A DNA stretch of 52,729 nucleotides, from the NCBI GenBank assembly GCA_001464355.1, contig LNEU01000024.1, positions 113,063-165,791 on the forward strand. The letters are read 5' to 3'. Below are positions 1-52,729 of this stretch, in pieces (position 1 is the stretch's first letter; every line of letters begins with the position of its first letter). Made by a program: the position numbers and the translations under genes. The notes beneath the pieces are model-generated. The model did not search any database, was not told the origin of the DNA, and worked only from the letters and a program-made list of their open reading frames with translations. The DNA is from Burkholderiales bacterium Ga0077544 (GTDB taxonomy: Bacteria > Pseudomonadota > Gammaproteobacteria > Burkholderiales > Burkholderiaceae_D).

Positions 1-1364
1 ATGCCACGTATGCCAAATGACTTGGACTTTGTACGATCCGCCATTTTGATGCCAACCCCATTATCAATAATCTCTAGTCGAACATATTGATGCGTATGTA
101 CCAAATGAACATCCACGACGCTGGCTTTTGCATGTTTGGCTATATTGGTGAGCGCTTCTTGAAAAATACGGAAGAGGGCGGTCGCATGATCCAGATCCAA
201 GTCGATTTCAGCATGACTGGATGAAAATTTGCAGGGAATGCCAACTTGCTTCTCAAATTCTTTCGCTTGCCAGTCGATCGCCGCAACCAGGCCGAAATCA
301 AGTATGCCCGGCCTTAGATTGCCGGCGATTCTGTGAACAGTTTCAATGGTGCGGTCGACCAGCGACTCAACGTAGTCGGCTTTTTCAATCAGTTCTGGAT
401 TGTCATTCGGCATGCGCCGCGTTAATAGTGCAAGCGCCATTTTGATGGCGGTTAAATTGCCGCCCAGATCGTCATGAATTTCGCGTGCGATATGGGTGCG
501 TTCTTTTTCTTTGACGGTATTAATGTGGGCTGACAACTCGGCCAGCTGCGCGCGTGATCGAACGATTTCTTCCTGCTCGAGTTTGCTGGATGTGATGTTG
601 GTCATGATGCCCTCCCACTGCACCGCATGCTCTTCCAGTGTGCGGGGAGTGGCGCGAAGATTGATCCATTTAACGTCTTTCCATTTCTCGATCCAGATGC
701 GTCCTTCCCAGTTCCAGTTACTCATCTGGTTAGTCGATGTCAGCATCGTGTCGCGATAGGATTGTCTGTCTTCGGCCAGGATCAATTCGACGAACATGGC
801 AGGATCGTCGCGTAATTCTTCGGCACTGACTCCCAGCAGGGCTTCGCAACCGTCGCTGAGATAAGGGAATGAAAATTGCCCGTCTTCACATAATAGAAAC
901 TGATAAACCAGGCCCGGCATATTGGAAACCATCGCGCTGAGTCGTGATTCGCTGGCGCGCAGTGCTTTATCCGATTTGTCGCGCGAGCTGACGTCATTGC
1001 CGATGGCAATAATGACGGGGCCGGTATCCGACGCCAGATAAAACAATTGAAATTCAATCGGATAAGTCGTGCCGTCTTTGCGGGTATGTATCGTGTTGAT
1101 AGCCGCCGAAGCCTGATTCCCATCGCGCAGCGCCTCGAAGCATTGTCTATAGGCTTCATTCGTGCCGTTCTTCGCGATCTCGGTAGGGGCCATGCCTGCC
1201 AGCTCATCGCTGCTGTATTGCAGATTGCTGGTCGCCGTGGGATTGACGTATTCGAAACGCAGCGTGTCGCAATTCAATACATAAATTTCACTGAACGATC
1301 CGCGCAGAATGGTAGGCAACCATTCTGCATGCATCTTGTTGATGATATTTTCTTCAGGTTTCAT
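1..1364 (-). CDS. PAS-domain sensor histidine kinase (NarX/HisKA_3 type), C-terminus cut by window edge
   Basis: The frame is open from an ATG at 1364 down to base 3, so the C-terminal end lies outside the window. The N-terminal ~250 residues look like two PAS/PAC sensory modules (NPTATS..., a TRKDG turn, then a second W-rich PAC segment). A HisKA_3 dimerisation/phosphoacceptor helix follows, with REIHDDLGGNLTA around residue 297 as the phospho-histidine. The start of a HATPase domain comes next: an N-box-like FQEALTNIAKHAKA and a G1 box DNGVGI, ending at FGIRG. No membrane segments are visible, so it is probably cytoplasmic. Kinases of this subfamily normally pair with a LuxR/NarL response regulator, which would lie left of the window. 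The ligand is unknown. Confidence 0.9.
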   Translation of the reverse strand, partial: MKPEENIINKMHAEWLPTILRGSFSEIYVLNCDTLRFEYVNPTATSNLQYSSDELAGMAPTEIAKNGTNEAYRQCFEALRDGNQASAAINTIHTRKDGTTYPIEFQLFYLASDTGPVIIAIGNDVSSRDKSDKALRASESRLSAMVSNMPGLVYQFLLCEDGQFSFPYLSDGCEALLGVSAEELRDDPAMFVELILAEDRQSYRDTMLTSTNQMSNWNWEGRIWIEKWKDVKWINLRATPRTLEEHAVQWEGIMTNITSSKLEQEEIVRSRAQLAELSAHINTVKEKERTHIAREIHDDLGGNLTAIKMALALLTRRMPNDNPELIEKADYVESLVDRTIETVHRIAGNLRPGILDFGLVAAIDWQAKEFEKQVGIPCKFSSSHAEIDLDLDHATALFRIFQEALTNIAKHAKASVVDVHLVHTHQYVRLEIIDNGVGIKMADRTKSKSFGIRG

Positions 1365-1614
1365 TAATAATGATGTATGTGCAAAAGTGGAACAGGCAGT
1401 TGGCGAGTGGATGTGCCGGTGAGTGGTAATGCTAGCTAGTTGTTCGAGTGTAAAAGTTATTGGCTGACTACAGCTAAGTTTTTTCGTAAAACTGATGCGC
1501 CTAGCTTGAATGCGATGAAGGTTTTTAGGCGCAGCATCATCTTTGCATCGGATGTAAATAAATATCTTGAATAAAGTCTGTGAATAGGGCTTCCAAAATC
1601 AATTGCACCCATGC

Positions 1615-1620
1615 TATAAT
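1615..1620 (+). promoter_or_regulatory. -10 box for tRNA-Arg
   Basis: A perfect TATAAT lies 11 bases before the mature tRNA-Arg 5' end. No good -35 hexamer sits at 17 +/- 1 bases upstream, only TTCCAA at 1591. The tRNA-Val and tRNA-Pro genes in this window have the same arrangement of TATAAT and tRNA, which supports the assignment. Confidence 0.7.
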
Positions 1621-1630
1621 TTTGTCTTTC

Positions 1631-1707
1631 GCGGCTGTAGCTCAGCTGGATAGAGTACTTGGCTACGAACCAAGGGGTCGTGGGTTCGATTCCTGCCAGC
1701 CGCACCA
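1631..1707 (+). tRNA. tRNA-Arg (ACG anticodon)
   Basis: A complete cloverleaf of 77 bases with encoded CCA. The acceptor stem GCGGCTG pairs with CAGCCGC, the D-loop is TAGCTCAGCTGGATAGAG, the anticodon stem CTTGG/CCAAG encloses loop CTACGAA, and the T-arm is GTGGGTTCGATTCCTGC. The anticodon ACG (read as ICG) decodes CGU/CGC/CGA. It is followed at once by a hairpin terminator. It has its own promoter and no co-transcribed tRNA. Confidence 0.97.
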
Positions 1708-1716
1708 GCATATACA

Positions 1717-1750
1717 AGGGGTTACGTTCAAAAGACGTAGCCCCTTTTGC
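1717..1750 (+). terminator. Rho-independent terminator of tRNA-Arg
   Basis: Stem GGGGTTACGT (1718-1727) pairs with ACGTAGCCCC (1735-1744) with one G-U pair, followed by TTTTGCTTTT. It starts 10 bases after the tRNA CCA. Confidence 0.85.
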
Positions 1751-1788
1751 TTTTCCCATCAAATTGGTAAACAATTTGGTGAGAAAAA
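1751..1788. terminator. Second hairpin, possibly a bidirectional terminator
   Basis: CATCAAATTG (1757-1766) pairs with CAATTTGGTG (1772-1781) around a GTAAA loop. It is flanked by TTTT on the left and AAAAAA on the right, so it could terminate transcription from either side. It stands between tRNA-Arg and the secretion locus. Confidence 0.4.
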
Positions 1789-1800
1789 ATCTGCAGTAAA

Positions 1801-1842
1801 AAATTAGTCCTTCTCTTTGCGAAATTAGTCCTTCTCTTTGCG
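1801..1842. repeat. Exact 21-bp tandem duplication
   Basis: Bases 1801-1821 are repeated exactly at 1822-1842 (unit begins AAATTAGTCC and ends CTCTTTGCG). It lies in the 392-base non-coding stretch between tRNA-Arg and tpsB. The rest of that stretch (1843-2099) holds no recognisable gene, apart from a strong Shine-Dalgarno and ATG at 2000-2017 that are out of frame with tpsB. A recent slippage duplication is the simplest reading. Confidence 0.9.
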
Positions 1843-2099
1843 CGTCAGTACCAACTCACTATCTCCCGCTTCTGATCCATAACGGCGTTAATGTCGTATC
1901 GGGTTGCACCGGATCGACTTCACGTTTGCGACGATTTCGACATATGCCGCGAAATTTCCTGATCCCGACTAATACAGTTGTTATTCAGGCTGAAACGTAA
2001 AGGAGTGTGAAATTATGGGCTTTTGCTCAGATTCACTTAGAGACTTTCCAAAGGAAAACTTTTATCATCGATTACTGAAGTTCCAACTGAAAGTAATCC

Positions 2100-3782
2100 T
2101 TGAATTTGCTCTTATCAAAAGCCGTGCTGCCGCTGGGACTGGTAGCTTGCGGTGTCGTTTTTGCCCAAACGCCTCCGAACGCCGGCTCGCTGAACCAACA
2201 AATGGAACGAGAACAAGCGCCTCGTGCTCCTGCCACAACAATTCCTGAAATTCGTATTGAACAGGGTGCTCCACCTGCCGCTGCTGCCTCTGACAATCAG
2301 AAAATCCTTGTCCGCAGCCTGCAAATCACGGGTGCGCAAGTGTATGCCGAAGCCGCGTTGCTGGAAGTGACCGGTTTCAGTAGCGGTCGCGAACTGACAT
2401 TATCCGACCTGCGCGGTATGGCATCCAGGATTACGCGCCACTACCATATGCACGGTTATTTGCTGGCGCAGGCTTATCTGCCGGCGCAAGACATCAAGGA
2501 CGGCGCGGTGAAAATCGCCGTGCTTGAAGGTCATTACGGCAAAATCACTTTGCGCAACAATAGCAATCTCTCGGACGATGTGGCCCGCAGCTTGCTGAGT
2601 AATCTGAACGGCAGCGATGCAGTTGCTATCGCTCCGCTGGAAACCAGTCTTCTGCTGCTATCTGACCTGCCTGGTGTGAACGTAAGATCGACCCTGGTGC
2701 CTGGTGCTTCAGTTGGTGCTTCCGACCTGATCGTCGATGTCACACCGGGCAAGCGAGTAAGCGGAACCGTTGATGTCGACAATGGGGGCAATCGCTATAC
2801 CGGCGCTAATCGAGTTGGCGCGACGGTCAACATCAATGACGTTACCGGTCATGGCGATGTTGCAACGGTGCGGGCGCTGACGTCAGGCTCCGGCCTCAAC
2901 TATGCGCGCGCTTCCTATCAGACGCAGTTCGGCCGCGCCAAGGCCGGCGTCGCCTATGCCAGCATGCACTACCATCTGGGACAGGATTTCGAGAGCCTGC
3001 AGGCGAATGGCTCGGCGCAAATTGCCAGCGTCTATGGCAGCGTGCCGCTGATTCGTTCACGCAGCAATAATTTGTATGCAGTGATCAATGTCGATGCCAA
3101 GAGCTTCCAGGACAAGGTCGATTCGACTGCCACCCGCGCAGACAAGAAAGCCCGGGTAGCAATGGCCAGCCTGGCCGGTGATCGTCGGGACGGTTTCGGC
3201 GGTGGCGGGTTGAGCACGTATGCGCTGACATGGACCACTGGGCAGATCGATATCAGGAGCAAGGCGACACTTGCCACCGATGCTGCAACAGTGCAAAGCA
3301 ACGGCCATTACGACAAGCTCGGATTCAATGCAGTGCGCCTGCAAAGCCTGAGCGACAGCATTTCACTTTATGCCGCAGTCAACGGCCAGCTCGCTTCAAA
3401 AAATCTGGATACATCGGAGAAGATGGGACTGGGCGGCTTGAATGGCGTGCGCGCTTATCCGGAAGGCGAAGCGTATGCCGACCAGGGGTATGTACTCAAT
3501 CTGGAAGTCAGAGCCTTGTTGCCGCAATTGGCACAGTCGCAGTCGGGGCAGATGCATTTCATCGGTTTTGTCGATACTGGTACCGCGATGCTGAACAAAA
3601 ATCCCTGGGCCAGCGGGCAGAATCGTCGGACCCTGAGTGGTGCGGGGGTAGGGCTTAACTGGTCCGACAGCAACAATTTCATGGTAAGGGCGTATTACGC
3701 TCACAAGTTGGGCAATGCGAAAGCAATGTCGGCACCGGATGAGACTGGACGCTTCTGGCTGCAGGCAGCCAAATATTTTTGA
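2100..3782 (+). CDS. TpsB outer-membrane transporter of two-partner secretion (ShlB/FhaC/HecB family)
   Basis: Encodes 560 residues. The N-terminus is signal-peptide-like (hydrophobic LPLGLVACGVVFAQ). A proline-rich linker and a ShlB-type POTRA region (about residues 65-145, ILVRSLQITGAQVY onward) follow, then a 16-strand Omp85-type barrel. Two family motifs are visible: a VRAYPEGEAYADQGY segment corresponding to the VRGY motif, and GFVDTG. The last residue is Phe, typical for BamA-dependent barrels. TpsB proteins bind the TPS domain of their TpsA partner by POTRA and pass it across the outer membrane. The partner is the next gene, 71 bases on. The start is TTG at 2100, because an in-frame TAA at 2094 excludes anything earlier; its ribosome site is poor, while a good one upstream serves a different frame (see findings). 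Confidence 0.9.
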   Translation: MNLLLSKAVLPLGLVACGVVFAQTPPNAGSLNQQMEREQAPRAPATTIPEIRIEQGAPPAAAASDNQKILVRSLQITGAQVYAEAALLEVTGFSSGRELTLSDLRGMASRITRHYHMHGYLLAQAYLPAQDIKDGAVKIAVLEGHYGKITLRNNSNLSDDVARSLLSNLNGSDAVAIAPLETSLLLLSDLPGVNVRSTLVPGASVGASDLIVDVTPGKRVSGTVDVDNGGNRYTGANRVGATVNINDVTGHGDVATVRALTSGSGLNYARASYQTQFGRAKAGVAYASMHYHLGQDFESLQANGSAQIASVYGSVPLIRSRSNNLYAVINVDAKSFQDKVDSTATRADKKARVAMASLAGDRRDGFGGGGLSTYALTWTTGQIDIRSKATLATDAATVQSNGHYDKLGFNAVRLQSLSDSISLYAAVNGQLASKNLDTSEKMGLGGLNGVRAYPEGEAYADQGYVLNLEVRALLPQLAQSQSGQMHFIGFVDTGTAMLNKNPWASGQNRRTLSGAGVGLNWSDSNNFMVRAYYAHKLGNAKAMSAPDETGRFWLQAAKYF

Positions 3783-3853
3783 GCGTGGTATAGGGCAGGG
3801 ACCGCAACGAACATGGACCGTAATCAGTCTGCAGGAACAACAGAAAGCCCATC

Positions 3854-6800
3854 ATGAACCACATTTATCGCTCGATCTGGAATAGTCGGACTGGCACATT
3901 CACGGCAGTTTCAGAGAGCACCAGAACCTGCGGCAAGCAAGCGTCGGCGGGCGCAAGTGTCATGACGGACGCAGGGTTCGCGTTGAAAGCGCTGGCAGGC
4001 TCGCTGTTGCTGGCATTTGGTGCCAGCAGCTATGCTTTGCCGGTCGACGGCGTAGTTGTGGCTGGCAGCGCTTCTGTCGCCAGCGGCAATGGCAGCATGA
4101 CCATCAATCAGAGCAGCCAGAACGTGGTGCTCAATTGGCAGAGCTTCAATATCGGTGCGGCGGAAACGGTAAATTTCGTGCAGCCCAACAGCAATTCAGT
4201 CGCGCTTAACCGCGTGATCGGTGCCGATCCATCAAGCATACTCGGCAGTCTGTCGGCCAACGGCAAGGTGTTTCTCGTCAATCCGAATGGCATTTTGTTC
4301 GGCAAGGGCGCATCGGTCAACGTTGGCGGGTTGGTCGCATCGACGCTCAATATTTCCGACCGCGACTTCATGGCAGGCAAGTACACGTTTGCTGGTGCGG
4401 GTAGCGGTAACATCCTCAATCAGGGCAGCATCAATGCGGATGGCGGCTATGTCGCAATGCTGGGTGCAAACGTTTCCAATGAAGGCATGATCGTCGCCAG
4501 ACTCGGCAGCGTCGCACTCGCTGCCGGTAACGGCATCACACTCGATATCGCTGGCGACGGTCTGCTGAATGTTGCAATCAACGAAGGCGTGGTGCATGCG
4601 CTGGTCAGTAACGGAGGCATGATTCAAGCAGATGGCGGGCAGGTGCTGCTGAGCGCGCAGGCGGCTGGCAATCTGCTGCAGACCGTGGTCAACAATACCG
4701 GCGTGATTCAGGCCCAAACCATCGAAAACCATAATGGCGTGATCAAACTGCTGGGCGATATGCAAAGCGGGACAGTCAACGTCGGCGGCAAGCTCGATGC
4801 CAGCGCGCCGAATGGCGGCGACGGCGGCTTTATTGAAACCTCCGCTGCTCATGTTCAGGTGAAGGACAGCGCGCGCATCACCACTGCGGCACCGCAAGGT
4901 CTGACCGGCAGTTGGCTGATCGATCCTACCGATTACACGATTGCGGCATCCGGCGGCAACATCACCGGTGCGGCGCTGTCGGCCAATTTGGGTAGCACCG
5001 ACATCATCATCCAGAGCATCTCGGGCGGTAGCGGCACTGCGGGCAATGTCAACGTCAATGATGCCGTGAACTGGTCGGCCCACAAGCTGACCTTGAATGC
5101 GCAAAACAATATCAACATCAACGCCAATCTGAACGCGTCGGCCACCGCTAGCTTGGCGCTGGAATTCGGGCAGAGTGCGGTGGCCGCGAGCAATGCCAGC
5201 AAGGTCACTACCAACAACGGCGCATCCGTCAATTTGCCCGCTGGTACCACCAACTTCACGACCAAACAGGGTTCGAACGGCGTCGTCAAAAACTATACTG
5301 TGATCACCAGCCTCGGCGCGGCAGGCAGTGTTACTACCACCGATCTGCAAGGGATGAATGGCAACACGGCGCTGAACTATGCGTTGGGTGCGAACATCGA
5401 TGCGACAGCGACATCGGGCTGGAACGCAGGCGCGGGTTTCGTGCCGATCGGTACTGATCCTTCGCGCTTCGCTGGCATCTTCGATGGACTGGGTCACACG
5501 GTTTCCGGTCTCTTCATCAATCGAACGGGAAGCAACTTTACAGGCTTGTTCGGCTACACCGCAGCAGGCTCGATGGTTCGCAATGTTGGTTTGATCGGCG
5601 GCAGCGTCGCCAGCAATTTGTGGGGCACTGGCTCACTCGTCGGCGCGCTCGGCGGTACGCTGATCAATAGCTATGCAACCGGTAGCGTTTATGGCTTCCA
5701 GACAGTAGGTGGGTTGGTCGGCGTCATCGACGGCGGTGCCATTGTCGATAGTCACGCAACAGGTAATGTGGTTGGTGGCCCCAATGGCGAGGCAGGCGGG
5801 CTAGTAGGATTGAGTTGGGGGCCGGGTGGTGGAACCGTCAACAACAGTTACGCCACTGGCAATGTGAGCAGCGCCGTCGGTAACGTTGGCGGGCTGATGG
5901 GGATCAACTGGGGCACGGTCACCGGCAGCTATGCAACCGGGACAGTCAACGGTACCGACTACATTGGTGGCCTGATTGGCAATAACAGCAATGGCTCGGT
6001 TGCTAATAGCTACGCCACCGGTGCAGTGAACGGAAACAACCGGGTCGGTGGTCTTGCAGGTAATAATTCCAATAGCATCACCAATAGTTACGCGACCGGC
6101 GCCGTGACCGGCATCGATGGCGTCGGCGGCTTGGCGGGCAGCAATAACGGCACGATTTCCAACAGCTACGCGACCGGCGTTGTAAACGGCCGGAATTCCG
6201 TTGGCGGACTTATCGGGCAGTCAGTTACTGGGGCTGTGACCAACAGTTATTCCGCTAACAGCCAGGTCGCTGGAACGGATTCGGTGGGCGGGCTCGTTGG
6301 CTACAACAACACTACGACGATTAACGATAGTTACTCATCCAGTGCTGTTAGTGGCCAGAGCAGAGTCGGCGGATTGTTCGGCACAACAAATGGCGGCGTT
6401 AATAATAATCGCAACTATGCATCCGGCAACATTATCGGCACCGATTCCGTCGGCGGACTCGTTGGCGAAAATGGTTTCGCCTTTTCTATTTTCAACAGCT
6501 ACGCGACTGGTAATGTCAGCGGGGGCGTCAGAGTGGGTGGCCTGGTGGGCTACAACGGCAATAACGGCAGCATCGCAAACAGTTACTCGAGTGGAGCGGT
6601 CTCCGGCACCACCAGTGTTGGCGGTTTGGTAGGTAGCAATATCCACACTGTGACCAATAGTTTCTGGGATACGCAGACATCCGGCCAGGCGATATCAGCC
6701 GGCGGCATCGGTATGACCACAGCGCAGATGCATACGCAAGCCAATTTCAACTCGGCCACGGGTGCCAACGGCAGCGGGAATCCCGGTTGGGATTTTTCCA

Positions 6801-7855
6801 ATACCTGGATTGGGTACGACGGTCATACATCGCCCTTGCTGCGCTCTTTCATGACGGCTCTGACAGTGACCGCTAACAGTGCCACCAAGACCTATGACGG
6901 ATTGGGCAGCACCGGCGGCAACGGCGTGACGTATTCCACTACACCCAATGGCAATTTGCTCGGCACGGTCAGCTACAGCAGCGGGATTAATGTCGGCAGC
7001 TCCACCATTACGCCGGGCGGTCTCTATTCCAATCAGCAGGGCTATATCATCAGCTACGTCGATGGCGCATTGACGGTGAATAAAGCCGACCTGACACTTG
7101 CCACCAGCAATGTCAGCAAAACCTATGATGGCAGCTTGACGGCAGCGGGCACGGCTACCGTCGCCAGCGGTACGCTGTTCGGTAGCGATGCGCTCAGCGG
7201 CGGTACATTCGCTTTCACCGACAAAAATGCTGGCATCGGCACCAAGACGGTGACGACTACAGGCGTCACCGTCACCGACGGCAATAGTGGCGGCAACTAC
7301 AACGTTACGTACACCGACAATACCAGCAGCACAATTACACCCAAGTCGCTCACAGTTGTCGGAGCAACCGCGCAGAACAAGGTCTATGACGGAACCACGC
7401 TGGCTACCCTCGTCGGCGGCACGCTGGCAGGCTTGATCTCTGGCGATAGCGTGACCTTGATCGAGGCCGGGACATTTGCCACGCCAGAGCCCGGGAATGG
7501 AATCGCAGTTGCGGGAGCGGTCACGCTCGCTGGTGCCTCGGCGGGAAATTATTCAGTAACGCAACCCACCGGCCTCACAGCAAATATCACTGCCGCTGTG
7601 AGCGTAGTTGATTCCGGTCCGCGCAATCAGGATGCCATCGTCAGTGCGGTTTCTTTAGCATCTGCCATTGCCTTGCACGGCATAAGAGTTGAAGCGCCTG
7701 GCTCCACCAAGACATACGACGCGCAGCCGTTCCTTCATTCATCGATCATTTCTACACCGGGCGGATTGGCCGGATTGAACCTTTCCATTACGGGCACTGG
7801 CGTAAAATTACACTCCGGCACGCAACCAAACGATGCGCGAGACGACAAAAACTAA
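3854..7855 (+). CDS. TpsA filamentous-haemagglutinin-like exoprotein with GLUG and YDG repeats
   Basis: Encodes 1333 residues, the likely cargo of the adjacent TpsB. The N-terminus has an extended signal peptide (ESPR: MNHIYRSIWNSRTGTF) followed by a hydrophobic core FALKALAGSLLLAFGAS. The TPS haemagglutination-activity domain spans about residues 60-190 and has the hallmark NPNGILFG near residue 142. Residues ~190-590 are a Gly/Asn/Ala-rich beta-helix-like region. About 13 GLUG units (GGLVG...NSYATG) fill residues ~593-945, and YDG/MBG-type repeats with K-T-Y-D-G cores occur near 1012, 1089 and 1176. A fourth, degenerate KTYDA near 1286 is cut short and the protein ends 48 residues later. 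Expected to be secreted and to act in adhesion or aggregation; the receptor is unknown. There is no CDI-like C-terminal toxin motif (VENN) that I can see. Confidence 0.92.
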   Translation: MNHIYRSIWNSRTGTFTAVSESTRTCGKQASAGASVMTDAGFALKALAGSLLLAFGASSYALPVDGVVVAGSASVASGNGSMTINQSSQNVVLNWQSFNIGAAETVNFVQPNSNSVALNRVIGADPSSILGSLSANGKVFLVNPNGILFGKGASVNVGGLVASTLNISDRDFMAGKYTFAGAGSGNILNQGSINADGGYVAMLGANVSNEGMIVARLGSVALAAGNGITLDIAGDGLLNVAINEGVVHALVSNGGMIQADGGQVLLSAQAAGNLLQTVVNNTGVIQAQTIENHNGVIKLLGDMQSGTVNVGGKLDASAPNGGDGGFIETSAAHVQVKDSARITTAAPQGLTGSWLIDPTDYTIAASGGNITGAALSANLGSTDIIIQSISGGSGTAGNVNVNDAVNWSAHKLTLNAQNNININANLNASATASLALEFGQSAVAASNASKVTTNNGASVNLPAGTTNFTTKQGSNGVVKNYTVITSLGAAGSVTTTDLQGMNGNTALNYALGANIDATATSGWNAGAGFVPIGTDPSRFAGIFDGLGHTVSGLFINRTGSNFTGLFGYTAAGSMVRNVGLIGGSVASNLWGTGSLVGALGGTLINSYATGSVYGFQTVGGLVGVIDGGAIVDSHATGNVVGGPNGEAGGLVGLSWGPGGGTVNNSYATGNVSSAVGNVGGLMGINWGTVTGSYATGTVNGTDYIGGLIGNNSNGSVANSYATGAVNGNNRVGGLAGNNSNSITNSYATGAVTGIDGVGGLAGSNNGTISNSYATGVVNGRNSVGGLIGQSVTGAVTNSYSANSQVAGTDSVGGLVGYNNTTTINDSYSSSAVSGQSRVGGLFGTTNGGVNNNRNYASGNIIGTDSVGGLVGENGFAFSIFNSYATGNVSGGVRVGGLVGYNGNNGSIANSYSSGAVSGTTSVGGLVGSNIHTVTNSFWDTQTSGQAISAGGIGMTTAQMHTQANFNSATGANGSGNPGWDFSNTWIGYDGHTSPLLRSFMTALTVTANSATKTYDGLGSTGGNGVTYSTTPNGNLLGTVSYSSGINVGSSTITPGGLYSNQQGYIISYVDGALTVNKADLTLATSNVSKTYDGSLTAAGTATVASGTLFGSDALSGGTFAFTDKNAGIGTKTVTTTGVTVTDGNSGGNYNVTYTDNTSSTITPKSLTVVGATAQNKVYDGTTLATLVGGTLAGLISGDSVTLIEAGTFATPEPGNGIAVAGAVTLAGASAGNYSVTQPTGLTANITAAVSVVDSGPRNQDAIVSAVSLASAIALHGIRVEAPGSTKTYDAQPFLHSSIISTPGGLAGLNLSITGTGVKLHSGTQPNDARDDKN
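5630..6700 (+). repeat. About 13 tandem GLUG-motif coding repeats inside tpsA
   Basis: Units of roughly 26-30 codons, each V-G-G-L-x-G, then N-S-Y-A-T-G, then a V-x-G turn. DNA copies are clearly diverged in synonymous positions, so this is an old array rather than a fresh expansion. The last unit runs into SFWDTQTSGQ, a sequence commonly seen at the end of GLUG arrays. Confidence 0.85.
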
Positions 7856-7926
7856 CTGCTGAAGACATCATTGATTGATGACTCCTGATTTTATTGGCGT
7901 AACCGGATTGCAGGCGACCGTGCTGG

Positions 7927-8175
7927 ATGGCGACAATCTGCCATGGCTTATGCGTCGATCTGGGATTTTCAATCGAGGATCGCAATAAGAACGTGCGTCG
8001 TGCTGGAGAGGTTGCCAAACTATTTTTTTTGCAGGGAGCAATCGTGTTGGTGGCGCTGGTGTCTCCCATGCGTGAAGCCCTAGCTAAAGTCAGAAAAACC
8101 TTTTTCGACGACGATTTTTGGGAAGCTTACTGCGAATGCCCGTCTTCGATTTGCCAGCAGCAGAATGAGCAGTAA
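7927..8175 (+). CDS. Small uncharacterised protein after tpsA
   Basis: An 82-codon frame from ATG 7927 to TAA 8173-8175, 71 bases after tpsA and just before a strong terminator, so it could be the last cistron of the secretion operon. It has one hydrophobic stretch (FFLQGAIVLVALVSP, about residues 33-47) and an acidic C-terminal tail with two cysteines (CECPSSIC). I do not recognise a family. There is no clear Shine-Dalgarno before the ATG, so it may be non-coding or a remnant; the surrounding 7856-8179 region has no other gene. Confidence 0.4.
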   Translation: MATICHGLCVDLGFSIEDRNKNVRRAGEVAKLFFLQGAIVLVALVSPMREALAKVRKTFFDDDFWEAYCECPSSICQQQNEQ

Positions 8176-8179
8176 ATTA

Positions 8180-8214
8180 ACGGGTTAGTGCCACAAGCAC
8201 TAACCCGTTTTTCT
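8180..8214 (+). terminator. Strong rho-independent terminator of the tps locus
   Basis: Perfect 12-bp stem ACGGGTTAGTGC / GCACTAACCCGT (8180-8191 with 8197-8208), loop CACAA, followed by TTTTCTTT. Its hairpin is nearly the same as the one at 13028. Confidence 0.92.
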
Positions 8215-8411
8215 TTACCTGGGTGAAACGCTATTTTGCTGCCTTGCTCGCCTTGTATATCTGTTTGAATGACTTCTCCAACTGCAGTTCCGCCAAAATT
8301 TATCAAGAGCAGTGGTGACGGTACTAATGCAGCGCGATTTGCATTAAAAGGAAAATTCCCCTCAATTAATCATTCGCTGCACTGTGCTGGCAAGGAGACG
8401 TGTATTCACAT
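8215..8411. other. Non-coding stretch between the tps terminator and the MFS gene
   Basis: No plausible gene. It contains a 10-bp palindrome AACTGCAGTT near 8279 and a short dyad TAATGCA/TGCATTA (8325-8331 and 8340-8346). The dyad lies downstream of the minus-strand MFS gene but lacks a T-run, so it is a weak terminator candidate at best. Confidence 0.5.
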
Positions 8412-9653
8412 TCACACATCATGCAAAGGTGCACGCCAAAGTATGCTCGCTGCGACCAATTTGAGCAGGCACGGGAGCAAAGCATAGGCTATTGAAAGTG
8501 CATGGGCACCATCGCTGTTTACAGTTCCCGGTACGTAGCCTAATTGTTCAAGCAGCGGCAGGGAGATGCCAGCCGCCATTGCCAGATTCATTTTGGTGGC
8601 CCAATTCCATGCGCCAAAATAAGCGCCTTCGCGTTGGCCGCTGTGCCCGGCCCGCCCGATGACAGCTGCCAGCAAGGCGGGCGGCAACGCGAGGTCAGCG
8701 CCCAGCGTCAATCCGGACAGCACGCAGATCGCCGCAAACGGAAGTGCCGCGCCGCTCGACAAGCCGTAAGCCCATATAAAAGCTGCGGCCGACAGCAACA
8801 TGGCGATTAACCAGATACGCGCTTCGCCATGACGTTTAGCAAGTGCACCCCATAAGGGCATAGAGCAGGCAGCGGCAATAAAATACAACACCAAAAAAAG
8901 CCCCGCATGCTGGGCAAGCTGTAACTGATCCTTGGCAAAAAACAAGAAGAGCGTGGCGGGGATCGATGCAGCAATGCCATTAACGATCAAGACAGCGAAT
9001 AGCCAGCGAAAACGCCGGTTATTAAATGGCTCAATGATCGCAGACCAGCCGGCGTGCAAGGCGATGCAGGTGGGCGGTCGCGGGGCGAGTTTGAGCAGGA
9101 TCGCAGCACTTATCGAAAGCGTGACGATGAAGATGCCGATCAGCCAATCGAAGCCTAGCAATCCAGTTAGTGACGCAGCCATTACCACGCCGATTAAACC
9201 GCAAGCCTCACGCGTTGCCGTGAGGCGCGAGCGCTCGCCCAATTCTTGCGTTAACGCGGCGCCCCAACTCTGATGCGCAATGCTCGCCAGACTGAATCCT
9301 GCATACACCAATAGCAGCGTGCACACGAACCACAGTAATGCTGCATTGTGCAGCAAGGCAGGCGGATGGAATAAGGCCAGAAAACCGAGTGACAACAAGG
9401 GCAGCGAAATCAATATGAAACCGCCATAACCGTTGCGGTTCTTGGCGCGGTCTATCCACAAGCCTATCAAGGGATCGATAAATGCATCGAACACGCGCGC
9501 AGCCAATAGCGCCGCGCCTATCAATGTCAGCGAAAGGCCGAAGCGCTCAGCATAAAATTGCGGTACGTACACATAGATAGGCAGCGCGACCAGCGCCAGC
9601 GGAAGTCCGAACAAACCATAGGCAACGAACGACGTCGAAGTCAGTTTAGTCAT
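8412..9653 (-). CDS. MFS transporter, GPH (MelB-like) sugar:cation symporter family
   Basis: Encodes 413 residues with 11-12 hydrophobic segments. The N-terminus (SFVAYGLFGLPLALVALPIYVYVPQFYAE) and the loop RVFDAFIDPLIGLWIDRAKNRNG are hallmarks of the GPH/MFS_2 group, in which the Asp residues of helices II-IV bind the coupling cation. The substrate cannot be told; GPH-type members next to chalcone-isomerase-like genes belong to a recurrent lipid-modification cluster (cyclopropane-fatty-acid synthase, DUF1365, FAD amine oxidase) and need not carry sugars. Here those partners are absent. The start codon overlaps the stop of the upstream gene by 4 bases, so the two are translationally coupled. 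Confidence 0.85.
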   Translation of the reverse strand: MTKLTSTSFVAYGLFGLPLALVALPIYVYVPQFYAERFGLSLTLIGAALLAARVFDAFIDPLIGLWIDRAKNRNGYGGFILISLPLLSLGFLALFHPPALLHNAALLWFVCTLLLVYAGFSLASIAHQSWGAALTQELGERSRLTATREACGLIGVVMAASLTGLLGFDWLIGIFIVTLSISAAILLKLAPRPPTCIALHAGWSAIIEPFNNRRFRWLFAVLIVNGIAASIPATLFLFFAKDQLQLAQHAGLFLVLYFIAAACSMPLWGALAKRHGEARIWLIAMLLSAAAFIWAYGLSSGAALPFAAICVLSGLTLGADLALPPALLAAVIGRAGHSGQREGAYFGAWNWATKMNLAMAAGISLPLLEQLGYVPGTVNSDGAHALSIAYALLPCLLKLVAASILWRAPLHDV

Positions 9654-10207
9654 GGGCGCGGTCCCGCATTGGTCAGCAATGCGGTGCGCAATTCGGACGC
9701 CGTAGTTTTTGGGTCTAGCCAGATGGCAAAGAAAGCATGACTGAAAGAGCTATCCATGATTTCGCCAAGAAATTTCCCGTTCAGGTAAAAGCGCGCACCT
9801 TGGTTGGGAAGATATACACCTGTCAGATGCGTGCCTTCACTGACGTCAGGAAAAATTTTTTCCATTGCGGCTTGCCAATTTGCGCGCTGTTGGGCGGAGC
9901 CCAAATTCAATTTCCGCATCTCATCCTCACTGGCTTCGGCAATCTTTTTGCCTTGCAAGCTGCGTGCATAGCGCAAGTCCAGGGCGAGCGGGGCAGCAGC
10001 AGGTGCTTGTACTTGATAACCTTTATCGCCCACCCATAGTTTTGCATCGTAAATTTTTAATCCAAACCATCGAAAGCTTCCTTTTCCGGCGATGCGGGCT
10101 TGCGGTACTTCCTGTCCGATATGTTCGGGCACCGGTTCTGCTGCCAAGCTTGAGTGCAGCATTGTCGCCGCCAACATCCATGCAATTGCGTATTTGAGAA
10201 GCTTCAT
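9650..10207 (-). CDS. Chalcone-isomerase-like exported protein
   Basis: Encodes 185 residues from ATG 10207; an in-frame ATG at 10237 would add ten residues. I prefer 10207 because it puts the signal peptide (MKLLKYAIAWMLAATMLHSSLAAEP) at the very N-terminus. The mature part matches the Chalcone_isomerase-like domain: FGLKIYDAKLWV, LDLRYARSLQGKKIAEASEDEM, and a GARFYLNGKFLGEI strand pair before a C-terminal FFAIWLDP helix. Bacterial members are periplasmic, have a fatty-acid-binding fold and lack shown isomerase activity. First gene of a two-gene operon with the MFS gene. Confidence 0.85.
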   Translation of the reverse strand: MKLLKYAIAWMLAATMLHSSLAAEPVPEHIGQEVPQARIAGKGSFRWFGLKIYDAKLWVGDKGYQVQAPAAAPLALDLRYARSLQGKKIAEASEDEMRKLNLGSAQQRANWQAAMEKIFPDVSEGTHLTGVYLPNQGARFYLNGKFLGEIMDSSFSHAFFAIWLDPKTTASELRTALLTNAGPRP

Positions 10208-10453
10208 GTTTAGTCGCTTGAATAGGGTGTACCACATTGATATTTTTTGGAGGGGGCAAGCGTTGAAACAGGCTTTGTAAATTGCCCCAACTATTTAAAT
10301 CTGCAAAGCCGACTATCTGCACATTACCTTATCTTAGATTTCAATGATGCAGGTAAGTGCGCTATCGCACAGAGCATCGCGAACCTTGCGATTATTTTTG
10401 AGTCTATACAGGTAGTTCCCATTATCCGATGCGCTGAAAAATGAGGTGTTTAC

Positions 10454-10675
10454 ATGAAAACGATACAAAAATTTGCTTTTTCCATGACGGCTGCTGTTGT
10501 ATTGCTAAGCGCAGCAGGCTGTGAAGGTATGTCCAGACAGGATAGAAGTACGGTGATCGGCGCAGGCGCAGGTGCGGTCGGTGGCGCTGTTCTTACAGGA
10601 GGCAGCACGCTCGGTACAGTTGGTGGTGCCGCAGTCGGTGGTGTTATCGGTAATGAAGTTGGCAAGAATAAATAA
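10454..10675 (+). CDS. Glycine-zipper lipoprotein (OsmB-like)
   Basis: Encodes 73 residues. A signal peptide with lipobox LSAAGC (Cys at residue 23) is followed by RQDRSTVIGAGAGAVGGAVL and a second GGAAVGGVIGNEVGKNK segment, i.e. a two-helix glycine zipper of the OsmB/Rickettsia-17-kDa type. Such proteins sit in the outer membrane and are often stress-induced. A GAGGTG ribosome site lies 6 bases before the ATG, and the gene is closed by a hairpin terminator, so it is monocistronic. Confidence 0.88.
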   Translation: MKTIQKFAFSMTAAVVLLSAAGCEGMSRQDRSTVIGAGAGAVGGAVLTGGSTLGTVGGAAVGGVIGNEVGKNK

Positions 10676-10676
10676 G

Positions 10677-10705
10677 CAGTAATTTTTAGAAAATATTACT
10701 GTTTT
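10677..10705 (+). terminator. Terminator after the OsmB-like gene
   Basis: CAGTAAT (10677-10683) pairs with ATTACTG (10695-10701), followed by TTTT. AT-rich but well placed, 2 bases after the stop codon. Confidence 0.65.
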
Positions 10706-10706
10706 A

Positions 10707-10834
10707 AAAAACTAAGCGCTAGCAATTGAATTTGGTTTCCTTGGCAATCAGCGTTACACGTCGTTATCAATTGTTGATGTGTAGTCAAGGATTGGCCAGC
10801 TAACTCCAGCGTCAATTGCGTTCGCTTAGTTTTT
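10707..10834. repeat. 128-bp long imperfect palindrome (MITE-like element or structured RNA)
   Basis: The outer arms 10707-10729 and 10812-10834 are inverted repeats matching at 20 of 23 positions (AAAAACTAAGCG...CAATTGA against its reverse complement). Inside them, CCTTG/CAAGG and ACACGTC/GATGTGT pair as well, converging on a central CAATTG, so nearly the whole element folds into one long hairpin. The right arm ends in TTTTT. There is no open frame of note within it. It begins directly after the OsmB-like terminator. Confidence 0.7.
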
Positions 10835-11090
10835 GGCTTGCTTGACACAGGTAGTGTGAAGGTCTTGAAAAATCTTCTTGCGCGCTTCGTGCAAGTTAAA
10901 TATATAAGCAAAAATACATAAGCAAAAAATCAAGACGATATGCGGTGATGAAATATCAGTTAACCGCAAAATCAATATCACTGAACGTGTATTTATAAAT
11001 GGATTTATAATTCATGTACCCTAGTAATTGCACTGGCTGCTGTTTGCTCAAGTCACTCACTTCTGTAAATGGTTGTCGCTGTTACATCTG
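10835..11090. other. AT-rich intergenic stretch with a 14-bp near-tandem repeat
   Basis: No gene seen. ATAAGCAAAAATAC (10904-10917) is followed by a near copy (10918-10931). A short hairpin CTTGC...GCAAG lies at 10877-10895. A TATAAT at 11006-11011 could serve the next gene, but has no convincing -35 partner. Confidence 0.5.
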
Positions 11091-11405
11091 ATGAAATCGC
11101 GTCTTCTTGCTAATGTCTGGCTTGCGTTCCTGCTGCTGTTTGCGCAGCAGCTTGCGTTCGCCGAAACGTTAAGTAACATCAAGCGTGCGCATGTTGATTA
11201 TCAATGTGCTTATGAAGAAGGCGCTTGCATCGATGGTGGTGCGCTTCAGCATTTGGCATTGGATGATTTCGACAATGGCTTGACGCCATCGTTTTCCTTG
11301 CCAGAACTGACTGACCTTGCAACTGAGCAGCCACAAGGGTCAATCAAGCAGTTCTTCTCCACTGTTTTCCTTCATTATTCCTCGCGCGCCCCACCTCTCT
11401 TGTAG
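11091..11405 (+). CDS. Small exported protein of unknown function
   Basis: Encodes 104 residues from ATG 11091, chosen because it gives a standard signal peptide (MKSRLLANVWLAFLLLFAQQLAFA, cleavage after AFA). An upstream in-frame TTG at 11028 would add 21 residues. The mature part is acidic with two cysteines (YQCAYEEGACIDG) and ends FLHYSSRAPPLL. A terminal RAPPL is reminiscent of small periplasmic proteins found next to metal-resistance or copper genes in Burkholderiales (DUF2946/CzcI-like), but no such genes are near, so I leave the function open. There is no clear ribosome-binding site. Confidence 0.55.
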   Translation: MKSRLLANVWLAFLLLFAQQLAFAETLSNIKRAHVDYQCAYEEGACIDGGALQHLALDDFDNGLTPSFSLPELTDLATEQPQGSIKQFFSTVFLHYSSRAPPLL

Positions 11406-11422
11406 CGGGTATGTGGTGAACG

Positions 11423-11446
11423 ATGCGTACATTCATGTGTACGTAT
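11423..11446. promoter_or_regulatory. Dyad upstream of the oxalate/formate transporter
   Basis: ATGCGTACA (11423-11431) and TGTACGTAT (11438-11446) form an inverted repeat with one mismatch and a 6-base spacer, about 195 bases before the transporter start. Size and spacing fit an operator for a dimeric regulator; no regulator gene is adjacent. Confidence 0.4.
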
Positions 11447-11640
11447 TGATTAGCCTTGCGGTCAACGCCATCAAAAAAACACAGTACACAACGAGTAGGT
11501 ATTCGTTGGCTGGTTTCGATCGCCTCTGGTTAATTGCACCTTTACCTGCAGTCACAAATTACATTCGAAACTGATCGGCTTGTCGATGACATTGTCTTGA
11601 TCGTTTCAACGTTTTATGACTTCTTGAGAGGTAGTTAGAA

Positions 11641-12951
11641 ATGAATAACAATCAAACAAGCGCATCGAGTATTCAGAGCGCAACAGGTTACAAAAATCGC
11701 TGGATGCAACTCATCATTGGTATTGCCTGTATGGCTTTTATGGCTAACTTGCAATACGGCTGGACGCTGTTCGTCACGCCTATCGACAATGCACATCACT
11801 GGGGTAAAGCGGCAATTCAACTCGCGTTCTCGATCTTTATCGTGACCGAAACATGGTTGGTGCCGATTGAGGGCTACCTGGTTGATAAATTTGGCCCACG
11901 TCCAGTCGTTGCTGTCGGTGCAGTTTGTGCCGGCCTCGGTTGGGTAATGAATAGCTACGCTGATTCTTTGGCGATGCTGTACTTTGCCGCAGTTGTGTCA
12001 GGCGTTGGCGCCGGTTGCGTGTATGGTACTTGCGTTGGTAACGCTTTGAAATTGTTCCCGGACCGTCGTGGTTTGGCAGCTGGTTTGACTGCAGCCGGCT
12101 TCGGTGCAGGTGCTGCGATCACCGTGATACCTATCGCGAACATGATTCAGACTGCCGGTTACGAAAAAACATTTTTTACATTTGGCATTATCCAAGGCGT
12201 GTGTATTCTCGTTTTGTCTATGTTGTTAATCAAACCTGTGGCCCCTAAATCTGCATTAGCTAAAGCAGGTTCCGTAGCCAACGTGGATTACACCACCAAG
12301 CAAATGTTGAAAACGCCAGTTTTTTGGGTCTTGTATGTGATGTTCGTGTTGGTTGCTTCGGGTGGTTTGATGGCGACTGCGCAAATCGGTCCGATTGCGA
12401 ATGACTTTGGTATCGCGGCCTTGCCCATGACCTTGTTCGGTGCAACCTTGCCGTTGTTGACGATGACCTTGTCTATCGACAACGTTGCCAACGGTTTGAC
12501 ACGTCCTCTGTGCGGTTTTGTCTCGGACAAAATCGGCCGCGAAAACACCATGTTTATTGTTTTCATCGGGGAGGGTTTGGCTTTGCTGGGCTTGATGAAA
12601 TACGGCCATAATCCATATGCATTCATGGCATTTGCTGCAATGGTGTTCCTGTGCTGGGGTGAGATTTTCTCGATTTTCCCTGCGATCTGCGCCGATACTT
12701 TCGGTAGCAAATTTGCTGCAGGTAACTCGGGCACGCTTTACACCGCAAAAGGTACGGCAGCATTGTTGGTGCCATTGGCATCGGTATTGTCTGCAGGAGG
12801 TGGCTGGAGCCGTGTGTTTGTAGTTGCTGCGATCATCACGATTTTGGCTGGCTTGTCCGCAAAACTGATCCTGTCGCCTATGCGCAAACGCATGCATGCA
12901 AATCATGCCGTGCACGCTGCACGTGCAGAGGAGGTGCGTGTTACAGCGTAA
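11641..12951 (+). CDS. OFA-family MFS transporter (oxalate/formate antiporter type)
   Basis: Encodes 436 residues with 12 predicted membrane helices. The N-terminal segment MANLQYGWTLFVTPI and the loop VEGYLVDKFGPRPVV-like sequence (IEGYLVDKFGPRPV) are hallmarks of the OxlT/OFA group, as is GTCVGNALKLFPDRRGLAAGLTAAGFG in the central part. OxlT of Oxalobacter exchanges oxalate for formate; other members carry other monocarboxylates, and no oxalate decarboxylase or formyl-CoA transferase is near, so the substrate is open. Ribosome site GAGAGG lies about 10 bases before the ATG. The gene is monocistronic, with a terminator 77 bases after the stop. Confidence 0.9.
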   Translation: MNNNQTSASSIQSATGYKNRWMQLIIGIACMAFMANLQYGWTLFVTPIDNAHHWGKAAIQLAFSIFIVTETWLVPIEGYLVDKFGPRPVVAVGAVCAGLGWVMNSYADSLAMLYFAAVVSGVGAGCVYGTCVGNALKLFPDRRGLAAGLTAAGFGAGAAITVIPIANMIQTAGYEKTFFTFGIIQGVCILVLSMLLIKPVAPKSALAKAGSVANVDYTTKQMLKTPVFWVLYVMFVLVASGGLMATAQIGPIANDFGIAALPMTLFGATLPLLTMTLSIDNVANGLTRPLCGFVSDKIGRENTMFIVFIGEGLALLGLMKYGHNPYAFMAFAAMVFLCWGEIFSIFPAICADTFGSKFAAGNSGTLYTAKGTAALLVPLASVLSAGGGWSRVFVVAAIITILAGLSAKLILSPMRKRMHANHAVHAARAEEVRVTA

Positions 12952-13027
12952 GGACGTGTGTTTTGCTCTGATTTGTCAGAGCCTTAATATCTGCGGAGTG
13001 AATTAGTCCATACGAATGGAATAATCG

Positions 13028-13061
13028 AAAGGGTTGGTGCCACAAGCATCAACCCTTTTTC
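13028..13061. terminator. Terminator between the OFA transporter and the convergent lipoprotein gene
   Basis: AAAGGGTTGGTGC pairs with GCATCAACCCTTT around a CACAA loop, followed by a T-run. The A-rich left side lets it also serve the minus-strand gene ending at 13078. Loop and stem closely match the terminator at 8180. Confidence 0.9.
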
Positions 13062-13077
13062 TGTATGCTGCGATGCT

Positions 13078-13599
13078 TTACCAGCCACCGAAGCCGAATT
13101 TGTTATCGCGATCAAAGCGCAGATCCTGACCGTTTTCCATCTTTCTGACGATGCCATCATCGTCAAAATGAATATGCATCAGTGAATTCCACACACCGCT
13201 TTCCTTGTACGGATAAGTCCAAACTTCCAATTTTTGCCTTGGTAGATAGGAGGTTTTTGAGGGATGGCCGACGGTACGCAGCACTTCTGTTTTATTTGAA
13301 ACGCCGAGTTTGAGAGTGGCGAACTTTGCGGTGGTCAGTACTTGTTCATAAGAAATCAATCGACCATCACTATTGAAACGAGCCATGTCGATGGCTTGTC
13401 CCCACGGATTGCGCGAGTATTCGAGCAGGTAGCCGTTGCCATCGGGAATACGCGCCGTAGGCCATCCCAGTTTGGCAACAACCTCAGCTTCGGTCTGGCC
13501 CGGGCTTAATTGAACGGGGGCCAGCACTGCGCAAGCGCCGATCAACAGTAGGCTCAGCAGCAAAGACGTTCGTGATATTGCATTTTTGATATTTTTCAT
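13078..13599 (-). CDS. BamE/SmpA-like lipoprotein
   Basis: Encodes 173 residues. A lipoprotein signal (SLLLSLLLIGAC, Cys near residue 23) precedes two BamE-like modules: LSPGQTEAEVVAKLGWPT with a following EYSRNPWG, then LKLGVSNKTEVLRTVGHPS with EVWTYPYKE and a FDDDGIVRKM strand. This duplication of the G-x-(S/T)-x-x-E-V-x-x-x-x-G-x-P pattern is usual for SmpA/OmlA-fold proteins. Probably anchored in the inner leaflet of the outer membrane. It is about 60 residues longer than true BamE and has two modules, so I do not name it bamE. Monocistronic and convergent with the transporter. Confidence 0.75.
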   Translation of the reverse strand: MKNIKNAISRTSLLLSLLLIGACAVLAPVQLSPGQTEAEVVAKLGWPTARIPDGNGYLLEYSRNPWGQAIDMARFNSDGRLISYEQVLTTAKFATLKLGVSNKTEVLRTVGHPSKTSYLPRQKLEVWTYPYKESGVWNSLMHIHFDDDGIVRKMENGQDLRFDRDNKFGFGGW

Positions 13600-13631
13600 C
13601 TGGATTGTCTCAAAATAAGTGTGCTAAGTGT

Positions 13632-13660
13632 TTGAATCGCCTCGGCATTTCCGCTATAAT
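13632..13660 (+). promoter_or_regulatory. Sigma-70 promoter of rpsO
   Basis: TTGAAT (13632-13637), a 17-base spacer and a perfect TATAAT (13655-13660), about 90 bases before the rpsO start. One of the best promoter matches in the window. Confidence 0.8.
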
Positions 13661-13751
13661 CCGGGGCTGGTCAATTTGACCTGTTTTATTAATCGTTGTT
13701 CACGGTGTGTGGGGTGAAGACTCTATGCATCGCATGTGAAAGGTAAGTCTC

Positions 13752-14021
13752 ATGTCTCTCGAAAAAGCAAGCAAAGCCGCTATCGTCGCCGATAACGCAC
13801 GTGGCCAAAACGATACAGGTTCACCAGAAGTGCAAGTTGCTCTGTTGACCGCACGTATCAACGAACTCAACGGTCACTTTAAAGCACACTCGAAGGATCA
13901 CCATTCCCGTCGCGGTTTGATCATGATGGTTAACCGCCGCAAGAGCCTGTTGTCTTATCTGAAAAGTAAAGACGCGACTCGTTATCGTGATCTGATTGTA
14001 AAGCTCGGTCTGCGCAAGTAA
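13752..14021 (+). CDS. rpsO: 30S ribosomal protein S15
   Basis: Encodes 89 residues, the usual S15 length. It carries the family sequences [25 protein letters not shown], then DHHSRRGL and the C-terminal [14 protein letters not shown]15 is a primary 16S rRNA binder that helps form the central domain and bridge B4. In many bacteria it represses its own translation by binding the leader; the roughly 90-base leader here could host this. It is followed by a terminator and then pnp, the standard rpsO-pnp order. Confidence 0.98.
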
Positions 14022-14052
14022 TTCATTGCGTTATTTTATTCGGCTTGCATAG

Positions 14053-14096
14053 AAAAATGCCTGCGTCAGTTTTCTGATGCGGGCATTTTGTCTTTT
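14053..14096 (+). terminator. rpsO terminator
   Basis: Long stem AAAATGCCTGCGTCAG (14054-14069) with CTGATGCGGGCATTTT (14074-14089), loop TTTT, then TGTCTTTT. It probably lets only part of transcription read into pnp. A short dyad CCATCA/TGATGG at 14163-14177 lies in the remaining leader before pnp. Confidence 0.9.
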
Positions 14097-14242
14097 GGCA
14101 GTTTGTAGTTTCGTATTTCAGTAATGCAGCACCCAGTAATTCTGAGTTGAGTAATAAAGCGAACCATCATCTTGATGGAACGTTTGTGGTGAGGTGAACG
14201 ACAGCGCCTGAAAATCTGTCGGTAAAATTAGAAAGGATCACC

Positions 14243-16375
14243 GTGTTTAATAAAGTCACTAAAACTTTCCAGTATGGTCAACATACCGTTACGCTTGAAA
14301 CCGGCGAAATCGCCCGTCAAGCTTCCGGTGCCGTACTCGTCTCGATCGAAGATACGGTCGTACTCGCAACGGTAGTCGCACGCAAAGATGCAAAACCAGG
14401 TCAGGATTTCTTCCCGTTGACCGTTGATTACGTAGAAAAAACCTACGCTGCTGGTCGTATTCCAGGCGGTTTCTTCAAACGTGAAGGCCGTCCTTCCGAA
14501 AAAGAAACACTGACATCGCGTCTGATCGATCGTCCAATTCGTCCGTTGTTCCCAGAAGGTTATTTGAACGAAGTTCAAATCATCATCCACGTCATGTCGG
14601 TCAATCCTGAGATCGATCCGGACATCGCTGCAATGATCGGCGCATCGGCTGCCTTGTCGGTTTCCGGCATTCCATTCGCAGGCCCATTGGGCGCTGCGCG
14701 CGTCGGTTATATCGATGGCCAATACGTATTGAATCCAACTTCAACACAACTGAAAACATCGCAAATGGATCTGGTTGTTGCCGGTACCGAAACTGCAGTG
14801 TTGATGGTTGAGTCAGAAGCACAACAATTGTCAGAAGAAGTCATGTTGGGCGCGGTCGTTTTCGGCCACGATCAAATGAAAGCAGTCATCGACGCGATTC
14901 ACGACTTGGTGCGTGATGGTGGCAAGCCAGAAGTGCAATGGGCGCCTCCAGCAAAGAACGAAGCGTTGATCGCACGCGTTGCACATTTTGCAGAAGCAAA
15001 ATTGCGCGCTGCTTACCAAACTAAAGACAAGCAGGCACGTACTGCCAAGTTGAAGGATGCGGTAGCAGAAGTGAATGTTGAACTCGCTGCAGAAGCTGTT
15101 TCAGTCGGCGGCGTTGCTCCGGATTCGTCCGAAGTCGGCAACATCCTGTTTGATCTGGAAGCAAAAATCGTTCGTTCGCAAATCCTTGATGGCGAACCAC
15201 GTATCGATGGTCGCGACACACGTACTGTGCGTCCAATCACGATTCGTACCGGCGTCTTGCCGCGTACCCACGGTTCAGCATTGTTCACCCGTGGCGAAAC
15301 ACAAGCGTTGGTAATCGCAACTCTTGGTACAGCACGCGACGAACAAAAGATCGATGCATTGATGGGCGAGTACTCGGATCGCTTCATGCTTCACTACAAC
15401 ATGCCTCCGTTCGCAACTGGCGAAACAGGTCGTGTCGGTACACCTAAACGTCGCGAAATCGGTCACGGCCGTTTGGCTAAACGTGCTCTGGTTGCAGCAT
15501 TGCCAGCGCCGGAAGATTTCAGCTACTCGGTTCGCCTAGTTTCGGAGATCACCGAATCCAATGGTTCGTCGTCGATGGCTTCGGTCTGCGGCGGCTGCCT
15601 GGCATTGATCGATGCTGGCGTTCCTATGCAAGCACACGTGGCCGGTATCGCAATGGGCTTGATCAAAGACGGCGGCAAGTTCGCGGTCTTGAGCGACATC
15701 CTCGGCGACGAAGATCACCTTGGCGACATGGACTTTAAAGTGGCTGGTACGGCAAATGGTATTACCGCTCTGCAAATGGACATCAAAATCCAGGGTATCA
15801 CCAAGGAAATCATGCAAGTCGCATTGGCGCAAGCTAAAGAAGGCCGTATCCATATCCTCGGCGAAATGGAAAAAGCAGTTCCAAGCGGCACCACTGGTGA
15901 ATTGTCTGACTTCGCACCACGCCTGATCACCATCAAGATCAATCCGGAAAAAATCCGTGATGTGATCGGCAAGGGTGGTGCAGTCATTCGTGCGTTGACC
16001 GAAGAAACCGGCACCCAAATCGATATCAGCGATGAAGGTGTAGTCACCATCGCTTCTGTCGATGCGACTGCCGGCCAGGAAGCCAAGCGCCGCATCGAAG
16101 AACTGACCGCTTCTGTTGAAGTTGGTAAAGTCTACGAAGGTACTGTTCTCAAATTGCTGGATTTCGGCGCGATAGTTCAAGTAATGCCAGGCAAAGATGG
16201 CTTGCTGCACATTAGCCAAATTGCCAACGAACGCGTCAACGCAGTTGCTGATTACCTGAAAGAAGGCCAGCAAGTTCGCGTTAAAGTTCTGGAAACAGAT
16301 GACCGTGGCCGTTTGAAATTGTCGATGAAGGCAGCAGTGGCTGAAGAAAGCCCTGAAGCAGCAGCGCAAGAGTAA
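14243..16375 (+). CDS. pnp: Polyribonucleotide nucleotidyltransferase (PNPase)
   Basis: Encodes 710 residues from GTG 14243, placed by an AGGA ribosome site a few bases upstream. Two RNase PH domains come first ([22 protein letters not shown] and the [16 protein letters not shown] / [17 protein letters not shown] active-site half). A KH domain follows near residue 560 ([20 protein letters not shown]) and a C-terminal S1 domain ([16 protein letters not shown]). It degrades RNA phosphorolytically from the 3' end, is trimeric, and works with the degradosome. The C-terminus is short and acidic, with no further domain. Confidence 0.98.
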
Positions 16376-16407
16376 TTTCACTCTGATTCAGGCTTGCCTG
16401 AATTTCA

Positions 16408-16446
16408 AAAAAACCGCTCATTGCGCAGGCACTGAGCGGTTTTTTA
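16408..16446 (+). terminator. pnp terminator
   Basis: AAACCGCTCA pairs with TGAGCGGTTT, followed by TTTT. A second perfect 8-bp dyad ATTCAGGC/GCCTGAAT lies just before it at 16386-16403. Confidence 0.9.
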
Positions 16447-16469
16447 TTGACCTCGGTCAAGCATCTAGT

Positions 16470-16499
16470 TTGACCGTGCTCGTCGCAACGAGCTAGAAT
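16470..16499 (+). promoter_or_regulatory. Sigma-70 promoter of tpiA-secG
   Basis: TTGACC (16470-16475), 18-base spacer, TAGAAT (16494-16499), 28 bases before the tpiA start. The initiation site would leave a leader of only about 20 bases. Confidence 0.7.
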
Positions 16500-16527
16500 A
16501 GCGGGTTATTAGAATCGTGGGTTTCAT

Positions 16528-17274
16528 ATGCGCCGCAAACTCGTCGCAGGCAACTGGAAAATGAATGGCAGTATTGCTGCCAATGCACTTTTGCTAGCGG
16601 AGATTAAAGCCGAGTTTGGCAACGCTGCATGTGATGTCGCAGTATGCGTTCCAGCGCCTTATTTTGCGCAATGCCAAAGCTTGTTGTCGGGCAGTGCAAT
16701 TGCACTTGGTGCGCAAGATGTGTCGATGCATGAAGCGGGTGCTTATACCGGTGAAGTTTCGGCAGCCATGTTGCTGGAATTTGCTTGTCGCTATGTGATT
16801 GTCGGCCATTCGGAGCGTCGTGCATATTTCGACGAAACGAATGAGCTGGTAGCGCAAAAAACAGCACGTGCTTTAAATGCAGGATTGGTGCCTATAGTCT
16901 GCGTCGGCGAAACACTGGCGCAGCGCGAAGCAGGGCAGACAGATGAAATCGTAGGTCAGCAAATCGATGCAGTGTTGTCATTGATTGCAGAAAACGATCT
17001 GGCGAAAATAGTAGTCGCATACGAGCCGGTTTGGGCAATTGGAACCGGCAAGACTGCAACGCCAGAAATGGCGCAAGAAGTACACGCCATGTTGCGAAAG
17101 CGCCTCTCTGCGAAGAACGCGCAAGCAGCAAACGAAGTAAAGATTTTGTACGGCGGCAGCATGAAGCCGGAAAATGCCAAAGAGTTGCTTGCCATGCCGG
17201 ATATTGATGGTGGCTTGATCGGCGGAGCAGCATTAAAAGCGGCGGATTTTCTCTCGATTATTCGCGCGGCGTAA
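16528..17274 (+). CDS. tpiA: Triosephosphate isomerase
   Basis: Encodes 248 residues, the normal TIM length. Catalytic Lys is in GNWKMNGS, the electrophilic His in VIVGHSERR, and the base Glu in [16 protein letters not shown]. The phosphate-binding loop YGGSMKPEN and the terminal GGLIGGAAL are also present. It interconverts dihydroxyacetone phosphate and glyceraldehyde 3-phosphate in the cytosol. Its position just before secG is common in Burkholderiales; the 62-base gap suggests shared transcription from the promoter at 16470. Confidence 0.98.
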
Positions 17275-17336
17275 GTACTAAAAAGTATAAAGAAGCACCA
17301 AGCTTTATTACGAATTACCTAAGACTGGAAATTGAA

Positions 17337-17735
17337 ATGAATAGTTTGCATACCATCATCGTTGTTGTTCAAGTGTTGTCCGCATTGACGATTGTCGGCC
17401 TCGTCTTGCTGCAGCACGGTAAGGGTGCCGATATGGGCGCGTCCTTTGGTTCGGGTGCGTCTGGCAGTTTGTTTGGTGCGACAGGATCGTCGAACTTCTT
17501 GTCGAAGTTCACCGGCATCGCTGCTGCAATTTTCTTTGCTGCGACATTGGGTCTGGCATTTATCAGCAACAAGCCAGCGGAAACCAGTGCAGGCGTGATG
17601 GAAAATTTGCCGGTATCTGCTGTTCCTGGTGCTGAAGCAACTGCTCCGGCTGCATCATCGGAGGTGCCGACAGCAGTGCCTGCGGCGCCTGCTTCATCGA
17701 ATGGAACAGGTCAATCAAATCAGATTCCAAAATAA
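17337..17735 (+). CDS. secG: Preprotein translocase subunit SecG
   Basis: Encodes 132 residues. Two membrane helices (TIIVVVQVLSALTIVGLVLL and FTGIAAAIFFAATLGLAFI) flank the conserved cytoplasmic loop QHGKGADMGASFGSGASGSLFGATGSSNFL. SecG assists the SecYE channel during SecA-driven export. The Ala/Pro/Ser-rich C-terminal tail (about 45 residues) is usual in betaproteobacteria and not conserved. It is followed directly by the promoter and gene of tRNA-Leu. Confidence 0.95.
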   Translation: MNSLHTIIVVVQVLSALTIVGLVLLQHGKGADMGASFGSGASGSLFGATGSSNFLSKFTGIAAAIFFAATLGLAFISNKPAETSAGVMENLPVSAVPGAEATAPAASSEVPTAVPAAPASSNGTGQSNQIPK

Positions 17736-17780
17736 GTGTGTGCAAAGCCTGTTTTCTTCTTGTTCTAATGCAATTGCGCA

Positions 17781-17810
17781 TTGAATAAATGTCTTAAAGC
17801 AGGTTAGAAT
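17781..17810 (+). promoter_or_regulatory. Promoter of tRNA-Leu
   Basis: TTGAAT (17781-17786), 18-base spacer, TAGAAT (17805-17810), ending 11 bases before the tRNA 5' end. It lies right after secG. Confidence 0.65.
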
Positions 17811-17821
17811 GTGCGTCTTGC

Positions 17822-17906
17822 GCCGACGTGGTGAAATTGGTAGACACGCTATCTTGAGGGGGTAGTGGCGAAAGCTGTGCGAGTTCGAGTCTCGCCGTCG
17901 GCACCA
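17822..17906 (+). tRNA. tRNA-Leu (GAG anticodon)
   Basis: An 85-base class II tRNA with encoded CCA. Acceptor GCCGACG pairs with CGTCGGC, anticodon stem CTATC/GGTAG encloses loop TTGAGGG, a long variable arm follows (TGGCGAAAGCTG), and the T-arm is GCGAGTTCGAGTCTCGC. Anticodon GAG reads CUC/CUU. Confidence 0.97.
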
Positions 17907-17914
17907 AAAAATTT

Positions 17915-17948
17915 AAGGCCAGCAAGGGAATGCCTAAGCTGGCTTTTT
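17915..17948 (+). terminator. Terminator of tRNA-Leu
   Basis: GCCAGC (17918-17923) pairs with GCTGGC (17938-17943), followed by TTTTTAT. The 100 bases between here and nuoA hold no gene; no clear nuo promoter stands out by eye. Confidence 0.75.
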
Positions 17949-18056
17949 ATCGACAAAGATGCAGTTTGAAATTTGTCTTTAGATGCATCGTATTCAGTAT
18001 TTGATTCAACGTATTTTTGCCAGCCAATTTATCGTTAAACTTACAGCCAGCTAACC

Positions 18057-18416
18057 GTGAACCTCGAAAATTACTTCCCCGTTTTACTCTTTATCCTGGT
18101 TGGCATCGGCGTCGGTGTTGCACCGCAGATATTGGGTCGCATTCTTGGTCCGCATAATCCGGACGATCAAAAACTTTCCCCGTACGAGTGTGGTTTCGAG
18201 GCATTTGAAGATGCGCGCATGAAATTCGATGTGCGTTACTATCTCGTCGCCATTTTGTTCATTCTGTTTGATCTTGAGGTGGCATTCCTTGTCCCTTGGG
18301 CAGCTGCGATGCGCGAAGTAGGTATGCCGGGATTTTGGGCAATGATGATTTTCCTTGGAATTCTGACCATCGGTCTGGTATTCGAATGGAAAAAAGGCGC
18401 GCTGGATTGGGAGTAA
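18057..18416 (+). CDS. nuoA: NADH-quinone oxidoreductase subunit A
   Basis: Encodes 119 residues from GTG 18057; no ATG is available upstream in frame. Three membrane helices are visible, with the conserved loop [24 protein letters not shown] between helices 1 and 2 and the acidic [12 protein letters not shown]-type stretch ([14 protein letters not shown]) in helix 2. NuoA sits in the membrane arm next to NuoH and NuoJ near the quinone cavity. First gene of the fourteen-gene complex I operon; the next start is only 3 bases after its stop. Confidence 0.97.
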
Positions 18417-18419
18417 GTC

Positions 18420-18896
18420 ATGGCAATTGAAGGCGTATTGAATGAAGGCTTCGTTACGACGACAGCCGATAAACTGATCAACTGGACACGTACCGGTTCG
18501 ATGTGGCCGATGACCTTTGGTCTCGCATGCTGCGCAGTAGAAATGATGCACGCAGGTGCTTCGCGTTACGATCTGGATCGTTTTGGTGTGGTCTTCCGTC
18601 CGTCGCCACGTCAATCTGATGTGATGATTGTTGCGGGTACCTTGTGCAACAAGATGGCGCCAGCTTTACGTAAAGTCTACGATCAAATGGCTGAGCCGCG
18701 TTGGGTTATCTCGATGGGCTCCTGTGCTAATGGTGGTGGTTATTACCATTACTCTTACTCTGTTGTGCGCGGTTGTGATCGCATTGTTCCTGTCGATGTC
18801 TATGTTCCTGGTTGTCCTCCAACCGCTGAAGCATTGTTGTACGGAATCATGCAGTTGCAAAACAAGATCCGTCGTACCAATACGATCGCTCGCTAA
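18420..18896 (+). CDS. nuoB: NADH-quinone oxidoreductase subunit B
   Basis: Encodes 158 residues. It has the four cysteines that ligate cluster N2: the [12 protein letters not shown] pair, [20 protein letters not shown], and [15 protein letters not shown]2 passes electrons to ubiquinone at the NuoB/NuoD/NuoH interface. It also carries the conserved [19 protein letters not shown]. Peripheral-arm protein on the cytoplasmic side. Confidence 0.98.
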
Positions 18897-18913
18897 GAGA
18901 CTGAATAGTTAAT

Positions 18914-19510
18914 ATGACGATCAAACTTGAACTCCTCGAAGCTGCTCTGCGCAATGCGCTGGGCGAACAGCTTCAAAGTCTTTCGCTGGCTTTGGGCGAA
19001 GCTACCATTGTTGTTAAGTCGCATGACTATTTGTCCGCAATGCGCGTGTTGCGTGACCATGCTGATTTGCGTTTTGAAGAATTAATTGATTTGTGCGGCG
19101 TTGATTATTCGACGTACGGCGATGGCGTGTGGGAAGGTCCGCGTTTTGCTGTGGTTTCGCACCTGTTGTCGATCAAGCATAACTGGCGTGTGCGTGTACG
19201 TGTATTCGCCGCTGATGATGAAATGCCTGTCGTTGCATCGATGATCGATATCTGGCCAACGGCCAATTGGTATGAGCGTGAAGCATTCGATTTCTTTGGC
19301 ATTTTGTTCGAGGGTCACAACGATTTGCGCCGCATCCTGACCGACTACGGCTTTATCGGTCACCCATTCCGCAAGGATTTCCCTGTCTCTGGCTATGTTG
19401 AAATGCGCTACGATCCGGAACAAAAACGCGTGATTTATCAACCTGTAACGATCGACCCGCGTGAAAATGTGCCGCGCGTGATTCGTGAAGAAACATACGG
19501 GGTGAAATAA
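18914..19510 (+). CDS. nuoC: NADH-quinone oxidoreductase subunit C (30 kDa)
   Basis: Encodes 198 residues. The 30-kDa signature [29 protein letters not shown] is intact, followed by [19 protein letters not shown]. NuoC is a peripheral-arm scaffold subunit that joins NuoD; here they are separate genes, not the fused NuoCD of enterobacteria. Its TAA shares one base with the nuoD ATG, so translation is coupled. Confidence 0.98.
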
Positions 19511-20763
19511 TGGCTGAGATCAAGAACTACACGCTCAACTTTGGTCCGCAACATCCTGCGGCGCATGGTGTTTTGCGCCTCGTGTTGGAGCTGGATGGCG
19601 AAGTGATTCAACGTGCCGATCCGCATATCGGATTGTTGCATCGCGCGACTGAAAAACTCGCAGAGCAAAAAACCTATCTGCAATCTGTTCCTTACATGGA
19701 TCGCCTCGACTACGTGTCGATGATGTGTAACGAGCATGCTTATGTCATGTCGATTGAGAAAATGCTCAATATCGAAGTGCCATTGCGTGCGCAATACATT
19801 CGCGTGATGTTCGATGAAATCACTCGCATCCTGAATCACCTGATGTGGCTGGGCGCGCATGCACTCGACGTTGGCGCAATGGGCGTGTTCCTGTATGCGT
19901 TCCGCGAACGTGAAGATTTGATGGATTGCTACGAAGCCGTTTCTGGCGCGCGTATGCATGCTGCTTACTATCGTCCGGGTGGTGTTTATCGCGATTTGCC
20001 GGATGCAATGCCGCAGCACAAGGCATCGATCATTCGCAATGCAAAAGCCATCAGCCAATTGAATGAAAACCGTCAAGGTTCCCTGCTCGATTTTATTGAA
20101 GATTTTACCAATCGCTTCCCGACCTATGTCGACGAATACGAAACCTTGTTGACTGATAACCGTATCTGGAAACAACGTCTGGTTGGTATAGGTGTGGTGT
20201 CGCCTGAGCGTGCGATGGCGATGGGCTTTACCGGCGCGATGTTGCGCGGTTCAGGCATCGAATGGGATTTGCGCAAGAAGCAACCGTACGAAGTGTACGA
20301 CCTGATGGATTTTGATATTCCGGTTGGTACAAATGGCGATTGCTACGATCGTTATCTGGTGCGCGTCGAAGAGATGCGTCAATCGAATCGTATTATCAAG
20401 CAGTGCGTCGAATGGCTGCGTAACAATCCGGGTCCTGTGATGACGAACAACCACAAGGTTGCACCGCCATCACGCGTGGGAATGAAGTCGAACATGGAAG
20501 ATTTGATTCATCACTTCAAGCTGTTCACTGAAGGCTTCCACGTGCCGGCAGGTGAGGCGTATGCAGCTGTCGAACATCCAAAGGGCGAGTTCGGTGTCTA
20601 TCTGATTTCCGATGGCGCAAATAAACCTTACCGTATGAAGATTCGTGCGCCGGGCTTCCCGCACTTGCAAGGTTTGGACGAGATGGCCAAGGGTCACATG
20701 ATTGCCGATGCAGTAACCATCATCGGTACGCAAGATATTGTGTTTGGTGAAATTGACCGCTAA
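19510..20763 (+). CDS. nuoD: NADH-quinone oxidoreductase subunit D (49 kDa)
   Basis: Encodes 417 residues, the standard length. It contains the quinone-pocket loop [22 protein letters not shown], the HRATEKLAE segment, and the C-terminal [25 protein letters not shown]. NuoD descends from the large subunit of NiFe hydrogenases but has lost the metal-ligating cysteines; it forms the headgroup site for ubiquinone next to cluster N2. No lesions seen. Confidence 0.98.
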
Positions 20764-20790
20764 TCGCGGATCAATAATTGAGGCATAGAC

Positions 20791-21270
20791 ATGCTGTTAT
20801 CAGAGCAAACGTATAAAAGAATCGACCGCGAGGTCGCCAAGTTCCCTCCAGAGCAAAAGCAGTCTGCGGTCATGGCTGCATTGCAGATTGCTCAGGATGA
20901 AACTCGTTGGCTGCCGCCCGAAGTGATGCAAGATGTTGCTGACTATCTGGGTATGCCTGCGATCGCCGTGCAAGAGGTTGCGACCTTCTACAATATGTAC
21001 AACACCAAGCCGGTCGGCAAGTTCAAGATCTCGGTGTGTACAAATTTGCCGTGCCAATTGTCCGGCGGCGAGAAGGCTGCGCATTACCTGAAACACAAGC
21101 TCGGTATTGATTATCGTGAAACGACTGCGGATGATCAATTCACCTTGGTTGAAGGCGAATGCATGGGCGCTTGTGGTGATGCCCCTGTCATGTTGGTCAA
21201 CAACAAACGCATGTGCAGCTTTATGTCTGATGAAAAAATCGACGCGCTGGTAGAGGAATTGAAGAAATGA
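20791..21270 (+). CDS. nuoE: NADH-quinone oxidoreductase subunit E (24 kDa)
   Basis: Encodes 159 residues. The thioredoxin-like 2Fe-2S fold is shown by [12 protein letters not shown] and [17 protein letters not shown], giving the four cysteines of cluster N1a. Typical N-terminal helix [20 protein letters not shown]. Works with NuoF in the NADH-oxidising module. Its stop overlaps the nuoF start in an ATGA. Confidence 0.97.
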
Positions 21271-22562
21271 CCAGTCTGCATAATCGTCATATCAAGCCAT
21301 TGATTTTGGCTGGCCTCACCGGTGATAACTGGGGTCTGGAAGATTACGTCAAGCGCGGTGGCTATGCATCGCTGAAACGCATTTTGAGCGAAGGCATGAC
21401 TTCTGAGCAGGTGATTGCCGAAGTCAAGGCATCTACTTTGCGCGGCCGTGGTGGTGCAGGTTTTCCTAGCGGTTTGAAGTGGAGCTTCATGCCGAAGAAT
21501 TTCGCAGGCCAAAAGTATCTGATTTGTAATTCTGATGAGGGCGAGCCAGGTACATTCAAGGATCGCGATATTCTTCGCTACAACCCGCACGCAGTGATTG
21601 AGGGTATGACCATCGCCGCTTATGCGATGGGTGTTAGCGTAGGTTACAACTATATTCATGGCGAAATTTTCGCTGAGTATGACCGCTTTGAAGAAGCACT
21701 TGAACAAGCCCGCGCAGCAGGTTTCCTGGGTGATCGCATTCTGGGTTCGGACCACAGCTTCCAGTTGCACGCGTTCCATGGTTTTGGCGCATATATCTGT
21801 GGCGAAGAAACTGCTTTGCTGGAATCGATCGAAGGTAAAAAGGGGCAGCCGCGCTTCAAGCCGCCTTTCCCAGCGAGCTATGGTTTGTACGGCAAGCCAA
21901 CCACCATTAACAATACCGAGACATTTGCGGCTGTGCCTTTCATCTTTCAGGTGGGTGCAGAAGCTTACGCTGGTCTCGGCAAGCCAAACAACGGTGGCAC
22001 CAAGATTTTCTCGGTGTCTGGCGATGTAGAGAATCCAGGTAATTACGAAATTCCGCTTGGCACTCCATTTGCAGAATTGTTGAAGCTTGCCGGTGGTATG
22101 CGCGGTGGCAAAAAACTCAAGGCAGTCATTCCTGGTGGTTCGTCAGTGCCAGTCGTCAAGGGTGACCTGATGATGGCGACTGATATGGATTACGATTCGG
22201 TCGCGAAAGCCGGTTCGATGCTGGGTTCAGGTGCTGTCATCGTGATGGATGAAACCCGTTGCATGGTCAAGGCGCTACTGCGATTGTCTTACTTCTATTT
22301 TGAAGAGTCCTGCGGTCAGTGCACGCCGTGCCGTGAAGGTACCGGTTGGTTGTATCGCATGGTGCATCGTATAGAGAATGGTCAAGGTCGTCCTGAAGAC
22401 CTGGACATGCTGAATTCGATTGCGGACAATATTCAGGGCCGCACAATTTGCGCACTGGGCGATGCCGCAGCGATGCCAGTACGCGCGATGATTCAGCAGT
22501 TCCGCGAAGAGTTTGAATATCACATTGAGCATAAGCATTGCTTGGTGCCCGCTTACATTTAG
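21267..22562 (+). CDS. nuoF: NADH-quinone oxidoreductase subunit F (51 kDa, FMN/NADH site)
   Basis: Encodes 431 residues. NADH/FMN-binding glycine-rich stretches are [14 protein letters not shown] and [16 protein letters not shown], followed by [23 protein letters not shown]. The 4Fe-4S cluster N3 motif [12 protein letters not shown] with a distal Cys in [13 protein letters not shown] is complete. It takes hydride from NADH to FMN and hands electrons to the cluster chain in NuoE/NuoG. Confidence 0.98.
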
Positions 22563-22623
22563 CCGATCACTTGGTTAGCGTAATAAACCTAGTGAGAACA
22601 CTGAAGTCAACAAAAGCAAAGCC

Positions 22624-25011
22624 ATGGTTGAAATCGAAATAGACGGTAAAAAAGTAGAAGTGCAAGAAGGCAGCACTGTAATGGATGCGGCCAATAAAGT
22701 CGGCACCTACATCCCGCACTTCTGCTATCACAAAAAATTGTCCATCGCGGCGAACTGCCGTATGTGTCTGGTTGAGGTTGAAAAAGCACCTAAGCCATTG
22801 CCAGCCTGCGCGACGCCAGTTGCGCAAGGCATGATCGTTCGCTCGAATAGCGAAAAAGCGGTCAAGGCGCAAAAAGGCGTGATGGAGTTCCTGTTAATTA
22901 ACCATCCGCTTGATTGCCCGATTTGCGATCAAGGCGGTGAGTGTCAGTTGCAAGATCTGGCAGTCGGATACGGTGATTCTTCTTCGCGTTACGAAGAAGA
23001 AAAACGTGTAGTTGCACCGAAAGATGTCGGCCCGCTGATTTCAATGAAAGAAATGAGCCGTTGTATCCACTGCACACGTTGCGTACGTTTCGGCCAGGAA
23101 GTTGCCGGCGTGATGGAATTTGGCATGCTGGGTCGTGGCGAGCACGCAGAAATCACATCCTTTGTTGGTAAAACTGTTGACTCCGAATTGTCGGGCAACA
23201 TGATCGATCTGTGCCCGGTTGGCGCACTGACATCCAAGCCATTCCGTTACAGCGCTCGTACCTGGGAATTGTCGCGTCGCAAATCGGTGAGTCCACATGA
23301 TGGTCTGGGTGCAAACCTGACCGTTCAAGTGAAGGCTGGCAAAGTCATGCGCGTGCTGCCGCTGGAAAACGATCAAGTCAACGAATGCTGGATCTCGGAT
23401 AAAGATCGTTTCGCTTACGAAGGTTTGAACAGCGAAGATCGTCTGACGACTCCAATGATCAAGCAAGACGGAAAATGGCAAGAGGCTGATTGGCAAACTG
23501 CGCTGGAATATGTCGCGCATGGTTTGCGTAACATCAAGCACGAACACGGTGCTGATGCGATCGCTGCAGTAGCGACCCCAAGTTCGACACTGGAAGAATT
23601 GAACCTGTTGCAAAAGCTCGTACGCGGCATGGGTTCGAACAATGTGGATTTCCGCCTGCGTCAAGCTGATGCAGCACTGGACGCTTCGGTCACACCGTGG
23701 TTGGGTATGTCGATCAATGAATTCGCGGCGTTGAAACGCGCATTCGTAATCGGTTCCTTCCTGCGTAAAGATCATCCATTGCTGGCTGCGCGTCTGCGTC
23801 AAGCTGTCAAGCAAGGTGCAAGCGTCAGCATCTTGCACGCAACAGACGACGATCTGTTGATGCCGGTTGCAAACAAAATGATCAAAGCGCCATCCGATTG
23901 GTTGGCAGCATTGTCTGAAGTTGTCGCAGCGGTTGCACAAGCTAAAGGCGTTGCAGCTCCAGCGGGCTTCGACAATATTCAAGCGTCGGCAGAAGCAAAA
24001 CAAATCGCGGCTAGCATGTTGTCCGGCGAACCAAAAGCAGTCTTGCTCGGTAACGCGGTCTTACAACATCCGCAAGCAGCGCAATTGCACGCTGCAGCAC
24101 AATGGATCGCGCAAAACACAGATGCAAAATTCGGTTTCCTGACCGAAGCGGCAAACAGTGTTGGCGGTTATCTGGCTGGTGCAAATGGTGTTGCTGCTGC
24201 GCAGATCTTCGCGCAACCACGTAAAGCATTCTTGCTGTTGAACGCAGAACCAGAATTGGATGCGTACAACCCGCAAGCTGCACGCCGCGCTCTGGATCAG
24301 GCTGAAATGGTTGTCGTCATGTCGCCATACAAACACGGCATGGATTTCGCCGATGTATTGTTGCCGATTGCACCGTTCTCGGAAACATCCGGCACCTTCG
24401 TCAATTGCGAAGGTCGTGCACAAAGCTTCAACGGCACTGTCAAGCCACTGGGCGATACACGTCCGGCATGGAAAGTTCTGCGCGTGTTAGGTAACTTGGC
24501 TGGCTTGCAAGGTTTTGAATACGAAACATCGGAAGCGATTCGTAACGAAATCCTTGGCGTTAATGCTCCAGCCGACGCGAATCTGACATCACGTTTGAAC
24601 AACATCAGCAAAGCAGCGCCACAAGCGGCGGTTGCAGCGCCATCGTTGTCCTTGGAGCGTGTTGCTGACGTATCGATTTATTCAACCGATGCCATCGTAC
24701 GTCGTGCTCCAGCGTTGCAAGAAACTACCGATGCAGCTGCCCCTAAAGCGTGGTTGTCGGCTGATTTGGCTGCCAAGCTGGGTGTCGCTGCCGGCGATCA
24801 AGTCAAAGTAAAACAAGGTGAGGGTAGTGCGTTGCTGGTTGCAGCGATTGCTACCAACTTGCCAGTGAATGTGGTGCGCGTTGCTGCCGGTCGTCAAGAG
24901 ACAGCTGGTTTGGGCGCGATGTTTGGTTCTATCAGCGTGGATTGGCATCCATCCACGCAACGGGTCAATCGTTCCTCGGCTATTACTGGCCGCTGGTGTG
25001 GAATCTGGTAA
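22624..25011 (+). CDS. nuoG: NADH-quinone oxidoreductase subunit G, with an abnormal C-terminal tail
   Basis: Encodes 795 residues. Cluster ligands are intact: [20 protein letters not shown] and PACATPV (2Fe-2S N1b), [18 protein letters not shown] (N5), and [10 protein letters not shown] (N4). A molybdopterin-oxidoreductase-like domain follows. The conserved end of the protein is expected soon after [10 protein letters not shown] (around 24936), but the frame runs on for about 25 residues in a sequence that overlaps nuoH by 70 bases. All other nuo junctions here have gaps or overlaps of at most 4 bases. I infer the original stop codon has been lost; see findings. Confidence 0.9.
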
Positions 25012-25980
25012 AAATTATTGCGGTTGTTGCGCCACTGATGGGTGCGGTTGCGTACCTGACATTGTGGGAACGTAAGGTCATCGGCTGGATGCACGTCCGT
25101 CATGGCCCTAACCGCACGGGTCCTGCTGGTTTGTTGCAACCGATCGCCGATGGCGTGAAGCTCTTGTTGAAAGAGATTGTTGTTCCGGCAAAGTCGAGCA
25201 AGGCGTTGTTCTTGATCGCTCCTGTCATGACCATCATGCCAGCCTTGGCTGCATGGGCGGTGATTCCATTTGGACCAGACGCTGCATTGGCAAACGTCAA
25301 CGCAGGTTTGCTGTTCGTGATGGCAATTACTTCGCTGGAAGTCTATGGTGTGATCGTGGCAGGTTGGGCATCCAACTCCAAGTATGCGTTCCTCGGCGCG
25401 ATGCGTGCTTCGGCGCAAATGATTTCATATGAAATCGCGATGGGCTTTATCAGGCAGTTTGAATTTGTCTGAAATCGTAGCGCAGCAAACTACGGGTAAT
25501 GGTGCCGACATGGGCCTGACCTTCCTGTCGTGGAACTGGTTGCCGCTGTTGCCGATGTTCGTCATCTACATCATCTCCGGTACGGCTGAATTGAATCGCC
25601 ATCCGTTTGACGTGGTTGAAGGCGAATCCGAGATCGTTGCTGGTCACATGGTTGAATATTCGGGTATGTCATTCGCGATGTTCTTCCTGGCTGAATACGC
25701 CAATATGTGGCTGATTTCGATCATGGCAACGCTGATGTTCCTGGGCGGCTGGTCATCACCTATTGATATGGCTCCGTTCACATGGATTCCAGGCTGGATC
25801 TGGCTCGGTGCGAAGACATGGTTCGTTGTGACTCTGTTCATCTGGTTCCGTGCATCGTTTCCACGCTATCGCTACGATCAAATCATGCGTTTGGGTTGGA
25901 AAGTATTCATTCCATTGACTTTGGTTTATCTGTTGATCGTCGCGATCTGGATGAAAACCTCGTGGAATATCTGGAATTAA
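24942..25980 (+). pseudogene. nuoH: nuoH (complex I quinone-channel subunit), frameshifted in this sequence
   Basis: Two frames together make one NuoH. The first (24942-25472, TTG start, 176 residues) covers the N-terminal helices with [23 protein letters not shown] and the conserved [19 protein letters not shown]. It goes off frame after SYEIAMGF and stops at 25470. The second picks up at 25453 with GSLNLSEIV and continues through [34 protein letters not shown] and [18 protein letters not shown] to 25980. Family members have about nine residues between these points; here four bases remain, so about 23 bases are missing, removing half a helix as well as the frame. Adding 23 bases would give 353 residues, the family's usual length. 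An in-frame ATG at 25429 could start a separate C-terminal piece, but it would lack the first five helices. Confidence 0.85.
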
Positions 25981-26012
25981 TGCAGCAAGGCTGAGCAAAG
26001 AGGGAAGCCAAG

Positions 26013-26501
26013 ATGGAAGCAATTAAGGATTTTTTCGGTAGTTTGATGTTGCGTGAACTGCTCAAGGGCATGGCTCTGACAGGGCGCTATATGTTTGCGC
26101 GCAAAATTACTGTGCAGTTCCCGGAAGAGAAGACACCGCAGTCGCCACGTTTCCGCGGTTTGCACGCATTGCGTCGCTATCCGAATGGCGAAGAGCGTTG
26201 CATTGCCTGCAAACTGTGTGAAGCAGTCTGCCCGGCAATGGCAATCACGATTGAGTCTGATCAGCGTGATGACGGTACACGTCGTACTACACGTTACGAC
26301 ATCGATTTGACCAAGTGCATTTTCTGTGGATTCTGCGAAGAATCCTGCCCGGTGGATTCGATTGTTGAAACACATATTTTCGAATATCACGGTGAAAAAC
26401 GCGGCGACCTGTACTACACGAAAGAAATGTTGCTCGCCGTTGGTGATCGCTACGAATCTGAAATTGCAGCTGCACGTACCGCCGACGCGGCCTATCGTTG
26501 A
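26013..26501 (+). CDS. nuoI: NADH-quinone oxidoreductase subunit I
   Basis: Encodes 162 residues. Two 4Fe-4S motifs, [12 protein letters not shown] and [12 protein letters not shown], bind clusters N6a and N6b, which pass electrons towards N2 in NuoB. The N-terminal amphipathic part docks it on the membrane arm. GAGGGAAGCC before the ATG is a good ribosome site. Intact, in contrast to nuoH just upstream. Confidence 0.98.
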
Positions 26502-26539
26502 TTTAACAGTATTGGCAGTCGCATTAGGCTTACTTTTGC

Positions 26540-26572
26540 GCTGACTTTTTGCTGACTTTTTGCTGATTTTTG
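26540..26572. repeat. 11-bp tandem repeat in the nuoI-nuoJ gap
   Basis: GCTGACTTTTT occurs at 26540-26550 and 26551-26561, and as a variant GCTGATTTTTG at 26562-26572. The array ends 7 bases before the nuoJ ATG, where a ribosome-binding site would be expected; none is visible. Confidence 0.85.
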
Positions 26573-26579
26573 ACTGCTT

Positions 26580-27215
26580 ATGGAATTTACAACTGTATTG
26601 TTTTACGTGTTCTCAGCGATTCTGATTTTCGCTGCCATACGCGTCATCACTGATTCGAATCCGGTTCATGCCGCATTGTTTCTCGTGCTGGCCTTTTGTA
26701 CCGCAGCTGGCTTGTGGATGCTGCTCAAAGCCGAGTTCCTCTCCATCGTGCTGGTGCTGGTGTATGTCGGCGCAGTGATGGTGCTCTTCCTGTTCGTTGT
26801 GATGATGGTGGACATCAAGCTCAGCAATTTGCGCGAAGGCTTCTGGGGCTATTTGCCATTGGCCGCGACAATCGGTGTAGTGATCGTGCTGGAAATGGCA
26901 GCAGTGTTGTTCCGCGGTTTCTGGAAGTCGCATACCCAGGTACCGGAAGGTGCTGCGATGATCGGCAACACCAAGGAATTGGGCAAACTGATCTATACCG
27001 ACTATCTGTATGCGTTTGAAATCGCTGCGTTGATCTTGTTGGTTGGTATGGTTGCTGCAGTTGCATTGACCATGCGCAAGCGTAAAGACAGCAAGTATTT
27101 CTCGCCTGGCGATGCAGTTAAAGTCAAATCGGGCGATCGTTTGCGCATCGTGAAGATGAAGGCTGTTGCACGCGAAGATCAAACACCAGCTGCTCCTGCA
27201 GCAGAACAAAAATAA
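26580..27215 (+). CDS. nuoJ: NADH-quinone oxidoreductase subunit J
   Basis: Encodes 211 residues with five membrane helices. Conserved parts are [19 protein letters not shown] and the helix with [22 protein letters not shown], which forms part of the E-channel and the pi-bulge helix of TM3. The C-terminal ~45 residues are basic and poorly conserved. There is no Shine-Dalgarno before the ATG (T-rich tandem repeat instead), so translation may depend on coupling from nuoI across a 78-base gap. Confidence 0.96.
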
Positions 27216-27225
27216 GGGGAGTGTT

Positions 27226-27534
27226 GTGGAGTTATCGCTCGTACATTACCTGATTCTCGGCGCGATCCTGTTCGCGATTTCGATAGTCGGTATTTTTCTG
27301 AATCGTAAAAACATCATCATCTTGCTGATGGCGATCGAATTGATGCTGTTGGCTGTGAATATGAATTTTGTCGCGTTCTCCTATTTCCTGGGTGACGCAG
27401 CAGGCCAAATTTTTGTTTTCTTCATCTTGACGGTAGCCGCTGCTGAAGCTGCAATTGGTCTTGCCATTCTGGTTTCCATGTTCCGTGCACTGGATACCAT
27501 CAATGTCGAAGATCTTGACAGCCTCAAAGGCTAA
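27226..27534 (+). CDS. nuoK: NADH-quinone oxidoreductase subunit K
   Basis: Encodes 102 residues from GTG 27226, chosen because it follows an AAGGGGAG ribosome site and gives the exact family length; the frame is open further upstream within the end of nuoJ. Three helices with the conserved membrane glutamates in [16 protein letters not shown] and [14 protein letters not shown]. These residues belong to the proton path next to NuoJ and NuoN. Confidence 0.96.
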
Positions 27535-27562
27535 TTCCGAACAATAACGATAAGGTTCACTC

Positions 27563-29671
27563 ATGGCGGGGCAACTTAACCCTAACCTCTTGCTGATCGT
27601 ACCGCTGGCACCACTTGCTGGCTCCATGATCGCAGGTCTGTTTGGTACAAAATTTTTCGGTAATATCATTGGTCGCAAGACGTCGCATACTGTGACGATA
27701 CTTGGCGTGCTGATCGCTTTCATCCTGTCCTTGCACACGATGTCGCTTGTGCTCGATGGCGCCACATTCAATGAAAATTTGTATACGTGGATGACGGTTG
27801 CCGGCATCAAGCTTGAGGTTGGCTTTCTGGTCGACAGCCTGACTGCGATGATGATGTGCGTCGTGACCTTCGTGTCTCTGATGGTGCACATCTATACAAT
27901 CGGCTACATGAAGGACGACGAAGGCTATAACCGCTTCTTCTCGTACATTTCACTGTTTACGTTTGCGATGTTGATGCTCGTTATGAGTAACAACTTCCTG
28001 CAACTGTTCTTCGGTTGGGAAGCAGTGGGCCTGGTGTCGTATCTGTTGATCGGTTTCTGGTACACCAAGCCGACCGCGATTTTCGCGAACATGAAAGCAT
28101 TCCTGGTCAACCGCGTTGGTGACTTTGGTTTCATTCTCGGTATTGGTTTGTTGCTGGCTTACGCTGGTTCGATGGACTACGCAGAAGTCTTCGCGAAGAA
28201 AGAACAACTCGCGACTTTGACCTTGCCTGGTACTGACTGGATGTTGATCACCGTTGCCTGTATCTGCCTGTTTATCGGTGCGATGGGTAAATCGGCTCAG
28301 TTCCCGTTGCACGTCTGGTTGCCGGATTCGATGGAAGGTCCTACACCGATTTCAGCACTGATTCACGCGGCAACGATGGTGACCGCAGGTATCTTCATGG
28401 TGGCACGTATGTCGCCACTGTTCGAATTGTCGGATACGGCCTTGTCCTTCATCCTGATCATCGGTTCGATCACGGCGTTGTTCATGGGCTTCCTGGGTAT
28501 CATCCAGAACGATATCAAGCGCGTGGTTGCTTACTCGACGCTGTCGCAGCTTGGTTACATGACGGTTGCGCTCGGTGCATCTGCGTATTCGGTTGCCGTA
28601 TTCCATCTGATGACACATGCATTCTTCAAGGCTTTGCTGTTCCTTGCTGCAGGTTCGGTCATCATCGGCATGCATCACGATCAAGACATCCGCAACATGG
28701 GTGGCCTGCGTAAATACATGAAGATCACGTGGATCACATCGCTACTGGGCTCGCTGGCACTGATCGGTACGCCATTGTTCTCGGGCTTCTATTCAAAAGA
28801 CAGCATCATTGAAGCAGTGCACGCGACACATATAACTGGCGCAGGCTTTGCCAACTTTGCAGTGCTGGCTGGTGTATTCGTTACAGCGTTCTATTCCTTC
28901 CGTATGTACTTCCTGGTATTCCACGGTGAAGAGCGTTTCGGCAAAGCACATGCACACCACGATGATCATGCACACGCTAAAGTTGCGGATCATCACGATG
29001 CTCACTCGCATGATGCACATGATGCGCACGGCCACGACGACGATCATGGCCATGATGAACATCACGGTCTGGCTCCAGGTCAGAAGCCGCACGAGTCGCC
29101 ATGGGTAGTGACCTTGCCGCTGATTCTGTTGGCAATTCCCTCAGTCATCATTGGTTACTTTGCAATCGAACCTATGTTGCACGGCGATTTCTTCAAGGGT
29201 GTGATCTTTGTTGATCCAAAACATGGCGGCATGGATGAGCTGAGCGAAATTTTCCATGGTGCAATGGCGATGGCGCTCCACGGCTTGCAAACAGCACCGT
29301 TCTGGCTTGCAGTAGGTGGCGTTGCTGCGGCGTACTACTGTTACTTGGTCAATCCGCGCGTACCTGCATGGTTCTATAAGAATTTCCGTGCTATCCACAC
29401 GCTGCTGGATAACAAGTACTACATGGACAAGTTCAACGACTTTTTCTGGGCAGGCGGCGCACGTTTGTTGGGCGGTGGTTTGTCACGCGTCGGCGACAAG
29501 ACCCTGATTGATGGATTGATTGTGAACGGTAGTGCAAAAGTTGTCGGATGGTTCTCACGCATCGTTCGCACCTTTCAGACCGGTTACATTTATCACTACG
29601 CATTTGTCATGATTCTCGGCGTGCTGGGTTTCCTGATTTATTTCTTGCCGTTCCCATCGTTCGCCCAATAA
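27563..29671 (+). CDS. nuoL: NADH-quinone oxidoreductase subunit L, with a histidine-rich loop
   Basis: Encodes 702 residues. Antiporter-like domain with the proton-path residues in FFGWEAVGLVSYLLIGFW, AMGKSAQFPLHVWLPDSMEGPTP and the H-rich channel LMTHAFFKALLFLAAGS. The C-terminal part carries the long lateral helix that braces the membrane arm. Residues about 463-501 form a loop with 16 His and 10 Asp in 39 residues, not part of the antiporter core. Such loops are seen in some betaproteobacterial NuoL proteins; they may bind metal ions, but this is unproven. Confidence 0.97.
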   Translation: MAGQLNPNLLLIVPLAPLAGSMIAGLFGTKFFGNIIGRKTSHTVTILGVLIAFILSLHTMSLVLDGATFNENLYTWMTVAGIKLEVGFLVDSLTAMMMCVVTFVSLMVHIYTIGYMKDDEGYNRFFSYISLFTFAMLMLVMSNNFLQLFFGWEAVGLVSYLLIGFWYTKPTAIFANMKAFLVNRVGDFGFILGIGLLLAYAGSMDYAEVFAKKEQLATLTLPGTDWMLITVACICLFIGAMGKSAQFPLHVWLPDSMEGPTPISALIHAATMVTAGIFMVARMSPLFELSDTALSFILIIGSITALFMGFLGIIQNDIKRVVAYSTLSQLGYMTVALGASAYSVAVFHLMTHAFFKALLFLAAGSVIIGMHHDQDIRNMGGLRKYMKITWITSLLGSLALIGTPLFSGFYSKDSIIEAVHATHITGAGFANFAVLAGVFVTAFYSFRMYFLVFHGEERFGKAHAHHDDHAHAKVADHHDAHSHDAHDAHGHDDDHGHDEHHGLAPGQKPHESPWVVTLPLILLAIPSVIIGYFAIEPMLHGDFFKGVIFVDPKHGGMDELSEIFHGAMAMALHGLQTAPFWLAVGGVAAAYYCYLVNPRVPAWFYKNFRAIHTLLDNKYYMDKFNDFFWAGGARLLGGGLSRVGDKTLIDGLIVNGSAKVVGWFSRIVRTFQTGYIYHYAFVMILGVLGFLIYFLPFPSFAQ

Positions 29672-29698
29672 GTTAGCGAAGTAAAGCAAATAAAAATC

Positions 29699-31189
29699 AT
29701 GATGCAGTCAACATTTCCCCTTTTAAGTCTCGCGATCTGGCTCCCAGTCGCGTTCGGTATCTTCGTTATTGCCTTTGGTCGTGACGATAATCCAAACGTT
29801 GTGCGTACCGTATCGCTGGTTGGCGCAATTGTCAGTTTCCTGGCGACCTTGCCATTGGTTTCTCAATTCGACAATGCTGCGCATGGCATGCAGTTCGTTG
29901 AAAAATTCAAGTGGATTGATATTTTCAATATCAACTATTCGCTTGGCGTTGATGGACTGTCGATGTGGTTTGTCGTCCTGACTGCCTTCATTACGATCTT
30001 TGTCGTGATTGCGGCGTGGGAAGTCATCGAAAAGCGCGTCGCCCAGTACATGGGTGCATTCCTGATTCTGTCGGGTCTGATGATTGGTGTGTTCTGCGCA
30101 CTTGATGGTTTGCTGTTCTATGTATTCTTTGAATCGACACTGATTCCTATGTTTATTATTATCGGTGTCTGGGGCGGTGCAAATCGCGTCTACGCATCGA
30201 TCAAGTTCTTCCTGTACACATTCTTCGGCTCCTTGTTAATGCTGGTGGCCTTGCTGTACCTGTATTTCAAGTCTGGTCACAGCTTCGACATTCTGGCCTG
30301 GCATACATTGCCATTGCCTATGGATGCACAGATCCTGATCTTCTTGGCATTCTTGATGGCGTTTGCGGTCAAAGTTCCAATGTGGCCTGTGCATACATGG
30401 TTGCCTGATGCTCACGTTGAAGCGCCTACCGGTGGTTCAGTCGTGCTGGCGGCAATCATGTTGAAACTGGGTGCTTACGGCTTCCTGCGTTTCTCGTTGC
30501 CGATCACACCAGATGCCAGTCATTACCTGTCCGGCTTCATGATTACCTTGTCGCTGATCGCAGTGATTTACATCGGTCTGGTTGCTCTGGTTCAAACCGA
30601 TATGAAAAAGCTGGTGGCTTATTCATCGATCGCACACATGGGCTTCGTTACGCTCGGCTTCTTCATGTTTAATGACATGGCTGTGCAGGGCGGTATCGTA
30701 CAAATGATTTCGCACGGCTTTGTTTCTGGCGCAATGTTCCTGTGTATCGGTGTTTTGTATGACCGTATGCACACTCGTAACATCGCTGACTACGGCGGAG
30801 TTGTGAACAAGATGCCTAAGTTCGCTGCCTTCTTTATCCTGTTTTCGATGGCTAACGCCGGCTTGCCAGCAACATCCGGTTTCGTCGGCGAGTTCATGGT
30901 GATTCTCGGTGCCGTCAAATTCAATTTCTGGATCGGTATGCTGGCTGCAACTGCGCTGATTCTTGGCGCTGCTTATTCCCTGTGGCTGGCCAAACGCGTG
31001 ATTTTCGGTGAAGTTACCAATCATCACGTCGCGGAACTGACAGATATTAACAAGCGTGAATTCCTGATGTTGGGCGTGTTGGCGATTGCTGTGTTGGCGA
31101 TGGGTCTGTATCCAGCACCTTTCACCGATGCGATGCAAACTTCGGTTACCGACTTGCTGAAGCACGTCTCGATTTCGAAACTTAATTAA
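29699..31189 (+). CDS. nuoM: NADH-quinone oxidoreductase subunit M
   Basis: Encodes 496 residues and 14 helices of a Mrp-antiporter-like proton channel. Key elements are FFESTLIPMFIIIGVWGG (conserved Glu in TM5), FLMAFAVKVPMWPVHTWLPDAHVEAPTGGSV, and QTDMKKLVAYSSIAHMGFV. Two adjacent ATG codons (29699, 29702) can start it. Intact. Confidence 0.97.
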   Translation: MMQSTFPLLSLAIWLPVAFGIFVIAFGRDDNPNVVRTVSLVGAIVSFLATLPLVSQFDNAAHGMQFVEKFKWIDIFNINYSLGVDGLSMWFVVLTAFITIFVVIAAWEVIEKRVAQYMGAFLILSGLMIGVFCALDGLLFYVFFESTLIPMFIIIGVWGGANRVYASIKFFLYTFFGSLLMLVALLYLYFKSGHSFDILAWHTLPLPMDAQILIFLAFLMAFAVKVPMWPVHTWLPDAHVEAPTGGSVVLAAIMLKLGAYGFLRFSLPITPDASHYLSGFMITLSLIAVIYIGLVALVQTDMKKLVAYSSIAHMGFVTLGFFMFNDMAVQGGIVQMISHGFVSGAMFLCIGVLYDRMHTRNIADYGGVVNKMPKFAAFFILFSMANAGLPATSGFVGEFMVILGAVKFNFWIGMLAATALILGAAYSLWLAKRVIFGEVTNHHVAELTDINKREFLMLGVLAIAVLAMGLYPAPFTDAMQTSVTDLLKHVSISKLN

Positions 31190-31237
31190 TAAACGGCTCC
31201 GCAATCGCGTAACTGAACGCACACTAACTGCGACAAA

Positions 31238-32722
31238 ATGAATAATTTGAATCTGATATCCGTCCTTCCTGAAATATTCCTGGCAATTGCAATCTGCGCA
31301 ATTTTGCTGATTGACTTGTTTCTGTCGGATGCGAAACGCTACATCACTTATGTATTGTCGATTGCGGCATTGATAGGCAGCGCCGCACTCAGTCTGTGTG
31401 ACTTCAATACCGGTGCAACTGTCTACGGCTTTGGCAATATGGTCGTGTCTGACCCCATGTCCAGCTTGTTGAAGATCTGTACCTGTATCGCCGTTGCACT
31501 GACGTTGATCTATTCGCGCCAGTATCTGGAACAACGCGAAATGGTAAACGGCCGTCTGGGCGGTGAGTTCTATATTCTGTCCTTGTTTACTGTGCTGGGT
31601 CAGATGGTCATGATTTCGGCCAACAACTTCCTGATCATTTACCTCGGTCTGGAAATGATGTCACTGGCCTTGTATGCATTGGTTGCTTTCCGTCGCGAAA
31701 ACACCGTAGCGATCGAAGCCGCGATGAAATACTTCGTACTGGGCGCTCTGGCTTCAGGTTTCCTGCTGTACGGTATCTCGATGTTGTACGGTGCGACCGG
31801 TTCGCTCGACATGACTGAGGTTGCACGCGTTATTTCTACCGGTGCTGTCAACAAACCGGTATTGATTTTCGGTCTGGTGTTTGTGGTTTCTGGTCTGGCT
31901 TTCAAACTGGGTGCAGTTCCGTTTCACATGTGGGTACCTGACGTTTATCAGGGTGCGCCGACTGCCGTGACCCTGATGTTGGGCGGTGCTCCTAAGCTTG
32001 CAGCCTTCGCAATCACGATTCGCTTGTTGGTAGAGACATTGCCAGCGTTGGTTATCGATTGGCAGCAAATGCTGACCATCCTTGCCGTACTGTCTATGGC
32101 GATCGGTAACATTGCCGCAATCGCGCAAACCAATATCAAGCGTATGCTGGCCTATTCGACCATCTCGCAAATCGGTTTCATCTTGCTTGGTTTGTTGTCC
32201 GGTGTCGTGGCGGGTGCTGATGGCTCGACGACCAACGGTTATAGCGCTGCGATGTTCTATGTCATCACTTATGTATTGACCACTCTGGGTATGTTTGGCG
32301 TCATCATGTTGTTGTCACGTGCAGGCTTCGAAGCTGACAACATTGACGACTTCAAAGGCTTGAATCAACGCAGTCCATGGTTTGCGCTGGTCACCCTGAT
32401 GCTGATGTTCTCGCTGGCTGGTGTACCACCAGTGGTTGGTTTCTATGCCAAATTGTCGGTATTGCAGGCAGTGTTGAGCACCGGCCAGATCTGGCTGGCA
32501 GTGATCGCGGTTCTGTTCTCGCTGATTGGCGCGTTCTATTATCTGCGCGTAGTCAAAGTCATGTACTTTGACGAACCTGTCGATAATTCAAAAATTGTCG
32601 CCAGCAAAGATGTAACCGTCGCACTGAGCATCAATGGTGCAGCCTTGTTGGTGCTGGGCTTGGTACCTGGCCCTTTGATGACAGCATGCGCTGCTGCTAT
32701 CGTCAAAACGCTGGCTTCCTGA
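31238..32722 (+). CDS. nuoN: NADH-quinone oxidoreductase subunit N
   Basis: Encodes 494 residues, third antiporter-like subunit. [40 protein letters not shown] and [22 protein letters not shown] are the conserved proton-path segments. Last subunit gene of the complex I operon. Confidence 0.97.
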
Positions 32723-32740
32723 TGACTGCTTGCTGAGCGA

Positions 32741-33046
32741 GTGGATGTCTCTCTAGCAAGCTGGTTTGTCATTTTGTTGGCGCTGTTCAGCGCCAACCTT
32801 CCTTTTTTCAATGAACGCCTGTTCGCGCTTGTCCCCCTTTCTTCGGGGATCAAGCCGATATGGTTGCGTCTGATTGAATTATTCATTCTATATCTGCTGG
32901 TCGGCCTTGTTGCGCGCGGACTTGAGTCCCGCATTGGTAGTGTTTTTCCACAAGGCTGGGAATTTTTCGCTGTAACTGGCTGTTTATTTCTTGTACTGGC
33001 TTATCCCGGCTTTGTACTGCGTTATATGCGCAGACGGCATCACTGA
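32741..33046 (+). CDS. DUF2818 membrane protein
   Basis: Encodes 101 residues from GTG 32741, 18 bases after nuoN. It has three or so hydrophobic segments (SWFVILLALFSANLPFF, ELFILYLLVGLVARGLE, FFAVTGCLFLVLAYPGFVLRYM), the family pattern of DUF2818. Genes of this family sit directly behind nuoN in betaproteobacteria, so a role in complex I assembly or stability is often guessed, but none is shown. Confidence 0.85.
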   Translation: MDVSLASWFVILLALFSANLPFFNERLFALVPLSSGIKPIWLRLIELFILYLLVGLVARGLESRIGSVFPQGWEFFAVTGCLFLVLAYPGFVLRYMRRRHH

Positions 33047-33150
33047 TAAAGCGCTTGTGTAACGGTTTAAGCTATCCAGTTAGCTGCGATTTTTATTCTG
33101 CTCCTCGTTCAATTCGTTATTCCAGTCTAGTGTGCTCTCGGAGTTGAAGT

Positions 33151-33705
33151 ATGGATAATCATTTAAAAGAAATCCGCATCGATAGCACGTTGGCCTACGA
33201 TGGCTCATTTCTGAAAGTGCAGCGTGATACGGTGCGTTTGCCAAATGGACAGCCGACTACGCGCGAATACATCAAACATCCTGGTGCTGTAGTTATTCTT
33301 CCCCTGCTGGACGATGGTACTGTGCTGATGGAGCGGCAATTCCGTTATCCTATCAATCGCGTATTCATTGAATTTCCGGCAGGGAAAATCGATCCGGGCG
33401 AGGAGCCTCTGGCATGCGCCAAGCGCGAGTTGCTGGAAGAAACCGGCTATACGGCGACTGACTGGCAATTCGTTTGCACTATCCATAATGCGATTGCATA
33501 TGCAGATGAACATCTTGATCTGTATCTGGCGCGAGGTTTGCTCGAAGGCGAGCGCAAGCTCGACGATGAAGAGTTTCTCGATACCTTCAAGGCGACACCT
33601 GATGATTTACTGACTTGGATTCGAGAAGGCAAGATTACTGATGTGAAGACGGTGATCGGTGCATTCTGGCTGGAGAAAATTCTGAACGGGAGTTGGAAGC
33701 TTTAA
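33151..33705 (+). CDS. nudF: ADP-ribose pyrophosphatase-like NUDIX hydrolase
   Basis: Encodes 184 residues. The NUDIX box is complete from G78 to G99: G-x5-E-x7-RE-LL-EE-x-G (GKIDPGEEPLACAKRELLEE). The preceding ERQFRYPINRVFIEFPAGK and following E-HLDLYLA pattern match the ADP-ribose pyrophosphatase group (NudF), which cuts ADP-ribose to AMP and ribose 5-phosphate using Mg2+. Substrate range is not certain from sequence. Monocistronic with its own terminator. Confidence 0.88.
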   Translation: MDNHLKEIRIDSTLAYDGSFLKVQRDTVRLPNGQPTTREYIKHPGAVVILPLLDDGTVLMERQFRYPINRVFIEFPAGKIDPGEEPLACAKRELLEETGYTATDWQFVCTIHNAIAYADEHLDLYLARGLLEGERKLDDEEFLDTFKATPDDLLTWIREGKITDVKTVIGAFWLEKILNGSWKL

Positions 33706-33730
33706 TGCCCTAGCAGTAAATGATGATCGT

Positions 33731-33760
33731 AAAAAAAGCCGCATAGCGGCTTTTTCTTTT
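33731..33760. terminator. Terminator between nudF and the convergent ETF:QO gene
   Basis: AAAAAAGCCGC pairs with GCGGCTTTTT, followed by CTTTT. The A-run on the left means it may serve both directions. Confidence 0.85.
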
Positions 33761-33782
33761 GCATCTTCGGTGCATCTACGTT

Positions 33783-35471
33783 TTACATATTCGGATAGTT
33801 AGGCCCGCCACCACCTTCCGGTGTCACCCACACGATGTTTTGCGTAGGGTCCTTGATATCGCAGGTTTTGCAATGCACGCAATTCTGCGCATTGATCTGC
33901 AGCCTGTCTTCGCCCGCATCCGTTTTCACAAACTCATACACCGCCGCCGGACAGTAACGTGCCTCGGGTCCGGCATACTGTGCCAGATTAATGTCCACCG
34001 GTACGCTGGCATCCTTCAAGGTCAAATGGATGGGCTGATCTTCGGCATGGTTGGTGTTGGAGATGAAGACCGATGACAGCCTATCGAAGGTCAGCGTATT
34101 GTCCGGTTTCGGATAAATGATAGGCTGAAACTCGGAAGCCGGACGCAGGCAACTGTGATCAGCGTGCGTATTGCGCAAGGTCCATGGTGCCTTGCCACGG
34201 AAGATCAGTTGATCAATACCGACCATCAATGCGCCGGTGTACAAGCCCTTGCTCATCCACGGTTTGAAATTGCGCGCCACGTGCAGTTCTTCATGCAGCC
34301 AAGACTTTTCGAAGGCGAGCGGATAGTCGCTCAGTTCGTCGAACTGGCGACCGCCTTGCAAGGCTGCAAAGGCCGCGTCTGCAGCCAGCATGCCGCTCTT
34401 GATTGCGGCATGGCTGCCCTTGATACGACTGGCGTTCAGGAAGCCTGCATCGCAGCCTATCAATGCACCGCCGGCGAACACCAGTTTTGGCAAAGATTGC
34501 AAACCGCCTGCAGTAATTGCACGCGCGCCGTAAGAGACACGCTTGCCGCCCTTGAAGAACTTGCTGATCTCGGGATGCGTCTTATAACGCTGGAATTCTT
34601 CAAACGGTGACAGATAAGGATTCTCGTAAGCGAGGCCAACCACATAGCCAACGGCGACCTGATTGTTTTCCAGATGGTATAGAAACGAGCCGCCATAAAC
34701 ATCGCTGGCAAGCGGCCAGCCGGCGGTGTGTATCACCAGCCCCGGTTGATGCAAGGCTGGATCGATCTCCCACAATTCCTTGATACCGATCCCGTAGGTT
34801 TGCGGTGCCTTGTCTTTGTTCAGATCAAATTTTGCCATCAACTGCTTGCCGAGGTGGCCGCGCGCGCCTTCGGCAAACAGTGTGTACTTCGCATGCAGTT
34901 CCATCCCGAGCTGGAAGCTGGCAGTGGGATTGCCGACACGGTCTACGCCCATATTGCCGGTGGCGACACCGCGCACTGATCCATCGTCGTTGTACAGGAT
35001 TTCTGCCGCAGGGAAGCCCGGGAATATTTCAACACCCAAGCTTTCAGCTTGCTGGCCCAACCAGCGCACCACATTGGCCAGCGAGACCACATAATTGCCG
35101 TGATTCTGGAAGCAGGCTGGCAGCATGAAGTTTGGCGTCTTGTATGCCTTGCTTTCAGTGAGGAACAGGAAGCGATCTTCGCTGACAGGCGTATCGAGTG
35201 GCGCGCCCAGTTCTTTCCAGTTCGGCAGCAACTCGGTCAATGCTTGCGGATCCATCACTGCGCCGGAAAGAATGTGCGCGCCGAGTTCGCCGCCTTTTTC
35301 CAGAATGCAGACGGATACTTCATGATTTTTTTCTGCTGCCAGTTGCTTGAGTCGAATCGCAGCGGCGAGGCCGGCCGGTCCGCCGCCGACGATCACGACG
35401 TCGTATTCCATCGCCTCGCGTGGGCCGTATTGTTCTAGCAGGCTGGATGCCGAGGATGCGCTTGGTGTCAT
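33783..35471 (-). CDS. Electron transfer flavoprotein:ubiquinone oxidoreductase
   Basis: Encodes 562 residues. The N-terminal FAD-binding motif is DVVIVGGGPAGLAAAIRL, with the quinone/FAD region GCDAGFLNASRIKGSHAAIKSG. The C-terminal ferredoxin-like domain has QNCVHCKTCDIKDPTQNIVW, giving the 4Fe-4S cluster, and ends GGGGPNYPNM as in mitochondrial ETF-QO. It is a peripheral inner-membrane enzyme that moves electrons from acyl-CoA dehydrogenases, via ETF, to ubiquinone. No etfAB genes are in the window. Divergent from the SDR gene. Confidence 0.97.
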   Translation of the reverse strand: MTPSASSASSLLEQYGPREAMEYDVVIVGGGPAGLAAAIRLKQLAAEKNHEVSVCILEKGGELGAHILSGAVMDPQALTELLPNWKELGAPLDTPVSEDRFLFLTESKAYKTPNFMLPACFQNHGNYVVSLANVVRWLGQQAESLGVEIFPGFPAAEILYNDDGSVRGVATGNMGVDRVGNPTASFQLGMELHAKYTLFAEGARGHLGKQLMAKFDLNKDKAPQTYGIGIKELWEIDPALHQPGLVIHTAGWPLASDVYGGSFLYHLENNQVAVGYVVGLAYENPYLSPFEEFQRYKTHPEISKFFKGGKRVSYGARAITAGGLQSLPKLVFAGGALIGCDAGFLNASRIKGSHAAIKSGMLAADAAFAALQGGRQFDELSDYPLAFEKSWLHEELHVARNFKPWMSKGLYTGALMVGIDQLIFRGKAPWTLRNTHADHSCLRPASEFQPIIYPKPDNTLTFDRLSSVFISNTNHAEDQPIHLTLKDASVPVDINLAQYAGPEARYCPAAVYEFVKTDAGEDRLQINAQNCVHCKTCDIKDPTQNIVWVTPEGGGGPNYPNM

Positions 35472-35500
35472 TGTGTGAAAACAGTCAAATTATGTGCGTG

Positions 35501-35526
35501 CGAAACCGTTATTGTCGGTGGTTTCG
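35501..35526. promoter_or_regulatory. Dyad in the ETF:QO / SDR divergent region
   Basis: CGAAACC (35501-35507) and GGTTTCG (35520-35526) form a perfect 7-bp inverted repeat with a 12-base spacer, between two divergent lipid-catabolism-like genes. Possible operator of a dimeric regulator. Confidence 0.35.
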
Positions 35527-35643
35527 TAGTGAATGCGAAGTGCAAAAACGCGCATTGCGGCGCTTTCGTGTAATCATAACGCCTCTAACGTCACTTTTTA
35601 TTTTCAGTGCGCTAATTAATCAAGAGAAAGTCAGGAGAAATTC

Positions 35644-36420
35644 GTGGGTATTGAAGTTAATTTTGAAGGCAAAGTTGCCCTGATCACAGGTGCCTCCAGC
35701 GGACTTGGCGCGCGTTTCGCGAAAGTACTGGCGATGGCCGGAGCACAAGTGATACTGGCATCTCGACGTGTCGACAGGCTCAAGGAATTGCGCGCGGAGA
35801 TCGAGGCTGAGGGCGGCGCGGCGCATGTGGTGACACTGGATGTCACCGATTACGCGAGTATCAAATCGGCGATTGCGCACGCGGAAACAGAAGCCGGTGC
35901 CATCGATATTCTGGTCAACAATGCCGGCGTTTCAGCCAGTGGGCGGTTGGTCGATGTGACACCGGAAGAATATGCGTTTGTGATGGATACCAATCAGCGT
36001 GGTGCTTTCTTTGTGGCACAGGAAGTTGCCAAGCGCATGATCGCACGGCACAAGGGCGATGCCAGAAAGCAGCATCGCATTGTCAATATAGGATCAGTCG
36101 CTGGCCTGCGTGTGGTTCCAGAGCTTGGCTTGTACAGCATGAGCAAAGCATCGATCGTGCACATGACGAAATCGATGGCGCTGGAGTGGGGCAAGTTCGG
36201 CATCAACGTCAATGCCATCTGCCCAGGATACATAGGGACAGAGATGAATCTCGATTACCTCGGCAGCGAGCAAGGCCAGCAATTGGTGAATACATTGCCA
36301 CGCAAACGTGTCGGCAAGCCAGAAGATCTGGATGGTTTATTGCTGCTATTGTCTGCAGAAGAATCACATTTCATCAATGGTGCGATCATGACAGCTGATG
36401 ACGGCATGAGCATCGCTTGA
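35644..36420 (+). CDS. Short-chain dehydrogenase/reductase
   Basis: Encodes 258 residues from GTG 35644, preceded by an AGGAG ribosome site. Classical SDR motifs are TGASSGLG (cofactor), NNAG, the catalytic Ser in NIGSVAG, and Y-S-M-S-K. R in SRRVDR after the second strand hints at NADP(H) preference. The end LSAEESHFINGAIMTADDGMSIA is typical of 3-oxoacyl/hydroxyacyl-CoA-type SDRs. The substrate is unknown; the divergent ETF:QO gene fits acyl-CoA catabolism. Confidence 0.9.
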   Translation: MGIEVNFEGKVALITGASSGLGARFAKVLAMAGAQVILASRRVDRLKELRAEIEAEGGAAHVVTLDVTDYASIKSAIAHAETEAGAIDILVNNAGVSASGRLVDVTPEEYAFVMDTNQRGAFFVAQEVAKRMIARHKGDARKQHRIVNIGSVAGLRVVPELGLYSMSKASIVHMTKSMALEWGKFGINVNAICPGYIGTEMNLDYLGSEQGQQLVNTLPRKRVGKPEDLDGLLLLLSAEESHFINGAIMTADDGMSIA

Positions 36421-36453
36421 ACCATCAATGAATTTGTCAGATAAGGTCGTTAC

Positions 36454-37047
36454 TTAAACTTCAGCATCTGTTTCCGTCGTTTCAGTCTGCCGCGATACAC
36501 CCAGCAATCGATAGATCAACTCGCTTGCAGTGGTTGCGGCAAATTTTCGCATTAATCTTGCCCTGTGCATTTCTACCGTACGCGGGCTTAATCCAAGCTG
36601 CCGTGCGATTGCCTTGCTTGTTTTTCCATCGACTAGCAAGGCAGCGATTTCTCGTTCGCGCGGTGTCAATGCTGCCGTCACCGGTCTTTTTTCACTCAAG
36701 TCTTCAAATGTCCAGATTCCCGCTGCATGCGGATCGTCTGGCACTAACGCTCGCCCACTGACGTGGCACCAGAATAACTGGTCGTTGACCCGCTTCATGA
36801 TGCGTTCGTCCGAATAATATCCTTTGGCATTCATGATGGGAACGATACGTGCGCCGGTACGTTCGAATTCAGCATAACTGGGATACAAGATGGCAAACGA
36901 CTGTCCGCTGAGCACATCTTTGGTATAGCCGAACATGATTGCCAGCGCGTCATTGCAGGCGTGAATCACGCGATGCTGCGAGACGCACATGCCGACAGGT
37001 GCATACTGAAATATGCTTTCATAATCGATTCTTGCTGATATCGTCAT
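36454..37047 (-). CDS. PAS-LuxR transcriptional regulator
   Basis: Encodes 197 residues. A PAS fold covers about residues 8-118 (FQYAPVGMCVSQHRVIHACNDALAIMFGY). A LuxR-type helix-turn-helix fills 127-170 (LTPREREIAALLVDGKTSKAIARQLGLSPRTVEMHR). There is no receiver domain, so it probably senses a ligand by the PAS domain alone. It is transcribed away from the CoA-transferase pair, with which it shares a 142-base divergent region. Control of that pair is a reasonable inference. Confidence 0.92.
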   Translation of the reverse strand: MTISARIDYESIFQYAPVGMCVSQHRVIHACNDALAIMFGYTKDVLSGQSFAILYPSYAEFERTGARIVPIMNAKGYYSDERIMKRVNDQLFWCHVSGRALVPDDPHAAGIWTFEDLSEKRPVTAALTPREREIAALLVDGKTSKAIARQLGLSPRTVEMHRARLMRKFAATTASELIYRLLGVSRQTETTETDAEV

Positions 37048-37094
37048 GCAATGCCTCGTTGTTCAGATTTGCCCAGACGCATCAAGAGACGCTA

Positions 37095-37104
37095 GTAGTT
37101 CTAC
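37095..37104. promoter_or_regulatory. Candidate operator in the luxR/scoA divergent region
   Basis: GTAGTTCTAC is a 4+2+4 palindrome located about midway between the divergent starts (47 bases from the regulator, 85 from scoA). LuxR-type dimers bind short palindromes, so this may be the site of the PAS-LuxR protein. Confidence 0.35.
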
Positions 37105-37189
37105 GGTATTGTGACGATAGCAGCATCGCCTTATGCTGACAGACGCGCTTCCGACGTCTTCCCCTTACTCTACACAAAGAAGGGTAACT

Positions 37190-37888
37190 ATGAATAAAGT
37201 TTATCCCGATGCAGCAACTGCCCTGGCCGATATCGTCAAGGATGGGCAAACCATTGCTGTCGGCGGTTTTGGCCTATGCGGCATCCCGGAGGCACTGATT
37301 GCCGCGTTACGCGATTCGGGTGTCAAGAACCTGACGGCGATTTCCAATAATGCCGGCATCGACGATGCAGGTTTGGGCCAATTGCTGATGACGCGCCAGA
37401 TCAGGAAAATGATTTCCTCTTACGTGGGCGAGAACAAAGAGTTCGAACGGCAATATCTGGCTGGCGAACTCGAAGTCGAATTTACTCCGCAAGGAACACT
37501 GGCAGAAAAGCTGCGCGCTGGCGGCTCCGGTATTCCTGCATTTTTTACCAAGACCGGCGTTGGCACGATTGTCGCCGCGGGCAAGGAAGTGCGTGAATTC
37601 GATGGCGAGCAATACATCATGGAACGCGCCTTGGTTGCTGACGTTGCAATCGTCAAGGCATACAAGGCCGACAAGGCCGGCAACCTGGTGTATCGCCACA
37701 CTGCGCGCAACTTCAATCCGAATGCTGCAATGTCTGGGAAAGTCACGGTAGTAGAAGTGGAAGAGCTGGTCGAAATCGGAGAAATCGATCCTGATCATGT
37801 GCATACACCGGGAATTTTCATTCATCGCATCGTACTCAATGCGCATCCGCAAAAGCGCATTGAGCAGCGCACACTACGCACTAAGTGA
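37190..37888 (+). CDS. scoA: 3-oxoacid CoA-transferase subunit A
   Basis: Encodes 232 residues. The start is ATG 37190, preceded by GAAGGGT; an in-frame ATG at 37133 lacks a ribosome site. It has GQTIAVGGFGLCGIPEALIAAL and ITVISNNAG-type (LTAISNNAGID) motifs of CoA-transferase family I alpha subunits, plus GTLAEKLRAGGSGIPAFFTKTG. With subunit B it moves CoA from succinyl-CoA to acetoacetate or a related 3-oxoacid. Cytosolic. Most similar in pattern to SCOT rather than AtoD. Confidence 0.92.
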   Translation: MNKVYPDAATALADIVKDGQTIAVGGFGLCGIPEALIAALRDSGVKNLTAISNNAGIDDAGLGQLLMTRQIRKMISSYVGENKEFERQYLAGELEVEFTPQGTLAEKLRAGGSGIPAFFTKTGVGTIVAAGKEVREFDGEQYIMERALVADVAIVKAYKADKAGNLVYRHTARNFNPNAAMSGKVTVVEVEELVEIGEIDPDHVHTPGIFIHRIVLNAHPQKRIEQRTLRTK

Positions 37889-37978
37889 AATAACGTGTGA
37901 TGTACAGAGAAGTGATTCAATGCATGCGTATGTTTGCATCTGAACGCAAGGACAACGGAAGCATAGGTGGAGAGTGAT

Positions 37979-38632
<654 letters not shown>

Positions 38633-38729
38633 TTGGTGACGACGCAATGCCCGGCGGGATCACTACACGTCATTCTCATCACGCGACGTTGACCTTTAAA
38701 CGCGTTACGATTCTTTAGTACTTATATAG

Positions 38730-39524
38730 TTATTGGGCAGTCCATCCACCATCCATGTTCCACGCGGCACCGCGTACCTGACTCGCAGCTTCGCCGCAAA
38801 GAAATACCGCTAACGCGCCTAGTTGTTCAGGTGTGACAAACTCTCCCGACGGCTGCTTTTCCGATAGCAAACCTTTCTTGGCATCATCATTGGAAATGCC
38901 TTCATTGGCAGCACGCGTATCCACCTGTTTCTGCACCAGCGGTGTCAGTACCCAGCCTGGACAAATGGCATTGCAGGTCACGCCGGTTTGCGCAGTTTCC
39001 AGCGCGGTGACTTTGGTGAGTCCGATAATGCCATGTTTGGCGGCGACATAAGCAGATTTTTGTGCTGAGCCGACCAAGCCGTGTGCGGATGCAATATTGA
39101 TGATACGGCCCCAGTTCTTCTCTTTCATTGCGGGTAGTGCAAGGCGAGTCGTATGGAATGCGGAAGTGAGATTGATGGCGATGATTGCATCCCATTTGTC
39201 GACTGGAAAATCTTCAATATTCGCAACATGCTGAATGCCTGCATTGTTGACCAGGATATCGATCACTCCGAATTTCTCGCTGGCAACTTGCATCATGGCG
39301 GCAATCTCCGCTGGCCTAGACATATCGGCAGCGTGATAAATTGTTTGGACTCCGAAGTCTTTTTCGATTGTTGTTTGTAAGGTCTTGATCTCGGTGGCGT
39401 CACCGAAACCATTCAACACGATATGCGCACCTTGTTGGGCCAGTGCACGTGCAATCCCCAAGCCTATGCCAGACGTGGAGCCAGTGACCAAGGCTGTTTT
39501 GCCTTGAAGGGAGTAATTTTGCAT
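38730..39524 (-). CDS. bdhA: 3-hydroxybutyrate dehydrogenase (SDR)
   Basis: Encodes 264 residues from ATG 39524, preceded on its strand by AAAGGTG; an in-frame upstream ATG at 39581 would add 19 residues with no ribosome site. Motifs: TGSTSGIGLGIA, NNAGIQHVANIEDFP, IASAHGLVGS, Y-V-A-A-K, and the C-terminal CGEAASQVRGAAWNMDGGW typical for BdhA. Oxidises D-3-hydroxybutyrate to acetoacetate with NAD+. Convergent with scoAB, whose product uses acetoacetate, so the two make a ketone-body/PHB-monomer pathway. Confidence 0.93.
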   Translation of the reverse strand: MQNYSLQGKTALVTGSTSGIGLGIARALAQQGAHIVLNGFGDATEIKTLQTTIEKDFGVQTIYHAADMSRPAEIAAMMQVASEKFGVIDILVNNAGIQHVANIEDFPVDKWDAIIAINLTSAFHTTRLALPAMKEKNWGRIINIASAHGLVGSAQKSAYVAAKHGIIGLTKVTALETAQTGVTCNAICPGWVLTPLVQKQVDTRAANEGISNDDAKKGLLSEKQPSGEFVTPEQLGALAVFLCGEAASQVRGAAWNMDGGWTAQ

Positions 39525-39634
39525 GATGCACCTTTCAGTCTGATCTTCAGAAGCTGTGATCTTTGATAAGATTTTACGCATAACATTGTTAGCTTACACC
39601 CGTAAAATGTTGCGCTCACCTCTTTGCGACCAAT

Positions 39635-40501
39635 ATGACACAAGCGAAAATCAAAACTGTTCAATGCCTTTCTCCTGCAGGTTTGCACCGGATGGCCTAC
39701 AAGGAATGGGGTAATGCTGGCAATCCGAATGTATTGGTGTGCGTGCATGGCTTGACGCGCGTATCGGATGATTTTGATGCGTTGGCAAAAGTAATGGCGA
39801 ACGATTATCGGGTGATTTGTCCGGACATAGTCGGTCGCGGAAGATCCGAGCATTTGCGTGATCCTAATTTTTATCAAGTGCCGCAATATGTTAGCGACAT
39901 GGTGACGCTGCTTGCGCGTCTTGATGTTCCATCGGTGAATTGGTTGGGTACGTCGATGGGCGGTTTGATCGGGATGGCCTTGGCGTCGTTGCCGGACAAT
40001 CCTGTGCGCAAATTATTGCTCAATGATATAGGCCCTTCGATCAGCGCTGTAGCTTTAAAACGTATTGGCGAATATGTGGGGCAGAAAGTGCACTTTGCCA
40101 CTTTAGAAGAGGCAACGCATTACGTACGTGCGATCTCGCTGACATTTGGTGCGCATAGCGATGAGCAATGGGACAAGCTGGCGTCCGACGTGATGCGACG
40201 TGATGCAGAAGGGAAATGGACGTTCGTATATGACCCGGCGCTGGCTTTGCCATTCAAGGCAACGACTACGCAGAGTGCGCAACTGGATGAGCAGCGTTTG
40301 TGGGCAGCGTATGATGCGATTCATTGTCCCACGCTGATTGTGCGTGGTGCCGACTCTGATCTGCTGTCAAGGGAAACCGCTGCTGCAATGTCGCAGCGTG
40401 GCCCAAAAGCGAAAGTAGTGGAACTTGCAGGGGTCGGACACGCTCCGACCTTTCTGAGTGACGCACAGATTGCGATAGCGAAAAATTTCTTCCTCGATTA
40501 A
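39635..40501 (+). CDS. Alpha/beta hydrolase
   Basis: Encodes 288 residues. Oxyanion region VCVHGLTRVSDDF, nucleophile elbow GTSMGG, acid in RGADSDLLS and the His in GVGHAPTF give a complete catalytic triad. No signal peptide, so cytosolic. Position next to bdhA and scoAB raises the idea of a 3-hydroxybutyrate oligomer hydrolase, but no specific sequence feature supports this over a general esterase. Divergent from bdhA. Confidence 0.88.
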   Translation: MTQAKIKTVQCLSPAGLHRMAYKEWGNAGNPNVLVCVHGLTRVSDDFDALAKVMANDYRVICPDIVGRGRSEHLRDPNFYQVPQYVSDMVTLLARLDVPSVNWLGTSMGGLIGMALASLPDNPVRKLLLNDIGPSISAVALKRIGEYVGQKVHFATLEEATHYVRAISLTFGAHSDEQWDKLASDVMRRDAEGKWTFVYDPALALPFKATTTQSAQLDEQRLWAAYDAIHCPTLIVRGADSDLLSRETAAAMSQRGPKAKVVELAGVGHAPTFLSDAQIAIAKNFFLD

Positions 40502-40562
40502 CTCTTGGTGTATATACATTGATAGCTAATTGCATTTGAATAATCTTTGAATTTGAAACTTG

Positions 40563-40913
40563 ATGAATATCACACGCTTGCATATAGGCGATACGCTGTC
40601 TGAAATCGCCATTCACAACGGCACTGTATACTTGGCGGGACAAATTGCCGAAGACACAACGCACAATATTCAGGGGCAGGCACGCGAGGTGTTGGCCCAT
40701 ATTGATCGTCTGTTGGCAGAGGCCGGCAGTGATAAAACACGTATTTTGTCGTGTCAGATATTTATTGCCGATATTAATGATTTCGATGGCATGAACGCAG
40801 CTTGGAATGAATGGGTGCCTGAAGGACATACGCCGCCAAGAGCAACTGTTGCGGTCCGGTTCCCTGATCCTAAGCGCTTGATTGAAATAATTGTGGTTGC
40901 AGCATCTTCCTAG
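40563..40913 (+). CDS. RidA/YjgF-family protein
   Basis: Encodes 116 residues. It has the family pattern NGTVYLAGQIAEDT, QAREVLAHIDRLLAEAGSDKTRIL and the C-terminal PPRATVAVRF with the substrate-contacting Arg. RidA proteins hydrolyse reactive enamine/imine intermediates; this one belongs to the broader family with a shorter, atypical start. A TTG just before the ATG at 40563 could also serve. It lies 7 bases before relA, so it is likely co-transcribed. Confidence 0.85.
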   Translation: MNITRLHIGDTLSEIAIHNGTVYLAGQIAEDTTHNIQGQAREVLAHIDRLLAEAGSDKTRILSCQIFIADINDFDGMNAAWNEWVPEGHTPPRATVAVRFPDPKRLIEIIVVAASS

Positions 40914-40920
40914 GTTCAAC

Positions 40921-43206
40921 ATGGTTTCCGTAGCATCGTCACAAAGTGATACACAAGAGCTTCTTCGCGCTGGTTTGACAGAACACGACAGCGTACGCGT
41001 GATGGATGCGCTCGCGTTCGTCAAGCCATTTTATGCAGGAAAAACGGTTTCTGCCGGTCAAGATGCGTTTGAGAGCGGACAGGATGCATTCGAGTTTGCG
41101 CAAGGTGTTGCGACTGTGCTTGCGCAACTGGAAACAGATGCGGATACGCGTATTGCCGCCTTGCTGTTTGAATTGGCAACCATCAATCCGGCGGCTGCCG
41201 ACAAGATCAATGAGCATTTCGGAAAAGAAGTAGACGATCTGGTTTCAGGTGTGCGTCAGTTGATGCGCTTGCATGAAGTAACCTTTGTGCAGCACGAATC
41301 TGCTCGCGGAAAAAACGCTGCGCAAGAAGCGGCGTCGCAACTGGAAGTGGTGCGCAAGATGTTACTGGCAATGGCGACCGACATGCGCGTTGTACTGGTG
41401 CGCCTCGGTACGCGCGTCACCACGCTACGCTATTTTGCCGACAACAAATTGCAGAATGAACGTTCAAAGCAATATGCACGCGAGACATTCGATCTCTATG
41501 CTCCGCTGGCGAACCGACTCGGCGTCTGGCAACTGAAATGGGAGCTGGAAGATTTGTCTTTCCGTTTTCTGCAGCCAGAGGCCTACAAGCGCATCGCCTC
41601 CATGCTGGAAGAAAAACGCGTAGAGCGCGAAGCCTTTGTCGAGAATTCGATCAAGCGTCTGCAATCGGAAATGGCTGCCGCCGGTATCAAGGCCGAAGTA
41701 TTCGGCCGACCAAAACATATCTTTAGCATCTGGAGCAAATTGCGCGGCAAGGAAATCGAGTTCTCCGATTTGTATGACGTGCGTGCATTCCGTGTGATCG
41801 TCGAAGATGTCAAAACCTGCTACACGGTACTCGGTATTGTGCATAACATTTGGACCCCGGTCCCGTCGGAGTTTGACGATTACATCTCACGTCCAAAAGC
41901 CAACGGCTATCAATCGCTGCATACCATCGTCATGGCAGAAGATGGCCGTCCGCTCGAAGTGCAGGTTCGTACAAATGATATGCACGACTTCGCCGAATAT
42001 GGCGTCGCTGCGCATTGGCGCTACAAGGAAGCAGGTCACTCGAACTTTTCCGGCCAAAAGTATGATGAAAAAATTGCCTGGTTGCGTCAGTTGCTGGCCT
42101 GGAAAAGTGAAGTCGTCGATACCGTAGTCGGACAAGAAGACGTGCATCGTGACTGGGTAGAAAAACTCAAATCCGCTACGCTGGACGACCGTATCTACGT
42201 GTTGACGCCGCAAGCGCGCGTGATCGAATTGCCGAATGGCGCGACGCCGATTGATTTTGCATATCACTTGCACAGCGATGTCGGACATCGCTGCCGCGGC
42301 GCGCGCGTTGATGGGACGCTTGTTCCACTGAATACTGTTCTGAAAAACGGCCAGACCGTAGAGATCATTACGGCAAAAGGCGTGAGTACCGTCACGGGCA
42401 CTGTTGGCCCTTCGCGAGATTGGCTGGCACCTGGTTATGCAGCGAGTTCGCGTACGCGTGCCAAAGTACGCGCATGGTTCAATGCGATTGATCAGCAGGA
42501 AACGCTTTCCACAGGCCGCGGCCTGATTGAGAAAACCCTGCAGCGTGAAGGTAAAACTGCCGTCAATCTGGAAGAGCTGGCGCACAAGCTGGGATTCACA
42601 AAACTTGATGATTTACTCCTTGCAGTGGGCAAAGAGGAATTCAGCCTGCGCACAGTCGAACATGCTTTGCATGCCGATGAAGCGAGTGATGCGAAACAGG
42701 CTGAGTTTGACGATGCGCTGATTCCGCGCAAAAGCCGTGCATCAAGTGTCGTTCAGGGCGCGAAGACCGGCGTGCTAGTGGTTGGCACAGATGGTTTGAT
42801 GACGCAGTTGGCCAAATGCTGCAAACCGGCACCACCAGATCCGATTGTTGGTTTTGTGACGCGAGGCAATGGCGTGTCGATACATCGCGCCAGTTGCAGA
42901 AATTTTGCCGAGATGCGGCGCAAGGCGCCCGAACGTGTGATTCAAACCGGGTGGGGCGGTCCCGAATTGTCGACTGTTTATCCAGTGGATATTTTCGTTC
43001 TGGCTAGCGATAGGCAAGGTTTGTTGCGCGATATCTCGGATATTTTTCTGCGCGAAAAAATCAATGTCATTGGCGTCAGTACGCAGAGCGTAAAAGGTCA
43101 GGCCCGCATGGCGTTCACGGCAGAGGTTGGGTCAACCGCACAATTGCAAAAGGCGCTGACGGTGATCGGTGAAGTGAATGGCGTGGTAGAAGCCAAACGC
43201 CATTGA
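40921..43206 (+). CDS. relA: (p)ppGpp synthetase RelA, with degenerate HD domain
   Basis: Encodes 761 residues from ATG 40921. The HD hydrolase region (about residues 45-180) lacks the metal-binding HD pair: FELATI stands where the motif should be, so hydrolysis is not expected. The synthetase domain (about 230-345) keeps FGRPKHIFSIWSKL and the EFDD signature at 317-320, typical of RelA-type Mg2+ use, as opposed to the RFKD of SpoT. TGS and a C-terminal ACT domain follow. Ribosome-bound alarmone synthesis on amino-acid starvation. A seven-residue duplication (GQDAFES/GQDAFEF, 46-59) lies in the dead HD domain. Confidence 0.95.
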   Translation: MVSVASSQSDTQELLRAGLTEHDSVRVMDALAFVKPFYAGKTVSAGQDAFESGQDAFEFAQGVATVLAQLETDADTRIAALLFELATINPAAADKINEHFGKEVDDLVSGVRQLMRLHEVTFVQHESARGKNAAQEAASQLEVVRKMLLAMATDMRVVLVRLGTRVTTLRYFADNKLQNERSKQYARETFDLYAPLANRLGVWQLKWELEDLSFRFLQPEAYKRIASMLEEKRVEREAFVENSIKRLQSEMAAAGIKAEVFGRPKHIFSIWSKLRGKEIEFSDLYDVRAFRVIVEDVKTCYTVLGIVHNIWTPVPSEFDDYISRPKANGYQSLHTIVMAEDGRPLEVQVRTNDMHDFAEYGVAAHWRYKEAGHSNFSGQKYDEKIAWLRQLLAWKSEVVDTVVGQEDVHRDWVEKLKSATLDDRIYVLTPQARVIELPNGATPIDFAYHLHSDVGHRCRGARVDGTLVPLNTVLKNGQTVEIITAKGVSTVTGTVGPSRDWLAPGYAASSRTRAKVRAWFNAIDQQETLSTGRGLIEKTLQREGKTAVNLEELAHKLGFTKLDDLLLAVGKEEFSLRTVEHALHADEASDAKQAEFDDALIPRKSRASSVVQGAKTGVLVVGTDGLMTQLAKCCKPAPPDPIVGFVTRGNGVSIHRASCRNFAEMRRKAPERVIQTGWGGPELSTVYPVDIFVLASDRQGLLRDISDIFLREKINVIGVSTQSVKGQARMAFTAEVGSTAQLQKALTVIGEVNGVVEAKRH

Positions 43207-43232
43207 TTAATCGTCATTGATGAGGAGGGCAG

Positions 43233-43328
43233 ATGCAGGAACTTGTATCTACAGATGAATATGCAAAATCGCGGCTCCTCATGATTTTTAAGGAATGTTT
43301 TAAAACAGTTCATTTAGGGGCTAGCTAA
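43233..43328 (+). CDS. Possible 31-residue small protein after relA
   Basis: An ATG at 43233 is preceded by GAGGAGG at near-ideal spacing, one of the strongest ribosome sites in the window, and opens a 31-codon frame ending in TAA at 43326-43328. The peptide begins MQELVSTDEY and has basic and hydrophobic residues in the second half (MIFKECFKTVHLGAS). It lies 26 bases after relA and before tRNA-Val. I know no family for it. It could be a real small protein or a chance frame. Confidence 0.3.
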   Translation: MQELVSTDEYAKSRLLMIFKECFKTVHLGAS

Positions 43329-43344
43329 GAAGATATTTTGCCGC

Positions 43345-43350
43345 TATAAT
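43345..43350 (+). promoter_or_regulatory. -10 box of tRNA-Val
   Basis: Perfect TATAAT ending 11 bases before the tRNA, the same spacing as at tRNA-Arg. No clear -35 hexamer. Confidence 0.65.
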
Positions 43351-43361
43351 TTCGCTTCTTT

Positions 43362-43438
43362 AGGCGCGTAGCTCAGCTGGTTAGAGCACTACCTTGACAT
43401 GGTAGGGGTCGTTGGTTCGAGTCCAATCGTGCCTACCA
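43362..43438 (+). tRNA. tRNA-Val (GAC anticodon)
   Basis: 77 bases with encoded CCA. Acceptor AGGCGCG pairs with CGTGCCT (one G-U), D-arm GTAGCTCAGCTGGTTAGAGC, anticodon stem CTACC/GGTAG with loop TTGACAT, T-arm GTTGGTTCGAGTCCAATC. GAC reads GUC/GUU. Located between relA and thrS. Confidence 0.97.
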
Positions 43439-43476
43439 ACGAAAAATTGGTAAAACCTGTAAGAGCGAGAAAGGCA

Positions 43477-43588
43477 AACCCGGTTATGACACCGCGAACG
43501 ACAATCACACTGGTTTTCGAGCGACGCTAAGTCGGGTTCTTTTTCGTCATTACCATTTGAAAAAGCGCGGCTAGCCCGCGTTTTTTTT
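43477..43588 (+). terminator. Two hairpins between tRNA-Val and thrS
   Basis: The first is AACCCG (43477-43482) with CGGGTT (43533-43538) and a T-run. The second, stronger one is AAAAGCGCGG (43561-43570) with CCGCGTTTTT, followed by more T. They close tRNA-Val transcription or form a leader for thrS; the second lies 70 bases before the thrS start. Confidence 0.65.
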
Positions 43589-43657
43589 CGTCCGCATTTT
43601 TTGTTGTTCAATTAATCTAGCGTCAGCAAGCAAGTCCCCGCTGAAACGGAGAGCAAA

Positions 43658-45565
43658 ATGATTACAGTCAGCCTTCCCGATGGTTCGCAACGCGAATTCG
43701 ATTCCCCTGTCACCGTGGCGCAAGTTGCTGCCAATATTGGTACTGGTCTTGCCAAGGCGGCACTCGCCGGCAAGGTCAACGGCAATGTAGTCGATACCTC
43801 GTATTTGATCGAACAAGACAGCGATCTGGCCATCATTACCGACAAGGATGCTGATGGTCTGGATGTGATTCGTCACTCCACCGCGCATTTGCTGGCGTAT
43901 GCGGTCAAGGAGTTGTTCCCTGATGCGCAAGTAACCATCGGTCCGGTTATCGAAAACGGTTTTTATTACGATTTTTCGTACAAGCGTCCGTTCACGCCAG
44001 AAGATTTGCTGGCGATCGAAAAGAAAATGACCGAGCTCGCGAAAAAAGACGAGCCAGTTACTCGTAAAGTGTTGCCACGTGATGAAGCGGTTGAGTATTT
44101 CAAATCAATCGGCGAAGCCTACAAGGCAGAAATCATTGCGTCGATTCCGGCTGATCAGGATGTCTCGCTGTACAGCGAAGGTAAATTTACCGATCTCTGC
44201 CGTGGTCCGCACGTGCCATCGACCGGTAAGCTGAAAGTATTCAAGCTGATGAAACTGGCTGGCGCCTACTGGCGCGGCGATTCCAAGAATGAAATGCTGC
44301 AGCGTATCTATGGCACCGCATGGGCGAAGAAGGAAGAGCAGGAAGCCTATCTGAACATGCTGGAAGAAGCCGAGAAGCGTGATCACCGCAAGCTGGGTCG
44401 TGCGCTTGATCTGTTTCATTTCCAGGAAGAAGCGCCAGGCTTGATTTTCTGGCATCCAAAAGGTTGGACCGTCTGGCAGCAAGTCGAGCAATACATGCGC
44501 CGCGTCTATCAAGACAACGGTTACCAGGAAGTCAAAGCGCCGCAGATTCTTGATCGTAGCCTTTGGGAGAAATCCGGCCACTGGGAAAACTACAAAGAGA
44601 ACATGTTCACCACTGAGTCGGAAAATCGCTCGTATGCCTTGAAGCCGATGAACTGTCCAGGTCACGTACAGATTTTCGCGTCAGATTTGCGTTCGTATCG
44701 CGAACTGCCATTACGCTACGGCGAATTTGGCCAGTGTCATCGCAATGAACCGTCCGGTTCGCTGCACGGCATGATGCGCGTGCGCGGCTTTACGCAAGAT
44801 GATGGCCACATTTTCTGTACTGAAGATCAGATTCTGGACGAGTGCGTTGCCTTTACTGCTCTGTTGCAAAAGGTTTATCTCAACTTTGGTTTCACTGACG
44901 TTATATATAAAGTGGCAACACGTCCCGAAAAACGTGTTGGTTCCGATGAGGCTTGGGATAAAGCAGAAGCAGCGCTGATTGCGTCGCTGGACCGTTCAGG
45001 TTGCACCTACGAGATTTCGCCGGGCGAAGGTGCTTTCTATGGTCCGAAGATCGAATACACACTGAAGGATGCGATTGGCCGTATGTGGCAATGTGGCACG
45101 ATTCAGGTCGATTTCTCGATGCCGGCACGTCTGGGCGCGGAATATGTCGCCGAAGACAACACGAAGAAGATTCCGGTCATGTTGCATCGTGCAATCCTTG
45201 GTTCCTTCGAGCGTTTCATCGGTATGCTGATCGAAAATCACGCTGGGGCTTTGCCTTTATGGCTGGCGCCGGTCCAAATTGCGGTGCTGAACATCTCTGA
45301 CGCGCAAGCCGATTACGCGCAGGCTGTTGCACAAAACCTGAAGAAACAAGGGTTTAGGGTACATGTTGATTTGCGTAATGAGAAAATAACCTATAAAATA
45401 CGCGAGCATTCCGTTCAGAAGCTGCCGTACATCATCGTCATTGGTGATAAAGAACGGGACGCAGGTACAGTGGCCGTGCGAGCGCGAGGCAATGTCGATC
45501 TGGGTGTCATGCCTGTCGATTTATTGGTCGAACGCCTCAATAATGAGGTTGAAACCAAAGCCTGA
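43658..45565 (+). CDS. thrS: Threonyl-tRNA synthetase
   Basis: Encodes 635 residues. TGS domain at residues 1-62 ([18 protein letters not shown]). The editing domain begins with the HxxxH motif [10 protein letters not shown] (H73/H77). Class II catalytic core: motif 1 region [15 protein letters not shown], zinc-site [10 protein letters not shown], motif 2 [20 protein letters not shown], motif 3 [15 protein letters not shown]. An anticodon-binding domain ends the protein. Charges tRNA-Thr and edits Ser-tRNA-Thr. Leads the conserved thrS-infC-rpmI-rplT-pheST-ihfA cluster. Confidence 0.98.
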
Positions 45566-45625
45566 GGGATCAAACCCATAGCGCAAGAGCACGGCTTAAT
45601 TATTTGATTTTAAAAGGAAATTGCA

Positions 45626-46147
45626 ATAGCTACTGATAAGTCGCATCGGATCAACGGTGAAATTACAGCGCCTGAGCTGCGTTTGAGTGGTGTCGAAAAT
45701 GAGGCACTTGGTATCGTTAGTCTGGCAGATGCCTTCCGTTTGGCGGAAGAAGCTAATGTCGATCTGGTAGAGATTGCGCCAACTGCGCAACCGCCGGTCG
45801 CGCGCCTGATGGATTACGGCAAGTTCAAATACCAGGAGCAGAAGAAGGCGCACGAAGCCAAGCTCAAGCAGAAAGTTATTCTGGTTAAGGAAGTCAAATT
45901 CCGCCCGGGCACCGATGATGGTGATTACAACATCAAGCTGCGCAATCTGATCAAATTTCTGGACGATGGTGATAAAACCAAAATCACACTGCGTTTCCGT
46001 GGTCGTGAAATGGCGCATCAGGACATCGGTTTCCGCATGTTGGAACGTTTGAAAGCAGACTTGGAACCGTATGGCCAAGTTGAGCAGTTTCCAAAGATGG
46101 AAGGCCGTCAGATGATCATGGTTCTGTCGCCTAAGAAGAAGAAGTAA
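45626..46147 (+). CDS. infC: Translation initiation factor IF-3, non-canonical start
   Basis: Encodes 173 residues if it starts at ATA 45626. Conserved IF-3 sequence [17 protein letters not shown] begins directly after, well before any ATG, GTG or TTG in frame (the first is a TTG at 45683, which would delete part of the N-domain). AAAAGGAA lies 6-7 bases before the ATA, a good spacing; an ATT two codons earlier (45620) is the alternative but sits too close to it. The N- and C-domains ([40 protein letters not shown]) are complete. IF-3 rejects non-standard start codons, so such a start allows it to repress itself. Confidence 0.95.
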
Positions 46148-46160
46148 TAGAATTTCGTAC

Positions 46161-46214
46161 GAGTCGCCGGCAACGAGCGACTCATACAAATAGCAGTGGA
46201 CTCGATTTCACTGC
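46161..46214 (+). promoter_or_regulatory. Two hairpins in the infC-rpmI leader
   Basis: GAGTCG (46161-46166) with CGACTC (46178-46183), then GCAGTG (46193-46198) with CACTGC (46209-46214). They lie in a 161-base gap, with neither followed by a T-run. This is where L20 autoregulation acts in some bacteria, so a leader role for L35/L20 control is possible, but the match to a known L20 site is not shown. A TATAAAAT-like box near 46270 may be an internal promoter. Confidence 0.4.
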
Positions 46215-46308
46215 ATAACAAGTGAGAGTAGGCATCCAAGTGTAGCGAAATTGCTGCCACCTGCAATCATATAAAATGGAACTGTCCCCTAAAAGGATAG
46301 AGTGTGTC

Positions 46309-46506
46309 ATGCCTAAAATGAAAACGAAAAGCAGCGCCAAAAAGCGCTTTCGTGTACGTCCAGGTGGAACCGTCAAGCGCGGTCAAGCTTTCAAGCGTCA
46401 TATTCTGACCAAGAAAACCACAAAAAATAAACGTCAATTGCGCGGTTCTGTCGGTGTTCATGACACCAACATGAATTCCGTTCGTGCAATGATGCCGACC
46501 GCTTAA
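46309..46506 (+). CDS. rpmI: 50S ribosomal protein L35
   Basis: Encodes 65 residues, the standard length, from ATG 46309; an in-frame ATG at 46276 is not used because it would precede the conserved [16 protein letters not shown] start. Very basic, ending [17 protein letters not shown]-like. Co-transcribed with rplT 25 bases on. Confidence 0.97.
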
Positions 46507-46531
46507 CCTCACTCAATAATCAGGAGCAATC

Positions 46532-46891
46532 ATGCCTAGAGTAAAACGTGGGGTCACAGCACGGGCCCGTCATAAAAAAATCCTCGACAAAGCCAAAGGC
46601 TATCGTGGTCGTCGCAGTAAGGTCTACCGTATTGCCAAGCAAGCAGTTATGCGCGCTGGTCAATATGCATACCGCGATCGTCGTAACAAGAAACGTGTTT
46701 TCCGCGCATTGTGGATCACCCGTATCAACGCAGCATCGCGTGAACATGGTCTGACATACAGCGTGTTCATGAACGGTCTGAAACGCGCATCTATCGAGTT
46801 GGACCGTAAAGTCCTGGCTGATATGGCTGTGATGGACAAACCAGCATTCGCGGCAATCGTGAATCAGGTGAAAACAACCATCGCTGCTTAA
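46532..46891 (+). CDS. rplT: 50S ribosomal protein L20
   Basis: Encodes 119 residues. Starts [18 protein letters not shown] and contains [18 protein letters not shown], then [20 protein letters not shown]. Early assembly protein of the 50S subunit that binds 23S rRNA domain II and represses the infC-rpmI-rplT group in several bacteria. AGGAG lies just before the ATG. Confidence 0.98.
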
Positions 46892-46904
46892 GTTGTGATC
46901 GTAT

Positions 46905-46977
46905 GCACTGTCCTCGGACAGTGCAGCAATATCCGAGAGCGGGGCAGGGTTCATACCTATGTCCCGTTTTTATTTTT
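46905..46977 (+). terminator. Hairpins and terminator/attenuator before pheS
   Basis: A perfect stem GCACTGTC/GACAGTGC (46905-46924, loop CTCG) is followed by CGGGGCA (46940-46946) pairing with TGTCCCG (46960-46966) and the T-rich tract TTTTTATTTTT. The second is a good rho-independent terminator 58 bases before pheS. Since pheST is attenuated in enterobacteria, a similar role is possible. I see no Phe-rich leader peptide before the terminator; the Phe codons in this stretch come after it. Confidence 0.65.
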
Positions 46978-47034
46978 GCACAGCCCTTTGAGCTTTCCTT
47001 TTCGGCTTCCTTGCTAAGGACGAAAACAAACCGC

Positions 47035-48051
47035 ATGAATCCCCTAGAACAACTTGTAACGCAAGCCCAGACCGATTTCGCCGCCGCAGATGATGCCGCC
47101 GCGCTGGAAAACGCGAAAGCGAAGTACCTCGGTAAAACTGGACAGATCACTGAACAGATGAAGAGCCTGGGCAAGCTCGCGCCGGAAGAGCGCAAGACCC
47201 AGGGTGCTGTTATTAATTCTGCAAAAGAAAAGATCGAAGCTGCGCTGACCGCGCGTCGCGATGCTTTGTCCAATGCACAGATGGAGTCCCGCCTGAATGC
47301 GGAAGCCATCGACATCACCTTGCCTGGCCGTGGTCGTGGCACCGGTGGTATACACCCTGTCATGCGCTCATGGCAGCGTATTGAAGAGATTTTCGGCTCT
47401 ATCGGTTTCGACGTGGCAGATGGTCCCGAGATCGAAAACGACTGGACCAATTTCACCGCACTGAACAGTCCGGAGAATCATCCAGCGCGTTCGATGCAAG
47501 ATACGTTTTACATCGAAGGCAACGATACGCAAGGTAAGCCTTTGCTGCTACGTACGCACACCAGTCCAATGCAAGTGCGCTATGCACGCATGAACAAACC
47601 GCCTATCCGCGTCATCGCGCCTGGCCGTACTTATCGCGTCGATAGCGATGCAACGCATTCACCTATGTTCCATCAGGTCGAAGGTTTGTGGATCGATGAA
47701 AACATTAGCTTCGCCGACTTGAAGGGCGTGTACCTCAATTTCGTCAAAGCGTTTTTCGAAACCGATGATTTGCAAGTGCGCTTCCGCCCATCGTATTTTC
47801 CATTTACCGAACCGTCGGCCGAGATCGATATCGCCTTCGGTAGCGGTCCATTGAAAGGCCGCTGGCTGGAAGTGTCGGGAGCTGGTCAGGTGCATCCGAA
47901 CGTGATGCGCAATATGGGATTCGATCCGGAACAATTCATCGGTTTTGCGTTTGGCTCCGGTATAGAACGCCTGACGATGCTGCGTTATGGCATCAATGAT
48001 CTGCGCCTGTTCTACGAAGGCGATTTGCGTTTCCTGAAACAATTCAACTAG
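47035..48051 (+). CDS. pheS: Phenylalanyl-tRNA synthetase alpha subunit
   Basis: Encodes 338 residues from ATG 47035 with ribosome site TAAGGA; in-frame codons upstream to 46903 run through the terminator and are not translated in my view. N-terminal coiled-coil that holds tRNA-Phe, then class II core: [34 protein letters not shown], motif 2 [18 protein letters not shown] and motif 3 [11 protein letters not shown]. Pairs with PheT as an alpha2-beta2 enzyme. Confidence 0.98.
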
Positions 48052-48129
48052 CAGTAACAAGGCAGGGCATGCTGAACAAGCGCGTGCTCTGATTTCTTTG
48101 TGGTGTCTGTGGCAAAAGGTTTTTAAATC

Positions 48130-50559
48130 ATGCAATTTTCCGAAAGCTGGCTCCGTACGATGGTCGATCCGAACATGACGTCGGACGAATTGGCACACAT
48201 GTTGACGATGTCCGGTCTGGAAGTCGAAGAAGTCGAACCGGTCGCACCGCCATTCTCAAATGTAGTGGTCGCTGAAGTGCGCGAGATTGCCAAGCATCCG
48301 AACGCCGATCGTCTGAATGTCTGTCAGGTTGATGTTGGTACTGGAACCTTGTTAAACATCGTCTGCGGTGCGCCGAATGTGCGCGCTGGCATGAAGGTTG
48401 TTTGTGCATTGGCTGGCGCGATATTGCCGCCGGGCGAAGACGGCAAGCTTTTCGAAATCAAGGTTGGTGAATTGCGCGGCGTGGTGTCGCAAGGCATGTT
48501 GTGTTCGGCAAAAGAATTGAAATTGTCGGACGAGCAGGGCGGCTTGATGGACTTGCCATCGGACGCGCCTATCGGCCAGAATTTCCGCGATTACTATCAA
48601 CTCAATGACTTGAAATTCACGATCAAGCTGACACCGAACAAGGCAGATTGCCTGTCGGTTCTTGGCGTTGCGCGTGAAGTATCGGCATTGACCGGTACGG
48701 CATTGAAAGCACCAACTTATCAAGCAGTGGCAGCGACGATCAAAGATGTATTGCCGGTGACCGTTTCGGCTCCGGATTTATGTGGTCGTTTTTCCGGTCG
48801 CATCATTCGCGGCTTGAATGCCAAAGCGCAGACGCCGGATTGGATGAAGCAACGTTTGGAGCGCAGCGGTCAACGTCCGATTTCTGCATTGGTCGACATC
48901 TCAAACTATGTCATGCTTGAACTGGGTCGTCCAACCCACGTGTTCGATCTGGATAAAATCCACGGTGGCTTGAATGTACGCTGGGGTAAAAAAGATGAAT
49001 CGCTGAAGCTCTTGAACGGCAATACGGTTGCCGTCGACGAGTGGATAGGCGTGATCGCCGATGATCAGCAAATTGAATCGCTGGCGGGCATCATGGGCGG
49101 TGATGCGACGGCCGTATCTCTCGACACACAAGACATTTATCTGGAAGCTGCATTCTGGTATCCAAATGCAATCCAGGGTCGCGCACGTCGTTTCAATTTT
49201 TCGACTGATGCAGCGCATCGTTTTGAACGTGGCGTCGACTTTGCAACGACGGTCGAACACATCGAACGCATCACTGCATTGATCGTCGAGATCTGCGGCC
49301 AAAATGATAAAACAGCAGTGGGTCCTATCGACGACCATATCGTCAATCTGCCTAAACGCGACCCTGTCAGCGTGCGCACTGCGCGTGCCGTCAAGGTTAT
49401 CGGCGTTGCATTGACCGATGCGCAGATCGCCGACATCTTCACGCGTCTCGCTTTGCCATTCACGCAAAAAGACGGCGTGTTCTCGGTAACGCCACCTTCC
49501 TACCGTTTCGATATCGAAATCGAAGAAGACTTGATCGAAGAGATCGCGCGCGTCTACGGCTTTGAGAATATTCCAGCCTTGCCGCCAGTCGCAGCAAATG
49601 CAATGCGCATTCGTCCTGAGAACACGCGTTCGCTGTTCACTATTCGTCGCCAGTTGGCTGACTCCGATTATCAGGAAGTGGTCAATTTCAGCTTTGTTGA
49701 GCAAGCGTGGGAAGCCGATTTCGCTGGCAACACCAATCCAATCAAATTGCTGAATCCAATTGCCAGCCAGATGGGCGTGATGCGTTCATCAATGATAGGC
49801 AATCTGATTGCGAATGTGCGCTACAACCTGAACCGCAAGGTCAGCCGTATTCGCCTGTTTGAAATTGGCGCGGTTTATTTGCGCAATAACAGCGAGCAAG
49901 ATGGCCCATTGTCCGTTGCCGGTTACGATCAGCCTAAACGCGTCGCGGCAATAGCCTACGGTCCAATCGTGGAAGAGCAGTGGGGCATGGCCGCGCGCAA
50001 TGTTGATTATTTCGACGTGAAAGCGGATCTGGAAGCCTTGTTTGCACCGAAGACAGTTACCTTTGCCAAGGTTGAACATCCTGCATTGCATCCCGGCCGC
50101 TCTGCGAATGTTTCACTCGATGGCAAAGTCGTAGGCTTTATCGGTGAATTGCATCCGCGTTGGCAGCAAAAGTACGATTTACCTTTGGCTCCAGTTTTAT
50201 TCGAGGTTGATGCCAGTGCTTTGCAGCAAGTCGATGTGCCTAGTTACAAGGAAATTTCGAAGTTCCCTGCGGTAACGCGCGACCTCGCTTTGGTAGTGAA
50301 ACATGCAGTTCCAACGCAGGCTTTAATCGATGCTTTTGTTGCTGAAAAGCATGCAAATGCAATCTGCAATATTTTGCAAGTGGTTGTTTTATTTGATGAA
50401 TATCGCGGCAAGGGATTGGAGGAAGACGAAAAAAGCCTTGCTTTCCGATTCACCTTGCAAGATACTCAAGCTACCCTGCAAGATGATTTGGTCGATGCCG
50501 CAATGGCTGCATTTGTAGCCGCAGCCGGCACAAAACACGGTGCCAAATTACGTGCATAA
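48130..50559 (+). CDS. pheT: Phenylalanyl-tRNA synthetase beta subunit
   Basis: Encodes 809 residues. Domains in order: N-terminal B1, EMAP-like tRNA-binding domain ([25 protein letters not shown], about 40-150), B3/B4 editing domain ([22 protein letters not shown]), B5 DNA-binding-like fold, an inactive class II-like core, and the C-terminal FDX-ACB anticodon domain ([13 protein letters not shown]). It hydrolyses Tyr-tRNA-Phe. Starts 78 bases after pheS; full family length, no lesions. Confidence 0.98.
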
Positions 50560-50601
50560 GCAGTTATATCTTGAGCCAAGGCTCAACCTGAGACCCCAGC
50601 A

Positions 50602-51030
50602 GTGAATATACCGAATATGAATGATGTGAACTCCGCTGAACTTCAATCCTTGTTGGCAGCCGACCTGAACCGCGCAATGCTTGAAGCGCAGGTTCGTTCG
50701 CAGGCGGAAAAGAATTTGCCAACGCTGACCAAGGCTGAGTTGGCTGAGTTGCTGTTCGAGCAAGTCGGCTTGAACAAGCGTGAAGCCAAAGACATGGTTG
50801 AGACCTTCTTTGATGAAATCCGTAACGCCTTGGAACGTGGTGAAGCCGTAAAATTATCCGGTTTCGGTAACTTTCAATTGCGCGACAAACCGCAACGTCC
50901 GGGCCGTAATCCAAAAACAGGTGAAGAAATTCCTATCACCGCACGCCGCGTAGTTACTTTCCATGCGAGCCAGAAGCTCAAAGGCATGGTCGACACTTCC
51001 AGCCAAAAATCGTTTGCCGAAACCAGCTGA
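50602..51030 (+). CDS. ihfA: Integration host factor alpha subunit, with N-terminal extension
   Basis: Encodes 142 residues from GTG 50602; an ATG at 50617 would give 137. The IHF fold begins near residue 41 ([27 protein letters not shown]) and includes the DNA-bending arm [28 protein letters not shown] with its intercalating Pro. The first ~40 residues are a Gln/Ala/Leu-rich extension absent from enterobacterial IhfA, seen in related Burkholderiales. Binds and bends DNA as a dimer with IhfB. Lies after pheT and 3 bases before merR. Confidence 0.95.
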
Positions 51031-51033
51031 TAG

Positions 51034-51423
51034 ATGAACGAACGGCTCAACAAACCCGAATTGGTCGCATTGCCGCCCATTCCAGCAAAACGCTACTTCA
51101 CGATCGGTGAAGTCAGCGAGTTGTGTGGTGTCAAACCGCACGTTCTGCGTTACTGGGAACAAGAATTCACGCAACTGAAACCTGTTAAACGGCGTGGCAA
51201 CCGTCGCTACTATCAGCATCATGAAGTGCTGCTGATTCGCCGGATACGCGAGTTACTGTATGAGCAAGGTTTCACGATCAGCGGTGCGCGCAACAAGCTT
51301 GACAGCCGCATTCTGGATGCGCGCGGCGACGAAGATCTTGCGCTCGATGGTGTAAGGATAGATTCGAATGCCATGCTTGCGATTCGCAAAGAATTGATAG
51401 AGATTCTGACTTTGCTCAAGTAA
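51034..51423 (+). CDS. MerR-family transcriptional regulator
   Basis: Encodes 129 residues. Winged helix [24 protein letters not shown]...[13 protein letters not shown], a second HTH-like helix [20 protein letters not shown], and a short C-terminal helix. No metal-binding cysteines in the C-terminus, so it is not a classic metal sensor. Genes of this type follow ihfA in most beta- and gammaproteobacteria; function unknown. Directly coupled to ihfA. Confidence 0.92.
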
Positions 51424-51483
51424 ATCCGCTTTGTAATGCAAGTCTGTCGCATTTTGCATGACAAAAAAGCAGTGCTGCTCTGG

Positions 51484-51489
51484 TATAAT
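51484..51489 (+). promoter_or_regulatory. -10 box of tRNA-Pro
   Basis: Perfect TATAAT ending 11 bases before the tRNA, identical spacing to the other tRNAs here. The best -35-like sequence, ATGACA, is 20 bases away, longer than usual. Confidence 0.65.
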
Positions 51490-51500
51490 TTTGCGCTTGT

Positions 51501-51577
51501 CGGGGCGTAGCGCAGCCTGGTAGCGTACTTGCATGGGGTGCAAGGGGTCGAGTGTTCGAATCACTCCGTCCCGACCA
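51501..51577 (+). tRNA. tRNA-Pro (GGG anticodon), likely integration site
   Basis: 77 bases with encoded CCA. Acceptor CGGGGCG with CGTCCCG (one G-U), anticodon stem CTTGC/GCAAG with loop ATGGGGT, T-arm GAGTGTTCGAATCACTC. GGG reads CCC/CCU. The C1-G72 pair is typical of bacterial tRNA-Pro. A tyrosine integrase gene pointing at its 3' end starts 82 bases away, the usual arrangement after tRNA-targeted integration. The crossover core is probably in the 3' half (about 51535-51577). Confidence 0.97.
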
Positions 51578-51615
51578 ATAGAATCAAAGACTTACCTAAT
51601 TTACTGTATCAACGT

Positions 51616-51656
51616 ACAGCGCTGTATATTAGACACTGTCTAATATACAGCGCTGT
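51616..51656. repeat. 41-bp perfect palindrome between tRNA-Pro and integrase
   Basis: Two 20-bp arms (51616-51635 and 51637-51656) are exact reverse complements around one central C at 51636. Both outer ends are the self-palindrome ACAGCGCTGT. It ends 2 bases before the integrase stop and 38 bases after the tRNA, and is followed by TTTTC. It can act as a convergent terminator, or as a protein-binding site at the element end. Confidence 0.9.
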
Positions 51657-51658
51657 TT

Positions 51659-52729
51659 TCATTTCAGCCACGGTAACGGCAGATCGATTGCCGACAATTC
51701 CGGCACCGATTCCTTGATGTAAATCTCCGATGTTTTGCCTGATGTATGAGCGAGTCGGGTTTGGATTGCCAGCCTGTTTGTACCGGCCTTGGCGGCATCT
51801 GTTGCGCCAAGTGCACGCAAATCCTTGAACCACACCGGGTCTGTGATTCCTGCGCGCTCTCTGGCCCTATCCCACATCGAAAACAATCCGGACTTGGTGT
51901 ACGGCTCACCATCGCGGGTAGGAAATAGGTATGGCGTAATCAGCGGCTGGCCCTTTACCTTGTACTCTTTTTTGATCTTGCGCGCGCGATCGAGCACTTC
52001 CTGAATCTGCGGCGTGATCACGATGTCCACAGTCTTGCCGCTGGTCTTTGACGTTTTACTGGGTTTGAACCGGATACTGCCGCCGATACCGCCATCGATC
52101 TGCGATTCCTTGAGCATGCGGACATCGATCGCACGCTGCCATAACAGATAAGCCATATCGATCAGGCAGCCAAACATCGGGCCGCTCGCCGTGGCAAAGG
52201 TGTTGCCGGTTTCTCTATGCGGTGTGCTGATCATGCCGGCGGAGCGGATGCGTTGCACCTGGTCGTGCGTGGGTAATATCTCGCGGCGTTTTGTTTCGTA
52301 ATCTGACAGATCCAATTGATCGACAGGGTTGTCCTGACGCAGCCCCAGCTCGGAAATGATGAACTTAAACAGACGGCGCATTAAGGCGCTGTATTTGCGT
52401 GCAGTGTTCGGGTTGTCTCTAAAATTGTCCCGTAGGAAATCGGCGCATAACTTAGTCGTCACTTGTGTAACGTGGAATTCCTCGAAACATTTGGAAATTC
52501 GTTGCAGGTATTGCGTGTATTGCGATTGCGTTTCCGGCGTGTACTTGGCCAGCTTGTTGGCTTTGAACTCATCGCAGGCATACGGCATACTCCCAACCAG
52601 CGCTTTCTGATCCTTCAATAGACCGCCTAGCGCCAACAGCATTGTGGGCTCACCGTCTGCGACTGAGCATAACCGGATCCACTTACGCAGCTTTCCATCC
52701 TTCGGATCTGGCATTGGTTCTGCCGATAC
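51659..52729 (-). CDS. Tyrosine recombinase/phage-type integrase, start outside window
   Basis: The frame is open to the right edge of the window; a possible ATG at 52714 exists, but no ribosome site is visible and related integrases have more N-terminal sequence, so the true start is probably outside. The core-binding domain (about 45-140 from that ATG) includes SQYTQYLQRISKCFEEF. The catalytic domain has Arg in LLWQRAIDVRML, KDLRALGATDAAKAG in place of the usual HxxR box (first His is Lys), LAHTSGKTSEIYIK with His and the nucleophile Tyr. The substitution occurs in other integrases of this branch, so it should be active. It points at tRNA-Pro, as expected for the first gene of an island or prophage extending right. 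Confidence 0.88.
   Translation of the reverse strand, partial: VSAEPMPDPKDGKLRKWIRLCSVADGEPTMLLALGGLLKDQKALVGSMPYACDEFKANKLAKYTPETQSQYTQYLQRISKCFEEFHVTQVTTKLCADFLRDNFRDNPNTARKYSALMRRLFKFIISELGLRQDNPVDQLDLSDYETKRREILPTHDQVQRIRSAGMISTPHRETGNTFATASGPMFGCLIDMAYLLWQRAIDVRMLKESQIDGGIGGSIRFKPSKTSKTSGKTVDIVITPQIQEVLDRARKIKKEYKVKGQPLITPYLFPTRDGEPYTKSGLFSMWDRARERAGITDPVWFKDLRALGATDAAKAGTNRLAIQTRLAHTSGKTSEIYIKESVPELSAIDLPLPWLK

Follow-up and report, generated by a model that had tools for sequence, protein, structure and literature searches.

Paired short gaps around one block of nuoH in a Burkholderiales genome assembly

The window analysed here, a stretch of 52,729 nucleotides from Burkholderiales bacterium Ga0077544, contains the genes nuoA-nuoN of respiratory complex I, complete and in order at 18057-32722 in the list of open reading frames (ORFs), and the recorded sequence is broken twice within them, by gaps of 21 and 23 bases at the two edges of a single 507-base block that starts at the junction of nuoG and nuoH. 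The best reading is a local assembly or consensus error in nuoG-nuoH, to which we give about an even chance. The near-equal size of the gaps at both edges of one block suggests a single cause, and the substitutions accumulated in nuoH indicate that the lesions are either very young or not real.

Reading frames of nuoG and nuoH as recorded

All genes lie on the forward strand. nuoA-nuoF (18057-22562) and nuoI-nuoN (26013-32722) are open throughout in the ORF list, the names of genes other than nuoG and nuoH being assigned from gene order and sequence. nuoG, with the Pfam domains Molybdopterin, Fer2_4 and Fer4_Nqo3, occupies 22624-25011 as an ORF of 795 codons, compared with 775 in the closest relative, G010. 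Its match to NuoG of G010 extends to residue 773 and stops where the junction 24941/24942 lies; after these ~773 native codons it continues for 22 out-of-frame codons within nuoH, its own stop codon being lost. Alignment with 12 other genomes of the same genus places the first gap at this junction, with 21 bases absent relative to 11 of the relatives and 22 relative to the remaining one. The counterpart in the relatives comprises the nuoG stop, the nuoH ATG overlapping or following this stop, and the sequence upstream of it; the start codon and the sequence that precedes it after nuoG are gone in the window and kept in all 12 aligned relatives. As the nuoG stop is removed, nuoG reads on into nuoH and nuoH is left without a proper start, the first remaining candidate being TTG at 24942.

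The block that follows (24942-25448) encodes the N-terminal part of NuoH and matches positions 2-146 of the profile PF00146, and the C-terminal part, in another frame at 25453-25980, matches positions 153-298. The 5' frame runs from TTG 24942 to 25472 and follows NuoH through SYEIAMGF, and the 3' frame is NuoH-like from 25453 to the stop at 25980 in an ORF that opens at ATG 25429. Only 4 bases (25449-25452) lie between the two frames, and all 12 other genomes of the genus have 23 more at this place. This second gap, placed by alignment at 25447/25448 within the lesion at 25447-25452, shifts the frame, removes residues and is private to the window. The two pieces share 99% and 98% protein identity with NuoH of G010, a split match that by sequence similarity lies far above the chance level, and one continuous NuoH chain across the full profile is not encoded by the recorded sequence.

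The preliminary description of this DNA, made from the sequence alone, had recognised the two-frame course of NuoH (24942-25472, then from 25453 onward) and the loss of 23 bases, both of which are confirmed by the ORFs, the two profile pieces and the comparison with each of the 12 relatives. It had counted a single lesion, overlooking the 21-base gap at 24941/24942, and had taken the other 13 nuo genes to be intact; 12 of them are indeed open, the exception being nuoG. That first observation was right yet incomplete, and the loss of complex I drawn from it is unproven: the sequence as recorded cannot encode a normal NuoH, whereas an established loss is unsupported in view of the paired blunt gaps and the unrelaxed selection.

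The residues lost at the second gap correspond approximately to 163-171 of E. coli NuoH (aligned, with the range counted by eye), beginning six residues past Glu157, and hydrophobicity and the known fold suggest that they form a transmembrane helix. Glu157 is reported to be invariant, with the cavity from the quinone site ending beside it (PMC8357420), and in E. coli assembly can reportedly be abolished by one substitution in NuoH (PMC9696053). If the recorded sequence is correct, complex I could not form in its normal shape. A working but unusual NuoH is scarcely credible, either as two fragments that assemble or as a protein about eight residues short made by a +1 frameshift. A second ORF does open at ATG 25429, and a +1 shift across 25449-25452 would rejoin the frames, but the residues are lost soon after the invariant Glu157, beside the quinone-side cavity, the start of nuoH is gone as well, and the lesion is common to none of the 12 relatives.

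Relatives and the remainder of the assembly

Searching with 24700-25700 of the window returned matches spanning both lesion sites in all 13 genomes of the genus, its own included. At least one uninterrupted full-length NuoH was found in 55 of the 59 other genomes searched, among them the 12 of the same genus; the other four had no NuoH match (two genomes), a match cut at contig ends (one) or a weak match only (one). The comparison with related nuoH genes proposed in the preliminary description found nuoH intact in 12 of 12 same-genus genomes, and the gap is not natural to the relatives. A second assembly of this species to compare with was not found. By its named relatives the genome is assigned to the Herminiimonas/Oxalicibacterium group, and no published account of a broken nuoH in Herminiimonas was met in a literature search that was not exhaustive.

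An intact alternative contig or a second nuoH copy was rejected, as no such match occurs in the strain's own genome; the NuoH search found no second copy there, and a search for further copies at the DNA level was negative too. A foreign or chimeric origin of 24942-25448 was likewise rejected, as its DNA identity of 90.7% to G010 is inside the range of the operon. None of the 18-mers of 24900-25500 is repeated elsewhere in the 1.25 Mb searched.

The quality of the assembly, listed with a completeness of 100, was assessed against G010. For contigs C24 and C18, 534 gap events were counted in 282,108 aligned columns, and 15 of these have clean flanks and a net size of at least 10 bases. Among the 15 are the two nuoG/nuoH lesions; the others leave the frame of every conserved ORF of at least 120 codons unchanged. 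On the same contigs, a first count found 225 of 233 conserved ORFs at full length. A wider survey covered 1,245,791 of 3,248,153 bases (38% of the genome), with conserved ORFs defined as non-overlapping, of at least 120 codons and with a best piece of at least 75% identity. Here 745 of 772 were full length in one piece, no Ns were present, 22 were covered in part and five were flagged as divided between two frames; of these five, nuoH alone has two pieces that both reach at least 98% identity. The pieces of the four other flagged ORFs lie at 73-94% identity, and one of them, FliK-like by eye (C24:95438-96782), has an extra N-terminal part apparently ahead of the true start. In the reverse control, which compared the strain's own ORFs with G010, 751 of 782 were full length and five were flagged. 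nuoH is the sole clear high-identity gene split between frames among the 772 ORFs surveyed, and genome-wide decay or a generally poor assembly is unsupported in the 1,245,791 bases.

Selection, junctions and the origin of the gaps

Substitutions separating the window from G010 were polarised against the remaining 11 relatives. Codons gapped in G010 were left out, and a change lacking a clear majority was counted as unassigned. In nuoH (342 codons in the two pieces), 0 nonsynonymous and 22 synonymous changes fall on the window branch and 1 and 20 on the G010 branch, with 2 and 24 unassigned. For the whole nuo operon, the corresponding numbers are 54 and 387, 83 and 293, and 43 and 369. With a neutral nonsynonymous to synonymous ratio of 2.68, for which a transition weight of 3 was assumed, a nuoH relaxed along the whole branch would be expected to carry ~59 nonsynonymous changes, compared with 0 observed, and the relaxed share of the window branch since G010 comes to less than ~5%. 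From the 0:22 substitutions it follows that the lesions would fall within roughly the last 5% of the branch. An established pseudogene, with complex I lost long ago in the lineage, is consequently very improbable. Two inactivating lesions and the presence of an alternative NADH dehydrogenase would be in keeping with it, but the raised nonsynonymous rate expected of such a gene is absent from nuoH on the window branch, no relaxation is seen in the operon either, and 12 other subunit genes are open.

The alternative dehydrogenase is an uninterrupted Ndh homologue (G000:C23:161920-163224) that aligns with positions 6-434 of E. coli Ndh at 49% identity. It was found with E. coli Ndh as the query, the NDH2_C profile PF22366 being uninformative since the E. 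coli control itself gave no match. The preliminary description had suggested ndh or nqr as alternatives elsewhere in the genome; the former was found, whereas NqrA had no match in the strain's own genome. With such a homologue, a real complex I null is plausible and would be survivable. Comparable full-length Ndh matches occur in all 10 relatives of the same search, and since relatives with an intact nuo operon also have Ndh, the homologue does not indicate that the strain has adapted to losing complex I.

Both joins are nearly blunt, with a microhomology of 0-1 base when judged against the missing segments of the 12 relatives, which serve as a proxy for the bases lost by the strain itself. 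Ku had no match in the strain's own genome, and a signature of slippage or end-joining, that is, short end repeats or Ku, is absent at both lesions. Within the genus, Ku was found in G006, G007 and G008 (L256, L257), that is, in 3 of the 11 genomes searched, or 3 of 10 relatives. Hairpins are an unconvincing cause: for stretches of ~60-80 bases the folding values, which carry no shuffle control, were -10.4 in G010 and -11.0 in the window at site 1, and -9.6 and -8.8, respectively, at site 2. A scan of the nuo operon returned 14 promoter sites, where 16.8 were expected, and 20 terminator sites, where 19.1 were expected, and thus no signal. In a plasmid collection, 49 records matched at 60-80% identity, each over less than 80% of the query.

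An assembly or consensus error would proceed by the joining of the block 24942-25448 to both neighbours, with 21 and 23 bases dropped at its edges; such a technical join would leave the living organism with an ordinary, intact nuoG-nuoH. The technical join is favoured because it would explain both the pairing of the gaps and the unrelaxed selection without two rapid null mutations. Near-blunt joins unlike those of typical replication slippage, the lack of a Ku match, the full constraint, the 12 open nuo genes of the window and the intact genes of all 12 relatives are consistent with it. Counting against it, the surveyed assembly is otherwise clean, the lesion region is non-repetitive and the divergence of the block is normal, and clear breaks of the sort expected of an error were not found elsewhere in the 38% of the assembly surveyed. 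Overlap-based assemblers do not usually produce blunt joins lacking overlap. Because of the clean surveyed assembly and these atypical joins, the error is put no higher than an even chance, and a fresh real null remains a serious contender that falls somewhat short of even.

In the latter case, the sequenced clone would have lost complex I very recently, perhaps while it was being isolated or stored, and NADH would be oxidised by the non-pumping Ndh. The 21-base deletion would uncouple nuoH from nuoG and remove its start, and the 23-base deletion would shift the frame; both might have arisen in a single clustered event, or the consensus might have merged two null alleles present in a mixed culture. 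Besides the uninterrupted Ndh homologue and the otherwise clean surveyed assembly, such a null would accord with the nuo mutations, including a nuoH point mutation, reported from amikacin-resistant E. coli (PMC7057998), and with the raised persistence ascribed to nuo mutations (PMC8795404). These E. coli mutants resemble the present case in that complex I genes are changed in otherwise healthy strains. They differ from it in that a nuoH point mutation is described in the former report and two deletions in one gene are recorded here, and in that the mutants of the latter are, as described there, not fully without complex I function. Moreover, one lesion would suffice, and two near-blunt ones 507 bases apart are hard to gain quickly; no Ku was found, there is no comparable damage in the part surveyed, and the constraint confines the lesions to less than ~5% of the branch since G010. 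The fuller scenario of a free-living bacterium caught at the first step of complex I loss, in which one Ku-free event made two clustered near-blunt deletions while the operon is still under full selection and life proceeds on Ndh alone, is unlikely. Damage to nuoH as an evolved feature is not supported.

For the favoured assembly error there is precedent, as spurious pseudogenes made by assembly have been documented (Cooley and Wright 2024, PMC11017572). As in that account, a conserved gene is broken in one assembly while its relatives are intact and selection is not relaxed; unlike there, where frameshifts and internal stops in general are described, the present case consists of paired ~20-base blunt gaps around one block. 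Even an assembly listed at completeness 100 can contain a core respiratory gene that is broken; it is the second gap together with the substitution test that separates a real loss from a lesion that is fresh or false. Should the lesions be real, the genome would be unfit to serve as a positive reference for complex I, and the strain would represent a natural variant with Ndh only.

Other loci in the window

At 2100-7855, an Omp85-type outer membrane protein (a weak match, below the cut-off) precedes a protein of 1333 aa whose N-terminal domain is of the filamentous haemagglutinin type, and the two look like a two-partner secretion pair. A tyrosine recombinase-like ORF, with XerA/XerD matches far under the cut-off, is located at 51659-52714 after pheS-pheT at the end of contig C24, and may mark an integrated element where the contig breaks. 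The ORF at 11641-12951 is a strong match to oxalate/formate antiporters, with 625.6 bits against a cut-off of 335.
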